NCBI GenBank assembly: GCA_937941455.1
Contig: CALDHM010000029.1
Location: 1 to 64,000 of the forward strand
DNA length: 64,000 nucleotides
Reading direction: 5' to 3'
Source of the DNA: an uncultured Pirellulaceae bacterium
GTDB lineage: Bacteria; Planctomycetota; Planctomycetia; Pirellulales; Pirellulaceae
The notes beneath the pieces were generated by a model. That model ran no database searches. It worked only from the letters and a program-made list of their open reading frames with translations, and had not been told where the DNA came from. A program made the translations under genes and the position numbers. Below are positions 1 through 64,000 of this stretch, piece by piece (positions within the stretch are counted from its first letter, which is position 1; the number at the start of each line of letters is the position of its first letter).

Positions 1-60
1 ATCGGCGTCTCGCAACTTCTTGACGATCTGTTCGGCTGAATGTCGTTTTCGTTTCTTCAT
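1..60 (-). CDS. IS3-family transposase OrfA, N-terminal fragment
   Basis: The ATG at 60-58 opens a frame reading MKKRKRHSAEQIVKKLRD before the window edge. This basic start followed by a helix-turn-helix beginning is typical of the OrfA DNA-binding subunit of IS3-family transposases, which is usually joined to OrfB by programmed frameshifting. A GGA-rich ribosome site lies just upstream. Only 20 residues are visible, so the subgroup and integrity of the gene cannot be judged. Confidence 0.7.
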   Translation of the reverse strand, partial: MKKRKRHSAEQIVKKLRDAD

Positions 61-130
61 GGAAAGTCCTTTCGCCTATCTCGGCTGATGAACTTTAATA
101 ACTCAGGGACCAGTTTTTGGGAGCAGACCA
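1..130 (-). mobile_element. End of an IS3-family insertion sequence (continues left of the window)
   Basis: Read on the minus strand, the sequence begins at 130 with TGGTCTGCTCCCAAAAACTG, a TG-starting terminus of the kind seen in IS3-family elements. A short leader, a ribosome site (AAAGGAC) and the first 20 codons of an OrfA-type transposase at 60-1 follow. The outer boundary at 130 is inferred from the TG...CA convention. The other end and the target duplication lie outside the window, so it cannot be said whether the element is intact. Confidence 0.72.
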
Positions 131-243
131 AGGGAACACGACGTCTTCATTTGCGAAAACGTGTCAAAAAATCTGAATGGCAATCGCGTGCAAATCGCGA
201 AATACAAGGGATTTTCCTGGTTTTTTGGCGATTCGCCTCTGGA

Positions 244-1476
244 TTAAGACGCCCGGCGTTGGTACCGCTGTAACATTTGCTCCAGTTTGACCGCGTAGTC
301 ATCGAGCGAGCGCAGTTGTTGAATATCGTTGCGATTTTTGCTGAACCAAGACTGGACGATGATTTGAAAATAAATGTCTAAAATTTCGGCTGAAATCTTC
401 GGGCTTGACCGTTGGGCCTCACGGATCACCACTTGGGCAGCCGCAGCTTGGTTGGCCGACCGGGGTTCAAGCATAGCCGCGAAGAGCTCGCCATGACGAA
501 AGACCAACCAGACTTCGCGACCCGATCGCTGCGGGATCTGCATCACGCCATTAATTTTTGCTCGCGCCATACGCAGCCGATGCAGCTGCCGATCGAGGCG
601 GCCGAGGGCATGCCAATGGTTGCGAAGGATTGCAGCTCGTTCGTAGTTTTGGGCCTGTCCCGCCACGATCATCTGCTGTTCGAGTGTGGATAACGTCGAA
701 CGATCCTGCCCGTCGAGAAATCGCCGGAGCTTGTTCAGATTTTCACGATATTCGCTGGGTGAGCATAAAATCGCGCAGGGTGCGAGACAGCTGCCGAGTT
801 CATGCCGAATACATTTGGCTCGCGACGGTTCCTCGAACAATCTGAGCTGGGACGAAAATTGAAATTTCGTCGTGTCGGGACAATCGCGTAGTTTGAAAAC
901 ATGGTTGAGAGATTCAACAGATTCTCGCAGATACTTGGTGCCCAAGATGGGGCCGTAAACCCCGTGAGCTTTCTCCGTGCTCCGCCGAGCCACAAACGCA
1001 TGCGAGGCCGTTGAGTCGCTCAGGCAGACGAACGCAGGTTGCAACCGCGTAGGTTGGCCCTGGCTGTTGTATTCGGGACGGAATCGGTGAATGAGTTCTT
1101 GCTCGCGCAGAAGGGCCAGCAATTCATGGGGGATCGGTTCCCAGGTCAGCTTCAGGGCGGCGCGGCGGATGCGCCCCATCTTCGGGTCGGACGGTTGCTT
1201 CGTGAAATAGCTTAGCAGGCGATGCCGCAACGATTTCGACTTGCCGATGTAAACAATCTGCTGGTCCTGATTCAGCCAGCCATAGACCCCCGGCACGCGC
1301 GGGCAAAACTCGCGCAGCAACTTGCGAGCCTCTCCTAAATCCCGCGGCAGGTCGATCAATGGGGCCGCGCCAGCGGTGGCGGGCAAAACTCGCGAGGATC
1401 CGAAACCGGAGAAGTCGCCGGTTGGTCCGGCAACATCGGGCGAATTGTGTTCGACATCCTGAAACATGACGGGCAT
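244..1476 (-). CDS. UvrC/Cho-like GIY-YIG endonuclease without the RNase H-like half
   Basis: This resembles the N-terminal half of excinuclease UvrC. A GIY-YIG domain (GVYGWLNQ and VYIGKSKSLRHRLLSYF, about residues 63-95, with a catalytic-type Glu in LREQELIHRF) is followed by a cysteine-containing middle part and a UvrB-binding UVR motif (QNYERAAILRNHW, about residues 265-290). In UvrC this half makes the 3' incision. The RNase H-like domain and HhH motifs for the 5' cut are absent, and the product is about 410 residues against roughly 600 for UvrC. It is closest in concept to Cho. The open frame extends to a TTG at 1554, but the ATG at 1476 (or 1467) fits better because the conserved domain starts much later. 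The role in repair is inferred; a full-length UvrC probably exists elsewhere in the genome. Confidence 0.8.
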   Translation of the reverse strand: MPVMFQDVEHNSPDVAGPTGDFSGFGSSRVLPATAGAAPLIDLPRDLGEARKLLREFCPRVPGVYGWLNQDQQIVYIGKSKSLRHRLLSYFTKQPSDPKMGRIRRAALKLTWEPIPHELLALLREQELIHRFRPEYNSQGQPTRLQPAFVCLSDSTASHAFVARRSTEKAHGVYGPILGTKYLRESVESLNHVFKLRDCPDTTKFQFSSQLRLFEEPSRAKCIRHELGSCLAPCAILCSPSEYRENLNKLRRFLDGQDRSTLSTLEQQMIVAGQAQNYERAAILRNHWHALGRLDRQLHRLRMARAKINGVMQIPQRSGREVWLVFRHGELFAAMLEPRSANQAAAAQVVIREAQRSSPKISAEILDIYFQIIVQSWFSKNRNDIQQLRSLDDYAVKLEQMLQRYQRRAS

Positions 1477-1583
1477 CCATTCGCAAGGTTCTCGCTCAAT
1501 TCTAGCATTGTAGCCAATTTTTGGCGGTCCACCCAACAGCAAGGATTCCAGCAACTCGGATCGTCAGTGAGCCTGCAAGGGGG

Positions 1584-2240
1584 TTAGCCATCCTCGCGCT
1601 GGTCAACAAGTGGGCGATAGGGCTCGATCGCGTTACTTGTCGGTATTTGGACCGACCGAAACCACGCAACGAGCAATCCGAAAAACAGGGCTAAACCAAC
1701 CCAGCGGATCGGCCCAGCTTCGAAAACTACAGTCCCATTGAAAAAGAGGAATGCGGTGAAAGCATGCCACACGCGACCGACCCATCTCGATCGTTGAGCA
1801 TAAGCTAGCGGCGCGAGCCACCACCACAGGACATCGCCAGTCCAGCCAAGGGTGAACAGGTAGGACACGTACAGCCCCTCGCCAACACCGCTGCCTGCGC
1901 GGGTCCTGGCGAACGCACGCGCATGAGACCAGTCATCGTAGAAGTGGAACGCCATCGCGAGGTGAACGAGGAAACTTATCCAGGCCCAAGTCCAGCACCA
2001 GCGCGCAGCCCGACCGAGCCATGTCTGCGCCCTCCATCCGCGAGAATCGAGCCGCATCATGGCGAGCAAGGTGGCAGCGTACCAGAACAGGGTAACACGG
2101 ACGGTGTTTCGGGTGAGTGGCTCACCGGGAGACTCTGCCAACCAGGCAGTCAACAGGCAGACGACGAGAATGGACAGCCAACCGCCATGAATCATCGGCC
2201 AATGGCGATCGATCACGAGCTGTTTGGCGACCTGCATCAT
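1584..2240 (-). CDS. Multi-pass membrane protein of unknown function
   Basis: The 218-residue product is rich in Trp, Leu and Ala, with about five or six hydrophobic segments (for example SILVVCLLTAWLA near residue 25, ISFLVHLAMAFHF near 90 and WVGLALFFGLLVAWF near 185). It has a short polar tail. There are no catalytic motifs I recognise. It lies between two GIY-YIG genes on the same strand with gaps of about 30-110 bp, so co-transcription is possible. The start is a double ATG. Function is unknown; integral membrane location is well supported by composition. Confidence 0.7.
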   Translation of the reverse strand: MMQVAKQLVIDRHWPMIHGGWLSILVVCLLTAWLAESPGEPLTRNTVRVTLFWYAATLLAMMRLDSRGWRAQTWLGRAARWCWTWAWISFLVHLAMAFHFYDDWSHARAFARTRAGSGVGEGLYVSYLFTLGWTGDVLWWWLAPLAYAQRSRWVGRVWHAFTAFLFFNGTVVFEAGPIRWVGLALFFGLLVAWFRSVQIPTSNAIEPYRPLVDQREDG

Positions 2241-2274
2241 GGCGACCAGATTGTTTTTCAGTTCGGCTCGACAA

Positions 2275-3246
2275 TCAAGGACGGATGTTGAACCGCGGAT
2301 TCCGACTGCGAATCAGTTCAGATTCGTAAGCCCGTCGAACCGCTAATTCGCCGATCCGCGAGCCTCTGGCGAACGTATGGACCTCGATTTTAATTTCTTC
2401 GACTTGATTCGATTTCAAGTAGTTCGCCAAGCCTTGGCGATCGGACTCGTCGAGATGTTTCTTCAGGCGACGATGCAAATTATCCGACTCGCCGATGTAC
2501 AAATAGCCCTGCTTGTCGGCAAACATGTAAATGCCCGGTTCGGCGGGAATCGGCGAGAGGTCTTTTTGGAGTTCCGCCAACGAATAGACAGTCACCGTGC
2601 GGCCCCAGTCGGCCAACCGCGTAACGAGTTCAGGTTGCAGCTGCCGAGCCTTCCGCAATTGAAATGCGGCCTTTCTGACCGCATAGCGGTCGATCTCCGC
2701 GTCGAAGCCGCGGGCTAGTTCATCGAATTCGGCCCGCAGGTCCGGCCGGCACAGGGCCCGATCGATGGAGACTTGATGCCGATCCTGGATGGAGCGAGCG
2801 ACGATTTCGCCGATATGCCGCACGTCGTCGGTGGCAATGCGATTCTGTTTGGTTGTGCTGATCTCGGACAGACGCCCTTGCTTGCGGAGGTTCAACAAGG
2901 TCCAATTGAGAACCTCGGGGGATGCCTCTGGTAGAGCCTCGTGACAAGCCGCGATGAATTTCGCTTGCAGCTCGTCTTGCAAGAGGACTTCGTCGCTACT
3001 GTACCCGTCGTGAACCTTGCGGAACGCAGCGATCACAGCCGCGATGATCTCTGGCTGATCGGCCTCGCACGCGTTGTCGGGAAGGGCATCTCTTACCTGC
3101 TCGACCTGTTCCGAATCTTGCCGCGGTTCGGCAAGCGGAAGGGGGTTTCCCTCGACGATCGCCGCACCAGCCATCAAGTGCCCGACAAAACAGATCGCTA
3201 ACAGTCGCCCGATTCTCATTCGCTTCTTTCGAATGTCTCTCATCAT
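2275..3246 (-). CDS. GIY-YIG domain protein with an N-terminal signal sequence
   Basis: The N-terminus is basic then hydrophobic (KKRMRIGRLLAICFVGHLMAGAA), like a signal peptide or anchor. A helical, polar middle of about 190 residues follows. The last 100 residues form a GIY-YIG fold: GIYMFADKQGYLYIGESDNL, then HRRLKKHL, a conserved-type Glu in AYESELIRSRNP and an ending like other standalone GIY-YIG proteins. GIY-YIG domains cut DNA, so an exported one is unexpected. The frame opens at a TTG (3282); ATG codons at 3246, 3243 and 3219 are better starts, and all keep the hydrophobic segment. No strong ribosome site separates them. Targets are unknown. Confidence 0.72.
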   Translation of the reverse strand: MMRDIRKKRMRIGRLLAICFVGHLMAGAAIVEGNPLPLAEPRQDSEQVEQVRDALPDNACEADQPEIIAAVIAAFRKVHDGYSSDEVLLQDELQAKFIAACHEALPEASPEVLNWTLLNLRKQGRLSEISTTKQNRIATDDVRHIGEIVARSIQDRHQVSIDRALCRPDLRAEFDELARGFDAEIDRYAVRKAAFQLRKARQLQPELVTRLADWGRTVTVYSLAELQKDLSPIPAEPGIYMFADKQGYLYIGESDNLHRRLKKHLDESDRQGLANYLKSNQVEEIKIEVHTFARGSRIGELAVRRAYESELIRSRNPRFNIRP

Positions 3247-3514
3247 GTCAACAAAATTAGTTTGGCCGATCGGCCACGGCAATCGTGGTCGGCGGTGATC
3301 CTGCCGACGATTTTATTGGCTTTGAAGATCGAATATAATCCCCGCAGGGGATGGCGGCCAATGATTGACGCTCGGGATTTTGAATTCGCGCTACGTGTTA
3401 ATTGTCGATGCGGCGATACGGCAGATTCGAAACGAACCCCTCGCGCATATTTTTTTATAAACATTTTTTCTTCGGCAGCCCATTCGGTATTGGCAGCAGG
3501 TTAGGAGAACCGCC

Positions 3515-4060
3515 ATGTGGGTAACGCTGGGAATCCTGTGGTCACTTCTGTTCTTGCTGTTGGCGATCGCCAGTTGGATCGCGACGCTGTTTGGCGCTCC
3601 CGGTTTATGGGTGCTGGTGGCCGCAGCCGTTCTGAATGCTTGGTTGGTTCCCAAGGACTACATGGTGTATACCCCCTGGTGGTCGGTCGGCGTGTTGATC
3701 GGCCTTGCCCTGTTGGGTGAGTTGGTTGAATTCTTGGCCTCCGCCTTGGGAGTACAACGACTGGGTGGAAGCCACCGAGCAAGCATCCTGGCGATTGTGG
3801 GGAGCTTGGTGGGAGCATTCGCCGGTTTTTTCATCGGTATTCCGATCCCGCTCGTCGGTTCGTTGATCGCGACGGTGTTGTTTTCCGGACTAGGCGCGCT
3901 GGCAGGAGCGATGCTGGGCGAGGCCGGGTTGGGCACGGAACCAACGCAGAACTTGAAAATTGGAATTGCGGCATTTGTCGGACGGGTATTCGGCACAGTG
4001 GGCAAAGGCCTATGCGGTGCCGCGATGGTTGCCGTCGTCGCGGTAGTGATTTTCACGTAG
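3515..4060 (+). CDS. DUF456 family membrane protein
   Basis: The 181-residue, very hydrophobic, Gly-rich protein has about five membrane segments. The arrangement, including an N-terminal pair, the conserved LGELVEFLASALGVQRLGGS stretch (residues 67-86) and Gly-rich helices resembling a glycine-zipper, matches the DUF456 family. An AGGAG ribosome site sits 6 bp before the ATG. The family has no established function. It stands alone, transcribed towards the cbb3 operon, with a dispersed repeat immediately downstream. Confidence 0.85.
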   Translation: MWVTLGILWSLLFLLLAIASWIATLFGAPGLWVLVAAAVLNAWLVPKDYMVYTPWWSVGVLIGLALLGELVEFLASALGVQRLGGSHRASILAIVGSLVGAFAGFFIGIPIPLVGSLIATVLFSGLGALAGAMLGEAGLGTEPTQNLKIGIAAFVGRVFGTVGKGLCGAAMVAVVAVVIFT

Positions 4061-4061
4061 C

Positions 4062-4124
4062 GCCTATCCCAAAAACGCTCGCGGCCGTAACCCGCCGCGA
4101 AAGCGCGGGCTCGTTTCGGGATAG
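4062..4124. repeat. Dispersed palindromic repeat, family A, copy 1
   Basis: A 63-bp element with imperfect inverted ends (CTATCCCAAAA at 4064-4074 against TTTCGGGATAG at 4114-4124) around a core GTAACCCGCCGCGAAAGCG. Related copies lie at 20501, 40857 and 43983. It sits directly behind the DUF456 gene and may form an RNA hairpin in its 3' region. No coding potential is seen. Confidence 0.75.
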
Positions 4125-4229
4125 TCTCAGCTGGAACCGCCTCCTCTACGGGAAGAAACTCCGAACGTCAAAACTGAAGAGCAGCTTTGAAATCCAGTTG
4201 CCGGCGGCCGGTAACGCACGGCCAACGCC

Positions 4230-4394
4230 TCATGGAGCTTTGCCTTTGCGTTGGGGGATGTCGTCAAACAAAATCCTGCGCGGCGGGGTTTCCAGATCGT
4301 CGAATTGTCCCGACCGAACACAGAATACGAAGGCGATGACGAACATGATCGAAACCACCAACGCAATCGGCAGCGCGATATACAAGACAGTCAT
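4230..4394 (-). CDS. ccoS: cbb3-type cytochrome oxidase assembly protein CcoS
   Basis: A 54-residue protein: a single membrane helix (VLYIALPIALVVSMIFVIAF) followed by a short polar tail with FDDLETPPRRILFDD. This matches CcoS, in which the helix is followed by a GQFDDLE-type segment. It starts 7 bp after the ccoI stop on the same strand, the usual ccoI-ccoS order. CcoS is needed for insertion of cofactors into cbb3 oxidase. It is the last gene of the operon; no clear terminator is seen before the repeat at 4062-4124. Confidence 0.92.
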   Translation of the reverse strand: MTVLYIALPIALVVSIMFVIAFVFCVRSGQFDDLETPPRRILFDDIPQRKGKAP

Positions 4395-4401
4395 CGGTGG
4401 C

Positions 4402-7002
4402 TCACCTCCTCTCGGCTATCAGTTCGTCGCCAAACGAGCGGCGGAACCACGATAGCGATACCACAGTCAAGGAACTAAAAGGCATCAGCACGGCCGCAAT
4501 CAACGGATTGATGACCCCGAACATGGCCAAAGCTACGGCGAATAAATTGTACAGCAGTGAGACCGTCAATGTAATTCGCATCGTGGTCATGGTCCGGCGA
4601 CTCAAATCAAGCAACGCCACGATCGGTGCCAAACCAGGCCGATTCAGATACACCGAGGCAGCCTGCATGCTGACCTCCGAGCCCCCATGCACGGCGATCC
4701 CCACTCCGGCGATTGCCAAGGCCGCGCTGTCATTCACCCCGTCCCCCACCATGACTTGAGTCGACTCCGATGATTGGCCGCGTAAGAATTCGACTTTGTC
4801 TTCCGGCAGCAACCCACCGTGAACGAGTTGAGGATCGAGGCCAAGCCGATCGGCGACTCGCCGCACAATTGCGGGATTATCCCCTGAGAGCATTCCGGCT
4901 TGCCAGCCAGCTTGCTGCAACTGCCGAATCCGCTGCCGCGAATCGTCGCGCAGCGGATCGCCGACCGCTGCCACACCACGTACTTCGCCATGGACCGCAA
5001 CGAATACTGGTGTCAACTCGCGTTCGATTGACTTCTCGCCGAACGCTGCAAATTCCGAAGTGCCTGCGATCCCCGCCTGCTGCAGGAACCCCCAGTTACC
5101 GATCAGAATCCGCGTGCTGTCGATGGGTCCCGAGTTCGCAGCGGTCGGCTCGGCGCGGGGTGGATCTTCACCGTTTTCTCTGGCCAAGACCACCGTTCCC
5201 GAAATACCTCCCTTGGCGGTCTGTTGCACGTCGCTGGCCACCCATTGATGGCCGGGCGAATCGTTGACGTTCGCAGTCGCCCCCCCCAGCTCATCGAGAT
5301 AGCGCCGGACGGCCGCGCGATTCATCGACCTTGCGATCGGATGGTCGGATTGATCTTGTACCGCAGCAGCCTGGCAGAGCAGAGAGGTTGGCCCGCGCCA
5401 ATCAACCAATTTCATTCGGCCCTCGGTAACCGTCCCCGTTTTGTCGAGCCAGATCGTGCCGGGACGATGCAAGCGCTGAAGGACATCCCCGCTTTTGATC
5501 AGCATCCCGCGTTGTGCGGCTCGCCCCAGCGCGATCGCCAGCGCCAGCGGAGTGGCCATGGCAAGGGCACAGGGACAGGCGACGATCAGCAAGGCGATCG
5601 CACGGTCCAGCGCCGTCAGCCACCCCAAGTGCCACCAAATCGCGACCGTCGCGATGGCCAAGATGATCACGAGCGTCACGAAGACGCCACCGATTTTATT
5701 CGCCCATTGCACGATCTGTGGCTTTTCGCCAGCCGCGCGTTCGACCATGGCGGACAGTTGCCCGACGCGCGTGTGCGAACCCACGGCCGTCGTTGCCACA
5801 ACGATCGTCCCCTCCAGGTTGAGCGTCCCGGCCGCGACCTGTTGGCCGACGCCGCGCGGCTGCGGCAACGATTCTCCGGTCAAGATTCCTTCATCGATCG
5901 CCGTGCGGCCGGACTGAATAATGCCGTCGACTGGAATAAGCTCTCCGGCCAATACCTGCACCGTATCGTTGACCTTCAGCAGGTCCGCATGGGTTTCCTG
6001 AGGGACGCCGTTGACGATCTTGCGAGCTTTGCGGGGAGTCAATTGGTAGAGCAACTCGACGGCATCGGCCGAGCGCGACTGTTGCCGAAACTGGATAAAG
6101 CGGCCGATCAGCAACAGAAAAACCAACATCCCGAGCGAATCGAAATAGATTTCTCCCTGGCCGCGAATCGTGTTGATCAGTCCGCCGATTCCACCAGCGC
6201 CCAACCCGAGAGCAATGGGCAAGTCCATGTGTGGCGTGCCGGCCTTCATGGCTTGCCAGGCACTGCGAAAGAAGACCTGCCCCGGCCCGAACAGCGAGAT
6301 CAACCCCAGAAAGCAACTCGCGTAGCGAAACAACAATTCGTAGCCCGCCTCCATACCGGAGAACCAGCCCAGGTACAAGCCGAGCGCAATCAGCATGTTG
6401 TTGCCCGCGGCGGCGCCGGCCACGCCGAGCCGAATCAAATGCCGCCGTGTCTCTAGCGTGTTTTGGAATTGCCGCTCGCCGTACCGTATCGGCGTTACGC
6501 GATAGCCCAGTCGCCGCAACAACTGCGCCACCGCCGACAAGTGAACTTGAGCCGGATTCCAAAACAGGTCGAGCGTGGCGGTACTCCAGTTCACCGTAGC
6601 CTCGACAACTCCCGGCAACATCTGCGGCAACTTCTCGATCAGCCACACGCACGCGATGCAGTGAATACCTTGAATGCCGAAGCGAATCCGCCTCAATCCG
6701 CGAGCATCGACCGACGAAAACTGCTCGACGAACTCTGGCGAATCCAGCTCTGAGTAGTCGCCCAGCTCGTCGACATCTCCGACCGCCGTCCCCAAGGTGC
6801 GATCCATATCGTAGTAGGCGTCCAAGCCGTAATCGTGGATCAACTGATAGGCTAATTCACAACCGGAGCAACAGAATTGCTGCTCCCGGTTGTTCTTGAG
6901 TTTTCCCGGTGGCACGTCTTGGCCGCAATGCGCGCACGTCGCAGCACGCCCCCCCTCACGGAGCAGTGTTTCGGTGTGTCGAAAAAGTGGGTGATCGTTC
7001 AT
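4402..7002 (-). CDS. ccoI: Copper-translocating P1B-type ATPase for cbb3 oxidase assembly (CcoI/FixI)
   Basis: The 866-residue protein has an N-terminal cysteine-rich metal-binding segment (CAHC at 23-26, CCSGC at 44-48) typical of CcoI. It is followed by a heavy-metal-associated domain with the pair C115/C118 (GIHCIAC), the transmembrane CPC metal site (476-478), the phosphorylated Asp in DKTGT (D520) and the hinge motif MVGDGVNDSAAL near the C-terminus. It delivers copper to the membrane or periplasmic side for the CuB centre of the oxidase. It lies between the TauE/SafE-like gene (10-bp gap) and ccoS (7-bp gap), so translation is probably coupled. The context makes CcoI far more likely than a general CopA efflux pump. 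Confidence 0.95.
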   Translation of the reverse strand: MNDHPLFRHTETLLREGGRAATCAHCGQDVPPGKLKNNREQQFCCSGCELAYQLIHDYGLDAYYDMDRTLGTAVGDVDELGDYSELDSPEFVEQFSSVDARGLRRIRFGIQGIHCIACVWLIEKLPQMLPGVVEATVNWSTATLDLFWNPAQVHLSAVAQLLRRLGYRVTPIRYGERQFQNTLETRRHLIRLGVAGAAAGNNMLIALGLYLGWFSGMEAGYELLFRYASCFLGLISLFGPGQVFFRSAWQAMKAGTPHMDLPIALGLGAGGIGGLINTIRGQGEIYFDSLGMLVFLLLIGRFIQFRQQSRSADAVELLYQLTPRKARKIVNGVPQETHADLLKVNDTVQVLAGELIPVDGIIQSGRTAIDEGILTGESLPQPRGVGQQVAAGTLNLEGTIVVATTAVGSHTRVGQLSAMVERAAGEKPQIVQWANKIGGVFVTLVIILAIATVAIWWHLGWLTALDRAIALLIVACPCALAMATPLALAIALGRAAQRGMLIKSGDVLQRLHRPGTIWLDKTGTVTEGRMKLVDWRGPTSLLCQAAAVQDQSDHPIARSMNRAAVRRYLDELGGATANVNDSPGHQWVASDVQQTAKGGISGTVVLARENGEDPPRAEPTAANSGPIDSTRILIGNWGFLQQAGIAGTSEFAAFGEKSIERELTPVFVAVHGEVRGVAAVGDPLRDDSRQRIRQLQQAGWQAGMLSGDNPAIVRRVADRLGLDPQLVHGGLLPEDKVEFLRGQSSESTQVMVGDGVNDSAALAIAGVGIAVHGGSEVSMQAASVYLNRPGLAPIVALLDLSRRTMTTMRITLTVSLLYNLFAVALAMFGVINPLIAAVLMPFSSLTVVSLSWFRRSFGDELIAERR

Positions 7003-7012
7003 GGATTGACGG

Positions 7013-7915
7013 CTAGTGCTCCTGCGTTCCGGAATCGGAGCGAACCCCGATTGCCTGCGGGACAGCCGCTTGGGAATGTCTCCGCGCGGTCCGTTCGCCG
7101 TTTGGCTCTGTCGCGACGTCGGGCCGTTCGATCGCGGTTTGGTGCGCCTTGTGGCGGCAGCAATCCGGAGTCTCCTGGATGGTGGCCTCGAGTTGCCGTT
7201 GAATATTGACGCCCCGTCGGAATTCCTCCATCGAACGGCTCAAATGCGCTTGGGCCCGACCTGTCATCGTGATCCCTCCCACGACAATCGCCAAGATTGC
7301 CGTGAGCAGCGGCAGCGGCACGGGGAGCTGCCGCAATAGTTTGTCCGCCCCGAGCATGACCCCCAAGAGTAACGGCACCGTCCCCGACCAGAACACAAGC
7401 ATCACGGCCCCCCCCCAGAATGGATCGGCGACTCCGGCGGCGGTCATCAGAAAAACGTACAACCAGCCGCAAGGCAACAAAGCTGTCAGACCGCCAATCG
7501 CCAGCGACTTCGCCAGCGGCGACAGATTGGTCACCGCCCGAAAGCCACGCTGGATCCAACGTCCCAATGGCTGACTCGTATTTATGAAGGGAACATTCAT
7601 CCCGCCATATCGGGCGAGCGCGATTGCTCCTGCAGCGACCATCGCCCCCCCCGCCAACCAGGCGGTCACCCGCGTCAATCCCCAAAAGCTCGCACCGAAA
7701 TCGACGAGTTGCCCGAGCCAGCCAAACAAACAACCCAGCACAACATACGGCACCAAGCGGCCGAGATGATAACCGAACACCTGTATCCAGCTCGTGCGTA
7801 AGCCGACCGTGCTGCCGTGAGTTCCGGCCAAAACCGCCAGCGGTCCGCACATACCGACGCAATGCGCACTGCCGAACAGGCTAGCCGTCCAAACCGTTAA
7901 TAGCAGAGTCGTCAC
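7013..7915 (-). CDS. TauE/SafE-like (DsbD_2-type) membrane protein of the cbb3 operon
   Basis: The 300-residue protein has six or so membrane helices with two Cys-containing signatures, SAHCVGMCGPLAVL (about residues 17-30) and LTALLPCGWLYVFL (about 143-156). These are typical of the UreH/DsbD-like family annotated as sulfite exporter TauE/SafE, which often sits beside ccoH and ccoI. A polar tail of about 70 residues follows the last helix. The start is GTG. A role in metal or thiol handling during oxidase assembly is an inference from context; the substrate is not known. Confidence 0.85.
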   Translation of the reverse strand: MTTLLLTVWTASLFGSAHCVGMCGPLAVLAGTHGSTVGLRTSWIQVFGYHLGRLVPYVVLGCLFGWLGQLVDFGASFWGLTRVTAWLAGGAMVAAGAIALARYGGMNVPFINTSQPLGRWIQRGFRAVTNLSPLAKSLAIGGLTALLPCGWLYVFLMTAAGVADPFWGGAVMLVFWSGTVPLLLGVMLGADKLLRQLPVPLPLLTAILAIVVGGITMTGRAQAHLSRSMEEFRRGVNIQRQLEATIQETPDCCRHKAHQTAIERPDVATEPNGERTARRHSQAAVPQAIGVRSDSGTQEH

Positions 7916-7925
7916 CGTGAGCTAC

Positions 7926-8477
7926 CTACTTCGTTAGTTGAGAATTTCCGACCACTGCGATGACTGTCTCGAAATAAACGTCGGCGCCCCGCGTCGCCTT
8001 GATTTCGAACTGCCAATGGCCGTTGGGGGATAAATCGAACAGAGCAGTGTAGATCCCGGGAGCCGTTGCGGTCATCGCCCGTTCTTGCGCCAACGCGGCT
8101 CGAGCGCGATGAAACGCACGGATATCGACTTGAGCATCAGTAATCGGCTGGCCAGCGTTATCGACGAGTCTGATTTCGACGATCGATCCACTAGCCCCCC
8201 CCTTTGCTGCGACGGTAGTCAACTCGGCTTGCCATCCCAAAGCCCGACTTGCGGCGACTTGTTCGCGAGTGCTCTCCCATTTCGAGCCGCGATCGGCGTA
8301 CCCCGGCGCGACTGCATGGGAAGGGTCAGCGTGGGTCAGTGCGATAGCGATCGTCCAAATCACGGCTTGGATTCCGAAAAACGAAAAAATCCCACCAAGC
8401 CACATCATTTTGGCGAACGTCTCGCGTTCTTGCAGGTCGTTTGCCATCGGCCGACGATCGTTTTGGTTGGCATCCAT
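7926..8477 (-). CDS. ccoH: FixH family protein (CcoH), cbb3 oxidase assembly
   Basis: One membrane helix near the N-terminus (GIFSFFGIQAVIWTIAIAL, about residues 29-47) is followed by a periplasmic beta-rich domain of about 120 residues ending in a HWQFEIKATRGADVYFETVI strand pair. This is the layout of FixH/CcoH, which binds the oxidase during assembly. A GGAG ribosome site precedes the ATG at 8477. The gene is 19 bp after ccoG and 10 bp before the TauE/SafE-like gene, which agrees with the fixGHI order. At 183 residues it is about the usual length. Confidence 0.9.
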   Translation of the reverse strand: MDANQNDRRPMANDLQERETFAKMMWLGGIFSFFGIQAVIWTIAIALTHADPSHAVAPGYADRGSKWESTREQVAASRALGWQAELTTVAAKGGASGSIVEIRLVDNAGQPITDAQVDIRAFHRARAALAQERAMTATAPGIYTALFDLSPNGHWQFEIKATRGADVYFETVIAVVGNSQLTK

Positions 8478-8496
8478 GGTTACTCCGTTAGTTTGG

Positions 8497-9888
8497 CTAA
8501 TTGAACGGTCCCGTCAAATCCATGGTGAGCACCGTGGACTCGCCACGATCATTTTGCACATCGAGTTTGAGCAAAGCTCGCCCGGCGCGAAAATCTCGCC
8601 GCGGAGCCAAAATCTCCAAGTTGAAAATGCCTGTTTGCTCGCCGCTAAGTTTGACCTCGGGTTCTTTCACCGACAAGGTTGCGTCGGCCGGTTCCATGAC
8701 CTTGAATTGGAAGGCCATATCCTGTTCTGTGCGATTGACCAATTTGATCTGAATCATATTGCGGACGACTTGGTCTCCCTCCACCAGCGTGAAAGGATTG
8801 CCTCGCGGCCGCAACAGCGTGCCGTTGAAGGACAACTTGTTCCACATCAAGTAACCAAACAAAGAAGCGATCCCCAGCAACAGCAATGGATACAACACGA
8901 CTCGTGGTCGCAACAGGCTGTTCCCCAGTCCTTGATCCCGCAACTGATTGCTGTAACGAATCAGATTCGGAGCCCGGCCGATTTTCGCCATCACGGCGTT
9001 ACAGGCATCGATGCATTGCGTGCAGCCGATACATTCCATTTGCAAGCCCTTGCGGATATCGATCCCTGTCGGGCACGTGGTCACGCAGTTGCCGCAATCG
9101 ATGCAATCACCGAGGACAGGGAGTTGCCCCGCATTCTTTTTCAGTTTGCCGCGTGGCTCGCCGCGCTGCGCGTCGTAGCTGACGATCAACGACGCCTTGT
9201 CCAGCAGCACGGACTGCATCCGGCCATAGGGGCACATGATGATGCAAACTTGCTCGCGAAAATAACTAAAATCCAACATCATCGCCACCGTCACGAATCC
9301 CATGATCAGAAACGGCACAGGATGCTTCAGCGGCGATTGTGTGACCCATTTCAATAGCGTTTCAGCGCCGACGAAATAGGCCAAGAACGTGTTGGCAAGA
9401 TAAAAACTGGCCAGTAGGTAGACTGGGTATTTGAGAAATTTCAGGAAGGGAGGCCGATCGGCCCGCGGCTCACCACCGCGCCCCGCCGTCCCCTCGAACA
9501 AGCGCTCGATCGGACGAAACAAGAACTCCATGTACACGGTTTGAGGACAAGCCCATCCGCACCAGACGCGGCCAAACATCGCCGTGATCAAGAAGATGGT
9601 CAAGATCAGGCCAACCATGAACAAAGCCAAGAACAAGGTGTCGGTCGGCAAGAACGTGTAACCCAGAATGGTGAAACGCCGCGCCGGTATGTCGAGCAAA
9701 ATCGCTGGCTTGCCGCCGATCTTGATGAAGGGAAGCAGGGTGAAGAGCAGGATCAAAAAATACGCCACCACCCGCCGCGCCAACAGGAACTTCCCACGGC
9801 TCAGTCGCGGCTTGAGCCAGCGCCGAGTCCCGTCGCCACGCAGGGTCGAGAGGACTTGTTCCTCAGGTTTCAAGAGTGGATCGTTCAT
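8497..9888 (-). CDS. ccoG: Cytochrome c oxidase accessory protein CcoG (FixG/RdxA)
   Basis: A polytopic membrane protein with NapH-like helices (CGWACPQTVYMEFLF) and two 4Fe-4S clusters, DCIDCGNCVTTCPTGID and CIGCTQCIDACNA. A C-terminal Ig-like domain (about the last 110 residues) is typical of FixG. CcoG reduces copper or otherwise supports cbb3 assembly. The frame opens at a TTG (9909), but the ATG at 9888 is preceded by a strong GAGGAGG ribosome site and gives MNDPLLKPEEQ, so it was chosen (463 residues). It stands between ccoP and ccoH. Confidence 0.95.
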   Translation of the reverse strand: MNDPLLKPEEQVLSTLRGDGTRRWLKPRLSRGKFLLARRVVAYFLILLFTLLPFIKIGGKPAILLDIPARRFTILGYTFLPTDTLFLALFMVGLILTIFLITAMFGRVWCGWACPQTVYMEFLFRPIERLFEGTAGRGGEPRADRPPFLKFLKYPVYLLASFYLANTFLAYFVGAETLLKWVTQSPLKHPVPFLIMGFVTVAMMLDFSYFREQVCIIMCPYGRMQSVLLDKASLIVSYDAQRGEPRGKLKKNAGQLPVLGDCIDCGNCVTTCPTGIDIRKGLQMECIGCTQCIDACNAVMAKIGRAPNLIRYSNQLRDQGLGNSLLRPRVVLYPLLLLGIASLFGYLMWNKLSFNGTLLRPRGNPFTLVEGDQVVRNMIQIKLVNRTEQDMAFQFKVMEPADATLSVKEPEVKLSGEQTGIFNLEILAPRRDFRAGRALLKLDVQNDRGESTVLTMDLTGPFN

Positions 9889-9949
9889 TTCTCGATTCCC
9901 TCCTCGCAACGGTCACCGCATTGGGCTGCGGCAGATACCGTCGAAGCGA

Positions 9950-10546
9950 TTATTTTGCCTCGTATTTGGGCCACGGCGAAATTTCCGTCCCCTCCGCCGC
10001 CTTGCCCCCAGCCACGTTGGTTCCCCGCAGCGATGCGATGTAGGCAGCGGTCAAAATTGCGATATTCGGGTGGCTGAAGCGATTCTTCCAAGGAGGCATC
10101 GCGCCGTTGGCCGCGCCGTTTTGAATGACGCTGACGATGTCCTCGAGCCCCTTGATGGATTTGTAATAATTGTCGGTCATGTTCGGGCCTACCCCCCCCT
10201 CGCCGGCGATTCCGTGACATTGGACGCAGTTGGTTTTGTAGGTCGCCTCGCCAACCTTGCGATACTTCTCGAACGCCGGATCGTACATCGCCTTCAAGAT
10301 CGTTTGTTCGTTCGGCTCCAGAACGCCGATTTCACCGAAGCGTTGCACCATCACCTCGCCGAGGTGGCGATCGTATTCCGCGTGAATCCCTCGCCCATCC
10401 ACTCCCGAATGAAAGTAGACCCAGTATAAGGCTGCGAAGACGCAGGTCAGTACGAACAACCACTTCCACCAACCCGGCAAAGGGTTGTCGTATTCTTGAA
10501 TCCCGTCGTAGGCGTGATCCGATAGTAACTCGTTCTGCGTGCTCAC
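9950..10546 (-). CDS. ccoP: cbb3 oxidase subunit III (CcoP), single-haem form
   Basis: The N-terminal part is the CcoP-type anchor (YDGIQEYDNPLPGWWKWLFV, then a membrane helix). One cytochrome c domain follows, with the haem motif CVQCH and a Met ligand in GAMPPW. Proteobacterial CcoP has two such domains and about 300 residues; this one has one domain and 198 residues, a short form also known from Bacteroidetes-type operons. The GTG start at 10546 overlaps the ccoQ stop by one base, so translation is probably coupled. It would carry electrons from a soluble or membrane cytochrome c to CcoO. Confidence 0.93.
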   Translation of the reverse strand: MSTQNELLSDHAYDGIQEYDNPLPGWWKWLFVLTCVFAALYWVYFHSGVDGRGIHAEYDRHLGEVMVQRFGEIGVLEPNEQTILKAMYDPAFEKYRKVGEATYKTNCVQCHGIAGEGGVGPNMTDNYYKSIKGLEDIVSVIQNGAANGAMPPWKNRFSHPNIAILTAAYIASLRGTNVAGGKAAEGTEISPWPKYEAK

Positions 10547-10722
10547 TAGATTTCCTCCTGCTGGGGCTGGTCATGTAAAACAATCGCGGCATCCTGCGAA
10601 ACATCTTCCCGGCGCATCCGCAAGACTCGGTAGCAGACGGCCACGAATACGGCCAGGAAAATGACGAGGCCGATTTCGGGAAATACGGTCAGATCAGTTC
10701 CCGACAAAATCTTTTTGATCAT
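10546..10722 (-). CDS. ccoQ: cbb3 oxidase small subunit IV (CcoQ-like)
   Basis: A 58-residue protein with one membrane helix ([20 protein letters not shown]) and a polar tail ([19 protein letters not shown]), the usual CcoQ pattern. Its ATG overlaps the ccoNO stop by four bases (ATGA), and its stop overlaps the ccoP start by one base, so all three structural genes are tightly coupled. CcoQ stabilises the interaction of CcoP with the core. Identification rests on position, size and topology, since the family has little sequence conservation. Confidence 0.88.
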
Positions 10723-13169
10723 CGCGAGGCACCTCCGACCACTTGGCCTGCGGCCGGTAGAGACGCGCCGTTACCGGTCGATACGTTCTCGGGTGCCGCG
10801 TTCTCGGATACGGTGGCCGTTGCCGATGGTGGCTCCGCCACGGTTTTGGTTTCGCCGGTGTCGACTGGCGGATACGCGCTGGCGTCCTGTCCGAGCCGTT
10901 GCATGTAGGCGATCAACGCGATCACCTTGGCGTCCTCCAGCATGACGTATTTCTTGGGGTCGTCTTTGGCAGCGGGGTTGCTGGCGTCGTCGGGATTGTA
11001 GAACGTCCGATCGGGCCCGTTTTGGGTGAGCAGATCCTGGACGATCCAACGCGCTTGCGCCTTGGCATGGCTGACGGGGTCGGCCATCACATCGGGAGCG
11101 TACTCGGAGCCGAGTGCCGCCACGGCCTTGATCCGTTCTGGGATCGAGTTGAAATCGGATTTTTCAAGAAACAGATACTGATAGGACGGCATCGGAGAGC
11201 CCATCTCCGGCTTCCAGAAGTGCTGAATATGCCACAAGTTACTTTGCTTTTTCCCCTCGCGGGCCAGGTCCGGCCCGATCCGCCGCGAGCCCCACTGGAA
11301 TGGCCGATCGTGAACAAACTCATGCGGCTTCGAGTAATCACCGTAGCGCTCCGTTTCCGCAAACATCGGGCGAATCATCTGCGAATGGCAGTTGTAACAA
11401 CCCTCCGCAATGTAGACGTCGCGTCCGTACAACTCCAGCGGCGTGTAAGGAGCGAAGGCCCCTGCCTGCGGAATGTTCGTGCGAATCATGAAGGTCGGGA
11501 TCATTTCGAACGCCGACGCGACCACGACGGCGATGGTGACCCACACGGTGAAGCGAACCGGCAAACGTTCCCAGATGCGATGCCAGTGGAACTGCTCCCA
11601 CACATCGAGCTTCTTGCCGATTTCGAGCACGCCATCGATCCGCGGTTGCGGCTTAGGGGGGTCGACGAAATGCGACGATAGCGGAGCGGCGCGGAACACT
11701 GGTTCGTCGTAGACCTTCGGCCGAGTGCGCCACGTCATGAAATAGTTGTAGCCCATCAGCAATGCACCGAACAAATACAGCGAGCCTCCGATCGCCCGCG
11801 CCCACCACATGGGATTGAGCACCCGCACCGTCTCGATGAATTGTCCGTATAACAAGCCGCTGCCGTCCGGCGTGAAGGCCCGCCACATCAGCCCTTGAGT
11901 CAAGCCGGCCACATAAATCGGCACGATGTACAGCAACATGCCGATCGTGGCGACCCAGAAGTGCCAAGTCGCAAGTTTGACGCTGTACAGCTTGGTTTGG
12001 AAAATCCGCGGCAGCAGCCAGTACAACATCCCGAACGTCATGAAGCCGTTCCATCCCAAAGCTCCCGAATGCACGTGCGCGATGGTCCAATCTGTGTAAT
12101 GGGACAACGAGTTGACGCTCTTGATGGACAGCATCGGACCTTCGAACGTCGACATGCCGTAAAACGTGATACCGATCACGAAGAATTTCAAAACCGGGTC
12201 GGTCGCCACACGGTGCCAAGCTCCGCGCAAGGTCAGCAAGCCATTGATCATTCCCCCCCACGATGGCATCCACAACATCAGCGAAAACACCATCCCCAGC
12301 GACTGTGCCCACGGCGGCGTCGCGGTGTAGTGCAAATGGTGCGGACCGGCCCAAATGTAGATGAACACGATCGACCAGAAGTGTACGATACTTAATTTAT
12401 AGGAGAAAACAGGCCGCTCGGCCGCTTTCGGCAGGAAGTAGTACATCAACCCCAAAAAGGGCGTCGTCAAGAAAAACGCCACCGCATTGTGACCGTACCA
12501 CCACTGCATGAAGGCATCTTGGACCCCAGCGTAAATCGGGTAGCTCTTGAACCATCCCGCCGGAACCACCAAGTTGTTGAAAACATGCAAGATCGCAACC
12601 GTGACGATCGTCGCAATGTAGAACCAAATCGCGACGTACATGTGCCGTTCACGCCGCTTGATCAGCGTCATGAAGAAGTTGACCCCGAAGAAACCGACCC
12701 AAACGACGGCGATCGCAATGTCGATCGGCCATTCGAGCTCGGCGTACTCCTTGCTCTGCGTGATGCCCAACGGCAAGGTCAATGCGGCGGCAACGATGAT
12801 CAACTGCCAACCCCAAAAATGAAGATGGCTCAACAGATCGCTCCACATGCGGGCCTTGCACAATCGCTGCGTCGAATAATAGACAGCGGCGAACACGGCA
12901 TTCCCGGCGAAGGCAAAAATCGCCGCGTTCGTGTGCAGTGGGCGTAATCGCCCGAACGTCAGGTACGGCAAGCCCAGCGACAATTGAGGCATCACCAGCA
13001 GCAACGCCACGATCAAACCGACCAAAAATGCCACAACGCCCCATACGAGCGTGGCCAAGGCGAACATCCGTACGATGCGGTCATCGTAGCTGAAGGATTC
13101 CAAGTGCTGACCCCCGCTGTCGGCGTGAACCCCGTTTTCCAAAACAACTCTGGCCTTTTCCTCAACCAT
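10719..13169 (-). CDS. ccoNO: Fused cbb3 cytochrome oxidase subunits I and II (CcoN-CcoO)
   Basis: One reading frame encodes both core subunits. The CcoN part (about residues 35-530) has the haem and copper ligands in [39 protein letters not shown] and [15 protein letters not shown]. The CcoO part follows (about 560-770), with its c-type haem motif CYNCH near residue 591 and Met-containing [15 protein letters not shown] Ser/Ala/Pro-rich, probably disordered tail of about 50 residues ends it. The frame extends to 13241, but the ATG at 13169 has a GGAG ribosome site and gives MVEEKARVV (816 residues). It is the first gene of the operon. Such fusions are known in Bacteroidetes and some Planctomycetes. 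No clear FNR box was seen upstream. Confidence 0.95.
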
Positions 13170-14089
13170 CCCCAATCTCCAAGCCTTGATTTTGGTGAAT
13201 ATGTTTGATCCTCGACCAGCAGATGCCGTTACGAAGATCATCGAGAACCAGCCCCGAAACCAAAATGTCGCTCGCGCTGCAAAACGATGTTGGTTTAGAA
13301 GCTGTCTCTTCAGTTGCTACCTTGATTCGCAATTCGCCTGGATTAGCAATTCGCGAATTCATGAATCCCCTCACCAGAAGCAAAGGCAATGCCAATCGCT
13401 TTTCGTGCGACGCTTTGGCGTAATAAACACTCGCCTAAACATCCGTCTTAGGTCGTTCGGCGACGACTTGTCATCAAGGTACCTCGGGATTGGCTCGACC
13501 GCCCGTGCGATTTCGCCTCCTTGAGCAGTGCGATTCCGCACGCTTTGCGATTCCGGAACGCGCCGTGGCGTCGCCAGTCCTCACTCAATTGGGATTCTAC
13601 CACTCCCGACACTCCGTTGGCGGACGCGTCAACGTTGCGTCACGTGCGATGAGGACCCGTGGCACCTATTGCATCGACATGCAGGACAGTCGCCGAATCT
13701 CCGGGCTTTTCCTCCTCATGCACCCTGTGAGTTTGTTATCAGCGGAGCATCGAAATGACGCCGCGGCATTCGATCAAGGTGTGGGTGCGCGAGCCATGTC
13801 GTTGGGCTGCCGCGAGTGGTTCGAATCGCCAAAAACCATGATTCGTGACGGTAGAATTTGCCCGATCAGCGTCTTTTCACGGGGAATTTTGTTTTTTCGC
13901 GTCCTGTTTTCGGCAAATACGGCGATAATTGTCGGTGTGGTGGTAAACTTTCCCATTCTGCAAAGTCGGTCGGATTCCGTCAGTCCGGCGTGGGCCATCC
14001 GGCAGAGGTCGCCGGTTGGTGTAGCACGGACGATCGTGCCGCCGTAAGAATTAGTTTCATCCGCTGCTTCTTAAGTGATTGCCTGTGAC
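13170..14089. other. Divergent intergenic region between ccoNO and the secA-like gene
   Basis: About 0.9 kb that should hold both promoters. An open frame at 13490-14047 has no recognisable domain and atypical composition, and is not called. A 12-bp perfect palindrome AATTCGCGAATT lies at 13348-13359 and could be an operator. No FNR-type TTGAT-N4-ATCAA site was found. Confidence 0.5.
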
Positions 14090-15970
14090 ATGATCGGAAC
14101 CGATGCAGCCTGGTTGTCCGCGACGCATCGCTACGCTGCGCAGTATCGTTCACTTCCCGACAGTAGGTTACGGCAATGCTGCCTCGATCTCGGCGGTGAG
14201 CTCCGTGAGCATCAAAACTTTCGGCTCACCGGACCGAAAATTGCCGCTTTGGTGCAGGTCGCAGCCTCCCGGACGCTCGGGTTGTCGCATTACGACGTTC
14301 AACTGATCGGCGGCAAGCATCTGATTGCGGGGAGTGTCGTCGAAATGCGGACTGGCGAGGGGAAAACGCTGACGGCCGTGATCCCCCTCGTCGCCCATGC
14401 CTTGTTTCGCCGCGGAGCCTTGTTGGCCACCGCCAACGACTACTTGGCTCGTCGCGACGCCGAGTGGAATCGCCCGATCTATGAGCTCCTGGGGTTGTCC
14501 GTCGGTACGATTCAAACCGAGATGGACCGCCGTACGCGTCGCGCCGCTTACGGTTGCGATGTCACCTACGGGACGATGAAGGAATTCGGCTTCGATTTCC
14601 TCCGCGATTATCTCTTCAAAAAAGAGGCGCGGTTCAATGCCGCCGGTGGGCTTACTCAGGCCTTGGCCAGCGGACCGTCCGACGCAGTTCCCGTGCAACG
14701 CGAGCCATACTTTTTGCTAGTCGACGAAGCCGACAACATCTTGATCGATGACGCGCGAACCCCACTCATCCTCAGCGGCACCCAAGATGCCGAGGCGCAA
14801 GCCCGTCAGGCGCAGATCTTCAAATGGAGTGCTGCGGTCGCACATGAATTCAGCGAAGACCAAGACTATCTCTACGACAAAGAGAAACGAAAGGTCGAGC
14901 TCACGATCGAAGGGACGAAGGTCGTTCGCTCGCTCCCCAAACCGGAATCGCTGAAGGGAGTCGGGCTGCTCGAGCTTTACGAGTCGATCGAGCGGGCCAT
15001 CCAGGTCGCCCGCGATTATCTGTTGAATCGCGATTATGTGGTTCAGAACAATGAGATCTTGATTGTCGATGAGTCGACGGGCCGGATTTCGCACGGACGC
15101 CGGTGGAGCCGCGGGATTCACCAAGCGATCGAAGCCAAAGAGGGACTTGAACCGTCGCCCGAGGCCAAAACTCAGGCCAAAATCACGGTCCAGGCCTTTG
15201 TCAACCGCTTTCCCGTTCTGGCCGGAATGACTGGCACCGCCGTCAGCTCAGCGGCCGAATTTCGCAAGGTTTACAACATGCGAGTGCATGTCCTGGCGAC
15301 CAATCGCCCGATTCGACAGGTCACGTTGCCGACGATTGTCTGCCAAACGGAGCAACAAAAATGGGAAGCCATCGTCGCCGAAATTCGCGAGATCTCGCAG
15401 CGAGGCCGACCGGTGCTGGTGGGGACCCGTTCGATTGCCAAATCCGAGATTTTGTCGAGCTTGCTGCAACGCGAGGAAATCATCCACCGGGTGCTCAACG
15501 CGAACCACATCGAAAAAGAGGCCGAGATCATCGCGACGGCGGGAATGAAGGGCCGAGTCACGGTCGCCACCAACATGGCAGGTCGCGGGACCGACATTCA
15601 AATCGATGACGAGGTACGTGCCTTGGGGGGCTTGCATGTCATCGGTACGGAACTGCATGAATCGGTGCGGATCGACCGCCAGTTATTTGGCCGGTGCGCG
15701 CGGCAGGGGGACCCCGGTTCCGTCCGGCAATTCATCGCCCACACGGACAGCCTGCTGGAGGCGGCTTTCGGCGTCGCCAAGGCCAATCGTTACCGCTCGA
15801 CGTACCAGCATCGCTCGGACGCGTGGTGGATCAAGCTGTTCAAGTCGGCCCAAAAGAAACTCGAACGGCGGCACTTCCGCGCCCGTAAAATTCTGATGTA
15901 TAACGAACGTGAAATCACTAAGAACCAGCGCGAGATGGGCTTCGATCCGGTGTTGGATCATATCGACTAG
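14090..15970 (+). CDS. SecA-like ATPase lacking the C-terminal scaffold (accessory SecA paralogue)
   Basis: The motor core of SecA is intact. It has DVQLIGGKHL, Walker A EMRTGEGKTLTAV (about residues 85-97), ANDYLARRDAEW, Walker B LVDEADNILIDDARTPLILS (about 211), the joint to the second motor domain VLAGMTGTA, NMAGRGTDIQ, and the arginine-finger region QLFGRCARQGDPGS. The protein ends about 90 residues later, so the helical wing and most of the helical scaffold of SecA are missing: 627 residues against roughly 840-1000. The tail is basic (KKLERRHFRARKIL). A paralogue with a special substrate is therefore more likely than the housekeeping SecA. Starts are ATG 14090 or GTG 14075, neither with a clear ribosome site. 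The next gene starts 66 bp downstream on the same strand. Confidence 0.88.
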   Translation: MIGTDAAWLSATHRYAAQYRSLPDSRLRQCCLDLGGELREHQNFRLTGPKIAALVQVAASRTLGLSHYDVQLIGGKHLIAGSVVEMRTGEGKTLTAVIPLVAHALFRRGALLATANDYLARRDAEWNRPIYELLGLSVGTIQTEMDRRTRRAAYGCDVTYGTMKEFGFDFLRDYLFKKEARFNAAGGLTQALASGPSDAVPVQREPYFLLVDEADNILIDDARTPLILSGTQDAEAQARQAQIFKWSAAVAHEFSEDQDYLYDKEKRKVELTIEGTKVVRSLPKPESLKGVGLLELYESIERAIQVARDYLLNRDYVVQNNEILIVDESTGRISHGRRWSRGIHQAIEAKEGLEPSPEAKTQAKITVQAFVNRFPVLAGMTGTAVSSAAEFRKVYNMRVHVLATNRPIRQVTLPTIVCQTEQQKWEAIVAEIREISQRGRPVLVGTRSIAKSEILSSLLQREEIIHRVLNANHIEKEAEIIATAGMKGRVTVATNMAGRGTDIQIDDEVRALGGLHVIGTELHESVRIDRQLFGRCARQGDPGSVRQFIAHTDSLLEAAFGVAKANRYRSTYQHRSDAWWIKLFKSAQKKLERRHFRARKILMYNEREITKNQREMGFDPVLDHID

Positions 15971-16036
15971 TTTTCAGGGACTGCCGTTGTTTTACTCTCA
16001 AATCCTTCACGTTAATCAATCCGATCGAGTACTAAA

Positions 16037-18058
16037 ATGTCACAAAATTACTCCGGCAACGCCACAGTCGAGCAAGTCAAACGCGAGGTGCGGCAGACGA
16101 TCGAGGAGCTACGCGAACTCACTCGCTCGGAGATTCCCTTCAACCAATTCTGCGAAACGTTGCTGGCCCGCATCGTCCCGCTAACCGGAGCCTATGGGGC
16201 CATCGTTTGGCAGTTTCAGGGCGAACCGGGATTCGCGCCGATCTTCGGCCATGGGCCTCGCTACCAAGTGATGGCCGCTGAGAACCAGCAGCACCAAGGT
16301 TTATTGTATGAGGTCGGCCGTAACCAGAACGGCTTGAGCGTCCGCAGCGAGGCCGTGTCCGATGCGCCAGAAGCCGCCAACATGCTGCTGATCGCCGTGC
16401 CGATCATGGATCGGCAAAATCGCTTCTGGGGAGTACTCGAACTGCTGCAACGCGCCGAGATCAACCAAGAAACCCAGACGGGATACATGAAGTTCACGTC
16501 CCAACTGGCCAGCTTGTTCGCCCGCTGGCAAGAGCAGCATGACCTGCGGGCAGCCAGCATCTCCGACGAGCAATGGGCCAACCGCGTCACCTTCGTGCGG
16601 GAAATCCACCGCACCATCGACCTCAACGAATGCACCTATGCGATTGCTAACGAGACGAGGCGGCTGCTCAAAGCCGATCGCGTGGTGGTGGCCGTCGAAC
16701 AAGGAGGAAAATACCGAGTCAAGGCGGTCAGCAGCCAAGATCGCTTCGACAACCGGGGCAACGTCGTCAAAAAATTGACACGAGTTATCAACAGCTCGAT
16801 CAAAACCGACACGCCTCTCTGGCTGACTGGCAATACGGACCAACTCCCCCCGAAACTTGCGGGGCAAGTTAACGAGTATTTGGACGAATCGCACAGCCGC
16901 ACCCTGGCCGTCTTGCCGCTGATCGTCGAACCTCCCAAGCCGAGGGACGAATTGACCCGCCGCTCGCGTGGCCGCCCCCGCAAAATCGGCGGTCTCGTCG
17001 TCGAGTACTTCGATCAAGAAGTGGCCGAGGCCGACGTGGAAGGGAGCCTGTCGTTGGTCAAATCGGAATCGACGGTTGCCCTGGAAAATGCCCTGGCGAC
17101 CAACTCCGTATTTTTGCTCCCGCTCTGGAGATCACTGGGTAAACTTCGCGATTTTCTCTGGACGAACTATCGCAAACGAACCATGGCGGCGTTGGTTGCC
17201 TTGGGTCTGCTAACCGCCGCGATGATCCTGTGGCCGATGGATATGAAAATCAAAGTCGATGGGGTGCTGCAACCCGAACTGCGCAAAAACCTGTTCGCCA
17301 AAATGGAGATGGTCGTCAAAACGGTTCATCACGATCACAACGCGAAAGTGCAAGCGGGAGACTTGCTGCTGACGCTCGAATCCGAGCCGCTTGATCAAAA
17401 ACTGATCGAACTGACCGGACAAATCGAAACCTTAAATCAGCAGATCGAGAGCCTGCGGCGGCAGCTGAACCAAGTGGACCGCTTTACCGAAGGCCCCCCC
17501 AATCAAACGGCGTTGCAATTAGCCGCCCAGCTCGATCAACTCGACATCGAACGCCGCGGGGTGCTGGAGCTCAAGCGAAACGTGGAAAAACAACGCGAGG
17601 CGCTCCAGGTCTTCAGCCCGATCAGCGGCACGGTCATGACTTGGGACGCCAAACGAAAACTCGAAGGGCTCCCAGTCCAGTTCGGCCAGCCGCTCCTGTC
17701 GATCGCCGATCTCAACGGCCGGTGGCAAGTAGAATTGCTGATTCCGCAAGCCCGCGCAGGATACATCCGCGATGCCCTGGCACGAGCGGGGGGCAAGGAA
17801 ATCCCGGCCGATTTCTTGTTGGCCACCGACCCCAACACGCGCCACAAGGGGCGCTTGGTGCGGATCTCCGATCGGGCGGAAACCAACGCCAAGGGACTGA
17901 CCGAATTCCGGGCAATCATCGAAATCGATTCGGAAAAATTGAGCGCTCCGCAGGCGGGTGCCGGCGTCGTCGCGCGGGTCAACTGCGGCCCGCAGCCGAT
18001 GGGCTTTGTACTCTTCTATCAAGTGCTCGATTTCCTTCGCACGCGAGTCTTTTTCTAG
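16037..18058 (+). CDS. GAF-domain and HlyD-type membrane-fusion (adaptor) protein
   Basis: Three parts are visible in 673 residues. The N-terminal 380 residues look cytoplasmic, with two GAF-like regions (about 25-165 and 185-360; for example MLLIAVPIMDRQNRFWGVLE). One membrane helix follows at about 383-402 (TMAALVALGLLTAAMILW). The remainder is a periplasmic HlyD/RND-adaptor domain. It has a split biotinyl-lipoyl-like region (VKTVHHDHNAKVQAGDLLL and FSPISGTVMTWDAK) around a coiled coil (about 450-525) and then a beta-barrel. A sensor fused to an export adaptor suggests that export responds to a cytoplasmic ligand. It lies 66 bp after the SecA-like gene and 12 bp before the M50 gene, so the three are probably one operon. 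Confidence 0.85.
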   Translation: MSQNYSGNATVEQVKREVRQTIEELRELTRSEIPFNQFCETLLARIVPLTGAYGAIVWQFQGEPGFAPIFGHGPRYQVMAAENQQHQGLLYEVGRNQNGLSVRSEAVSDAPEAANMLLIAVPIMDRQNRFWGVLELLQRAEINQETQTGYMKFTSQLASLFARWQEQHDLRAASISDEQWANRVTFVREIHRTIDLNECTYAIANETRRLLKADRVVVAVEQGGKYRVKAVSSQDRFDNRGNVVKKLTRVINSSIKTDTPLWLTGNTDQLPPKLAGQVNEYLDESHSRTLAVLPLIVEPPKPRDELTRRSRGRPRKIGGLVVEYFDQEVAEADVEGSLSLVKSESTVALENALATNSVFLLPLWRSLGKLRDFLWTNYRKRTMAALVALGLLTAAMILWPMDMKIKVDGVLQPELRKNLFAKMEMVVKTVHHDHNAKVQAGDLLLTLESEPLDQKLIELTGQIETLNQQIESLRRQLNQVDRFTEGPPNQTALQLAAQLDQLDIERRGVLELKRNVEKQREALQVFSPISGTVMTWDAKRKLEGLPVQFGQPLLSIADLNGRWQVELLIPQARAGYIRDALARAGGKEIPADFLLATDPNTRHKGRLVRISDRAETNAKGLTEFRAIIEIDSEKLSAPQAGAGVVARVNCGPQPMGFVLFYQVLDFLRTRVFF

Positions 18059-18070
18059 GTCCGTTGCCGC

Positions 18071-20317
18071 ATGTCCGTTGCCCACGCTTCCTCAGCACAA
18101 ACGCCCATCCGCCTAAAAATGCGCGGCGATCTGGAGGCCGACCGCCAGCATTACCAGGGGGTCGAGTACTGGGTCATCAAGGAACCGATCGGGCAGAAAT
18201 ACTATCAATTTCCGCCCCATGTCTACTTTTTGCTCAAACAACTCGACGGCGAAATCACCGTCGAAGAACTGCTGGACCGTTATCACCGAGAGCACGCGCC
18301 GAAACGAATCGAACGGCAACAACTGCAACAACTTTTGCAACGCTTCCATCGCGATGGCCTGGTGATTAGCGATGTCCCGGGCCAAGGCATCGAGCTATAC
18401 AAGCGGGGGCAGAAAAACAAACGCCTGGAGCTGTTCTCCAAATTCAGCAACATTCTGGCGATTCGCTTTCGGGGGATCGACCCCGATCGCTTGCTCGATC
18501 GCCTCAACCCGTACACGGCTTGGTTTTTCAGCAAGCCGATGGTGCTGGCCGTCGTGGTGATGGCCCTCGTTGCGTTGTTTTCGGTGCTGGCCAATTGGGC
18601 GGAGTTTCAAGCCAAGCTACCGGGGTTCGAACAATTCTTCGACCTGCGGAAGTGGTATCTCTTCGCCGCCGTCCTCTGCGTTACCAAAATCTGCCATGAA
18701 TTCGGTCATGCCCTGAGCTGCAAGAAGTTGGGAGGAGAGTGCCACGACATCGGGTTCATGCTGTTGGTCTTGACCCCCTGCCTGTATTGCAACGTTTCCG
18801 ATAGTTGGCGTCTACCGAACAAGTGGCATCGGGCGGCAATCGGTGCCGCAGGCATTTACGTCGAGGTGTTTCTCGCGACGATCGCCACTTTCGTCTGGTG
18901 GTTCGTCCAACCGGGCACGCTCCAAGAGATCTGTCTGCAAGTCATGTTGATTTGCAGTGTGAGCACGATCATTTTCAATGGCAATCCGCTCCTTCGCTTC
19001 GATGGTTACTACATCATGAGCGATTTGCTGGAAATCCCGAACTTGCATCAACGCTCCAACAAGGCCTTGACGACGCTGATGTCGCGTCACTGGCTCGGGA
19101 TGCAAGTCCCCGACGATCCACTCCTGCCGCGAAATCGTATGGTGGCGTTCGCGTTATTTACCGTTGCTGCGTTTATCTATCGGTTTCTGGTCTTGTTTTG
19201 GATTTTGATGTTCTTGACCAAATGGCTCGAGCCGTATGGCCTGGAGTCGATCGGGCAGGGGCTGGCTTGGTTTTCGCTGTTGGGTCTGGTCGGCATGCCC
19301 GCCTACAAACTGTATCGTTTTTTTTCTGTTCCCGGCCGGATCATTCAAATGAAAATGAAACGCTTCAGCTTGGTCTCCGTCGTGTTGGTCGCCGTGTTGG
19401 GCGCCGTTCTGTTCGTCCCCTTTCCCAGCTACCTGCACTGCCGAGTCATCGTCGTTCCCAGAACGCTGGAAACCATCTACGCCAGACAAACCGGAACGCT
19501 TGTGGAACTCCCCGTTCGCGCCGGCCAAACAGTCAGCGAGGGTACGTTGCTGGCCCGGCTAGAGAATTTGCCATTGCAGTACGCGCTGAAGGAAAAAGAA
19601 ACGCAACGCGACAAGCTGATCAACCAACGTGACGCCTCGCTGAAATTCGGCATGCTGGGGATTGGCGATGGCCGCATATTGGCCAACGTGTCGGCATTGA
19701 ACGAAGAAATCCGCAAACTCGACAACTCCATCGAATTCGATCGCCGGCAATTGGAATGGCTGCAGGTCCGCAGTCCCGTGGCCGGAACGGTGATCGCGAC
19801 ACCCATGCAGGCAGAATTTCCCGGGCGATTCGACACACCGCTGGACGACCGTCAACCGGTACTGACGGGCGTCCACGAGTACATCCCGATCAAACGGGGC
19901 GAGCGGGTTTGCGAAGTCGCCGATTTGAATCAATGGGAAGCGATTTTTTTGCTGACCGAGCGGCAAGTCAAATTCACACAGCCCGGCCAACCGGCCCGGA
20001 TTCGTCTGCACGCCTACCCTGGCACCACGATCGAAACTCAAATCGGCGCAGTGGGAGTGGCAGATCGTCTCATCCAGCGGCAGGGACGCGATGAGTCCCC
20101 GGAAATTTTACAGTCGAAAATTCGCATTCCCGACCTGATCTCGGAATTGGTGGCTCAGGTCGACCAGGAGTCGGTGCAATACATCGCCAAGGCTCCGCTG
20201 GATTCTCTCACGATCGGCCTGAAAATCGGGCTGGACGGCCAAGGCCGCTTGAAGCTCCCCAATCGCAGTCTGGCCGAGCGGTTTTGGTGGTGGTTTAACG
20301 AGAATTTCGGCTCTTAA
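18071..20317 (+). CDS. PqqD-like / M50 site-2 protease / HlyD-like fusion protein
   Basis: This 748-residue protein starts with a PqqD-like winged-helix region (about residues 15-105, LKQLDGEITVEELLDRYH). The membrane part is an M50 zinc metalloprotease with HEFGH at 209-213 and the third-ligand motif NPLLRFDGYY at about 305-314. The family's conserved CHDIGFMLLVLTPCLYCNVS lies between them. About six membrane helices are present. The C-terminal 300 residues form a periplasmic HlyD-like domain with lipoyl halves (RQTGTLVELPVRAGQTVSEG and VRSPVAGTVIATP) and a coiled coil between. Similar proteins occur with peptide processing or export systems. PqqD folds bind peptide leaders, so cleavage and export of a peptide or protein substrate is a reasonable inference, not shown. 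Confidence 0.88.
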   Translation: MSVAHASSAQTPIRLKMRGDLEADRQHYQGVEYWVIKEPIGQKYYQFPPHVYFLLKQLDGEITVEELLDRYHREHAPKRIERQQLQQLLQRFHRDGLVISDVPGQGIELYKRGQKNKRLELFSKFSNILAIRFRGIDPDRLLDRLNPYTAWFFSKPMVLAVVVMALVALFSVLANWAEFQAKLPGFEQFFDLRKWYLFAAVLCVTKICHEFGHALSCKKLGGECHDIGFMLLVLTPCLYCNVSDSWRLPNKWHRAAIGAAGIYVEVFLATIATFVWWFVQPGTLQEICLQVMLICSVSTIIFNGNPLLRFDGYYIMSDLLEIPNLHQRSNKALTTLMSRHWLGMQVPDDPLLPRNRMVAFALFTVAAFIYRFLVLFWILMFLTKWLEPYGLESIGQGLAWFSLLGLVGMPAYKLYRFFSVPGRIIQMKMKRFSLVSVVLVAVLGAVLFVPFPSYLHCRVIVVPRTLETIYARQTGTLVELPVRAGQTVSEGTLLARLENLPLQYALKEKETQRDKLINQRDASLKFGMLGIGDGRILANVSALNEEIRKLDNSIEFDRRQLEWLQVRSPVAGTVIATPMQAEFPGRFDTPLDDRQPVLTGVHEYIPIKRGERVCEVADLNQWEAIFLLTERQVKFTQPGQPARIRLHAYPGTTIETQIGAVGVADRLIQRQGRDESPEILQSKIRIPDLISELVAQVDQESVQYIAKAPLDSLTIGLKIGLDGQGRLKLPNRSLAERFWWWFNENFGS

Positions 20318-20664
20318 ACACCCAAATTTATTTCGGCTATCATCTGCCACGACAAATTCCGTAGCTCCGGTAATAATGAACAGCCGGACTGAAAATCAGC
20401 CCCGGAACTGGCAATGGCCCAAGCGGCGGGCTAACCATCCGCGCTTGGCCAAGGTGAAATCTTTATTTGTCCTAGCCCTCATCCCGTGACCGACATCACC
20501 TGTAACCCGAAGCGCAAGCGAGGGCTCGTTCTTGGAAAACGCCCGAAACTGCAGAACCCGAACTTTCGTCGCGACAAAGCCCTAGACAGAATACCGGCCG
20601 ACAGGCTATCTTATATGCCTGCTGGTACAGTTCGCAGTTCGTCTTTTTTTCTAGTTGACCTCGT
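20318..20664. other. Intergenic region upstream of rpsT with hairpins and a repeat
   Basis: About 350 bp without a gene. It contains an imperfect inverted repeat at about 20418-20453 (GGCCCAAGCGG against CCGCGCTTGGCC) and a partial family A repeat core at 20501-20528. The rpsT promoter should lie here, but no clear -35/-10 pair was found. Confidence 0.5.
20501..20528. repeat. Dispersed palindromic repeat, family A, copy 2 (core only)
   Basis: The core TGTAACCCGAAGCGCAAGCG followed by AGGGCTCG matches the other family A copies. The flanking CCTATCCC-type inverted ends are degraded: CTCATCCCGTG lies about 20 bases upstream, and no clear partner lies downstream. It probably is an eroded copy. 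Confidence 0.65.
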
Positions 20665-20946
20665 ATGCCAAATATCAAAAGTGCCAAAAAACGCATGAAA
20701 CAGTCCCGAGTTCGGAACGTCCGCAATCGTTCCATCAAGGGAGAACTGCGAACATTGACACGCAAGGTCCATACGGCTTTAGCTGCGGGGAACTTGAAAG
20801 AGGCCGAAGAAAATTTTCGCGTCGTCACGAAGCGATTGGATCAAGCCGGGGCCAAAAAGACCATCCACAAAAATGCAGCCGCGCGTCGTAAATCTCGGCT
20901 TTCTCATGCCATCGTCGTGGCCAAAAAGAAAAAGCAGGCCAGCTAA
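20665..20946 (+). CDS. rpsT: 30S ribosomal protein S20
   Basis: The 93-residue, very basic, helical protein begins MPNIKSAKKRMKQSRVRNVR and contains KTIHKNAAARRKSRLS, both hallmarks of S20. S20 binds 16S rRNA early in 30S assembly. Length is normal for the family (about 85-95). It is a single-gene unit here, between the M50 gene and a convergent pseudouridine synthase gene. No Shine-Dalgarno motif is obvious before the ATG. Confidence 0.98.
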   Translation: MPNIKSAKKRMKQSRVRNVRNRSIKGELRTLTRKVHTALAAGNLKEAEENFRVVTKRLDQAGAKKTIHKNAAARRKSRLSHAIVVAKKKKQAS

Positions 20947-21021
20947 ATTTCGATCACGGCAGGGTAACTGCGGCACGTGATCGCTCGCGGGGGCGTTAAG
21001 GAGAGGCCCATGCATTTCTCG

Positions 21022-21058
21022 ACTCCCGCCGGGAGAATCGACTCGTCGGGGCGGGAGT
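21022..21058 (+). terminator. Possible terminator hairpin downstream of rpsT
   Basis: A 9-bp perfect stem ACTCCCGCC (21022-21030) / GGCGGGAGT (21050-21058) with a 19-nt loop, followed by GATTTTCCC. The T run is short, so this is a weak candidate, but it lies in the convergent space between rpsT and rluB. Confidence 0.4.
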
Positions 21059-21188
21059 GATTTTCCCGATGCCGCGATAGGAGGAAATTGAGTTGTGCGT
21101 TTCCCGTTTCGTTTGCGTTCAAAGCCGCCTCCATTTGCGTTCGAAGCCGCATCCCCGACTCATCCGCCGCGGGATAAAATCGCATCGT

Positions 21189-22217
21189 TCATTCACCGGA
21201 GCCGCGGTTGCGGCGGTTTGGTTTTGAGCGAGACAATTTTGAAGATTTCGAGGGGCGGCGCGATTCCCCTCCTGGCTTGCCCCCCGTTGGCCCCGGTGAG
21301 CGCTTGGCAACGGTTCCTCTCCTCGATCCAGAACCTCGGGGGCCGTTCGGTGATGGCTTGCTACGCCTCCGTTGGGAACCTGTCGAGTTAGTGGTCGACC
21401 CACGACTATCATTTCGCTTCGAGCCAAGCGGGCGCTTCGATCGCTGTCCGGCACTTTTTTCCGGCTTCGATGCCCGCAACGCTCGCACCTCCTCCGGCGT
21501 TAATTTGCGGTGTTCGCCAACCCCCATTAAACCCAATTGGATCGGCCCGATGGCGACGCGCTGCAAGCGGGTCACCTTGTGCCCCAGGCGGGCAAGCAGC
21601 CGACGAATCTCGCGATTTTTCCCCTCGGCAAGGACGATTTCGAGGATCGCACCGACTTTGTTGCGTTTGATCATCTTGACCCGCTTCGCCTTCGCCTTGC
21701 CCTCGGCCAAGTAAACCCCGCGCTCGAGTTGTGCCAATTGCTCTGGGGTCGGCACACCGACGGTCTGCACCAAATAGGTCTTTTCGATGCCGAACCGAGG
21801 ATGCGTAAGGCGATTCGCCAGATCGCCATCGTTCGTCACGATGATCAACCCTTCGCTGGACCGATCGAGTCGACCGACGTTGTAGACGCGATAGTCCGTC
21901 TTAATCAAGTCGATCACACGCGTGCGGCCGTCAGGATCGTCGCTGGTCGATACGACTCCGGGGGGTTTATTGACGGCAAAGTACTGCAGGCGCGACAGTT
22001 TCAATCGCTCACCATCCACCAAGATCTTCTGTGTTTCCAGATTGACCTTGGTCCCCAACTGGGTAACCACCAGGCCGTCGACTTCGACGCGCCCCTCGAC
22101 GATCAGTTCCTCGCAATGGCGGCGGCTGCCCAATCCGGCCATCGCTAGAGCGCGCTGCAGTCGTACGAACCGCCCGGCAGAATCCTGTTCGGTGGGCTGG
22201 TTTGCGGGTTGGTTCAT
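21189..22217 (-). CDS. RsuA/RluB-family 23S or 16S rRNA pseudouridine synthase
   Basis: An S4 RNA-binding domain (RLQRALAMAGLGSRRHCEEL, about residues 14-75) precedes the pseudouridine synthase domain. The catalytic Asp lies in VGRLDRSSEGLIIVTNDGDL, and NREIRRLLARLGHKVTRLQR marks the C-terminal part. The last 90 residues are a Lys/Arg/Ser/Gly-rich tail, probably disordered and RNA-binding, longer than in RluB of E. coli. RluB-like function (23S) is somewhat more likely than RsuA from the overall pattern. The frame opens with TTG at 22280; ATG 22217 with AAGG upstream was chosen, ATG 22235 being an alternative. It lies downstream of the PfkB gene on the same strand. Confidence 0.9.
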   Translation of the reverse strand: MNQPANQPTEQDSAGRFVRLQRALAMAGLGSRRHCEELIVEGRVEVDGLVVTQLGTKVNLETQKILVDGERLKLSRLQYFAVNKPPGVVSTSDDPDGRTRVIDLIKTDYRVYNVGRLDRSSEGLIIVTNDGDLANRLTHPRFGIEKTYLVQTVGVPTPEQLAQLERGVYLAEGKAKAKRVKMIKRNKVGAILEIVLAEGKNREIRRLLARLGHKVTRLQRVAIGPIQLGLMGVGEHRKLTPEEVRALRASKPEKSAGQRSKRPLGSKRNDSRGSTTNSTGSQRRRSKPSPNGPRGSGSRRGTVAKRSPGPTGGKPGGESRRPSKSSKLSRSKPNRRNRGSGE

Positions 22218-22288
22218 TTGCGTGCGACCTTGCATTGGTCCGAGTTGATCTTGAATGACCGATCGACGTGGACGTGACAACGCAACCG

Positions 22289-23293
22289 TTACGAGACAAT
22301 CGATTTCAAATGTTGCCGCATGTCCTGCGCCAAACGTGGTCCGTTGATTTCGACGACGCGCGAGGCAATATAGTTGCCCCAGCGAGCGGCCTGAATAGGC
22401 GTCAATCCATTGGTAAGACCGAACAGGACGCCGCCGGCGAAGGCGTCTCCGGCTCCGACCGTGTCGATCGGCTTGATCGGAAAGCCTGGAACATGCGTCA
22501 CCGTCCCATGGTGAGCAACGTAGCAGCCGTCCGCACTGTTGGTGATGAACGCTAAATCAACCAGTTGACCGATTTCGGCGATGCACGCCTCTAAATCGTC
22601 CGTCCCGCAGAACTGTCGCGACTCGGCGGCGTTACTAAAGATGATATCGCAATACTCCCGCGCGATGCGTCGGAAATCATCGGCAAAGCGGTCGACGAGG
22701 AAGCCGTCCGAAAATGTGAACGCTGCAGGAATGCCATGCCGATTGGCCTGCTCAAACGCCTCAACGCAACCGGCCCGCGGTTGTGCAGCATCCCAGAGAT
22801 AGCCTTCGATATAGGCAATCTTACTTTGTTTTAACCTTTCGACGTCGATATCCGAGGGAGCCAGCGAGGTGGAAATACCTAAGTGCGTGCACATCGTTCG
22901 CTCGGCATCGGGAGTTGTCAGAACGACACAAGTCCCCGTGGGCAAGTTCGTTTCGGCGGCCATCTCGACCTCGAAGTCAATTCCCGCCGCCCGCATATCC
23001 GCTCGGTAGAATTCGCCGTGGGTATCGTGACTGACCTTGCCCGAGTAGATGCCTGTCCCGCCGCTTTGTGCGATGGCCACCATCGTGTTGGCCGCGGACC
23101 CCCCCGAGGCCAGCTTCAAGGGGTGCTGGTTCCGCTCCAATTTGACCAGCACCTCCGCTTGTTGGGCCGCATCCATCAGAGTCATCGCGCCACGGTGGAC
23201 TGGCAGATCAGCGACGAAGTCGTCGTCGACCATTGCCAAGATATCGACGATCGCGTTGCCGACTCCGAAGACATCGTATTTCTTATGTGTCAT
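22289..23293 (-). CDS. PfkB-family carbohydrate/nucleoside kinase, adenosine-kinase-like
   Basis: The 334-residue protein has the PfkB family N-terminal signature (SGGSAANTMVAIAQSGG, about residues 63-79) and the C-terminal nucleotide/catalytic motif DTVGAGDAFAGGVLFGL, where Asp is the base. The start (YDVFGVGNAIVDILAMVDD) and the length resemble bacterial proteins annotated as adenosine kinase rather than ribokinase or fructokinase, but the substrate cannot be fixed from sequence. It probably forms a unit with the pseudouridine synthase gene about 70 bp downstream and is divergent from thpR. Confidence 0.88.
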   Translation of the reverse strand: MTHKKYDVFGVGNAIVDILAMVDDDFVADLPVHRGAMTLMDAAQQAEVLVKLERNQHPLKLASGGSAANTMVAIAQSGGTGIYSGKVSHDTHGEFYRADMRAAGIDFEVEMAAETNLPTGTCVVLTTPDAERTMCTHLGISTSLAPSDIDVERLKQSKIAYIEGYLWDAAQPRAGCVEAFEQANRHGIPAAFTFSDGFLVDRFADDFRRIAREYCDIIFSNAAESRQFCGTDDLEACIAEIGQLVDLAFITNSADGCYVAHHGTVTHVPGFPIKPIDTVGAGDAFAGGVLFGLTNGLTPIQAARWGNYIASRVVEINGPRLAQDMRQHLKSIVS

Positions 23294-23637
23294 GATTTCG
23301 AGAATATTGAGTTGGATTTACCGCGGATTGGCCTCGATCCTTGGCCGCTACTTCGTCGACCCCGGATGCGTCCGGCTGGGATTCCTTCCGACGCTTGCCG
23401 CGGATCGCTGGTTGAAGGGAGACCTGCTACGTTAGCAAATCGATGCATGGAATTGGTTGATTCTGGTTGAATTGCCGTCGCGGCGTTTCGCGATTTTTTT
23501 CGATTCTCCGCTAACGTCAGAAACTCCGATTCGCCTTCATTCAGGCGGCGCGAACCTAGGCCCGGATCGACGGTGTCGATTATGGTCGAACGCTTGAATT
23601 CCGCAAGGACCCGAGTTGGGAGGATAGTTTTGCCTCG
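23294..23637. other. Divergent intergenic region between the PfkB gene and thpR
   Basis: About 340 bp. No gene, repeat or RNA motif was recognised apart from the promoter-like sequence at 23638-23666. It should also contain the promoter for the minus-strand kinase. Confidence 0.5.
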
Positions 23638-23666
23638 TTGAGAACTTGCTCACTTTGCAGTATATC
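23638..23666 (+). promoter_or_regulatory. Sigma70-like promoter for thpR
   Basis: TTGAGA (23638-23643) and TATATC (23661-23666) are separated by exactly 17 bp. The -10 box ends only 8 bases before the ATG at 23675, so if used the transcript would be leaderless or nearly so. This agrees with the lack of a ribosome site. It is a pattern match only. Confidence 0.45.
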
Positions 23667-23674
23667 TGGACCGC

Positions 23675-24247
23675 ATGGGAACGATTCGCACCTTCATCGC
23701 CATCGGCGTCGCGCCGGTCATTAAAGCCGCTGCCACTCGGCAGATTCGGGAATTGGAGCGGTTTGTCACGGGATACCGCTGGGTCGATGTGCCGCAGATG
23801 CATATCACCCTCAAGTTTTTGGGGAACGTCCTCGACCGAGAAATTCCTGAACTTTGTCGGCATGTCGAGGAGGCCGTCAGCGAATCGCCGATTTTCGATA
23901 TCGGTTTCCGTGGCCTAGGAGCGTTTCCCTCCGTCGATCGGCCGCGTGTGCTGTGGATGGGGATCGATGATCCTTCGGGCGAATTTGCGGTGCTCAGTCG
24001 CAGCCTCGATAGGGGACTGGCAAAGATGGGATTTCAGCCAGAGAAGCGAGATTTCAAAGCTCATCTGACCCTGGGACGTAGCCAAAGCGTGCCGCGGAGG
24101 AGCCTGGCGCTCGAGCGCTACATCGAGGAGCAACGCCAGATTGAATTCGGTCAGATGGAGGTGGACCAAGTGATCGTCTACTCCAGCTTCCTGGAACAAC
24201 GTGGCCCGAGCTACACGCCCATGGACACTATCGACCTGCAAGCCTAG
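23675..24247 (+). CDS. thpR: RNA 2',3'-cyclic phosphodiesterase (ThpR/LigT)
   Basis: The 190-residue protein has the two catalytic HxTx motifs of the 2H phosphoesterase family, HITLKFLG (about residue 46) and HLTLGR (about residue 130). It begins MGTIRTFIAIGVAP like ThpR. The enzyme opens 2',3'-cyclic phosphates on RNA ends to 2'-phosphate. It is a single gene. No ribosome site is seen, and the promoter-like sequence is very close to the start codon. Confidence 0.95.
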   Translation: MGTIRTFIAIGVAPVIKAAATRQIRELERFVTGYRWVDVPQMHITLKFLGNVLDREIPELCRHVEEAVSESPIFDIGFRGLGAFPSVDRPRVLWMGIDDPSGEFAVLSRSLDRGLAKMGFQPEKRDFKAHLTLGRSQSVPRRSLALERYIEEQRQIEFGQMEVDQVIVYSSFLEQRGPSYTPMDTIDLQA

Positions 24248-24828
24248 TCGTCCAACAGAGCATCATGGGGACGGCGCAGACCGCTCACCTCGGGATGGAC
24301 CGATTTGCCGACACGGAAACGGTCCCCTCGTTTCCTGCCCGATCGATTTGGTTCGATGCCGAGCGAGCACGTACGCGGCGGTCGACACACGCCGCTCGAT
24401 CCTAACATGACCGTATGGGCGCCAAACGTTCACGAAAATGGTTCAACCCTCAACCGAAGGCGAGGGAGGCAATGAGTTGGAGGCGATGAGTTGGAGCTGA
24501 CGGCCAGATCGAATGAGGAAATGTCGTTGCCTTCGGCTGCGGGTGGTGCGAACGACGACGGGATTTGATAGGATGGCTGAAAGAATGGGGGTGGACAAAC
24601 AGCGGTCAAATCGCGGGCACAATGCCGATGGCGATCGCGAATTTTCCTGAAACTTGCCGCGAATCCCGAGCCAGAGAAACTCACACTTGTTTTGCCAGCC
24701 CGAGGATTTGCGTTCGCCGACCTCTTCCGTCGCGCGACCGCACCAAATGAATCGGCAGCAAACGCCTGCCAGTGTTCTGCGGTGGATCCTCAAGTCGAGA
24801 ATCGGCAACAATCCACGGAGATAACATC
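24248..24828. other. Intergenic region upstream of the TPR/C39 gene
   Basis: About 580 bp with no gene I can support. The only structure seen is a 14-bp tandem duplication (GGAGGCAATGAGTT then GGAGGCGATGAGTT) at 24465-24492. A GGAG ribosome site lies at the right end. Confidence 0.45.
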
Positions 24829-27800
24829 ATGAAATTCGAGCTCAATCCTTTGGACGAGTCGTTATTGATCGAATCACTGCAACCGGCCGGTCGTTTATGG
24901 CAGGCGCGCGACGCGATACCGGCCCTCCGCGAATTGCAGCGTGTTAGCCGCAAAAAATCTGCCGAATTTCAGGAAAGTCCCACCAGCGAAAACGACTGGC
25001 TGTTCGCCATCGACGTGATGAATAGCTGCGGGCTGTTCAATCACACCAAGCGGTTGACGCAAATTGCCTTGCGGCAGCACCCCGATTCGGTTTGGTTACA
25101 AATGCTCGAACTTTGGGACGTTGCGGCCGATGGGCTGCTGTTTGAATGCCAACGGCGTTTGGACCGCTTCAGCCCGCACTGGCCCGCCGACTTCGCACCC
25201 CTTCGGTTCGCCTTGCAAACCTACAACTATTCGTTCTCCGGCTGGCGAATTTCGGCAACACAAGCCCATCGCGAGGCCGAGCGAGAAGACCCGGGCACGT
25301 CTCTGTTCGCCTATATCCTGTCGCGGGCGGCGTCGCTGCGATCGGAATGGGAATTGGCGACGCAGTGGGGAGAGCGAGCCGTGGCGCTGGCCCCCCGCTG
25401 GACTCGTGCCCGCACTACGCTGCTGGATTCGATGATCGCCACCGGTCGCTTGGATCGCGCTCGACAATTGATCGCCGAACGCCCCGCCGATGCCCTCCCG
25501 CTGATCTATTTTGACCTAGCGGTAGCCTATGTCCATCAAGCTGCAGGTGACATCGGCCTCGCCATCGACCAGCTACGAAGTCTGCTGAGCACCTGGCCGA
25601 TTCGCTCGCGCTACCAGCGTTTTGCCGCCAGTCAATTGGTCTTGTGGTTGATGATGGAGGGGCATGACGACGAGGCGAAAGGTATTGCGGAGCAATTTCG
25701 ACTCCGCCGATTGAATTTGCAGCGCGATGCCACGCGATCGCGCAAGGCGCTCATCAACCTCCCGCTGGTCTCGCAAGCTCACAATCATTGCGTGCCGACC
25801 GTCGCCGCGATGGTCGCCCAAGCTCAAGGAGTCGCCGCTAGCCCCGCCGAGTACGCAAGCGGTATGCAGACGGCTGACGGCACCCCCTTCTGGCGAATGA
25901 TTCACTACATGAAATCGCAAGGGTTTCAGGCTTATTGCGTGCGGGCCGAGGTGGAACCCGTGCAGCATTTGCTCGATCGCGGCGTGCCACTGATCGGCTC
26001 CCTCGTGGGCTTGTTCTCGTCCCATGTCGACGTCATCTGCGGCTACCACGAGGGCCTGAAATTGTTTCATATCCGCGACCCGATGCATTGGATCAATCGC
26101 AGCATCTTGTTCGACGACCTGGCGTCGAAGTACGAGCACAGCGAGGGGCTGTGGGCCTTCGTTCCGGCCTCCAAGGCCGACAGGATCGAATTGGCCGAGC
26201 CCTGGATCGATCGGGTAGGTGAAGCGATGGTTCGTTTGGCGGCTGCCTGCGCGGCTGGTGATTTAGCGAGCGCCGAAGAAGCCTATCGCCAGATTCCCGA
26301 CGATCATCCGTTGGCATTCCAACGCGACCTGACCAGCGTGGGCATCGTGATTACCCAACGGCAGCTCGAGCAGCATCTGGACAAGTTCGCTGAATGGCAC
26401 GATCATCCGCGGCTGCAACATTTGCAATCGATGCTGATCCGGATCAATGGGCAACATGCCGCCTCGATCTATCAAACGGTCGAGGAGCGGCGAGCCTTTT
26501 TCGGCGAACGATTTGCGGAATACATTCAGACGCAATGCCTGATGGCTCAACTAAAGTGGACGGATGCCGATCAACGCATTCAACAAGTCGCCGAAAACTT
26601 GCCCCAACTCGAATCGATGTGGCGGATCTATTCGGAAATTAAGGAGCAAATGGGGGATTCGGCTCAAGCCATCGCGGCAATCCACCACGCGATCGACATC
26701 GCTCCCGAGGATTATTACTTGCAAGTTCGCCTGGCCGAACTGCAATCCGGAGCGCTGCCCCTGAACGAACGATTAGAAAAGGTCGAAGGCCTGCTCCGGC
26801 AGCATCCCCACCGACGTCGCCTCCACTTCACCCTGGCCGATATTCTCGGCCAACTCGGAGACGGTTTGAAATACGAGGAGGCGATGAAAACCTGTATCAG
26901 CTATTTTCCACGCGATCCCCTCGCCTACCAGCAATTGGCAGGCTGGTACGAGTACCAAGGGCGCGTCGATCTCGCCCGCCCCGTGCTCGAACGCGGGCGG
27001 AGCTTGATCGGCGAGGCAGAGTTGCCGAAATGGAATTTCGAACTGGAGTCGCAACCGGCGGCCGATCCAGTGCCCCAAAATCCGGCACCTAACTCCAGCG
27101 ACGCTGAGGCAGCAACATCTCGTGCGGCATCGGAGGCCGACGCCGCGGTGAATGACACGGCGCCAGCCGCCGCTTCGGCAAGGGCTAGTGGTGCGGCATT
27201 GGACCAAGCATCGGGAATGGCCCAAGGCGCCGCGACCACGGACCAGATCGAAGAGGCCCTGACGATCCTTGCGACTAAATCCTTTGCGGAAGCTTGGGGA
27301 ACACCTGCTGTCCAACGGTCGTTGGCCCTGGACCAACAGTGCGACTTGAGCTGGTCGGCATCGGTTCGCTTTCGCGCCGCGTTGGTCGGCAGCGCCTTGG
27401 AGGATATGGAAAGGGAGCACATCGCCATCGCCACGCGGACCGCGCAACTCCGGCAGGCGTTGCCGGGCCGACACATGCCCGGCATCCCCGAAATCTATGC
27501 GCAACAACTGTTCAATCTCATCGATCGCTATCCGATTTCGTCAACCAGCGCCGAAATTTTGCTGGATTGGCTCGCCGAACATTGTCCCGATCACGCGAAG
27601 CGACCGGAGCTCGAATTCATGCGGGCCTGGCTCCTTGAAAAACGGGGCTATCTCAATGAGGCGGAAACCGTGCATCGGCAGATTACGGAACGTCACCCGG
27701 CATACGCATCTTCGTGGTATCGGCTGGCCCAAATCGCCCAGAGTCGCAACGACCTCAAGAGCGCTTTCGATCTGCTGCTCGAGACCATCGAACTCGCGCC

Positions 27801-29184
27801 GGCAAACGAGGGTGCGTTGTGTTTTCTTGCCAAGTTGGCCCAGTACGCGCGCAGTGATGAAGAGTTCCGCTTCCGGCATCTGCTGACGACGTTGTATCCC
27901 TACAACACCTTTCGGCGTTACGAGGCGGCGCTGGCCAGGACCCGTTGCGAGTCGCTTGACGCTGCGCTGGATTATCTGGCCGAACATCGCCAGCAGATCG
28001 GCCCCGACTACCCGCTGCTCCGCGGCCGTGTGTTGGCGGACCACAGCGAATTCGATCGCGCCCTGGCAGAAATCGCCGATGTTCCCGAATCGACGTTTTC
28101 TCGGCAGATGCTCGATTGGATTCGGGTCGATGCGATGATCGGCAAACGTCAATTCGAGCCGGCCGCGCAACTGCTGGACCAAATGCTGCAGCGGAATCCC
28201 GGCGATGAACTGATCGCCGATCAACTCGCGCGAGCCCTCCAAGAAATTTCCCCTACCAAGGCCAAGGCCTTCTGCCAACAAAAATTGCAGGCAGGCTGCG
28301 CGATTCCCTGGTTAGCGTATCTGCTCCTGTCCGGCTCCCCTGCGCCCGTCGATGCCGCCATGGACATCGTCAGGCAGGTTGACGAGGAGCACCAAGTGGC
28401 GGTCGCGACCGCCATCGCCGATGCGTTCGATTCGAAGGATTTACATCCGCATCTGATCCCCTTCCTGGAACATATCGATCAAAAAATGCCGCATATGGTC
28501 GCTCTCCGTGAACGTCTCGCCTATCGCCTTCAACTGGTCGGTTCGAAGAATCAGGCTGCGAAAATCGCCGAAGATCTGCTGGCCGCCGATCCGGACAATC
28601 CGCGCTGGCTCAAGCTCGCTGGCTATTGCATCCAAGATTCGAATCCTGCCAAGTCAATCGAATACCTCGAAAAGGAATTCTCGATCACTGGCGATGCGGA
28701 ATCTCTTTGCCGACTGGCCCGAGGCTACCAGTTGCATGGCGATCACGAAAAAGCCCAAGCAACCTATTTCCGCGCATTGGAAATCAATCCTTTGGATAGC
28801 CTTGCCATCACGAATCTCGTGTTCCGCTATCGTGTCTATCGTCCCGAGTTGCTTGAGATGTCGAATCGGATCATCGAGATCGGCCAAGGGGCGCGGGATC
28901 AGTATTTCTTGGTGGTCGTCATTGAACTTGCCAAACATTTCAAACGGCAGGTCCCCTTTGCTTGGCACCAGGCCGCCTTGGAGCGGCTCGAGAATCTCAA
29001 AATCGATGGCGGATTTCGCGACGAAGCCGATCGGCTACGTCGGGCGCTGCGGGCGTGGACTGCGGTGTATCCGATCTTGCGCCGATTCCGCACCAACTTT
29101 ATCAGCCGCTGGCTGACCCGCTGGTTTTGGCCACAATGGGATTGGATTCCCCGCTTGGGAAGCAGCGAGAGTACGCCGAAATAG
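24829..29184 (+). CDS. Giant TPR protein with an embedded C39-like cysteine peptidase domain
   Basis: The 1451-residue protein has no signal peptide. Helical TPR-like repeats fill most of it (residues about 50-310, 430-710 and 830-1400; for example KAQATYFRALEINPLDSLAI). A peptidase_C39_2-like domain is inserted at about 310-450: the nucleophile lies in HNHCVPTVAAM (Cys321), His399 in HVDVICGYHE and Asp417 in HIRDP, so the triad is intact. An Ala/Ser-rich linker at about 735-805 is probably disordered. The ATG at 24829 has a GGAG site 8 bp upstream. C39 enzymes cleave double-glycine leaders, but C39-like domains of this kind may act otherwise. The target is unknown. It is a single-gene unit. 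Confidence 0.85.
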   Translation: MKFELNPLDESLLIESLQPAGRLWQARDAIPALRELQRVSRKKSAEFQESPTSENDWLFAIDVMNSCGLFNHTKRLTQIALRQHPDSVWLQMLELWDVAADGLLFECQRRLDRFSPHWPADFAPLRFALQTYNYSFSGWRISATQAHREAEREDPGTSLFAYILSRAASLRSEWELATQWGERAVALAPRWTRARTTLLDSMIATGRLDRARQLIAERPADALPLIYFDLAVAYVHQAAGDIGLAIDQLRSLLSTWPIRSRYQRFAASQLVLWLMMEGHDDEAKGIAEQFRLRRLNLQRDATRSRKALINLPLVSQAHNHCVPTVAAMVAQAQGVAASPAEYASGMQTADGTPFWRMIHYMKSQGFQAYCVRAEVEPVQHLLDRGVPLIGSLVGLFSSHVDVICGYHEGLKLFHIRDPMHWINRSILFDDLASKYEHSEGLWAFVPASKADRIELAEPWIDRVGEAMVRLAAACAAGDLASAEEAYRQIPDDHPLAFQRDLTSVGIVITQRQLEQHLDKFAEWHDHPRLQHLQSMLIRINGQHAASIYQTVEERRAFFGERFAEYIQTQCLMAQLKWTDADQRIQQVAENLPQLESMWRIYSEIKEQMGDSAQAIAAIHHAIDIAPEDYYLQVRLAELQSGALPLNERLEKVEGLLRQHPHRRRLHFTLADILGQLGDGLKYEEAMKTCISYFPRDPLAYQQLAGWYEYQGRVDLARPVLERGRSLIGEAELPKWNFELESQPAADPVPQNPAPNSSDAEAATSRAASEADAAVNDTAPAAASARASGAALDQASGMAQGAATTDQIEEALTILATKSFAEAWGTPAVQRSLALDQQCDLSWSASVRFRAALVGSALEDMEREHIAIATRTAQLRQALPGRHMPGIPEIYAQQLFNLIDRYPISSTSAEILLDWLAEHCPDHAKRPELEFMRAWLLEKRGYLNEAETVHRQITERHPAYASSWYRLAQIAQSRNDLKSAFDLLLETIELAPANEGALCFLAKLAQYARSDEEFRFRHLLTTLYPYNTFRRYEAALARTRCESLDAALDYLAEHRQQIGPDYPLLRGRVLADHSEFDRALAEIADVPESTFSRQMLDWIRVDAMIGKRQFEPAAQLLDQMLQRNPGDELIADQLARALQEISPTKAKAFCQQKLQAGCAIPWLAYLLLSGSPAPVDAAMDIVRQVDEEHQVAVATAIADAFDSKDLHPHLIPFLEHIDQKMPHMVALRERLAYRLQLVGSKNQAAKIAEDLLAADPDNPRWLKLAGYCIQDSNPAKSIEYLEKEFSITGDAESLCRLARGYQLHGDHEKAQATYFRALEINPLDSLAITNLVFRYRVYRPELLEMSNRIIEIGQGARDQYFLVVVIELAKHFKRQVPFAWHQAALERLENLKIDGGFRDEADRLRRALRAWTAVYPILRRFRTNFISRWLTRWFWPQWDWIPRLGSSESTPK

Positions 29185-29504
29185 CCCTCGTTTCCTGCGA
29201 GTTTCACATTTTTTCCGCGTTGAGACCAAAGGTGTCCCGTCCGCGCCGAAGATGTCTCTAGCAGGCTCCTGAGAACGGCTAGACCAACGCTTACTTTCAG
29301 AGCGTCCCCGTTTGGGTGTATCATATTCGACAACTTCGATAGGTCTTCCACTTGAGTGTCTGCCAACCTACCGCAGCAAGTAATTTCGACGAGCGTTCGC
29401 CGTCGACTTGCTTGCGTCTCGGCTTTCCAACTGCCGGCTCGTTCGGCCGACAGGTTCGCCGAGTTCCATCAGGAATTTACAGAAAACCAAGTGGAGTCAC
29501 CGAC
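29185..29504. other. Intergenic region upstream of recA
   Basis: 320 bp without a recognised gene. I see no SOS box of the E. coli or Bacillus type and no convincing -35/-10 pair. An open frame running in from 29352 is probably only an upstream extension of recA. Confidence 0.45.
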
Positions 29505-30671
29505 ATGTCTGTCCTAGCCGAAGCGACAACTCCTGAAACGAAAGGGTCCAAGACCATGACCAAAAAAGCAACGACCAAATCCTCCGCGCCGAAAAAGAAA
29601 TCCGAATCGGCGGTCGAACAAATGATGAAAGACAACGAAGTTCTCAAGAATACCGTCCAGCAAATCGAGAAACAGTTCGGTAATGGTGCTATCATGACGC
29701 TCGGGGGGGAGGCCCATGCACAAATCCGCGGTATCAGCACGGGGAGCCTTGCTCTCGATATCGCCTTGGGGGGACAAGGGCTCCCCTGCGGACGCATCAT
29801 CGAAATTTTCGGCCCCGAGTCCAGCGGTAAAACCACGATCGCTCTGCACGTGATCGCTCAAGCCCAAAAGAAAGGGGGAATCGCCGCATTCATCGACGCC
29901 GAACACGCCTTCGACCCGACCTGGGCTAAGAAACTCGGCGTCGATCTCGACACCCTGCTCGTCAGCCAACCGAGCAGCGGTGAGGAGGCGATGCAAATTA
30001 CGGAAATGCTGGTCAAATCCAATGCCGTCGACGTGATCGTCGTCGACTCGGTGGCGGCGCTGGTCCCCAAGCAAGAACTCGAGGGGGAAATCGGCGACTC
30101 CCATGTCGGCCTACAAGCTCGCTTGATGAGCCAATCGATGCGAAAACTCACCGGCGCTATCGCCCGCAGCAAAACCTGTGCAATCTTCATCAACCAAATC
30201 CGCGAGAAAATCGGCGTGATGTTCGGCAGTCCCGAAACAACCCCCGGCGGCCGCGCGCTGAAGTTCTACAGTTCCTGCCGCATCGACGTCCGCAAAATCG
30301 GTACGCTCAAAGACGGCGAGGAGCAAGTCGGCCAGCGGGTCAAATGCAAAATCGTTAAAAACAAGGTGGCTCCGCCGTTCCGCGTGGCCGAATTCGACAT
30401 GATGCATGCCAACGGCATCAGCTACGAAGGGGATGTGCTGGACCTGGGGGTCGCTGCGAAAATCATCCAGCGGACAGGCGCTTGGTTCAAATTCGGCAAT
30501 GTGCACTTGGGCCAAGGCAAAGAGAAAGCGCGCCAGTTCCTCGTCGAAAACCCGCACGTCTGCGAGGAAATCAAAGACAAAATCATGGCCGACAGCGGTC
30601 ACGTGATCGAGGCGATGGAGGGCGAAGGCCCCTCGACCATCGAAGAGGACGAATTGGAAATGGTCGAATAA
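29505..30671 (+). CDS. recA: Recombinase RecA
   Basis: The 388-residue protein is the ATP-dependent strand-exchange recombinase of homologous repair. It shows Walker A GPESSGKT (residues 103-110), Walker [22 protein letters not shown], the loop [17 protein letters not shown] with [12 protein letters not shown], and an acidic C-terminus (EEDELEMVE). A Lys/Thr/Ser-rich N-terminal extension of about 45 residues precedes the core and is longer than in E. coli. ATG 29505 has a GGAG site 9 bp upstream; ATG 29556 ([10 protein letters not shown]) is an alternative and the frame itself opens at 29352. It is transcribed alone. Confidence 0.98.
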
Positions 30672-30884
30672 TTGGGCACTCGCAACTGCTCCTGTTCCAC
30701 GAACCTGGCGAATGTGCGGCGGCGTGCGATTCTCGAAGCAGACTGGACCACCCCATGATGTCCAACGTCAATAGCATGCCGCGAGCAAATCAAACCGCGC
30801 GGCTCCATTGCGAAAGCGATACCCGCAGCGTCAACAAGGGAGTGACCGATGGCCTCCTTGCTCACGTGGCGGTTTTTATTTGGC

Positions 30885-30916
30885 TGACGCACTGTATGGA
30901 CCCAATCCAAGGTGAC
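30885..30916. repeat. 32-bp direct repeat, copy 1
   Basis: The unit starts TGACGCACTGTATGGACCCA and ends ATCCAAGGTGAC. It is identical to the copy at 30956-30987, 71 bp away, with a GG(C/T) extension on the left. It lies in the recA 3' region. Confidence 0.8.
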
Positions 30917-30955
30917 CTTCACCATCCAAAACCGCAACGCTGGACTTGAGCCGGT

Positions 30956-30987
30956 TGACGCACTGTATGGACCCAATCCAAGGTGAC
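30956..30987. repeat. 32-bp direct repeat, copy 2
   Basis: A perfect second copy of the unit at 30885-30916. The 39-bp spacer between the copies carries no recognisable site. Two copies are too few for a CRISPR array. Confidence 0.8.
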
Positions 30988-31107
30988 GTGGCTCGGTCGC
31001 CCGGGTCGCCGCTCCATTCAGAGCTTGCCAGCAACGGCCTACAGACCGCAGCCATCGCGACCGCCACACATGCACCGCGGGCACCAAGGTCGTTATCGCC
31101 GCGAGCG

Positions 31108-31500
31108 TCACTCTGGGCTATCGGGCGAATTGCCATCCCAAGGGATTCCCGCCTCGGCCAGTTGTTCCCCAAGACTCCAAGCCTGCGGCCGCGGATCGTC
31201 ACCGCAAAACCATTTGCATCCATCCTCGATCCATCGGCGGCGGTATTCAGCGAACGACGTCGCACTGCCGCTGGCCATGGGCTCATCGTCATAGCCAAAT
31301 TGATAACCGCAGCTGTAGCAGCCCTCCAGTGAATAGTCGCCGAAACGTTCGTGATACGGAGGTTCCCCCAAATCTCCGAACGGAGGCGGATGTAAATTTC
31401 CGTAGGCATTGCTACTGAGGCTTAAACACCCGCAGCACGGGCAGTAATAACGACGCCCAGATAGCGGCCAAGTTTGTGAATTGTCCTGCGTCATCTTCAA
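31108..31500 (-). CDS. Cysteine-rich CPCC-type small protein
   Basis: The 130-residue protein begins with a probable zinc site, YYCPCCGCLSL, followed by GCYSCGYQFGYDDEP and then a helical segment FAEYRRRWIEDGCKWF. The CPCC start and the (C/W)-x-DD-(E/D)P pattern resemble the cysteine-rich CPCC family (PF14206), members of which are small hypothetical proteins sometimes found as immunity proteins. No toxin gene is seen next to it here, so that role is not supported. It is convergent with recA. Confidence 0.7.
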   Translation of the reverse strand: MKMTQDNSQTWPLSGRRYYCPCCGCLSLSSNAYGNLHPPPFGDLGEPPYHERFGDYSLEGCYSCGYQFGYDDEPMASGSATSFAEYRRRWIEDGCKWFCGDDPRPQAWSLGEQLAEAGIPWDGNSPDSPE

Positions 31501-31990
31501 ACCATTTCGTTAGTCGCCGTTTGCCGACTCCTGACGCGCGGCCCCCCCCTGACGTAGCCGCCGCAGTTCCCAGCATGCAGAAGCCGCATTCATAAAGTGA
31601 TCATCCGACCAAAACAAGCCGCACGTCGCTCGGGTTTCAGACACGAACTGGCGGGACAACTCGTCGGCGTGGGGCAGGAAAATGCCAGATGGGTCGCCGT
31701 CTCGCCGAACGGTTGTCTTGCGGTATACTCAAGGCATGCAAAATCCCTGCCAGCAGGAACGAGCCACCTATTCGCATTTCCGCTGGCAACTACCATTGTA
31801 AACACTGTATTGGCCCCCTGCGCCGCCAGGCCAGGAGCACAGAAGTCTTGGCTCAACGTCGATCGGCTTGACGGCAAGCCGACGCATGGACGCGGGCTTT
31901 GTTCGCGGCCCGTGCGAACCGGCGGCAACGTACTTTTGTCCTCGCTTGGCTCTGGCGTTGCCTAATTTCGTTGCTTGCGGACTCGATCGA
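31501..31990. other. Intergenic region upstream of alaS
   Basis: About 490 bp between divergent genes. A TATACT hexamer at 31715-31720 could be a -10 box, but no matching -35 is evident. No T-box leader, tRNA or other RNA motif was recognised. The alaS frame is open from 31868, which appears to be non-coding extension. Confidence 0.45.
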
Positions 31991-34834
31991 ATGAAACCTC
32001 TCTCCACGGATGAACTTCGCCAGATTTACTTGGATTTTTTTGTTGAAAAAGCGCACCGCTTGTGCCCCAGCGACGTGCTGGTGCCTAAGCGCGATAAAAC
32101 CGTCCTGTTCACTCCCGCCGGAATGAACCCCTTCAAGGATCATTTCCTTGGCAAAATCGAATTGGAATTCACTCGGGCCACCAGTTGCCAAAAATGCCTC
32201 CGAACCGGCGATATTGATAACGTCGGACGAACGGCCTATCACCACACGTTTTTCGAAATGCTCGGCAACTTCAGTTTCGGAGATTATTTCAAGCGCGAGG
32301 CCATCCATTGGGCGTGGGAATTTTTGACCGCGCCACGTTGGCTGGCGATCGATCCCAATCGGTTGACCGTCACTGTTTATCTGGACGACGACGAGGCCGC
32401 CTCAATTTGGCACGAAGAGGTCGGCTTGCCGACCAGTCGCATCACGCGAATGGATGAGCACGACAATTTTTGGCCGGCTGGTGCTCCGAGCCTTGGCCCC
32501 GATGGTGTGTGCGGTCCGTGCAGTGAAATTTTCTACCACCCGCCCGGAGGAAAAAAAGAAGTCGAAATCTGGAACCTCGTCTTCACGCAATTCAACCGCG
32601 AGGGAGATCCCCCCAACAACTTGATCCCGCTGCCGCGGAAGAATATCGACACCGGGATGGGACTGGAGCGCACGGCCGCTCAATTGCAAGGGGTCGAAAC
32701 GAATTACCACATCGATATCCTGCGGCCTATCGTTGAGGCGGCGGCTGACGTGTGCGAAGTCCACTACATTCCCGATTCGGATCATGGACGCCGCCTCCGC
32801 CGGATCACCGACCACATTCGAGCCTGCACCTTCGCAGTTCACGAAAATGTTTATCCCGGGCCCGCCAAGGAAGCCTACGTCGTCCGTCGCCTCCTCCGCC
32901 GGGCGATTCTCGACGGCCACCAAATGGGGGTTCGCGAGCCGTTCTTGCATAAACTGGTCGGCGTCGTTGCCCAGATGATGAAAGGCCCCTATCCCGAACT
33001 CAGCGAAACCGTCGATCGTGTGGCTCAAATCATCCGCAATGAGGAAAGTTCCTTTCTCGGCTCGCTTGATGGCGGATTGGCTCGCATCGAGCGGATCTTC
33101 GAAAAAGCGTCGCGGGCAGGGCAAACCAAAATCAGCGGTGATGACGTCGCCGATTTGTATCAAACCTACGGTGTGCCCCCCGAATTGTTCGAAACGATCG
33201 CCGGGGAACGCCGCTTGGAAATCGACTGGGAAGGCTACCGCCAAGCGATGGAGGAGCATGGCAAAAAATCTGGCAAAATTGCCGACGGCGTCATGGGGGA
33301 CTTTGGCCCTGTCGACGAACTCAAGCACGAGGTCAAATCTTCCGAATTCGTCGGCTATGAAACCACCAGCGCGACCTCCGAAATCTGCGGCTTGATCGCC
33401 AATCAAGCGCGGCAATCCGAATTATCCGCCAGGGCAGGGGGGCCCAGCGCTATGACGGAGGCCCCAGACAATCAAGAAATCGTCGTGCTGCGCCGCACTC
33501 CGTTCTACGCGGAATCGGGAGGTCAAATCGGCGACACAGGAACCATCACCACGGACACGGGAACGTTCACGGTTTCCGACACGCAGAAGGACGGGGACTT
33601 GATCCTCCACTACGGTCGCACGACGCGAGGGTCCATCAAGCTTGGTCAGTCGGCCCATGCCCAAGTCGATGAACCGCGGCGACAAGCCATTCGCCGCGCC
33701 CATTCGGCGACGCACATCCTGCATTATGCCTTGCAATTGACTCTCGGCAGCCACGCCCAGCAACGAGGTTCGAAGGTCGCTGCCGATTGGCTCCGCTTCG
33801 ACTTCTCGAACCTCCAGGGAGTTACGCCAGACGAACTGCTCCGCATCGAGCATATCTGCAACGAGCGAATCAGCCATCCTGCCCCCGTCACCGCTCAGAT
33901 TCTCCCTCTCAGCGAGGCGCGCCACAAAGGCGCGATGATGCTGTTCGGCGAAAAATATCCGGATCCCGTGCGAATGGTCACGATCGGCGAATTCAGCCGC
34001 GAGCTCTGCGGCGGCACCCATGTGGCCAACACCACAGATATCGGCGTGTTGGAAGTCCAAGCGGAGGAAGGGGTATCGGCTGGCACGCGACGGATTGAGG
34101 CGTTGACCGGCGCACGGGCCACCGCCTTCCGCGAGCAAGTCCAGGATGAAATCGCCTCAATCTGCGAACTGCTTGATACGACTCCCGCCGAATTTCCGGC
34201 AGTCGTCGCGGAGTTGGCCCGCCATGCTAAAGAGCTGCGCAAGCAAATCGCCTCGGGCAAGGTCAGTGGGGGGGGAGCAACAGGAGCAGCAGCCCCGATC
34301 GAGGCGATCAAGACCGATTACCTGTCCCAACGGGCTGCGCTCAAGGAAGTATCCCGCCTGCTTAATGTGCCGATGTTCAATGTCTGCCAGCGGATCAAAC
34401 AATTGCAGGAAGAAATCGCGAGCTTGGAGGTCCAACTGTCAGAATTGCAGGCGTCGGCGGGCCAGAGCCTGGATGATTTGACCATCAAGACAATCGGATC
34501 GATTCCAGCCATCGTCGAGGAAGTCACAACTGCCAATCCAGCCCAGTTGCGGGCGATGGTCGACGAGTTGCGGGCCAAGCATGCCAGTCTCGCAGTGTTC
34601 CTAGCCGCGAAGATCGGCCCCGACAAAGTCGCCTTGGTGGCGGGCGCAACCTCCGACCTGGTCCGCCGGGGTATCAAAGCCGGCGAGTGGCTGAAGCAAG
34701 TCGCCGAGGTCCTGGAGGGATCCGGTGGCGGCAAACCGGAATTCGCACAAGGGAGCGGCAAACGTCCCGAAAAAATCGCCGCGGGCCTCGACAAGGCCAC
34801 GCAATACTTGGCAGCGGTGCCCACGCAACCGTGA
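31991..34834 (+). CDS. alaS: Alanyl-tRNA synthetase
   Basis: The 947-residue class II synthetase attaches Ala to tRNA-Ala and edits mischarged Ser/Gly. The aminoacylation domain starts at once (LRQIYLDFFVEKAHRLCPSD; MNPFKDHFLG; RTAYHHTFFEMLGNFSFGDYF). The editing domain shows both metal-binding motifs, HSATHILHYAL and CGGTHVANTTDIG. The C-terminal coiled coil and C-Ala domain (GGGKPEFAQGSG) complete it. It is some 70 residues longer than E. coli AlaRS, with extra linkers around the editing domain (GGPSAMTEAPDN) and before the coiled coil (SGGGATGAAAP). ATG 31991 was chosen because homology begins there; the frame opens at 31868. Confidence 0.97.
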   Translation: MKPLSTDELRQIYLDFFVEKAHRLCPSDVLVPKRDKTVLFTPAGMNPFKDHFLGKIELEFTRATSCQKCLRTGDIDNVGRTAYHHTFFEMLGNFSFGDYFKREAIHWAWEFLTAPRWLAIDPNRLTVTVYLDDDEAASIWHEEVGLPTSRITRMDEHDNFWPAGAPSLGPDGVCGPCSEIFYHPPGGKKEVEIWNLVFTQFNREGDPPNNLIPLPRKNIDTGMGLERTAAQLQGVETNYHIDILRPIVEAAADVCEVHYIPDSDHGRRLRRITDHIRACTFAVHENVYPGPAKEAYVVRRLLRRAILDGHQMGVREPFLHKLVGVVAQMMKGPYPELSETVDRVAQIIRNEESSFLGSLDGGLARIERIFEKASRAGQTKISGDDVADLYQTYGVPPELFETIAGERRLEIDWEGYRQAMEEHGKKSGKIADGVMGDFGPVDELKHEVKSSEFVGYETTSATSEICGLIANQARQSELSARAGGPSAMTEAPDNQEIVVLRRTPFYAESGGQIGDTGTITTDTGTFTVSDTQKDGDLILHYGRTTRGSIKLGQSAHAQVDEPRRQAIRRAHSATHILHYALQLTLGSHAQQRGSKVAADWLRFDFSNLQGVTPDELLRIEHICNERISHPAPVTAQILPLSEARHKGAMMLFGEKYPDPVRMVTIGEFSRELCGGTHVANTTDIGVLEVQAEEGVSAGTRRIEALTGARATAFREQVQDEIASICELLDTTPAEFPAVVAELARHAKELRKQIASGKVSGGGATGAAAPIEAIKTDYLSQRAALKEVSRLLNVPMFNVCQRIKQLQEEIASLEVQLSELQASAGQSLDDLTIKTIGSIPAIVEEVTTANPAQLRAMVDELRAKHASLAVFLAAKIGPDKVALVAGATSDLVRRGIKAGEWLKQVAEVLEGSGGGKPEFAQGSGKRPEKIAAGLDKATQYLAAVPTQP

Positions 34835-34969
34835 TCAGTGTTCCTGCGTCTCCCCGCTGACGATCGATGCCGCGAGGGTCTGCGGCCGATCCTCCAACGT
34901 CATCGATGCCAACACAGCGACGACCGGTTACCGCCCAGCGACGCATCGCCGCAAGGCTCGCCGCTATGA

Positions 34970-35971
34970 TCAACTCCCTCGATAGATTGCATCCAGCATC
35001 TCCCCTGTCAAAACCACACGCTGCCGCGGTAATTTTTCGATGTCGAAATCCTCGGCGAATTTCGCGGCTGACCGCGGCTTTCCATCATCCAAACCACACC
35101 AGGCCGCGATGGCGCCGATGATCCGCACCGCGGGGACCCCTGCGTCGCGCAGCTCGGAGATCCGCGTCGCCCCATGACGCTTCGCCAGCCGCATGCCGTC
35201 GGTTCCGACAACCAACGGGAGATGCCAATAGGTCAGTTCGCACGGTAGGCCGAGCGCACGTCGCAGCAACCATTGGCGAGCGGTGGACGAGAGGAGATCA
35301 TCACCGCGCACTACGTCGGTGATCCCAGCCGCTTCATCATCGAGATTGACCGCCAGCTGATAACTGGCACAGCCTTGTTTGTTCGCGACCAGAAAATCAC
35401 CGACCTCTTCGGCCACCGAAACACGCTGTCGGCCGAATATCTGATCATCAAACTCGACCGTCTCGTTGGGGGTCCAAAATCGCCACGCCACTCCGCTGGA
35501 CTTCAGACTCACGAAATCGATCGGTTGCCGCGCCGCAGGTCGACAAAAACCGCCATAACACAACTCATGGTCCCCCTCGTTCGGAGCGCTGGCAATCCGC
35601 GCAGCGATTTGGGTGCGCGTGCAGCGACAGGGATAAATCAATCCGGCCGCGGCGAGTCGGATCAACGCCGCCTCATAGTCTGCAAGCCGCCCCGATTGAT
35701 AGTCGATCTCCGTATCCCAATCGAGACCCAACCAGCGCAAATCCTCGATGGCCGCTCGATCGGCACCCGGTTTCGTACGAGGCGAATCCAAATCGTCGAT
35801 CCGAAAGGCGATCCTCCAGCCGCGTTGCCGAGCGAGCGTCCAGGTCACGAGGAACGTGCGGGCGTTCCCCAGATGCAGTCCGCCCGTCGGCGAGGGAGCC
35901 AGTCGAGTGGCCCGTCGCTGCCGCGATCGCGCCGACTCCGCATCGGTACTGCGCACTGAGCAAATCTCCAT
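34970..35971 (-). CDS. gluQ: Glutamyl-Q tRNA(Asp) synthetase
   Basis: A GluRS-like catalytic domain without the anticodon-binding part: RLAPSPTGGLHLGNARTFLV (HIGH-type motif), RIDDLDSPRT, a Cys/Tyr zinc site (YPCRCTR ... ELCYGGFCR), and a degenerate KMSKS region RLAKRHGAT. GluQ attaches Glu to the queuosine base of tRNA-Asp. At 333 residues it is slightly longer than E. coli GluQ (about 300), with a 22-residue N-terminal addition. It starts 10 bp after glnS, so it is the last gene of a synthetase operon. Confidence 0.93.
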   Translation of the reverse strand: MEICSVRSTDAESARSRQRRATRLAPSPTGGLHLGNARTFLVTWTLARQRGWRIAFRIDDLDSPRTKPGADRAAIEDLRWLGLDWDTEIDYQSGRLADYEAALIRLAAAGLIYPCRCTRTQIAARIASAPNEGDHELCYGGFCRPAARQPIDFVSLKSSGVAWRFWTPNETVEFDDQIFGRQRVSVAEEVGDFLVANKQGCASYQLAVNLDDEAAGITDVVRGDDLLSSTARQWLLRRALGLPCELTYWHLPLVVGTDGMRLAKRHGATRISELRDAGVPAVRIIGAIAAWCGLDDGKPRSAAKFAEDFDIEKLPRQRVVLTGEMLDAIYRGS

Positions 35972-35981
35972 GGCTAGGGTA

Positions 35982-37664
35982 TCAGGAATTCTTTTTTTGC
36001 TCCTTGGCCCAAGAGTCTTTGAGAGTCACGGTGCGATTGAAAACCAAGCGCCCAGGAGCCGTTGACTGATCGAGGCAGAAGTAACCCAAGCGTTCGAATT
36101 GGTAGCGATCTTCTAGCTTGGCCGCTGCCAGGCTTGGTTCCAGTTTCGCTCCACGGATCACAACCAAGGAGTTCGGATTCAAATCGGCTTTCCAGTCGCG
36201 ATCCTCGGGAGCCTTCTCGGGTGGATCGAGCAGCAAGTGATCATAGAGGCGAACTTCGGCATCCACCGCGTGAGCCGCGCTGACCCAGTGGATCGTCCCT
36301 TTGACCTTGCGCCCGTCGGGCGCCTTGCCACCGCTGGTCTCCGGGTCGTAAGTGCAACGAAGTTCGATGATTTCGCCCGACTGAGGATCCTTGATCACCT
36401 CACGACATTTCAGGAAGTAAGCATATCGCAAGCGAACCTCGCCACCGGGAACCAAGCGGAAGTAACCCTTGGGCGGATTTTCCATGAAGTCCGATCGCTC
36501 GATGTAAAGCTCGCGACCGAACGGAACCTGACGCGTGCCGCTGGCGGGATCTTCGGGATTGTTCACGAATTCGCGTTGCTCGAATTGCCCCTCAAGATAG
36601 TTCTCGATGACCACCTTCAGCGGCTCGAGGACGGCCATCACTCGGGTTGCGATCCGATTCAAATGCTCGCGGATCTCTTGCTCCAGGACGCCAAAGTCGG
36701 TCACGCTGTTGGCCTTGGTCACCCCGATACGAGCGCAGAAGTTGCGAATGGCTTCAGGCGTGTAACCGCGGCGACGGAGACCGACGATCGTCGGCATCCG
36801 CGGATCGTCCCACCCCGCTACATAGCCCCCCTTGACCAGTTCCAGCAGTCGGCGTTTGCTCATGACCGTGTTGGTCAAGTTCAAACGAGCGAATTCGATC
36901 TGCTGCGGATGGTGAATTCCCAGATTCTCGATGAACCAGTCATACAACGGGCGGTGCTGCTCGAACTCCAATGTGCAAATCGAATGCGTGATCCCCTCCA
37001 GGGAGTCGTTTTGGCCGTGCGTCCAATCGTAGGTCGGATAAATGCACCATTTGTTGCCCGTCCGATGGTGGTGCGCATGCCGGATGCGGTACATGGCGGG
37101 ATCACGCAGATTCATATTGCTGGAGGCCATATCGATCTTGGCCCGCAGCGTGCGGGAACCATCCGGAAATTCGCCATTTTTCATCCGCTCGAACAGGTCG
37201 AGATTTTCTTCGACCGACCGATTGCGGTAGGGACTGTCGCGGCCTGGCTCATTCCACGGCCCGCGATATTTGCCGACCTCTTCAGCGTTCAAATCGCAAA
37301 CATACGCCTTGCCAGCGCGAATCAATTGCACCGCGAATTCGTACAGCCGATCGAAAATATCTGAGGCATACTTAACGTCGCCGTCCCACTGGAACCCCAA
37401 CCAGCGGACATCATCCTTGATGGCCTCCACGAACTCGGTTTCCTCCGTTTCGGGGTTCGTATCGTCGAACCGCAGATTGCACATGCCTCCATAGTCGGCG
37501 GCAATGCCGAAATTCAAACAAATCGACTTGGCGTGGCCGATGTGCAAATAGCCGTTCGGCTCCGGCGGGAAGCGGGTGACGACTCGGCCTTGATTCTTGC
37601 CGCTGCGAATATCTTGTTCGACGATTTGGCGGATGAAGTCGGTCGGTTTGTTTTCTTGGGACAT
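35982..37664 (-). CDS. glnS: Glutaminyl-tRNA synthetase
   Basis: The 560-residue class I synthetase has the GlnRS N-terminus ([11 protein letters not shown]), [20 protein letters not shown] with the HIGH motif, the [12 protein letters not shown] region, [30 protein letters not shown] as the KMSKS motif and two C-terminal beta-barrels ending [22 protein letters not shown] 37664 gives MSQENKPTD; the longer open frame to 37802 overlaps gltX and is unlikely. GlnRS is of eukaryotic origin and is missing from many bacteria, which use GatCAB instead. It is placed between gltX and gluQ. Confidence 0.97.
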
Positions 37665-37713
37665 TGTGAATTCACTGAAACAAAAAATGACACTGCGTTT
37701 AGCGGGCAACTGT

Positions 37714-39285
37714 TTAAACCGGACGACGCGCGCGATCGAGTAAACGTTCGATTCGCTGGAGCGAACGTTCCCGGCCGAGGATGGCCAGCAAGTCGAAGAC
37801 ACTGACTCCCCCCGTTTTTCCCGACAAGGCCAACCGCAACGGGTTCATCAAATCGGCGTGCTTAATCTGCCAAGCTTTAATGAAGTCATTCAAGCCTCGC
37901 TCGAGTTCCGCCGCCGTGAATGGCTCGCACACGCGGAGCACCTTGCTGTATTCGAATAATCGATGCCCCACCTCCGGTTGGCCCGCCACACGTTTCTCGA
38001 AGGCTTTTTCATCGATCACCAGCTCCTCGTCTTCGACGAAAAACTCTTCAAATTTCAGGATATCGCCGAAGACTGCAAGCCGATCCCCTAAGGCGCTGAT
38101 GACGCGGCCCACGTATTCGCGAATTTCCGCCGAGTCGTTCCGTACGTAGCGGGCCTGCTGGAGAAAGGGCATGACCCCGGCGATTTTTTCGTAAAGCGGC
38201 AAGCGATGCATGTAACGCTGCTGGAACGCGATCAACTTTGCCGGGTCGAAACTCGCCTCGCTCTTGACGACACGATCCAAACTGAATTTTTCAATCATTT
38301 GCTCCCGAGTGAATTCCTCCGTATGGTCATCCAGAGACCAGCCGAGGAGGAGCAAATAATTCAAAATCGCCTCGGGCAGATAGCCCACCTTCTCGTAAAA
38401 CTCGACCAATACCGGATTGAATGTCTCCGGGCTGGTTGCCAAGCCGAGCCTATCGGCAATCACCAGCGCCGAATCCATCAGCGATTTGAAATCTTTGTTC
38501 TTGAGATATTGTTCGATTTTTCGTTTGCTCATCTTCGCCTTGCTGCCCGGCTCCGCAACGAACGGAATATGGCCATAAATGGGCAAAGGGTACCCCAGAG
38601 CGCGGGCAATAAAAATCTGCCGCGGTGTGTTGCTGAGATGCTCGATCGCGCGGACGACATGCGTGATTTGAAAATCGTAGTCGTCGACCACGCTGGCCAA
38701 ATGATACAGGCACGTCCCGTCGTTCCGCTGGATGACGTGGTCTTGCTCGCGAATCCATTCGAAAGACACCGGTCCGCGAATCGCATCATGAAACTCACAG
38801 ACGCCCTCGCGTGGCATCTTCAGACGAACAATCGCCGCGCGGCCCTCGGCCTCGAACCGAGCCGCTTGCTCATCGGTCTCCGCCATCCAACGACGGCTGT
38901 AAATGAAGTCCCGTTTCTCCCGTTCAGCGGCGGTTCGCTCAGCGGCCGTTTCCTCGGGGGTCGCATAATCGCGATAGGCCGCGCCGCACGCAAGCAGCTG
39001 TTGCACCGCTTCGCGATATCGCGGCTGACGTTGCGCTTGGAAGTAAGGGGCATAGGGCCCGCCAACCTCTGGCCCTTCGTCCCAGTCGATCCCCAACCAG
39101 CGGAACCCATCGAGAATCGGCTGCAACGCCTCCTCTTGATTCCGAGCGGCATCGGTGTCGTCGATTCGCAGAATGAATTGACCGCCCGTTTGCCGCGCGA
39201 GGATCCAATTGAACAGCGCCGTTCGCACGCCCCCGATGTGCAGGTAGCCGGTCGGACTGGGAGCGAAACGCGTGCGAATTTTCAT
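37714..39285 (-). CDS. gltX: Glutamyl-tRNA synthetase
   Basis: The 523-residue class I synthetase shows [31 protein letters not shown], the KMSKR motif ([14 protein letters not shown]), and a C-terminal anticodon-binding helical domain ending in [15 protein letters not shown]. The zinc-binding cysteines of the E. coli enzyme are not seen, as in many bacterial GluRS. It charges tRNA-Glu. It is the first synthetase of the three, with glnS starting 49 bp after its stop. Confidence 0.97.
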
Positions 39286-39390
39286 GAAGGGAACCCCATC
39301 GCTTAGTGAAATTGCCGTGCGAAAGCAGCTTTGGCCGCCTCGGCAGGGCTAATTTTATGCCGGGGCTGCTCGATCAGGGAGGGGATGCGG

Positions 39391-40641
39391 TCATGCAGCT
39401 CGACGCGCCGCCGCTTGCTGTTTGCGCAGCTTCCGCCGTTCCGCTTTGGAAAGGCGAACGGAGCCGTTTTCGTGACGATCTTCTTCCTCGTCCGCCGAAT
39501 CAACGCCGGGAGCTTCCTTCGGCTTCATTTTCGAACTGAGTGGCCCGGCATTCGCCGCCGCGGTTCGCGTCGTGTCAGAGGGGGAACTGCCACGCGTTTT
39601 AGAGGTTTGGTGCGCGGCGGCGATTTCGTGTGCGTCGCGCGACGAATCCGTCTGGTCCTGATCGGCGGCCTCATCCGTCGATTGATCGCGCTCGTTGCTG
39701 GTCTTAGCGCGCGTAACTCTGGCTGTTCGCTTTTTCGATCCCGCTTTCGACGAACCGCCGCGCCCGGCTGATTTCTTTTTTATTTTGCTGACAGGCAAGG
39801 CAATCAAACCGTTCGACGTGAGGAACAGATAGCGGGAGTAAATCACCAAGGCGACAAATAACGCCAGATGAGCCGTCCAAATCGTGTTCCCTTGAACGAT
39901 CTCGGTTTTGTCCAACCCATATTCCATCATTTTCGCTTGAACTTGGGGGAGCCTGATGATGAGAGCGATGACATAGATCAACCACGCTACACAAACCATG
40001 CTCAACGTTCCTCGCGACGCGCGGACCTCGACCAAGCCGCGCAGAAAGATACCCGCCAAAGCAGCGAGGGCCAAACCTGTAAACCACATCGAATTCGACG
40101 TCCGCAGTGAACTGGTCGAGACCAACCACGTCACGACCTCCCCGAGATCAACGATGCAGTGCAGGCTTGCCAGTAATAGAATTCCCGCAAAGAGCAACCA
40201 CACGCGGTAGGTCCCTTGGTAGTCATCCTGCCGATGCTGGCGAATCGCATAGATCTGAAGACTGGCCAAACAGCAAGCCATCATGACCAGGGACGAACAC
40301 CAGGACGATAAGCTGCCCGTGCCGATCAAGGCAAATTTATCAGCAATCTCAGGGGGGGCGACGCGCGTGACCATGTGCAAGGCGTTAATCACGCCGACAA
40401 GCAACCCGGCCGCCAAAACCAACAACGCGATTGCCCACGGACGCTTGGGAATCAAATCCGTGATGCGCGGCTGACTTAAGTGGCTGGCGCGGCGATTGTA
40501 AAGGCGAGGTGAGGCTGCGCGGGCCTTGGATTTTTTCTTCGTTGTCGCCAACTCGCTGTGCGGCTGATGCTCGCTGTCTTCGGCATCATGCAGGACACCA
40601 TCCATGACGACTCGACGGCGCCGTTGATCGTTCCTGGCCAC
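39391..40641 (-). CDS. Membrane protein with charged cytoplasmic tails, unknown function
   Basis: About 70 polar, basic residues are followed by six or so membrane helices (residues about 70-280; WAIALLVLAAGLLVGVINAL, ILLLASLHCIVDLGEVVTWL). A highly charged tail of about 130 residues rich in Lys, Arg, Ser and Asp follows, ending in KAERRKLRKQQAAARRAA. The family is not recognised. A GTG start at 40641 and an ATG at 40605 are both possible; the N-terminal region is poorly conserved-looking, so the start is uncertain. It lies 105 bp upstream of gltX on the same strand and could be co-transcribed. Confidence 0.7.
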   Translation of the reverse strand: MARNDQRRRRVVMDGVLHDAEDSEHQPHSELATTKKKSKARAASPRLYNRRASHLSQPRITDLIPKRPWAIALLVLAAGLLVGVINALHMVTRVAPPEIADKFALIGTGSLSSWCSSLVMMACCLASLQIYAIRQHRQDDYQGTYRVWLLFAGILLLASLHCIVDLGEVVTWLVSTSSLRTSNSMWFTGLALAALAGIFLRGLVEVRASRGTLSMVCVAWLIYVIALIIRLPQVQAKMMEYGLDKTEIVQGNTIWTAHLALFVALVIYSRYLFLTSNGLIALPVSKIKKKSAGRGGSSKAGSKKRTARVTRAKTSNERDQSTDEAADQDQTDSSRDAHEIAAAHQTSKTRGSSPSDTTRTAAANAGPLSSKMKPKEAPGVDSADEEEDRHENGSVRLSKAERRKLRKQQAAARRAA

Positions 40642-40856
40642 TTATCCTGCCCCCGAAGTTCTTTAGCGCGGCAGCACGCTGTCAGCCGCAGTCGCTAGCA
40701 AGCACACCCTGTTTCCGTCGAGATTCACCTCCAAAGTATTCGGCAATCGTCGGCCACCTGATTGAGTGAATAATGAGAATGATCGCGAGTGTCTGTTTTT
40801 TCGGGACAAGTTCCCTGAGCCGCATAATTTGAACAACCACAGGGCTCGACTTAGAG

Positions 40857-40919
40857 CCTATCCCAAAACCGAAACACCCGTAACCCGCGGCGTAAGGCGA
40901 GGCCTGGTTTTGGGATAGG
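40857..40919. repeat. Dispersed palindromic repeat, family A, copy 3 (most complete)
   Basis: A perfect 14-bp inverted repeat CCTATCCCAAAACC (40857-40870) / GGTTTTGGGATAGG (40906-40919). An imperfect continuation lies outside (TTAGAG against GTTCTTA). The interior core is CGTAACCCGCGGCGTAAGGC. The whole could fold as a long hairpin. Confidence 0.82.
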
Positions 40920-40945
40920 TTCTTATAGCCTTTCATGGCGAGACT

Positions 40946-41046
40946 AGGCTTTGCGCCTAAACCCTTCAACGGCGGGGCGGTAGACCGCGGTTTTCCCCCA
41001 AACCGAACGCTGGCACGTTCCAGCTAATTCATGGGAAACAAAGCCT
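40946..41046 (-). repeat. 101-bp inverted-end repeat, family B, copy 1
   Basis: The element runs from AGGCTTTG (40946-40953) to CAAAGCCT (41039-41046). Its reverse complement aligns without gaps along the full 101 bp with the element at 46615-46715, at roughly two-thirds identity by eye, including the internal AAAACCGCGG. It carries no frame and lies just beyond a family A copy. Confidence 0.75.
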
Positions 41047-41167
41047 GGAGTACTGAGTGAATCCTGCTGCTCCCGCCACTGCGCGATTTCACCTGAGAGG
41101 ATGCGATCGATGCTGATCGTAGTCTTGACCGCCGCTAGCTGCTGAAAGCCTAGGGGCTCAAGCCGAC

Positions 41168-41989
41168 CTAGTCGACGTTTTCAGCGACGCAACGGTTTCG
41201 CAGCGAGCCCAAGCCGCTGATTTCGACCTCGACGATGTCCCCCGCCTGCAAGAAGACGGGCGGATTCCGACCTGCCCCGACCCCCGCCGGAGTCCCCGTG
41301 AAAATCAAATCACCGACGTCGAGCGTGAAGAATTTCGAAAGATAGCTGATGAGTTCGGGAATTGGATAAATCAGCAAGCGCGTACTAGCTTGTTGCATCG
41401 TCCTATCGTTCAGACGCAATTGCACCACGAGATCGCCAGGATTGCTGACTTCGTCCGCCGTAGTGATCCAAGGGCCGACTGGAGCGAACGTATCGAAACT
41501 TTTGCCGACTAGCCATTGGCCGCCGGGACGCCCCTTCTGCCAATCGCGGGCCGAGACATCGTTGCCGCACATGTAGCCCAAGATATGTTGTGAGGCTTGG
41601 TAGATCGGAATGTGCTTCCCCGCCTTGCCGATAACCACGACCAATTCCGCTTCATAATCGACTTGCTGGCTAATTTCTGGGAGGACGATGTCAGCGTAGG
41701 GACCAGCCAGCGACGTCGGGAACTTGCTAAACACAATGGGCAACTCGGGGACCTCGCCACCCATTTCGGCGGCATGATCGGCGTAATTCTTGCCGATACA
41801 GATGATTTTCGGAGCAGACACAGTCGGGGGCGCGATCGTCGTGCGATCCAGCGACAAGGATGAACCCTGCGATGTAAAACGGCGATATTCGGCCAGATTA
41901 AATTTTTCTGGGAAAAGACGTATTTCACCGCCGTTTACAATTTCGCACCAGCGCGTTTGGGAGTCATGGAGGATTTTGGCGATTTTCAT
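41168..41989 (-). CDS. Fumarylacetoacetate hydrolase family protein
   Basis: The 273-residue protein has the FAH C-terminal domain: IICIGKNYADHAAEMG, the metal-binding acidic motif in VDYEAELVVVIGKAG, GYMCGNDVSARDWQ, and the closing LDVGDLIFTGTPAGVGAGR. Enzymes of this type split or isomerise 2-oxo or beta-diketo acids with a divalent metal (for example oxaloacetate decarboxylase/tautomerase or 2-hydroxyhepta-2,4-diene-1,7-dioate isomerase). The substrate cannot be fixed. It is a single gene with an ATG start, divergent from the diguanylate cyclase gene. Confidence 0.9.
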   Translation of the reverse strand: MKIAKILHDSQTRWCEIVNGGEIRLFPEKFNLAEYRRFTSQGSSLSLDRTTIAPPTVSAPKIICIGKNYADHAAEMGGEVPELPIVFSKFPTSLAGPYADIVLPEISQQVDYEAELVVVIGKAGKHIPIYQASQHILGYMCGNDVSARDWQKGRPGGQWLVGKSFDTFAPVGPWITTADEVSNPGDLVVQLRLNDRTMQQASTRLLIYPIPELISYLSKFFTLDVGDLIFTGTPAGVGAGRNPPVFLQAGDIVEVEISGLGSLRNRCVAENVD

Positions 41990-42247
41990 GATCGTAACGT
42001 AAAATCAGACTGAACAAATTTGACAAGCCGAACTGGCTGCCGAACGAAGGGTAGTTTTTGACTTGGTGAACTCGCGGCCTAGACTTTACGGCAGTCAACG
42101 CCACCGCGGGACGGCAGCAAGCCGCGTCAGCCATGCCGCCAACTTTCTCCCAGTTTATTTCGTGATGCCAAAAGTTATATGACCTTTTTGCCGCCTGCAC
42201 TACCACCCGTTCGCAACGATGATTCGCGTCGAGGAGAAGCGTCGCCC

Positions 42248-43645
42248 ATGTCGACTGCAGAAAACATAACGCAATACTTTTTCAATGCACTGCTCGAGAA
42301 CATCCCCGAAGGCGTGGTGTTCCTTGACACGAGCTGCCGCATTCACGTTTGGAATGCCGGTGCACGGCACTTGACCGGGCTCGGGTCAGCAGTGATCGGT
42401 CGTCGTTTGGAGCCGTCCTTGCTCAAACTCAAGGATGCTGAACGATTTCCCATCAGCGATTCTGCCAACCCGTTTGAATTGTGGATGGCGCAGCGAATTC
42501 CCGCCACACAAAAATTCTTCATCTCCGGCCGCAGCGGTCGCGATGCGCAGGTCGATGTCAGCTTTTTCCCGGTAATCGCCAAGGCGAATCGGATCATCGG
42601 CGGCATCGCTATGTTCCGCGACACGAGCATCCAGGTCGAACTGCAGAGGCAGCTGAACGACTTGTACACCATCGCCACCATCGATCCATTGACGCAGGTT
42701 GCCAATCGAGCTGAATTCGAAAGAATCCTCGGCGAATACATCGAGGCTCATCGCGCCGTGGGACTGCATTGCAGCATCATCGTCTGCGACATCGACTTTT
42801 TTAAAAAGATCAATGACAACTTCGGCCACCACATCGGCGATCAAGCGTTGATTCGCTTCGCCTCGATGCTGAAACAAGTTATCCGGCCCCACGATTTCAT
42901 CGCGCGATTTGGCGGTGAAGAGTTCGTGATCCTCTGCGCAAATTGCGCGGAAGGAACAGCCGCCCAACGGGCCGATGATATTCGCAAGGTCGTCGAGTCC
43001 ACTCCCTTGGCGATCTTGTACGGAAAATCGATTACGGCCAGTTTCGGCGTGGCCGAATTGCTCCCCGATGACGACGCCACCAGCCTATTCGTCCGCGCAG
43101 ACCAAGCCCTGCTGCAAGCCAAAAATTCGGGACGCAACTGCGTCATCCGCGCATCGACCATGAAGCCTGATACCGACGCCATATCCAAATCAGTGAATAC
43201 CAAAGCTGAAATACATACCGATCTGGCTCAAATGCGACCGCTCCCTTACCAGCCTGCGGCCTTCAAGTTGTTTGCGATCCCGACGATCCTACCCATCTTC
43301 ATCGAACGCATGAAATCGACGGTCTTCGAATTCAAAGCTAAGGTCCTGCACGCCAGCGAGGGCTCGCTGAGCATTCAGGTTCGCCAGAACGACGAATCGT
43401 CTCGCTTGTGGCAGAGCGCTCTGCTGGTCGATATCGACATTGCTGAAATCGAAAAATCATCCAGCGTCGCCCAGGACCATCCCGAAGCCAAATTGATGGT
43501 CAGGATCGCTGTTCGACCTCAAAAACGCTTGTTTGGCTCAGCCAATGACCGTGCGGCCGGTGAGGCGATGATCCGGAAACTCGGTCAGTATCTGCAAATC
43601 GACAATCGAAACGAAGTCACGCCGGACGCCCGCTATCATAATTAG
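42248..43645 (+). CDS. PAS-GGDEF diguanylate cyclase with a C-terminal extra domain
   Basis: A PAS domain (about residues 10-130; NIPEGVVFLDTSCRIHVWNA) precedes a GGDEF domain (about 145-295). The active-site motif is GGEEF (222-226), and an inhibitory RxxD site (RPHD) lies five residues before it, so the enzyme should make cyclic di-GMP and be feedback-inhibited. About 150 further residues with a beta-rich look (SLSIQVRQNDESSRLWQSAL) are not recognised; a PilZ fold is possible but its RxxxR motif was not seen. No membrane helix is present. ATG 42248 has a GAGGAG ribosome site; the frame opens at 42179. Confidence 0.92.
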   Translation: MSTAENITQYFFNALLENIPEGVVFLDTSCRIHVWNAGARHLTGLGSAVIGRRLEPSLLKLKDAERFPISDSANPFELWMAQRIPATQKFFISGRSGRDAQVDVSFFPVIAKANRIIGGIAMFRDTSIQVELQRQLNDLYTIATIDPLTQVANRAEFERILGEYIEAHRAVGLHCSIIVCDIDFFKKINDNFGHHIGDQALIRFASMLKQVIRPHDFIARFGGEEFVILCANCAEGTAAQRADDIRKVVESTPLAILYGKSITASFGVAELLPDDDATSLFVRADQALLQAKNSGRNCVIRASTMKPDTDAISKSVNTKAEIHTDLAQMRPLPYQPAAFKLFAIPTILPIFIERMKSTVFEFKAKVLHASEGSLSIQVRQNDESSRLWQSALLVDIDIAEIEKSSSVAQDHPEAKLMVRIAVRPQKRLFGSANDRAAGEAMIRKLGQYLQIDNRNEVTPDARYHN

Positions 43646-44249
43646 CAATGAGTCGGCAACCTTCAGGAAGGCCGAGGCAAATTCGCGGTCTGCCCGCTTG
43701 GCAGCCCGTTGACGCTACTTTCCAGCCGACGCATGGCCAGAATAATGCTCCCCCAATAGATCGATGAGGTACAAGGCCTCGCCTTAACACGATTAACCGG
43801 CATTCGTCAGCATTCTTTTTTAACCATAACCACGGGCTAGATCGCCACGACCAGCGGGCTTTGGGACGAAGACCGATAAACGCCGTTTTGCCGCGCCGAT
43901 TGTCCATCATTCTTTTTTCCGGTATCTTGCAAAAGTTCGTCGGCCCGTGGCGTGAGCTTTGAACCGTTCGCTAACCTAAGAGCCTATCCCAACACTGTCA
44001 GCTGCATTAGCCCGAAGTGTAAGCGAAGGCTCTTTTGGGATAGGTTCCAAGAAACTCGCAGTTGGTAGTGTCGATGACGAAATATGGGCGGCGAAGGTCG
44101 ACGCGGACCTGCCACATCATCAAGTTCGTTGTTCAACCAAGCCGAAGCGGTCGAGTGTGCCTGCGGGCCCGTTGTCTCCCGAGCCACCGTCGCGGATCGA
44201 TAACCCTCGCGACGTTCTCGAATCGAATCACTTTTTTCAGGAGAGTCTT
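43646..44249. other. Intergenic region upstream of sodA
   Basis: About 600 bp with the family A repeat copy at 43983-44044. No other gene or RNA was recognised. A Fur or MntR operator was looked for and not seen. Confidence 0.5.
43983..44044. repeat. Dispersed palindromic repeat, family A, copy 4
   Basis: Inverted ends CCTATCCCA (43983-43991) and TGGGATAGG (44036-44044) enclose the core TTAGCCCGAAGTGTAAGCGA. As in copy 3, the left end is preceded by AGAG and the right end is followed by TTC. Confidence 0.8.
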
Positions 44250-44855
44250 ATGCCGTATACGTTACCTGCATTGCCGTATCCTCATGATGCCCTGGCTCCG
44301 CATATCGATGCGCGAACGATGGAAATCCATCACAGCAAGCATCATCAGGCGTACATCAACAACGTGAACGCGGCCATCGCCAACACTCCGTTCGATAACA
44401 TGGATGTCGACAAGTTAATCGCGGACCTGGCCGCTGTCCCCGAAAATATTCGCACGGTCGTCCGCAACAACGGTGGAGGCCACGCCAACCACGCCTTGTT
44501 TTGGACGATCATGGGCCCAAATGCAGGGGGCGAGCCAGCCGGCGACCTCGCGGCCGCAATCAAACGCGATTTCGGCAGCTTCGACGAGTTCAAAAAATTG
44601 TTTACCGACGCAGCGATCAAACGCTTCGGCAGCGGTTGGGCGTGGCTGTCCTTCGACAAGGGCAAACTGATCGTCGAAAGTACCGCCAACCAAGATAGCC
44701 CAATCATGGAGGGACGGTATCCACTGCTCGGGATCGACGTGTGGGAACATGCCTACTACCTGCACTACCAGAATCGCCGACCGGATTATGTCGCAGCGTT
44801 TTTCAATGTGATCAATTGGAACGCTGTCGCCGACCGCTTTGCTGCAGCCAAGTAA
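44250..44855 (+). CDS. sodA: Superoxide dismutase, Mn-type
   Basis: The 201-residue protein converts superoxide to hydrogen peroxide and oxygen. Metal ligands are His27 (MEIHHSKHH), His81 (GHANHALFW), Asp163 and His167 ([13 protein letters not shown]). Gln148 in TANQDSP and the [10 protein letters not shown] pattern point to Mn rather than Fe. There is no signal peptide, so the location is cytoplasmic. ATG 44250 has an AGGAGAG ribosome site and starts [17 protein letters not shown], typical of the family. A strong terminator lies about 100 bp downstream, so it is monocistronic. Confidence 0.97.
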
Positions 44856-44957
44856 AGCAATGCGGCGAATGTGATGCCACTCAGGCGGTCGGCTGTTAAC
44901 TCTAGCCCGACCCTTCGCCAACTTTTTTATGGCACAGCAACAAATCGATGAGTCCCC

Positions 44958-44986
44958 GACCGCCTGAACCCAGGCGGTCTTTTTTT
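44958..44986 (+). terminator. Intrinsic terminator of sodA
   Basis: A 9-bp perfect stem GACCGCCTG (44958-44966) / CAGGCGGTC (44971-44979) with an AACC loop, followed by seven T residues. Confidence 0.93.
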
Positions 44987-45032
44987 CCTGACGGTGTTTC
45001 CCTTAAGTTTCACCCGTAGTTGGGCGGAGTCG

Positions 45033-45054
45033 GGCCGGGACCATGGTCCCGGCC
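45033..45054. repeat. 22-bp perfect palindrome
   Basis: Half-site GGCCGGGACCA followed by its exact complement, centred on an NcoI-like CCATGG, between the sodA terminator and the lipoprotein gene. No T run follows, so it is not an intrinsic terminator. It could be an operator or an extrusion-prone hairpin. Confidence 0.6.
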
Positions 45055-45344
45055 TTTCGCGGCACGGGAACCGTACCGAAAACTCCCTGTGATTCGCTAG
45101 CGGTTTCGATCTTGCCGCAAATCCCTGTGGTTCCTAGAATCCCGCCCGCGACGGCGTGGTTTAGCCCCTTATTTTCGCGAGTCCGGCCGACAACACCCCG
45201 TCATCAGATCGATACCGCGATAGACACGCGAATTGAGCCCGGAAGATGGATCTCAACGGCTCGGTCACAGGTTCCGGTCGTCGACGCTGAATACGGGTAG
45301 GTGCGGCCAGTGACTGAGGCTGCTTCGATTATGGACGGTGAAGC

Positions 45345-46574
45345 ATGAATTATTATCGAATCACCAGCGTTTTGATCATGGTCGGTTTCTTGGCAGGCTG
45401 CCAAACCTCTAAGTTTTCCCTGCCCAAGATGCCCAGCATGTCGAGCATGTTCGAGAACCGCCCCAGGCTGTTCGCCAAAAAAGACAAAAAAGAACTCCCG
45501 CCACCGTCGCGGCATTTCGAAACCATCAAAAACGAGGCCGAGCTCGCACGCAACGAGCGGCTCGACATCGAAACGGGGACCACGACACCCCCTAGCCAAG
45601 CCTCGGCGCCGTTCGGCGCCAAACACGATAATGCGGTTGCGATACAAGACCGCTTCGAACGCCCCAAGGTTGCCGGCGCCGAAAGTCAGGCGAATACAAT
45701 TCGCAAACCCTATCGCTATGACGGAAAACGCGAGGAGGAAAACGTCAAGGAAGCTGCGGCCGCGTTGGCCCAAAATTGGAAAGGCCTCGACAACGTCAAC
45801 CCCGTCCCCAACCCGCTGCCGACCACTCGTGGGGAATTCTCTCCCGAATTCGCGGCGAATCAATCCAAATCTCAAGAAATCGCCTCTCAATTTTCGCTCC
45901 CTGGCATCCCCTCATCGAACGATTTCGAGTTACCAGCCACGGTGAAACCACGGGCCTCCTCGTTAGCCAGTGACCAAACCAATTCGTTTGCACCGGTCAA
46001 TTCATCCCCTCCTGCAAATGTGATCGAATTGAAACCGAGTAATAGGACCTTCGATAATTCGATAACTAGCCAACCAACGTCTCCCTCAAACCTACCCCGA
46101 ACCGGCGACAGCAATCCTCTCCTACCGAAATCGAGCAATTCCTTCCCGACTGCGAATACAGCGCCACCGGCCGCAGTCAACACCGCACCGGCCTCAGGAG
46201 GCGCCGAGTATCCGCGTACGGCTCAAGCCGACAACTCCTTCGAACGCGCGCTGTCACAGTTGCCGCCTGCGCAAAACTCCCATTCAGCCTCGATCGCACC
46301 CGCTCCGATGACACCGCGCATCAATGAATTCGCGGTCGCGGCGTCAACGACCCCGCGGGACAATTCCCAGGACTTCGCCCCCACCACGAAGAATCAAACG
46401 TACATGCTCAACAACCCATTCGCCAACGAAGTCGAAAATCAAAACTTGGCTCAGGCCAGTCAATCGACCGGAAACACATCGAACCAAACTCGCAGCGCAC
46501 GCCTCCCCGAATCGCTGAGAACCAGCAGCCGCGGCTATGCTCCCGGCAGCACCGGCCGCCGGACGTCGTTTTAA
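45345..46574 (+). CDS. Predicted lipoprotein with a long disordered Pro/Ser/Asn-rich region
   Basis: A lipoprotein signal is clear: MNYYRITSVLIMVGFLAGC, with Cys19 as the acylation site. After that the 390-residue mature part is low-complexity and polar, rich in Ser, Asn, Pro, Thr and Ala, with repeated short pieces such as PPAANVIELKP and NTAPPAAVNTAPAS. No folded domain was recognised. It should sit on the periplasmic membrane or outer membrane. Composition suggests a flexible linker or matrix protein. The gene stands alone. Confidence 0.75.
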   Translation: MNYYRITSVLIMVGFLAGCQTSKFSLPKMPSMSSMFENRPRLFAKKDKKELPPPSRHFETIKNEAELARNERLDIETGTTTPPSQASAPFGAKHDNAVAIQDRFERPKVAGAESQANTIRKPYRYDGKREEENVKEAAAALAQNWKGLDNVNPVPNPLPTTRGEFSPEFAANQSKSQEIASQFSLPGIPSSNDFELPATVKPRASSLASDQTNSFAPVNSSPPANVIELKPSNRTFDNSITSQPTSPSNLPRTGDSNPLLPKSSNSFPTANTAPPAAVNTAPASGGAEYPRTAQADNSFERALSQLPPAQNSHSASIAPAPMTPRINEFAVAASTTPRDNSQDFAPTTKNQTYMLNNPFANEVENQNLAQASQSTGNTSNQTRSARLPESLRTSSRGYAPGSTGRRTSF

Positions 46575-46614
46575 TCAATGCCAGCGAGTTTCTGCAGCTC
46601 TCGCATTTCGCGCT

Positions 46615-46715
46615 AGGCTTTGTCCCGAAACGATTCGCCGGAACGCGCTAGCGTCCGGTTTTCACGAAAACCGCGGGCTAGTGCCCTGAGTCTGATGGGT
46701 TTTGGCACAAAGCCT
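46615..46715 (+). repeat. 101-bp inverted-end repeat, family B, copy 2
   Basis: Ends AGGCTTTGT (46615-46623) and ACAAAGCCT (46707-46715) are perfect inverted repeats. Inside are CGCGCTAGCGTCCGG and a GGTTTTCACGAAAACC hairpin. The copy at 40946-41046 is in the opposite orientation and has exactly the same length. Confidence 0.78.
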
Positions 46716-46829
46716 CGTGAATTTCTCCATAACGACAACGACATTTTGTGACAGAGTCGAGCGAGAGCAATTCCCCAGCGCGGTGGTCAGGGCAGCTTCT
46801 CTTCCGCGCCCCGGACCGACGATAATGAT

Positions 46830-47678
46830 TTGGGTCCGCCACTTTGCGGTTCATCCCCCACCTTCATCTCGAAATTTTCGTTGCCTACATCCCGCGATAA
46901 CCTTTGTGAAACCAATCTCCGGCGCATAGTCGCGTCGCCGGCGTGTCTCGAATTTTTTGAGACACTTGACTCGACCAGTACGCAGCTGCGCGACAGCCTA
47001 GTCCGAACCAACCAAACTTTTCCGCGCGTCGTCATCGCTCGCTCGCAAACCTCCGGACGCGGCCGTCGAGCTAATCGCTGGGAATCTGCGCCAGGAAATT
47101 TAGCCATGACTTTTGCATTTTTCAGCCCCTTGTCGCTGGGGGAGTTGGCTCTCGATCTGACGCGTCTTTCCGTGGTCGCCGCCGTGCAGGTCGCCGCAGC
47201 GACTCGAGAAATCTGCAAGATATCTGGCATCGAGCTCAAGTGGCCGAATGATCTCGTTCTCGACGGACGGAAATTGGCAGGACTTTTGATCGAAACCTTA
47301 CCCCTAGGCTCCGGTACGGTGGTGCTGTTTGGTGTCGGAATGAATGTTAATCAACCGCTCACGCTGACTCCGGTGCCGGGACAACTCGCTCCCATCGCCC
47401 TGGTGGATGTGTTGGATACGTTCGTCGACCTGAACGAATTGGCAGCCGCAATCATCAGGCGTTGGCTGGAGCTGACGACCAGCGGCCAGAGCGTCGCTGG
47501 TTGCGACGAGAGCCTCGACAAAGACCTCTGGCGGAATGGTCAACAGGTACAGATTGACGATGGTTCGAAAATTTTTTCGGGTAAGCTCGTGGGGTTGACT
47601 TCGAGCGGCTGGGCCAGGCTGCAGTTCGAGGACGGCACCACGAGAGATTTTCCGACCGGTACAATGCGGGCAATTTGA
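46830..47678 (+). CDS. birA: Biotin-[acetyl-CoA-carboxylase] ligase
   Basis: The protein links biotin to the carboxyl carrier protein of acetyl-CoA carboxylase. It shows the ATP/biotin motif SQTSGRGRRANRWES, LKWPNDLVLDGRKLAGLLIE, LFGVGMNVNQPL and a C-terminal SH3-like domain ending QFEDGTTRDFPTGTMRAI. There is no N-terminal helix-turn-helix, so it is a non-regulatory (class I) ligase. The start is uncertain: the open frame begins with TTG (46830); a later TTG at 46881 is also possible, and no ATG lies before the domain. Confidence 0.93.
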   Translation: MGPPLCGSSPTFISKFSLPTSRDNLCETNLRRIVASPACLEFFETLDSTSTQLRDSLVRTNQTFPRVVIARSQTSGRGRRANRWESAPGNLAMTFAFFSPLSLGELALDLTRLSVVAAVQVAAATREICKISGIELKWPNDLVLDGRKLAGLLIETLPLGSGTVVLFGVGMNVNQPLTLTPVPGQLAPIALVDVLDTFVDLNELAAAIIRRWLELTTSGQSVAGCDESLDKDLWRNGQQVQIDDGSKIFSGKLVGLTSSGWARLQFEDGTTRDFPTGTMRAI

Positions 47679-48003
47679 AATTTGTGGGATTCCTGCAAAT
47701 GTTTGCTAAGCTTCGGCGTTCAATTTGATGATCAAACCCGATTCGGCGGAATCTCGGCGGAATTTTCAGTTTGTTGCGGCACGTGGGAGAACGCCGCAAT
47801 ATCGGCAGAGCACGACTCCGGAATTTTATGGATTCTTGATGAGGCGGAGCCCGGCATTCAGCGAAACGTCTCGGATTCCGCGGGGATTTTCGACTGAACC
47901 AGTCTAGAATTTTTTCTTCCAATCGTCACAATAAGAGATTGCGGTTCGTTGTCGCAGAGCGCACAGCCCCGCATCTCACGATCAAAAGACTGAGGAGTCG
48001 CAT
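47679..48003. other. Intergenic region between birA and the 108-residue protein
   Basis: 325 bp. A TTGATGATCAA palindrome lies at about 47724-47734, at the distance of an FNR/CRP-like half-site pair but with a 1-bp spacer, so it is probably chance. Nothing else was recognised. Confidence 0.4.
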
Positions 48004-48330
48004 ATGCCACTATTCGAAATTGAGACCGACGCACACATCATTATCACTTGGGCAGAGAACGAAGCGAGCGCCCAAGCGATGGCCCGAGACGCTTACCCTA
48101 CGGAAAATGTGTTGCGGATGACTCGGCGACCCCGCGACAGCTGGGTGATCTCCAAAGCGGTGCTGGGCATCACCGGCAAGGCAGGTGACCCCTGTGCCAT
48201 TGCCCGAGATTGCCTCTCCAAGGCTTCAGGCGATAAAGTTCACGCCATTCGACTGTACATGCACGAGACGGGAACCGATCTCGATCAGGCACGCAAGGCC
48301 ATTGAATCGAACATGGTGATGGGCTGGTAA
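48004..48330 (+). CDS. Small protein with an L7/L12-like C-terminal helical motif
   Basis: The 108-residue product has a strong AGGAG ribosome site and a good terminator behind it, so it is a real single-gene unit. The first half (MPLFEIETDAHIIITWAENE ... AMARDAYPTENVLRMTRR) is alpha/beta. The last 30 residues (KVHAIRLYMHETGTDLDQAR then KAIES) resemble the KxxxIKLxREATGxGLKEAKxxVE motif of the ribosomal protein L7/L12 C-terminal domain, seen also in other small bacterial proteins. It is not itself L7/L12. Function unknown. Confidence 0.8.
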   Translation: MPLFEIETDAHIIITWAENEASAQAMARDAYPTENVLRMTRRPRDSWVISKAVLGITGKAGDPCAIARDCLSKASGDKVHAIRLYMHETGTDLDQARKAIESNMVMGW

Positions 48331-48383
48331 AAGCAGCCCCGCAAGATCTCCATCCGATTTCGTAATTCCGCCAACATAGAAAA

Positions 48384-48413
48384 AAAGGCTACTCGGGCAC
48401 GAGTAGCCTTTTT
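48384..48413. terminator. Bidirectional intrinsic terminator
   Basis: A 12-bp perfect stem AAAGGCTACTCG (48384-48395) / CGAGTAGCCTTT (48400-48411) with a GGCA loop, flanked by A and T runs on both sides. It serves the 108-residue protein gene (plus) and the TIGR03067 gene (minus). Confidence 0.93.
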
Positions 48414-48441
48414 GTTTGGGCAACCGGATGATTGCCGGTTT

Positions 48442-48933
48442 TTATTTGGCCAAGCCCGCGGCGGCTCCGCTCCCAGAGTTCCCTTCCGAAACAATGGTGG
48501 AGTCATCTTCATCGACGTTCGACCCCTTCCGATATTTCAGAACACAATATTTGTTCTCGGCCGTCGAACTATGATTGAGCGGGAACGCGTCGTCCTGGCT
48601 GAAGGTGATCGTTAGGATTCCGTCTGAGAACGAGTAGAGCGCGCGTACCGTTTTCCCCGAGTCGGCACCGCGGTTGATAATGAAGTTCAGTTGAAAGGTC
48701 CCCTCTTGGGCCAGGGCAACCATACCCCCCGAGTTCAAACTCCCAGATTTGGCATCGAAGCCATTGCCATTGATCTTGAGGCTCATCGAACTGAGGCTGT
48801 TCGCAGGCACGGTAACTCCAGCGAGCGTGCCCGACGTCACGACCCAATCGCCCGTTAAATCGCCAATCGATTGGGCCGCACTGACCCCTGACATGAGCAA
48901 ACCAAACAAAACCGCGAGCACAAGCTTTTTCAT
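48442..48933 (-). CDS. Secreted TIGR03067-domain protein
   Basis: A signal peptide MKKLVLAVLFGLLMSGVSAA is followed by a lipocalin-like beta domain of about 115 residues that matches the TIGR03067 family, well represented in Planctomycetes: LTGDWVVTSGTLAGVTVPAN, GTFQLNFIINRGADSGKTVR, and LYSFSDGILTITFSQDD. A Ser/Gly/Glu-rich tail ends it. The family has no known function. ATG 48933 gives a standard signal peptide; the frame opens at a TTG (48945). It shares its terminator with the gene on the other strand. Confidence 0.85.
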   Translation of the reverse strand: MKKLVLAVLFGLLMSGVSAAQSIGDLTGDWVVTSGTLAGVTVPANSLSSMSLKINGNGFDAKSGSLNSGGMVALAQEGTFQLNFIINRGADSGKTVRALYSFSDGILTITFSQDDAFPLNHSSTAENKYCVLKYRKGSNVDEDDSTIVSEGNSGSGAAAGLAK

Positions 48934-49124
48934 CGAATCACCCAATTGTTAAATCATCTGACGGTGTGACCTATGCTAAATTATGACGGGTCCGAGATCA
49001 AAATCAACCAATTTGCCAGAGGAATTCCGCTCCCTGAACAGGCTCGGGGTCATGATTTTCGTGCTACGGACTGGCTCGGCTCGGCTTATTTTTTCCCGCG
49101 TTTTCTTGAATTGACTCGCGATCA

Positions 49125-50057
49125 ATGGCGTCCACGTTAATCAGCCTCGATGGTGTTTACAAGCGGTTCGGACGAATCGAGGTCTTGCGCGGTATCGATC
49201 TGGTGGTTTCTCCCGGGGTCACCGGCTTGCTGGGCCCCAATGGAGCTGGAAAGAGTTCACTCATCAAACTGTTGCTGGGCCTGATTCGCGCCGACAGCGG
49301 GTCGGGAAATGTCATGGGATTTCCCTTGGGCAAACAAGGGAGATCGCTGCGCCAGAAAATCGGCTACGTTCCCGAGGAAGACTGTTACATCCCAGGGTTG
49401 ACTGGTGTCGAAGCGGTACAGTTCGCGGCGGCCTTGTCGGGATTGCCCGACGTCGAAGCTTTGCGGCGTGCCCATGAGATTCTTGACTTCTGCGGGATGA
49501 AGCAGGAGCGATATCGTCCGATCGAAACGTATTCGACCGGGATGCGGCAGAAAATCAAATTCGCCGCGGCCATTGTGCACGATCCCGAGCTTCTGATCTT
49601 GGATGAACCGACATCGGGTTTGGATCCCGAAGAACGCGAGCAACTCCTGGTGCGGATTCGCATGCTGGCCGATCATCACCAGAAGTCCGTCCTGATCTCC
49701 ACCCATATTCTGCCGGATGTGCAACAGGTCTGCGATCACGTGGTGATTCTAGTAAAGGGCAAGGTGCGGCTGCAGCAATCGTTCACCTCATTGAATCGTC
49801 CAGCGTCACCATCGTTGACCGTCTCTCTGCTCAGCACGCCGGAACCATTCGTCGCGGCTATAAAGAAAGCCGGGATCGACATTGCTGAGATCGTTCCAGG
49901 GCAATTCCGAATCGGATTGGATCACAACCAAAGCGAACTGTTGTGGAATATCGCCGAGGGGACCGGCTCAATTATTCAGTCGCTGCGACCGGCCAAAAAT
50001 TCGTTAGAGGAAATCTTCATCGCAGCTGTTCAGGAGAGCCATCGTGCCGATCTTTGA
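49125..50057 (+). CDS. ABC transporter ATP-binding protein (ABC-2 type), first of two
   Basis: The 310-residue ATPase has Walker A LLGPNGAGKSSLIK (about residue 35), the signature YSTGMRQKIKFAAAI, Walker B LLILDEPTSGLDP and the H-loop ISTHILPDVQQV. A C-terminal extension of about 90 residues resembles regulatory tails of drug- or Cu-type exporters. No ribosome site precedes the ATG. The next permease gene begins inside its last codons (14-bp overlap), so the two are translationally coupled. Confidence 0.93.
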   Translation: MASTLISLDGVYKRFGRIEVLRGIDLVVSPGVTGLLGPNGAGKSSLIKLLLGLIRADSGSGNVMGFPLGKQGRSLRQKIGYVPEEDCYIPGLTGVEAVQFAAALSGLPDVEALRRAHEILDFCGMKQERYRPIETYSTGMRQKIKFAAAIVHDPELLILDEPTSGLDPEEREQLLVRIRMLADHHQKSVLISTHILPDVQQVCDHVVILVKGKVRLQQSFTSLNRPASPSLTVSLLSTPEPFVAAIKKAGIDIAEIVPGQFRIGLDHNQSELLWNIAEGTGSIIQSLRPAKNSLEEIFIAAVQESHRADL

Positions 50058-51108
50058 CGTCGGGTACCGCAAGTGGAATGGCGCGCTGGTCTCGCGGCTG
50101 GAGCGATGTCTGTCCATCGCGCTCACCGGAATCCGGATCGCGCTGAAATCGGTATGGATCAAACGGATGACGCTGGCCTGCTGGTTGCCGGTATTCTACT
50201 GGGGCGTCGGCTTTTTGGTGTTTGAGCGACTGAACAATGACCAGTTGCTGCAAAGAGCCGAATCGGCTGCCATCAAACAAAGCGGCGGCGCCAGCCAAAT
50301 CCTCCGCGGTGAACTCGAGGCCGCACGGCGGCAACGTGTTCAAGAAGAGGTCGCGCGGGAATTGCAGCGCAATTTTCGATCGTTCCCTGCCATCGATCGC
50401 TTGGTGGAGAGTCTACGTCAAAACGACCCGGGGGAATTGCGGCATACGTTTTGGAGCTGGATGCTGATGACTTACTTTCGCTATCCGCAAATTACGGGAT
50501 TGGTGTTCTTGTTGGGTTTCGTTACACCATCTCTGATCTCGAAGGATATCCGCTCGCGGGCCTTGTATCTCTATTTCTCGCGTCCGATCGGCAGCCTCGA
50601 GTATCTGATCGGCAAGTTCTTGATTCCGTCCGTTTTTTTGATGGCGATCACCACGGCCCCTGCGCTCGCGTTGTATGTCTTAGGCGTATTTTTGTCTCCT
50701 AGTTTCGATGTGGTCTGGTGGACCTGGGACATTCCCTTGCGGGTCGTGGTCGCCTCGGCGGTCGTGGTGGTCCCCACAGTGTCACTGGCCCTCATGCTGT
50801 CGGCGCTGACCCAGGAGAGTCGTTTTGCGGCGTTCGCCTGGTTTGCGATCTGGGCACTGGGTCACGGCGCTTGGTTTGCTTTTCAGATCTCGACGTTTTC
50901 GCCCGACGGTCCTGATTCTTCGCTGCAACCGGCACTGCAGGCGTTTTCGCGAGTTTCACTTTATAACGTCTTGGGTGAGGCTCAAACGTTCGTCTTTGGG
51001 TTTTCATCGTTATCCGAAGCGTTGGTCAGCCTCATTTTATTGACCCTGTTGACCATCGTTTGTCTCGCTGTTCTGCTTCGCCGTTTATCCCGCTTCATCA
51101 ACCTTTAA
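50044..51108 (+). CDS. ABC-2 transporter permease, first of two
   Basis: The 354-residue protein has a cytoplasmic N-terminus with a polar segment (AASRLRGELEAARRQ-like, about residues 75-140) and six membrane helices, in the style of ABC-2 permeases (ITGLVFLLGFVTPSLISKDI, RALYLYFSRPIGSLEYLIGK). The GTG start has an AGGAGAG ribosome site located inside the previous gene. Substrate unknown. It pairs with the upstream ATPase. Confidence 0.9.
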   Translation: MPIFDVGYRKWNGALVSRLERCLSIALTGIRIALKSVWIKRMTLACWLPVFYWGVGFLVFERLNNDQLLQRAESAAIKQSGGASQILRGELEAARRQRVQEEVARELQRNFRSFPAIDRLVESLRQNDPGELRHTFWSWMLMTYFRYPQITGLVFLLGFVTPSLISKDIRSRALYLYFSRPIGSLEYLIGKFLIPSVFLMAITTAPALALYVLGVFLSPSFDVVWWTWDIPLRVVVASAVVVVPTVSLALMLSALTQESRFAAFAWFAIWALGHGAWFAFQISTFSPDGPDSSLQPALQAFSRVSLYNVLGEAQTFVFGFSSLSEALVSLILLTLLTIVCLAVLLRRLSRFINL

Positions 51109-51123
51109 TTACTCCTAGCGACT

Positions 51124-52116
51124 GTGGCTATCGTCGAATTTGAAAACGTCACGAAACTTTATCGGACTGTCCTCGGCGTCAACGATATTTCCTTGCAGAT
51201 GGAGCCGGGGGTCTACGGCCTGCTGGGCCCGAACGGTGCCGGAAAAACAACGTTGATCAATCTGATGCTGGGGCAACTCAAACCGACCTTAGGCCGGGTT
51301 CGTCTGTTCGGCAGCGATCCTTGGCGGAGCGACCGTTCGTTCCGTCAGGTCGGGCTATGTCCAGCGGTCGAACTGCAGTTGCCGCGCACAACGGCACTGG
51401 AGTGGGTAACCTACCTGGTTCAACTGCATGGTTTTGGACGACGAACAGCATCTCGGTTAGCTCAGGCCGCTTTGGAACGGGTCCAGTTGGAACAGGCGAT
51501 GCATCGTCCGATTCGCGATTATTCCTTGGGCATGCGGCAGCGCGTCAAGCTTGCTCAGTCGATTGCCCATGATCCTGACTTGCTGATATTGGATGAGCCG
51601 TTCAATGGACTTGATCCCATCGCTCGGCACGACATGATTCAATTTTTGCTCGAGTGGGGGCGGCGCGGCAAAAGCTTGATTTTGTCTAGCCATATTTTGC
51701 ATGAAGTCGAGGCGGTCAAGCCCTCCTTCTTACTGATTTCCAGCGGGCGGCTCCTAGCTGCCGGCTCGCCGCAAGAGGTCCGCGAAATCCTGGCAGACTC
51801 CCCCAATCGCTTGCTGATCAAATGCTCCCAGCCGCGTCGTCTCGCAGCGGCAATTACCCAGCTATCGATCGTATCGGGTGTGCGCATCGATGAGCAAACT
51901 GGCGAATTGGCTGTCGATACCTTGTCGCCACGGAAGTTAATCAGCGAGTTGCCCGCGCTGGCTCGATCGGCGTCCGTCACGATCCTCGAATTGCGGTCTA
52001 CAGACGAGTCCCTGAAGGAACTGTTCGCGACGCTCTTGAAGTACCATCGCGGCGAGATGAATTTGCGTCTCTCAGGCGACTTGCGGCAATACTCCGGGGC
52101 GGGGGAGGAAGGATAG
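51124..52116 (+). CDS. ABC transporter ATP-binding protein, second of two
   Basis: The 330-residue ATPase has Walker A LLGPNGAGKTTLINL, the signature YSLGMRQRVKLAQSI, Walker B LLILDEPFNGLDP and the H-loop LSSHILHEVEAV. A C-terminal domain of about 90 residues follows. The start is GTG, 15 bp after the first permease. It differs clearly from the first ATPase, so the four genes may form one heteromeric exporter or two related ones. Confidence 0.93.
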   Translation: MAIVEFENVTKLYRTVLGVNDISLQMEPGVYGLLGPNGAGKTTLINLMLGQLKPTLGRVRLFGSDPWRSDRSFRQVGLCPAVELQLPRTTALEWVTYLVQLHGFGRRTASRLAQAALERVQLEQAMHRPIRDYSLGMRQRVKLAQSIAHDPDLLILDEPFNGLDPIARHDMIQFLLEWGRRGKSLILSSHILHEVEAVKPSFLLISSGRLLAAGSPQEVREILADSPNRLLIKCSQPRRLAAAITQLSIVSGVRIDEQTGELAVDTLSPRKLISELPALARSASVTILELRSTDESLKELFATLLKYHRGEMNLRLSGDLRQYSGAGEEG

Positions 52117-52123
52117 GCGCGTC

Positions 52124-52942
52124 ATGAACATGCTCCTGGCGATTTGGGCGACTTTTACGTTCGAGCTTCACCGAGCCTTTCATATCCAGCGAATCCTCTA
52201 CGGCTTCGTCCTGGCCAGTTTTCCGCCGGCGATCGTTCTGGCCTTGGGCTGGGGCATGAAACTCCTGTCGATGCGATCCCGGCGCGACGCGGAGGTCAGC
52301 CAGGCGTTGTCGTCCGCATTGCCTGGGGTCTTGATCGTGCTCTTGGCAATCGTATGCCTGTTAGCACTCCTGCTGTGGGCTACCACCAACGTAAATTCGG
52401 AATTAGAGGGCAAGACTTGGATTTTTTCGGCAGTTCGTACCAACGGTCGACTTTCCCTGTTTTTCGGCAAATATCTCGCGTCGGTCGCCCTCTCATTCAT
52501 GGTGTGTCAAGTCGCGATCGTGTTATCGATGCTGGCGATGGTGCCCAACGCCTTGCCGAATCGCCTTCAGAATGGGATGGCCCTTTCGGTGCTCATGTTG
52601 CTGAGTTGTTGTGTTTACGGCGCAACTCTGTCTCTGGTCGGTGTCATCTTTTATCGGCGGGCAATGGTGATCGGCGCGGGCTATTTGATTTTGGTCGAGT
52701 TGATCTTGCCGAATGTCCCCTCGCTGATTTGTAACTTTACGGCGAGAAGACATCTTTTCGATCTGGCGATTCGCTGGATCGGCTGGTTCCTGCCTGGGGA
52801 CGATTCCATCTATCGCATTCAATACGGATGGCATCCGCTCTGGGTTAACTTGGCCGCCTTGGCCGCAATCACGGCAGCTGCGTTATTGTTGGGGGGATAC
52901 TGGATTCGCCGTAAGGAGTATGTCACTGCGGAGGACGCCTAA
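52124..52942 (+). CDS. ABC-2 transporter permease, second of two
   Basis: The 272-residue protein has six membrane helices (PGVLIVLLAIVCLLALLLWA, SVLMLLSCCVYGATLSLVGV) and the short polar WIFSAVRTNGRLSLFFGKYL region between the first pair and the rest, as in ABC-2 permeases. It starts 7 bp after the second ATPase. It is the last gene of the four-gene operon. Confidence 0.88.
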   Translation: MNMLLAIWATFTFELHRAFHIQRILYGFVLASFPPAIVLALGWGMKLLSMRSRRDAEVSQALSSALPGVLIVLLAIVCLLALLLWATTNVNSELEGKTWIFSAVRTNGRLSLFFGKYLASVALSFMVCQVAIVLSMLAMVPNALPNRLQNGMALSVLMLLSCCVYGATLSLVGVIFYRRAMVIGAGYLILVELILPNVPSLICNFTARRHLFDLAIRWIGWFLPGDDSIYRIQYGWHPLWVNLAALAAITAAALLLGGYWIRRKEYVTAEDA

Positions 52943-53077
52943 CCCCGGTCCGCTTCGAATTCGAAAGCGGCACCTGGCAAGAGCAACAAAATCAGTGCGA
53001 TGGCCGCCGTGATGATCCTGAGCACGTCTCCGATTCTCAGAAACAGGAACATGGTGAGTTGAATTCCCGAAAGGAAA

Positions 53078-53731
53078 TTACATGGCAGCAGCGAGGCTGT
53101 CACCTCCCACGAATGCCATGTGACGACCGCGCAGTCGCAACATGCAGACGCCGCCAATGATCATCAACACTAAAATGACGAACTTCACAAAAGTCCCCAG
53201 CATCGTCAAGACAGCGCTGGTGGCAATCGCGTGATCGGACATCGATTCTAACTTCTCGAGGTTTTTCTCGACAAAGGCATCTCCTGCGTTAACCAACATC
53301 AAAACGCCGGCGATCAGCACGAATAACTGAATGACTCCGAGCGTCAACAAAATCCCACCGACGAACTGCAAGGCGACTCTCGCGTTAGGGCTCATGTAAC
53401 CCCTCGGTTGATACGCTACTGGAGGGGGACATACTGTTGTGTCATTGGATCCAACGGGGCAGGGTAGGGAGGAGCGCGCACCAAGGTCTTGTCCCGGTGA
53501 GTAAGGAACGATACCGCTATCGGTGGGCACTGTCAGAACATCAGCTGGCAATGGGTTGAGGAACGGATCCTTCGCCAGCGGATCATCAGCGATTTCGCCA
53601 ACAATCGGCTCGTTGACCTGATCTATGTTGGCGGAATCTATTTTCTGTTGGGCAGAAGTATCAGCTTGGTATGTGCTCGCCTTTGGTGAAAATGCTTCCT
53701 GTTGTTGAGGCCGCGGGGCATCAGATCCCAC
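53078..53731 (-). CDS. Two-helix membrane protein with a disordered N-terminus
   Basis: About 110 N-terminal residues are polar and rich in Pro, Asp and Ala (PLAKDPFLNPLPADVLTVPT), and look disordered. Two membrane segments follow (VGGILLTLGVIQLFVLIAGV and MLGTFVKFVILVLMIIGGVC), then a short basic end. The family is not recognised. The open frame starts with GTG and no ribosome site is seen, so the start is uncertain. It lies downstream of comEC on the same strand. Confidence 0.6.
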   Translation of the reverse strand: MGSDAPRPQQQEAFSPKASTYQADTSAQQKIDSANIDQVNEPIVGEIADDPLAKDPFLNPLPADVLTVPTDSGIVPYSPGQDLGARSSLPCPVGSNDTTVCPPPVAYQPRGYMSPNARVALQFVGGILLTLGVIQLFVLIAGVLMLVNAGDAFVEKNLEKLESMSDHAIATSAVLTMLGTFVKFVILVLMIIGGVCMLRLRGRHMAFVGGDSLAAAM

Positions 53732-53824
53732 ACGTTTCAGTTTTATTTCCGCGGCGATTCATCTCAATTTCCAAAGATGCCGCCAATATACTGGCAAGGT
53801 TCAATCGCCGATTGCCGATGCGAA

Positions 53825-56275
53825 TCATTTGTTCTGCTTACTCAGCCAGCCGGTCCAAGTTACCCCTTCACGCGTGATGCGAATGGAAACGGCCCCGGAC
53901 TCTCCTGTGGAAACAACCTGGGCACCTAGCCGCGAGTATTGCTCCAATCCAGCCGGTTTGATTCGGGATTTCAATCCACTGATGACCACTAAGCCGGGGC
54001 GCGACCACTCGGTGTAGGCCACGGGTTGGCTGCCGATACTGCCGTGATGCGGCGCCAACGCGACGTCGACCGGAGCGCACGGAGTCGCCAGAATTCGATT
54101 TAAACCCGGCGGTTCAATATCCCCAGGCAACAACAAGCGGCGCCCCAAGGCTTCGAATTCGAGGACCAGACTGTCCGAATTATTCGATCCTTGCTCGGGA
54201 TATGCCGCAGGCCCAAGAACGCGAATTCTTTGATCGGTTCCCACGGGAATTTCCATCCCGCGCGTGATGAGGCGAACCCTCCCCACCTCGCGAAGCAACA
54301 TCTGCTGAAATCGCTCGATCGTCAACCCCCGCGCATCGAAAACGTTAGGCGAAACAAAGACCGTCCCTGCCGAAAACTGCTTTAGCAGGATCGGCAAGGC
54401 ATTGTAATGATCCGTATCGGCATGGCTGACGAAAACGGCGTGCAAGTGATTGACATTTTTCGCCCTCAAGACAGCAGCGATCCGCCGCGCGCCGCCGTAA
54501 GCCGATCCCGAACTCCCCGCATCGAAAAGTAAATTCTTGCCATCGGCAGTTTTCACGAGAACCGCCAAGCCATGCCCGACGTCGACCACGACCACATCCA
54601 AATGATCTTGCTGACGCACTCGCTCGCGATCGCGCCATACCGATGGCCCGAGCCACGCAATTCCGATCCAGGCAACCACCAACACCGTCACACGCCGCAA
54701 ATTCCAGAACTGTGGCCGTACCACTCCGATAGCGACGAACACTCCATAAAATAACCAAACCGCTAATGAACTTGGCCCCGTCAACCACGCATGCCCGCCA
54801 GGGACTACACTTCCCATCCGCACCACGAACTGGATCAGCCACAAGTTCCCATCGCAAATCATCGAGCCCAACCAACCGAGGGGCTTCAACCAACCTCCGA
54901 ACACCATCACCAACAACCCACCGAACAGCGACAACCCCATCGGCAACAAGACTAGAGGATTGGCCAATACACCGATGGGTACCAACAAGTGAAAATAAAA
55001 AGCCGTCAAAGGCAACGTGACCAAGGTCAGGACGAAACTGATCCGCAGCGCTTTCACCATCTTTCCCCAAAATCGATTCCACTGGCGAACCAGCCAGGGA
55101 CGAGATTGCCGGATCAGCCGCTCGAGCGGATCCTCTTCTCGCTCCTCCGGTCGCAAAGTTCCCAGCGCAAACACCGCCAAAAAAGAAAATTGGGGACCGA
55201 TCGCGAATGCGTCTGTGGGATTGATCGCCAAAACCGCCAGTCCCGCCAGAGCCAAGCTATTAAGGGAAAACGCCGATCGTCCGATCAATCGACCAAGACA
55301 CATCAGGCAAATCAGCATCGCCGCGCGGCTGACCGGAGGCCGAAATTCGACAAGCCACGCATAGAACACAACCAAGACCATCACCGCGGTGTACCGCACG
55401 CCGCGCGACACTGGTAGAAACTTGGCAAACCATAGCACCACTCCCGCGAGAATGCCAAGATGCAGCCCAGAAATGGCCAACAAATGGACAGTCCCCGTTA
55501 GCATGAATTCATCGCGCGACGCCGCACTCATTTGCTCCCGATTCCCCAACAAAATCGCCGATGCGAATCCGGCCCGCTCCTCCGGTAAACTCTCCCACAA
55601 CAACTCGTCCAACCGGCTACGCATGCGACTTCGCCAAGCTTGTAGGCCCCACACCCGTGTCTCCAATCGCCTGATGGCGTCGGCGTTTTCGCAATAAAGC
55701 CAAGCCAAAACACGGCGAGTCCGATACCTGGCACTCAGATCCATCTCCCCTGGGTTGCGGGCTGCCCCACAAGGCTTGATCACGCCAAACATCTGCAACT
55801 GCTCGCCCGCCTTGAGGCGCACTTGCTGTTTCACCAAGACGATCAAACGCCCGCGGCATGGCACCCACTGCTGACCCACCCGCACGGCATTGGCGCGGAT
55901 ATCAACGAGTGTTTTCTCTGCTAATGGCTCTGCAGTTACCGGAAAATCATCATTGGCCGCAAGGTACCGCGATTCTGTTTCAGTGATCCCCCGAATCGCG
56001 ATCGGCCCGCCATCGTCGCTCATCCAGCGACTAATTTCGTCCGCGGAATAAAGATTCCAGTACGCGTGATGCCAGATCCCCCCAATAACTGCTGTGAGCA
56101 TTAGCAAGCCACCGGCGGCCCATGACCAGCGACGTTGCAACCAACTCCAGAACGTTGCCCCTGCCAGTACCAATGCTATCCCAAGCCACCACGCCAGCGT
56201 TATCGATGCAAATCGATCGGCAATCACGCCGACAACCATCGCAATCAACAACCATACGCAAGGCTGATTCTTCAT
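53825..56275 (-). CDS. comEC: ComEC/Rec2 DNA-uptake channel protein
   Basis: The 816-residue protein is a DNA-translocation channel. It has N-terminal membrane helices with a DUF4131-type domain (about 25-200), the Competence domain with the conserved LLAISGLHLGILAGVVLWF segment, and a C-terminal metallo-beta-lactamase-like domain with HADTDHYNALP and LLPGDIEPPGLNRIL. In Gram-negative competent bacteria ComEC carries single-stranded DNA across the inner membrane. Length is typical. The start ATG is clear. No other competence gene is in the window, so actual competence is not shown. Confidence 0.94.
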   Translation of the reverse strand: MKNQPCVWLLIAMVVGVIADRFASITLAWWLGIALVLAGATFWSWLQRRWSWAAGGLLMLTAVIGGIWHHAYWNLYSADEISRWMSDDGGPIAIRGITETESRYLAANDDFPVTAEPLAEKTLVDIRANAVRVGQQWVPCRGRLIVLVKQQVRLKAGEQLQMFGVIKPCGAARNPGEMDLSARYRTRRVLAWLYCENADAIRRLETRVWGLQAWRSRMRSRLDELLWESLPEERAGFASAILLGNREQMSAASRDEFMLTGTVHLLAISGLHLGILAGVVLWFAKFLPVSRGVRYTAVMVLVVFYAWLVEFRPPVSRAAMLICLMCLGRLIGRSAFSLNSLALAGLAVLAINPTDAFAIGPQFSFLAVFALGTLRPEEREEDPLERLIRQSRPWLVRQWNRFWGKMVKALRISFVLTLVTLPLTAFYFHLLVPIGVLANPLVLLPMGLSLFGGLLVMVFGGWLKPLGWLGSMICDGNLWLIQFVVRMGSVVPGGHAWLTGPSSLAVWLFYGVFVAIGVVRPQFWNLRRVTVLVVAWIGIAWLGPSVWRDRERVRQQDHLDVVVVDVGHGLAVLVKTADGKNLLFDAGSSGSAYGGARRIAAVLRAKNVNHLHAVFVSHADTDHYNALPILLKQFSAGTVFVSPNVFDARGLTIERFQQMLLREVGRVRLITRGMEIPVGTDQRIRVLGPAAYPEQGSNNSDSLVLEFEALGRRLLLPGDIEPPGLNRILATPCAPVDVALAPHHGSIGSQPVAYTEWSRPGLVVISGLKSRIKPAGLEQYSRLGAQVVSTGESGAVSIRITREGVTWTGWLSKQNK

Positions 56276-57001
56276 CCGCGGGACAACGGCAAATCGGGGG
56301 AGGCAAACGATGAAAGCTGAAACAAAAAAACTTGCTCCATGCTCTCGGAATTTAGCCGATCTAGTCGGGGAAGTGAATCAGGCCCATCCGCGCATCGATC
56401 GCCAGCGGGGAACTACTCTGCCGGGCTTGATATGTCTCGCGCGGAGACGCCAGCGCAAACTGCGAACGCTCGAGAGTCGTCAGTTGCTCGACGATAACAC
56501 GTAAGAAAGAAGAACCGCGACATAGCTTGTCGATGTCAAAACCTGGGACTGAGCTAAACCCGCCGCCGAGCGCTCACGCCACATCTTTAACCAGTCGCCT
56601 TAGCCTGTTCTGAGAATGCCGCTTCAATTCCGGTTTCGAGAAACCATAAAAAAAAGTCACGTCATGTCGCTCCATCGCCATGACGTGACTTCTATCCTGA
56701 ATCGAGACAATCCGTGTCCCGTCCTCCCGGTTAAGGGTAGTCCTTTGTTATATCGGCCTCCCCGTTTTCACCCCGCAAGAAAAATTTACAAACTTCGCTG
56801 ATTTTTTCCGAAAAAATTGCTAATCCAGGCGTTGAACTGCCTTCCGAGTCGAAAAATTCCGGATTGTCCTGTCGAAACCAATCGCTGCAACGGAGGCCAT
56901 TGCCAGCAAATTTGGCACCCTCGCTTCCAACGCTCGCCGCGACCATGAAACAACGCCGCCCTCCGCACGGCCAGCCGGAGGCAAATTCGAGTCCAGAACT
57001 G
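56276..57001. other. Intergenic region between comEC and the glycosyltransferase-like gene
   Basis: About 725 bp. It holds the strong minus-strand terminator at 56648-56689, more than 300 bp beyond the stop of the gene at 57002. Minus-strand frames of 60-86 codons in the gap have no recognisable features. A TATAAC box at about 56748-56753 on the minus strand could drive a short RNA ending at that terminator. Confidence 0.5.
56648..56689 (-). terminator. Strong intrinsic terminator on the minus strand
   Basis: An 11-bp perfect stem CATGACGTGAC / GTCACGTCATG (56656-56666 with 56679-56689) with a 12-nt loop is followed on the minus strand by eight T residues. It is clear by structure, but the nearest upstream gene on that strand ends more than 300 bp away. 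Confidence 0.85.
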
Positions 57002-58699
57002 CTAACGGGACAACTTGATCAGCACCAGCACATTTCGGGGAACCGCAAAATAGCGAAGCTTCCCCTGGTCTTTCCGCCACGGTTCTTGACTGCGCAGTTC
57101 ATCTATTTGGCTTTGCAGTTCATCGAGGATATCAGCCACGATCGCTCCATGGCTCCCCGCTCGCACCAACAGCCAAATTTCTTCGCCTGACCCCAACTGC
57201 GAAAATTCACCGGGCTGAAATCGAGGCCGAGACAACGTCGAACGCGGCGAAATGACGATCCCTAATTCAACCAACTGCTGGTTCCAGCGCGACAAGGGAA
57301 AGGCCAACTCCTGACGAAGCGAATCGTCGCCTCCCCATCGAGACAAGAGCCGATCCTCCAGCACATTGCTGAATAACAACAGCAGCGATCGCTGCTTCGG
57401 CCCGCCATTTGCCGCGATGATCCCGACGACCGATTCCCAATGCTCCTGTCGCCACTGATCTACCGTTCCCGCGGCCACGGCTCGCCATGCCCAAGACGAA
57501 GGTTGCCGCCATGACACTCCTGCCGAATGGAACTCGGGGCGGGGCGCGAACCCTAGCAGTAAGCCAACACCTGCAACCGTAGCGATCCGCAAAAATGGTC
57601 CCCGTAAACTCCCCAAAGCTAACCCACCTGCCAATGCCATCCCAGGAAGAAACATCATGGCATATCGGGGATGAGCGATCGGGAAAATCGCCGCCGCTTG
57701 GCAGATCAATAGGCCGACAATCCCCGCACAACAACACGCGAACAGACACCAGGCGGATCTAATTTGTGCGTTGGCAACTGCAAACCGCGCAGTGACTACA
57801 GCGACAATCAGCGGAACGGACCACACCATGCTCAACCAGAGTGCCCACGAAATCAGCTCGCTGGGCTCAGCTACCTGGTACCAGAACTCTCGATGCGCCA
57901 ACGAGTTTCGCAGTCCGACCAGCCAAGACGCCGATAAACCTAATCCGCACAGGGAACCGCTCAACCGCAACCACATTCCTTTCTGGCCCCAACCCGGCCG
58001 ATCGGCAGCGAGCAAAACCGCATGGCAAACAATCTGAGTCGCCAAAAAAACCATGGCGACCGGGTGAATCGCCACGAGCAGCACAGCCAGTAGGCAATCG
58101 ATGATCGCCGGCCGGATGCCGCGTGAATCATGGCTGGCAGCCGCGAGCGGTATCGCGAGCGGCATGACCCGCGTCGACCAGACGCCGAGTTGTATCGTGG
58201 CCACCAACATCAGCAAGGCATAAGGTCGGGCCTCAGTCGCGTAGAACGCCACCCAATCGATTGTCGCAAAGCCTACTGCCACGGCAACAGCCACTAGCCA
58301 ATCTCCGGTGCGCCGCGCGATCAACCCGATGAGCACACCGACCGTCCCGACCATCGCCAGCAACGAAGTCAAACGCAAGACCCACGGGGCATTGCCCAAC
58401 CACACCCTCACCAACCATTCGACAGTAAAAAACAGCGGCGTCTGATTCCAGCGGAGACTGCGTCCCACGACATTGCCAAGGCTCGTCGCGACAAGCCAAT
58501 CGGTGTGCAATTCATCCAGCCAGAGCGGGTCATGAAGCGCAAGCAGCCACCAAGCGTAGAAGAGCCGCGCGAAAACGAACAGACCCAACAGACCGCCAAG
58601 GCGAGTCGACCAAACGGCAAGCCGACCGAGAGGCGACCGCTCCGAACGGTCACTGAGCGTTGACCGGCTTGCGGGCGAAATTCTGGGCAAAGATGACAT
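57002..58699 (-). CDS. GT-C type (GT39/PMT-like) membrane glycosyltransferase
   Basis: About 565 residues with ten or more membrane helices. The first extracytoplasmic loop carries an acidic motif PLWLDELHTDW (Asp62, Glu63), and a second loop ATEARPYALLML, a pair typical of GT-C glycosyltransferases that use polyprenyl-phosphate sugars. A soluble C-terminal domain of about 150 residues contains FSQLGSGEEIWLLVRAGSH. ATG 58699 was chosen, giving 50 bp overlap with the upstream gene; the frame opens at 58768. The coupling with a CpsD/ParA-like gene suggests a role in exopolysaccharide or cell-surface glycan synthesis. Confidence 0.8.
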   Translation of the reverse strand: MSSLPRISPASRSTLSDRSERSPLGRLAVWSTRLGGLLGLFVFARLFYAWWLLALHDPLWLDELHTDWLVATSLGNVVGRSLRWNQTPLFFTVEWLVRVWLGNAPWVLRLTSLLAMVGTVGVLIGLIARRTGDWLVAVAVAVGFATIDWVAFYATEARPYALLMLVATIQLGVWSTRVMPLAIPLAAASHDSRGIRPAIIDCLLAVLLVAIHPVAMVFLATQIVCHAVLLAADRPGWGQKGMWLRLSGSLCGLGLSASWLVGLRNSLAHREFWYQVAEPSELISWALWLSMVWSVPLIVAVVTARFAVANAQIRSAWCLFACCCAGIVGLLICQAAAIFPIAHPRYAMMFLPGMALAGGLALGSLRGPFLRIATVAGVGLLLGFAPRPEFHSAGVSWRQPSSWAWRAVAAGTVDQWRQEHWESVVGIIAANGGPKQRSLLLLFSNVLEDRLLSRWGGDDSLRQELAFPLSRWNQQLVELGIVISPRSTLSRPRFQPGEFSQLGSGEEIWLLVRAGSHGAIVADILDELQSQIDELRSQEPWRKDQGKLRYFAVPRNVLVLIKLSR

Positions 58700-59930
58700 G
58701 CTCGATTCCGACACCCACCAAATTGGTTCTGATGCGGAGTGCAGCCTCTTCGTCGGCATCGTTGCCACGAGTGATGATCAGAGCCGACGACGCCAGGGAG
58801 CGATGCCCGCTCAATTCGGAAATCAACTGCTGAGGAGTACCGACATCGATCAACACTCTATCAAATTTTTCCTGAACCGTCCCTAATAACGCGGCCAGAT
58901 GGTCGAAGATGAACGGTGGCCAGACGGTCCGCAGTCGCAAGGGTTGCAATGCCGCGAAAAAGATACCGGTAGTAGCATCGCGCACCATCGCTTTCTCGAT
59001 AAAATTCATGTCCCGCGTGATGGTCACCCACGACCGATTCTCGTGCAGGCTCAAGGCACGAGTTATCCCGACCGCATGGATATCGGCATCGACCACCAGC
59101 ACACGTTCCCCCTCGGCGGCCAACTGGCGGGCCAACGTCAACGCGATGGTTGTCGCTCCCGAGCCGCGACTAACCCCGGCGATCACCGTTTCGATCAATC
59201 GTTGCTCCCCTTGCCCTAGTTGCCGTACCGCTTGCGACAATTGCTGGACAGTCGCGTGGCCGAGCGTCAGCATTTTTTCAACCATCTCCGGCCACTGCTC
59301 GATTTCAGTAGCGCGCACTTCGATTTCGTTTGCCCCCCCCCGACCGGTCGTCTGCTGGGCCGGAAAGGCACGGCGCAGCAGATCGGTCAAGGCAGGTGTT
59401 GGCGATTCTCCGCTCGGCGATTTCGTTTCCTCTCGGGGCGCGAAGGGGACATGCGCGGCGGGGACAGTCGCATAGCTGATTGGCGGCTCTAGCTCCGCCA
59501 CAGAACGAAACGCAGCAGGCGACGCCGAGGCGGCCGTAGACGCCGCTTGGCCAGGCGAAGTCGCTTGCGCCACACGCTGTGCCTTGAGATGGCTTCCAAA
59601 CGGGTCCTTGTCCAGCCGTGTCGGCCGCGCCATTGGCTCGGAGGGCACGCTGGGCGCGATGATAGCCTCTGCCGTCGCCTCGAGTTTTTGCCTTGACCAT
59701 CCCGTATCGCCTACGGACGTCGCCGAAGTCGCGGAGTAGGACGAAATAACATCTGCCGGCAGATGGCTCGCCGAGGCCTGTTCGTGCCCCTGATCGACAC
59801 GGGTGTAGGTGAAGTCCCGCTGGGCAATCCGACGCTTCAAATCCTCAAGTCGCCAGGTGCTGGTAGTCTGTGTGCTTCGTGCGGAATATATCGCTTGGGA
59901 AGAATTGATCGAATTGGTGAGGATGGTCAT
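58650..59930 (-). CDS. CpsD/ParA-like P-loop protein with a degenerate Walker A motif
   Basis: The first 200 of 426 residues are low-complexity (Ala, Ser, Thr and Pro) and probably disordered. Then follows a MinD/ParA/BY-kinase fold with Walker A' VLVVDADIHAVGITRAL (about residue 278) and a Walker-B-like FDRVLIDVGTPQQL. The P-loop reads GVSRGSGATT (252-261): the invariant Lys is Ala and the deviant ParA Lys is also absent, so ATP hydrolysis may be lost. There is no Tyr-rich tail of the BY-kinase kind. It is the first gene of a pair with the glycosyltransferase, and its role is probably regulatory or structural in polysaccharide export. Confidence 0.72.
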   Translation of the reverse strand: MTILTNSINSSQAIYSARSTQTTSTWRLEDLKRRIAQRDFTYTRVDQGHEQASASHLPADVISSYSATSATSVGDTGWSRQKLEATAEAIIAPSVPSEPMARPTRLDKDPFGSHLKAQRVAQATSPGQAASTAASASPAAFRSVAELEPPISYATVPAAHVPFAPREETKSPSGESPTPALTDLLRRAFPAQQTTGRGGANEIEVRATEIEQWPEMVEKMLTLGHATVQQLSQAVRQLGQGEQRLIETVIAGVSRGSGATTIALTLARQLAAEGERVLVVDADIHAVGITRALSLHENRSWVTITRDMNFIEKAMVRDATTGIFFAALQPLRLRTVWPPFIFDHLAALLGTVQEKFDRVLIDVGTPQQLISELSGHRSLASSALIITRGNDADEEAALRIRTNLVGVGIEHVIFAQNFARKPVNAQ

Positions 59931-60447
59931 GCGAGTCGTCCACTTACAATGCTGATCCGTGCACCCTGTGGTGGGCCTTTATCTGGGCCATCGGCTATAG
60001 GCGTGATTCCCCTTAAAACGAGGCCTGAATAATTCACGAGCTACCCAAAGGTTTGGCGGCAAAATCGTTTCGTTTCAACAACTTCAGACCCAGCCAATTA
60101 AATTTGATTTGAAGAAAACTCCGGATGCTGGTATCTTGAAAAGGGTGATCTCCCACGGTCCGGCCGGGCCCGGGACAGACAGATCATCGAGATTCTGGCC
60201 GTGGTCTACTGCAGGCAGATGGACTCGCCGTCCGCCTCCTTGCGGGCACGACCGTTCGCGGCGGTCGTGGCTTTGCGAGGGGCCATCGTACCTTCTCGGG
60301 CCAAAAGCAGCCGCGATCGCGGGGCCTTCGTCGCACCTCGACAGCCAGGGCAGCCATTTGACAGCATGGATAACCTAGTCTCGCTTTGAACTCATTTCGC
60401 ACTCTCTTCCGTCCAGCCATCGGCAGCTTTTCGACAAGGAATTTTAG
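59931..60447. other. Divergent intergenic region upstream of metH, with a hairpin
   Basis: About 515 bp. A stable hairpin CACGACCG (60247-60254) / CGGTCGTG (60262-60269) with a 7-nt loop is flanked by partly complementary sequence (CCTC against GAGG), which suggests a structured leader for metH. No cobalamin-riboswitch B12 box or SAM/SAH riboswitch consensus was found. Confidence 0.5.

Positions 60448-64000
<3,553 letters not shown>

What the first reader, a model, noticed from the sequence alone, without database searches (positions are those of the whole stretch)
24829..29184. 1451-residue TPR protein containing an intact C39-like catalytic triad
Cys321, His399 and Asp417 lie in motifs that match peptidase_C39_2, set inside a long TPR scaffold without a signal peptide or ABC domain. 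C39 peptidases are usually fused to ABC exporters. A stand-alone one on a protein-binding scaffold suggests a selective cytoplasmic processing enzyme. It lies 4.5 kb downstream of the M50/HlyD locus.
Basis: partly seen in the sequence, partly recalled or inferred. Interest (0 to 1): 0.55.

Follow-up and report, generated by a model that had tools for sequence, protein, structure and literature searches.

The report
TPR-scaffolded C39-like cysteine protease
A large bacterial protein carries an intact papain-type cutting domain set inside long protein-binding repeat arrays; relatives with the same layout occur in other planctomycetes and a few other bacteria, so it is probably a real and little-described type of internal protease whose target is unknown.

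Summary
Window 24829-29184 encodes 1451 aa with Gln316, Cys321, His399 and Asp417 in a Peptidase_C39_2 domain (E 1e-6). It lies between helical repeat arrays, without signal peptide, membrane span or ABC domain. AlphaFold2 gives the domain a confident papain-like fold (pLDDT 90.6); best solved matches are PCAT1, PeiR and ComA. In 61 sequences, query included, Gln and Cys are always kept; His and Asp/Glu are kept in the 60 that can be read. The layout recurs in two clades: A (the query's; planctomycete MAGs, a Calditrichaceae MAG, Achromobacter, Bordetella) and B (Planctomycetota). In one close pair the domain has dN/dS about 0.03, against 0.14-0.15 in the flanking repeats. No conserved neighbour gene or nearby double-glycine precursor was found; the M50/HlyD link is only proximity. 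Most likely it is a cytosolic peptidase whose repeats choose the substrate. Activity, location and substrate are untested. It is a new architecture of a known peptidase fold, not a new kind of enzyme.

The parts
24829..29184 (+). Coding sequence, 1451 aa plus stop: helical repeats - C39-like peptidase - TPR - linker - TPR
   Evidence: start supported by homologues
24829..25713 (+). N-terminal TPR-type helical array, aa 1-295
   Evidence: 17 helices of 4 or more residues up to residue 289 in the AlphaFold2 model, whose Foldseek matches are TPR and other helical-repeat proteins; TPR hits at the same place in relatives; no Pfam TPR hit shown here for the query itself
25744..26178 (+). C39-like (papain-fold) peptidase domain, aa 306-450
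   Evidence: Pfam PF13529; AlphaFold2 pLDDT 90.6; Foldseek and VIA-align
25774..25776 (+). Gln316 codon, likely oxyanion-hole residue
   Evidence: 61 of 61 sequences, query included; role inferred from papain-type peptidases (recalled)
25789..25791 (+). Cys321 codon, likely catalytic nucleophile; N-terminus of a helix in the model
   Evidence: 61 of 61, query included; helix 321-332
26023..26025 (+). His399 codon, likely catalytic
   Evidence: 60 of 60 readable, query included; strand 398-407
26077..26079 (+). Asp417 codon, likely third catalytic residue (motif RDP)
   Evidence: 55 Asp and 5 Glu of 60 readable; just after strand 412-416
26179..27048 (+). Middle TPR array, aa 451-740; ends about where the 748-777 aa proteins of Achromobacter/Bordetella end
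   Evidence: TPR-type matches within 587-716, below cut-off, and TPR hits at 598-638 in the relative L133; helices up to residue 558 of the 560 modelled; lengths, alignments end at query residue 724-746
27049..27438 (+). Poorly conserved linker, aa 741-870, partly Ala/Pro-rich
   Evidence: sequence; mean pairwise identity 0.12 in six full-length clade A proteins
27439..29058 (+). C-terminal TPR array, aa 871-1410
   Evidence: Pfam TPR hits above cut-off; not modelled
29059..29181 (+). C-terminal tail with a W-[IV]-P motif found in 6 of 6 full-length clade A proteins aligned, query included

Best explanation
It is a cytosolic cysteine peptidase of the C39-like (papain) fold built into a TPR solenoid. 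The N-terminal and middle TPR arrays hold the domain and probably bind a protein substrate or adaptor. The Cys321-His399-Asp417 site, with Gln316 as oxyanion residue, then cuts the bound protein, probably at one or few sites. The C-terminal TPR array on its flexible linker would add a second binding surface; it is absent from the shorter Achromobacter/Bordetella forms. Shown: the sequence, the conserved active-site residues, the predicted fold and the recurring layout. Inferred: that it cuts peptide bonds, that the TPRs choose the substrate, and that it stays in the cytosol.
For: PF13529 above its cut-off. AlphaFold2 model of aa 1-560 with pLDDT 90.4 and pTM 0.86, and of the domain alone with 90.6. 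Foldseek E 3e-7 to PCAT1, 5e-7 to PeiR, 7e-7 to ComA; VIA Z 17.3 PeiR, 15.6 staphopain, 15.5 ComA, 15.2 for 6mpz. Query included: Gln and Cys in 61 of 61, His in 60 of 60, Asp 55 / Glu 5 of 60. Cys-His spacing 78 in 13 of 14 clade A rows (79 in one) and His-Asp spacing 18 in 51 of 51 clade A and B rows. The domain is the most conserved segment (0.44 mean pairwise identity against 0.25-0.30 for the repeat arrays). In the close pair G018/G519 its dN/dS is 0.006/0.188, against 0.027/0.190 and 0.018/0.122 in the adjoining repeats (one pair). TPR scaffolds that feed proteases are known: LbcA-CtpA and NlpI-Prc (PMC8764530, passages); LbcA is among the Foldseek matches of the TPR part (rank 15).
Against: No activity or substrate is known. 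The same fold also carries isopeptidases and transpeptidases (PeiR, phytochelatin synthase) and an acyltransferase (BtrH, PMC10318531), so peptide-bond cleavage is not proved. No conserved neighbour gene names the substrate. Cytosolic location rests only on the lack of a signal. The gene is missing from most genomes searched, so any role is dispensable for the group.
Confidence: 0.55

Rival explanations
1. The domain is catalytic but does other chemistry of the same fold: isopeptide cleavage, transpeptidation or acyl transfer on a protein or small molecule held by the TPRs.
For: The highest VIA score is the pseudomurein endoisopeptidase PeiR (Z 17.3); phytochelatin synthase Alr0975 scores 13.8. 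BtrH acyltransferase is described as closely related to C39 and C70 in PMC10318531 (passages).
Against: The three Pfam families matched by the domain at E 0.1 are all peptidase models (C39_2 in 13 of 13 domain sequences, C70 in 13 of 13, C39 in 3 of 13); TPRs suggest a protein partner.
Confidence: 0.25
2. It removes double-glycine leaders from peptides, as the C39 domains of peptidase-containing ABC exporters do, with the exporter encoded elsewhere.
For: The fold matches PCAT1, ComA and the double-glycine protease 6mpz best or nearly best.
Against: No small ORF with the leader pattern in window 13001-42000, but ten base shuffles gave only 0 to 3, so this test is weak. The genome's one PF03412 match is an ABC exporter beside an RTX protein and, by eye, lacks the catalytic Cys. 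No conserved neighbour, transporter or other, in the stretches compared.
Confidence: 0.07
3. It is an injected effector, toxin or anti-phage defence protein.
For: Patchy presence (9 of 241 genomes of the taxonomic family, own included); C39-like toxin domains are described in PMC3482391 (passages); one relative (L138) lies about 5.7 kb from a CRISPR-like array.
Against: No PADLOC match for 4 of 5 proteins scanned; the fifth, a clade B member, has two weak matches in its C-terminal TPRs. The gene sits among recA, AlaRS, RluD-like and PfkB genes. No conserved neighbour. No match in plasmids.
Confidence: 0.08
4. It is a pseudoenzyme: the papain fold serves only as a binding module.
For: Dead C39-like domains exist in HlyB-type exporters (recalled; the own-genome exporter looks like one).
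Against: The active-site residues are kept in 60 of 60 readable sequences, query included, and the domain is the most constrained part.
Confidence: 0.04

Closest known systems
Peptidase_C39_2 (Pfam PF13529)
   Same: Best family match of the domain, above cut-off; same Gln-Cys-His-Asp order and papain fold
   Different: Described as single-domain peptidases with extra decorations (PMC10318531, passages); here the domain is embedded in TPR arrays
C39 peptidase domains of ABC exporters (PCAT1, ComA, 6mpz; MEROPS C39, PF03412)
   Same: Fold and active-site layout; Foldseek E down to 3e-7
   Different: No ABC domain, and no exporter or leader peptide found nearby; the query domain does not match PF03412 at E 0.1
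PeiR pseudomurein endoisopeptidase
   Same: Highest structural score (Z 17.3, rmsd 2.2, 138 aligned) and the best PDB sequence-profile hit (E 4e-4)
   Different: Acts on archaeal cell wall and has no TPR (recalled)
PA2778 family cysteine peptidase (NCBIfam NF033920)
   Same: C39 and TPR in one protein
   Different: 255 positions in all; the query matches only positions 166-255, with its TPR part, 32.7 bits against a cut-off of 150. Two proteins met here (L151, L152; the PA2778 label is my inference from layout, not scanned) have C39 before TPR, look like lipoproteins and lack the Asp
LbcA-CtpA and NlpI-Prc
   Same: TPR partner thought to deliver substrates to a protease (PMC8764530, passages)
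   Different: Separate proteins of the cell envelope, and CtpA has a Ser-Lys-Gln site; an analogy of mechanism only

Membership tests
Peptidase_C39_2 (PF13529) | HMM score above the gathering cut-off | tested here: met
   29.8 bits for the whole protein, 35.3 for the domain alone, cut-off 24
Peptidase_C39_2 (PF13529) | Gln, Cys, His, Asp active site | tested here: met
Peptidase_C39_2 (PF13529) | Papain-like fold | tested here: met
   predicted model only
Peptidase_C39_2 (PF13529) | Peptidase activity | not testable with these tools
   needs purified protein
C39 of peptidase-containing ABC exporters (PF03412) | Fusion to an ABC transporter | tested here: not met
   no ABC match in P0001
C39 of peptidase-containing ABC exporters (PF03412) | PF03412 match | tested here: not met
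   no hit for the query domain at E 0.1; hits in 3 of 13 domain sequences, best E 6e-4
C39 of peptidase-containing ABC exporters (PF03412) | Double-glycine precursor nearby | tested here: inconclusive
   none in 29 kb around the gene by a simple pattern of little power; precursors elsewhere are not excluded
PA2778 family (NF033920) | Full-length match above the cut-off | tested here: not met
   32.7 of 150 bits, only positions 166-255 match
Peptidase_C70 (AvrRpt2) | PF12385 score above the cut-off | tested here: inconclusive
   13.7 bits whole protein, 19.1 domain alone, cut-off 19; C39_2 scores higher
TPR proteins | TPR HMM matches above the cut-off | tested here: met
   TPR_14 70.1 bits against 23.5 and five more TPR models above cut-off; the best stretches shown lie C-terminal to the C39 domain
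Known anti-phage defence systems (PADLOC) | Model match | tested here: not met
   0 families for P0001 at E 0.001

The most novel reading that the evidence does not exclude
A family of self-contained bacterial 'solenoid proteases' in which TPR superhelices on both sides select one cytosolic target and switch on an embedded papain-like domain: a papain-fold counterpart, in logic, of separase or the CRISPR TPR-protease Csx29 (both recalled). It would act in planctomycete cell regulation, with a shorter core form in Burkholderiales.
Probability: 0.2. Interest if true: 0.7.

Novelty: new variant of a known kind. Interest (0 to 1): 0.42.

Why it matters
Cytosolic proteases of narrow specificity are few in bacteria (recalled). 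A family with a strictly kept active site inside protein-binding repeats points to an unknown regulatory or maturation cleavage in Planctomycetota. The roughly 750-aa core found in strain (non-MAG) records of Achromobacter and Bordetella gives a form short enough to express and test.

Tried and rejected
Operon or partner from synteny. I compared 49 fetched stretches plus a 40-kb window stretch with a crude longest-ORF caller, which misses genes in high-GC DNA. No neighbour family recurred in more than 6 loci, and that one is a PQQ-type beta-propeller. Own genome and G033 share a downstream block (416-aa unknown, FAA hydrolase, GGDEF), which suggests vertical descent, not function.

M50/HlyD link. 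Rejected: the genes between run the other way, and no such genes recur beside relatives.

Self-cleavage in the linker. I saw no shared site by eye in the linker sequences printed; the linker is the least conserved part. Not excluded.

Foldseek with the aa 1-560 model returned TPR or other helical-repeat proteins in the 50 rows shown, so the domain was modelled alone.

Viral relatives: the scan with A1 could not run and was not repeated. Plasmids: no match.

Papers: searches listed no paper that I recognised as being on a TPR-C39-TPR family. Only an open-licence library was searched. Read as passages: PMC10885120, PMC3482391, PMC10318531, PMC8764530, PMC4631099. The rest were seen as listings only.

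Results against: the gene is absent from most genomes searched, even within its genus (no match in G001-G003, two of them under 90% complete; G004 has the clade B form). Single copy is not strict: G123 has two long frames and several other genomes list two or three matches.

Rows dropped: four of 50 stretches gave no gene. L029 comes from the G018 contig that matches only the C-terminal half. L095, L097 and L112 were missed by my ORF caller and recovered. L063 has no alignment past the Cys part, so His and Asp cannot be read. Matches that got no locus and no fetched stretch were not checked for the triad. Two PA2778-like rows are left out of the 61. Of the 61, one is the query and L028/L117 are near-copies. 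The eight planctomycete loci have the contig lengths of genomes already met, so they are counted once.

Full report
What is there. The frame 24829-29184 (+) encodes 1451 aa. Pfam finds a Peptidase_C39_2 domain at residues 310-419 (E 1e-6, 29.8 bits, cut-off 24) and TPR repeats above cut-off C-terminal to it. The N-terminal 295 residues are a helical array called TPR from the model and from TPR hits at that place in relatives; one search shows no Pfam TPR hit there for the query itself. Homologues begin with the same MKFEL-type N-terminus, so ATG 24829 is the likely start. There is no signal-like or membrane stretch: the most hydrophobic 19-mer (mean 1.63) starts at residue 386, at a strand of the domain.

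Fold. AlphaFold2 on aa 1-560 with 13 sequences gave pLDDT 90.4 and pTM 0.86. The domain alone gave pLDDT 90.6 and pTM 0.87. Cys321 opens a helix, His399 lies in a strand and Asp417 follows the next strand, the papain arrangement. Foldseek against the PDB gave PCAT1 (3e-7), PeiR (5e-7), ComA (7e-7) and 6mpz (3e-6). VIA-align gave PeiR Z 17.3, staphopain 15.6, ComA 15.5, 6mpz 15.2, the C39-like 3erv 14.8 and phytochelatin synthase Alr0975 13.8. Rows within 1 Z are ties. These are predicted models; I did not have coordinates, so active-site geometry and access were not measured.

Relatives. Searching 60 related genomes with the whole protein gave full-length relatives and C39-only matches in long frames. 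Two groups emerged. Clade A (query-like) was found in 9 of 241 genomes of the taxonomic family, own genome included. A pattern scan of named genomes gave 44 pattern matches and 12 relatives: eight planctomycete MAGs (the same contigs, by length, as), one Calditrichaceae MAG (1393 aa), Achromobacter sp. HZ34, Bordetella sp. LUAb4 and Achromobacter aloeverae. The last three have ORFs of 748-777 aa and align to the query only up to residue 724-746, so aa 1-745 looks like a separable core. In 151 genomes of the family of Achromobacter HZ34, 6 matched: 4 with 771-801 aa frames and 2 short PA2778-like proteins. Clade B proteins (mostly 1600-1800 aa, some about 720 aa) have the same order. The C39 profile matched 56 of 294 genomes drawn from the phylum at E 1e-5, including short weak matches, and 16 of 296 from the order at E 1e-10; these draws overlap. 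In the C39 tree, clade A (14 rows) has support 99 and the main clade B set (35 rows) 89; the two about-720-aa rows (L110, L111), which I count with B, are not placed with support (quick method, 206 columns). Of 12 genomes checked, 9 matched and each has one copy, A or B; the own genome has one. At least one genome, G123, has two long ones.

Active site. In the 51 clade A and B rows (query included) plus 10 more stretches, Gln and Cys are present in 61 of 61, His in 60 of 60 readable, and the third residue is Asp in 55 and Glu in 5 of 60. In six full-length clade A proteins, query included, the domain has mean pairwise identity 0.44, the repeat arrays 0.25-0.30 and the linker 0.12. In the close pair G018/G519 the domain has dN 0.006 and dS 0.188 over 146 codons, against 0.027/0.190 over 285 and 0.018/0.122 over 298 codons in the repeats. 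This is one pair and a simple count (NG86).

Context. Upstream lie a PfkB and an RluD-like gene on the other strand; downstream are recA and alanyl-tRNA synthetase. No neighbour family recurs in more than 6 of the 50 stretches compared. Own genome and G033 share a downstream block, which suggests vertical descent there. The own genome has no other C39_2 match and one PF03412 match, an ABC exporter beside an RTX protein that by eye lacks the catalytic Cys. No double-glycine leader ORF was found in 29 kb, a weak test. PADLOC gave nothing for the query and plasmids no match.

Mechanism. The best reading is a cytosolic TPR-guided cysteine peptidase. TPR proteins that feed substrates to proteases exist as separate partners, LbcA-CtpA and NlpI-Prc (PMC8764530, passages). 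Here scaffold and protease would be one chain. Cleavage, location and substrate are inferred. Other chemistry of the same fold is the main rival.

Novelty. PMC10318531 (passages) describes C39 as ABC-fused and C39_2 as single-domain peptidases. The searches listed under Tried and rejected, in an open-licence library only, listed no paper that I recognised as being on TPR-C39-TPR proteins. I call it a new variant of a known kind, interest 0.42.

Noticed in passing
window 14075-20317 (+): Three same-strand genes: a short SecA-like protein (631 aa), a GAF-HlyD protein and an M50-HlyD protein. All 30 related genomes searched have a SecA-type match at E 1e-60; most list a short frame (roughly 570-900 aa) besides a longer one of about 1140-1300 aa that is probably true SecA. 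Possibly a separate export system; one paper search found nothing. Neighbours of the relatives were not looked at.
   Followed up: partly
window 10719-13241 (-): One frame carries both a COX1 and a FixO domain, which looks like a CcoN-CcoO fusion of cbb3 oxidase.
   Followed up: no
window 34970-39285 (-): Three tRNA-synt_1c genes in a row (333, 606 and 523 aa).
   Followed up: no
L138:10225-11695: CRISPR-like array (19 copies, spacing 72-80) about 5.7 kb from the TPR-C39 gene of the Calditrichaceae MAG; probably coincidence.
   Followed up: partly
L155:2050-8613 (own genome, contig C7): RTX protein, ABC exporter whose C39 domain by eye lacks the catalytic Cys, and HlyD: a likely type 1 secretion locus.
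   Followed up: partly
window 29059-29181: A W-[IV]-P motif near the C-terminus in 6 of 6 full-length clade A proteins, query included, role unknown.
   Followed up: no
window 39391-40641 (-): 416-aa protein with no Pfam match at E 1e-4, kept with FAA hydrolase and GGDEF genes downstream of the relative in G033.
   Followed up: no
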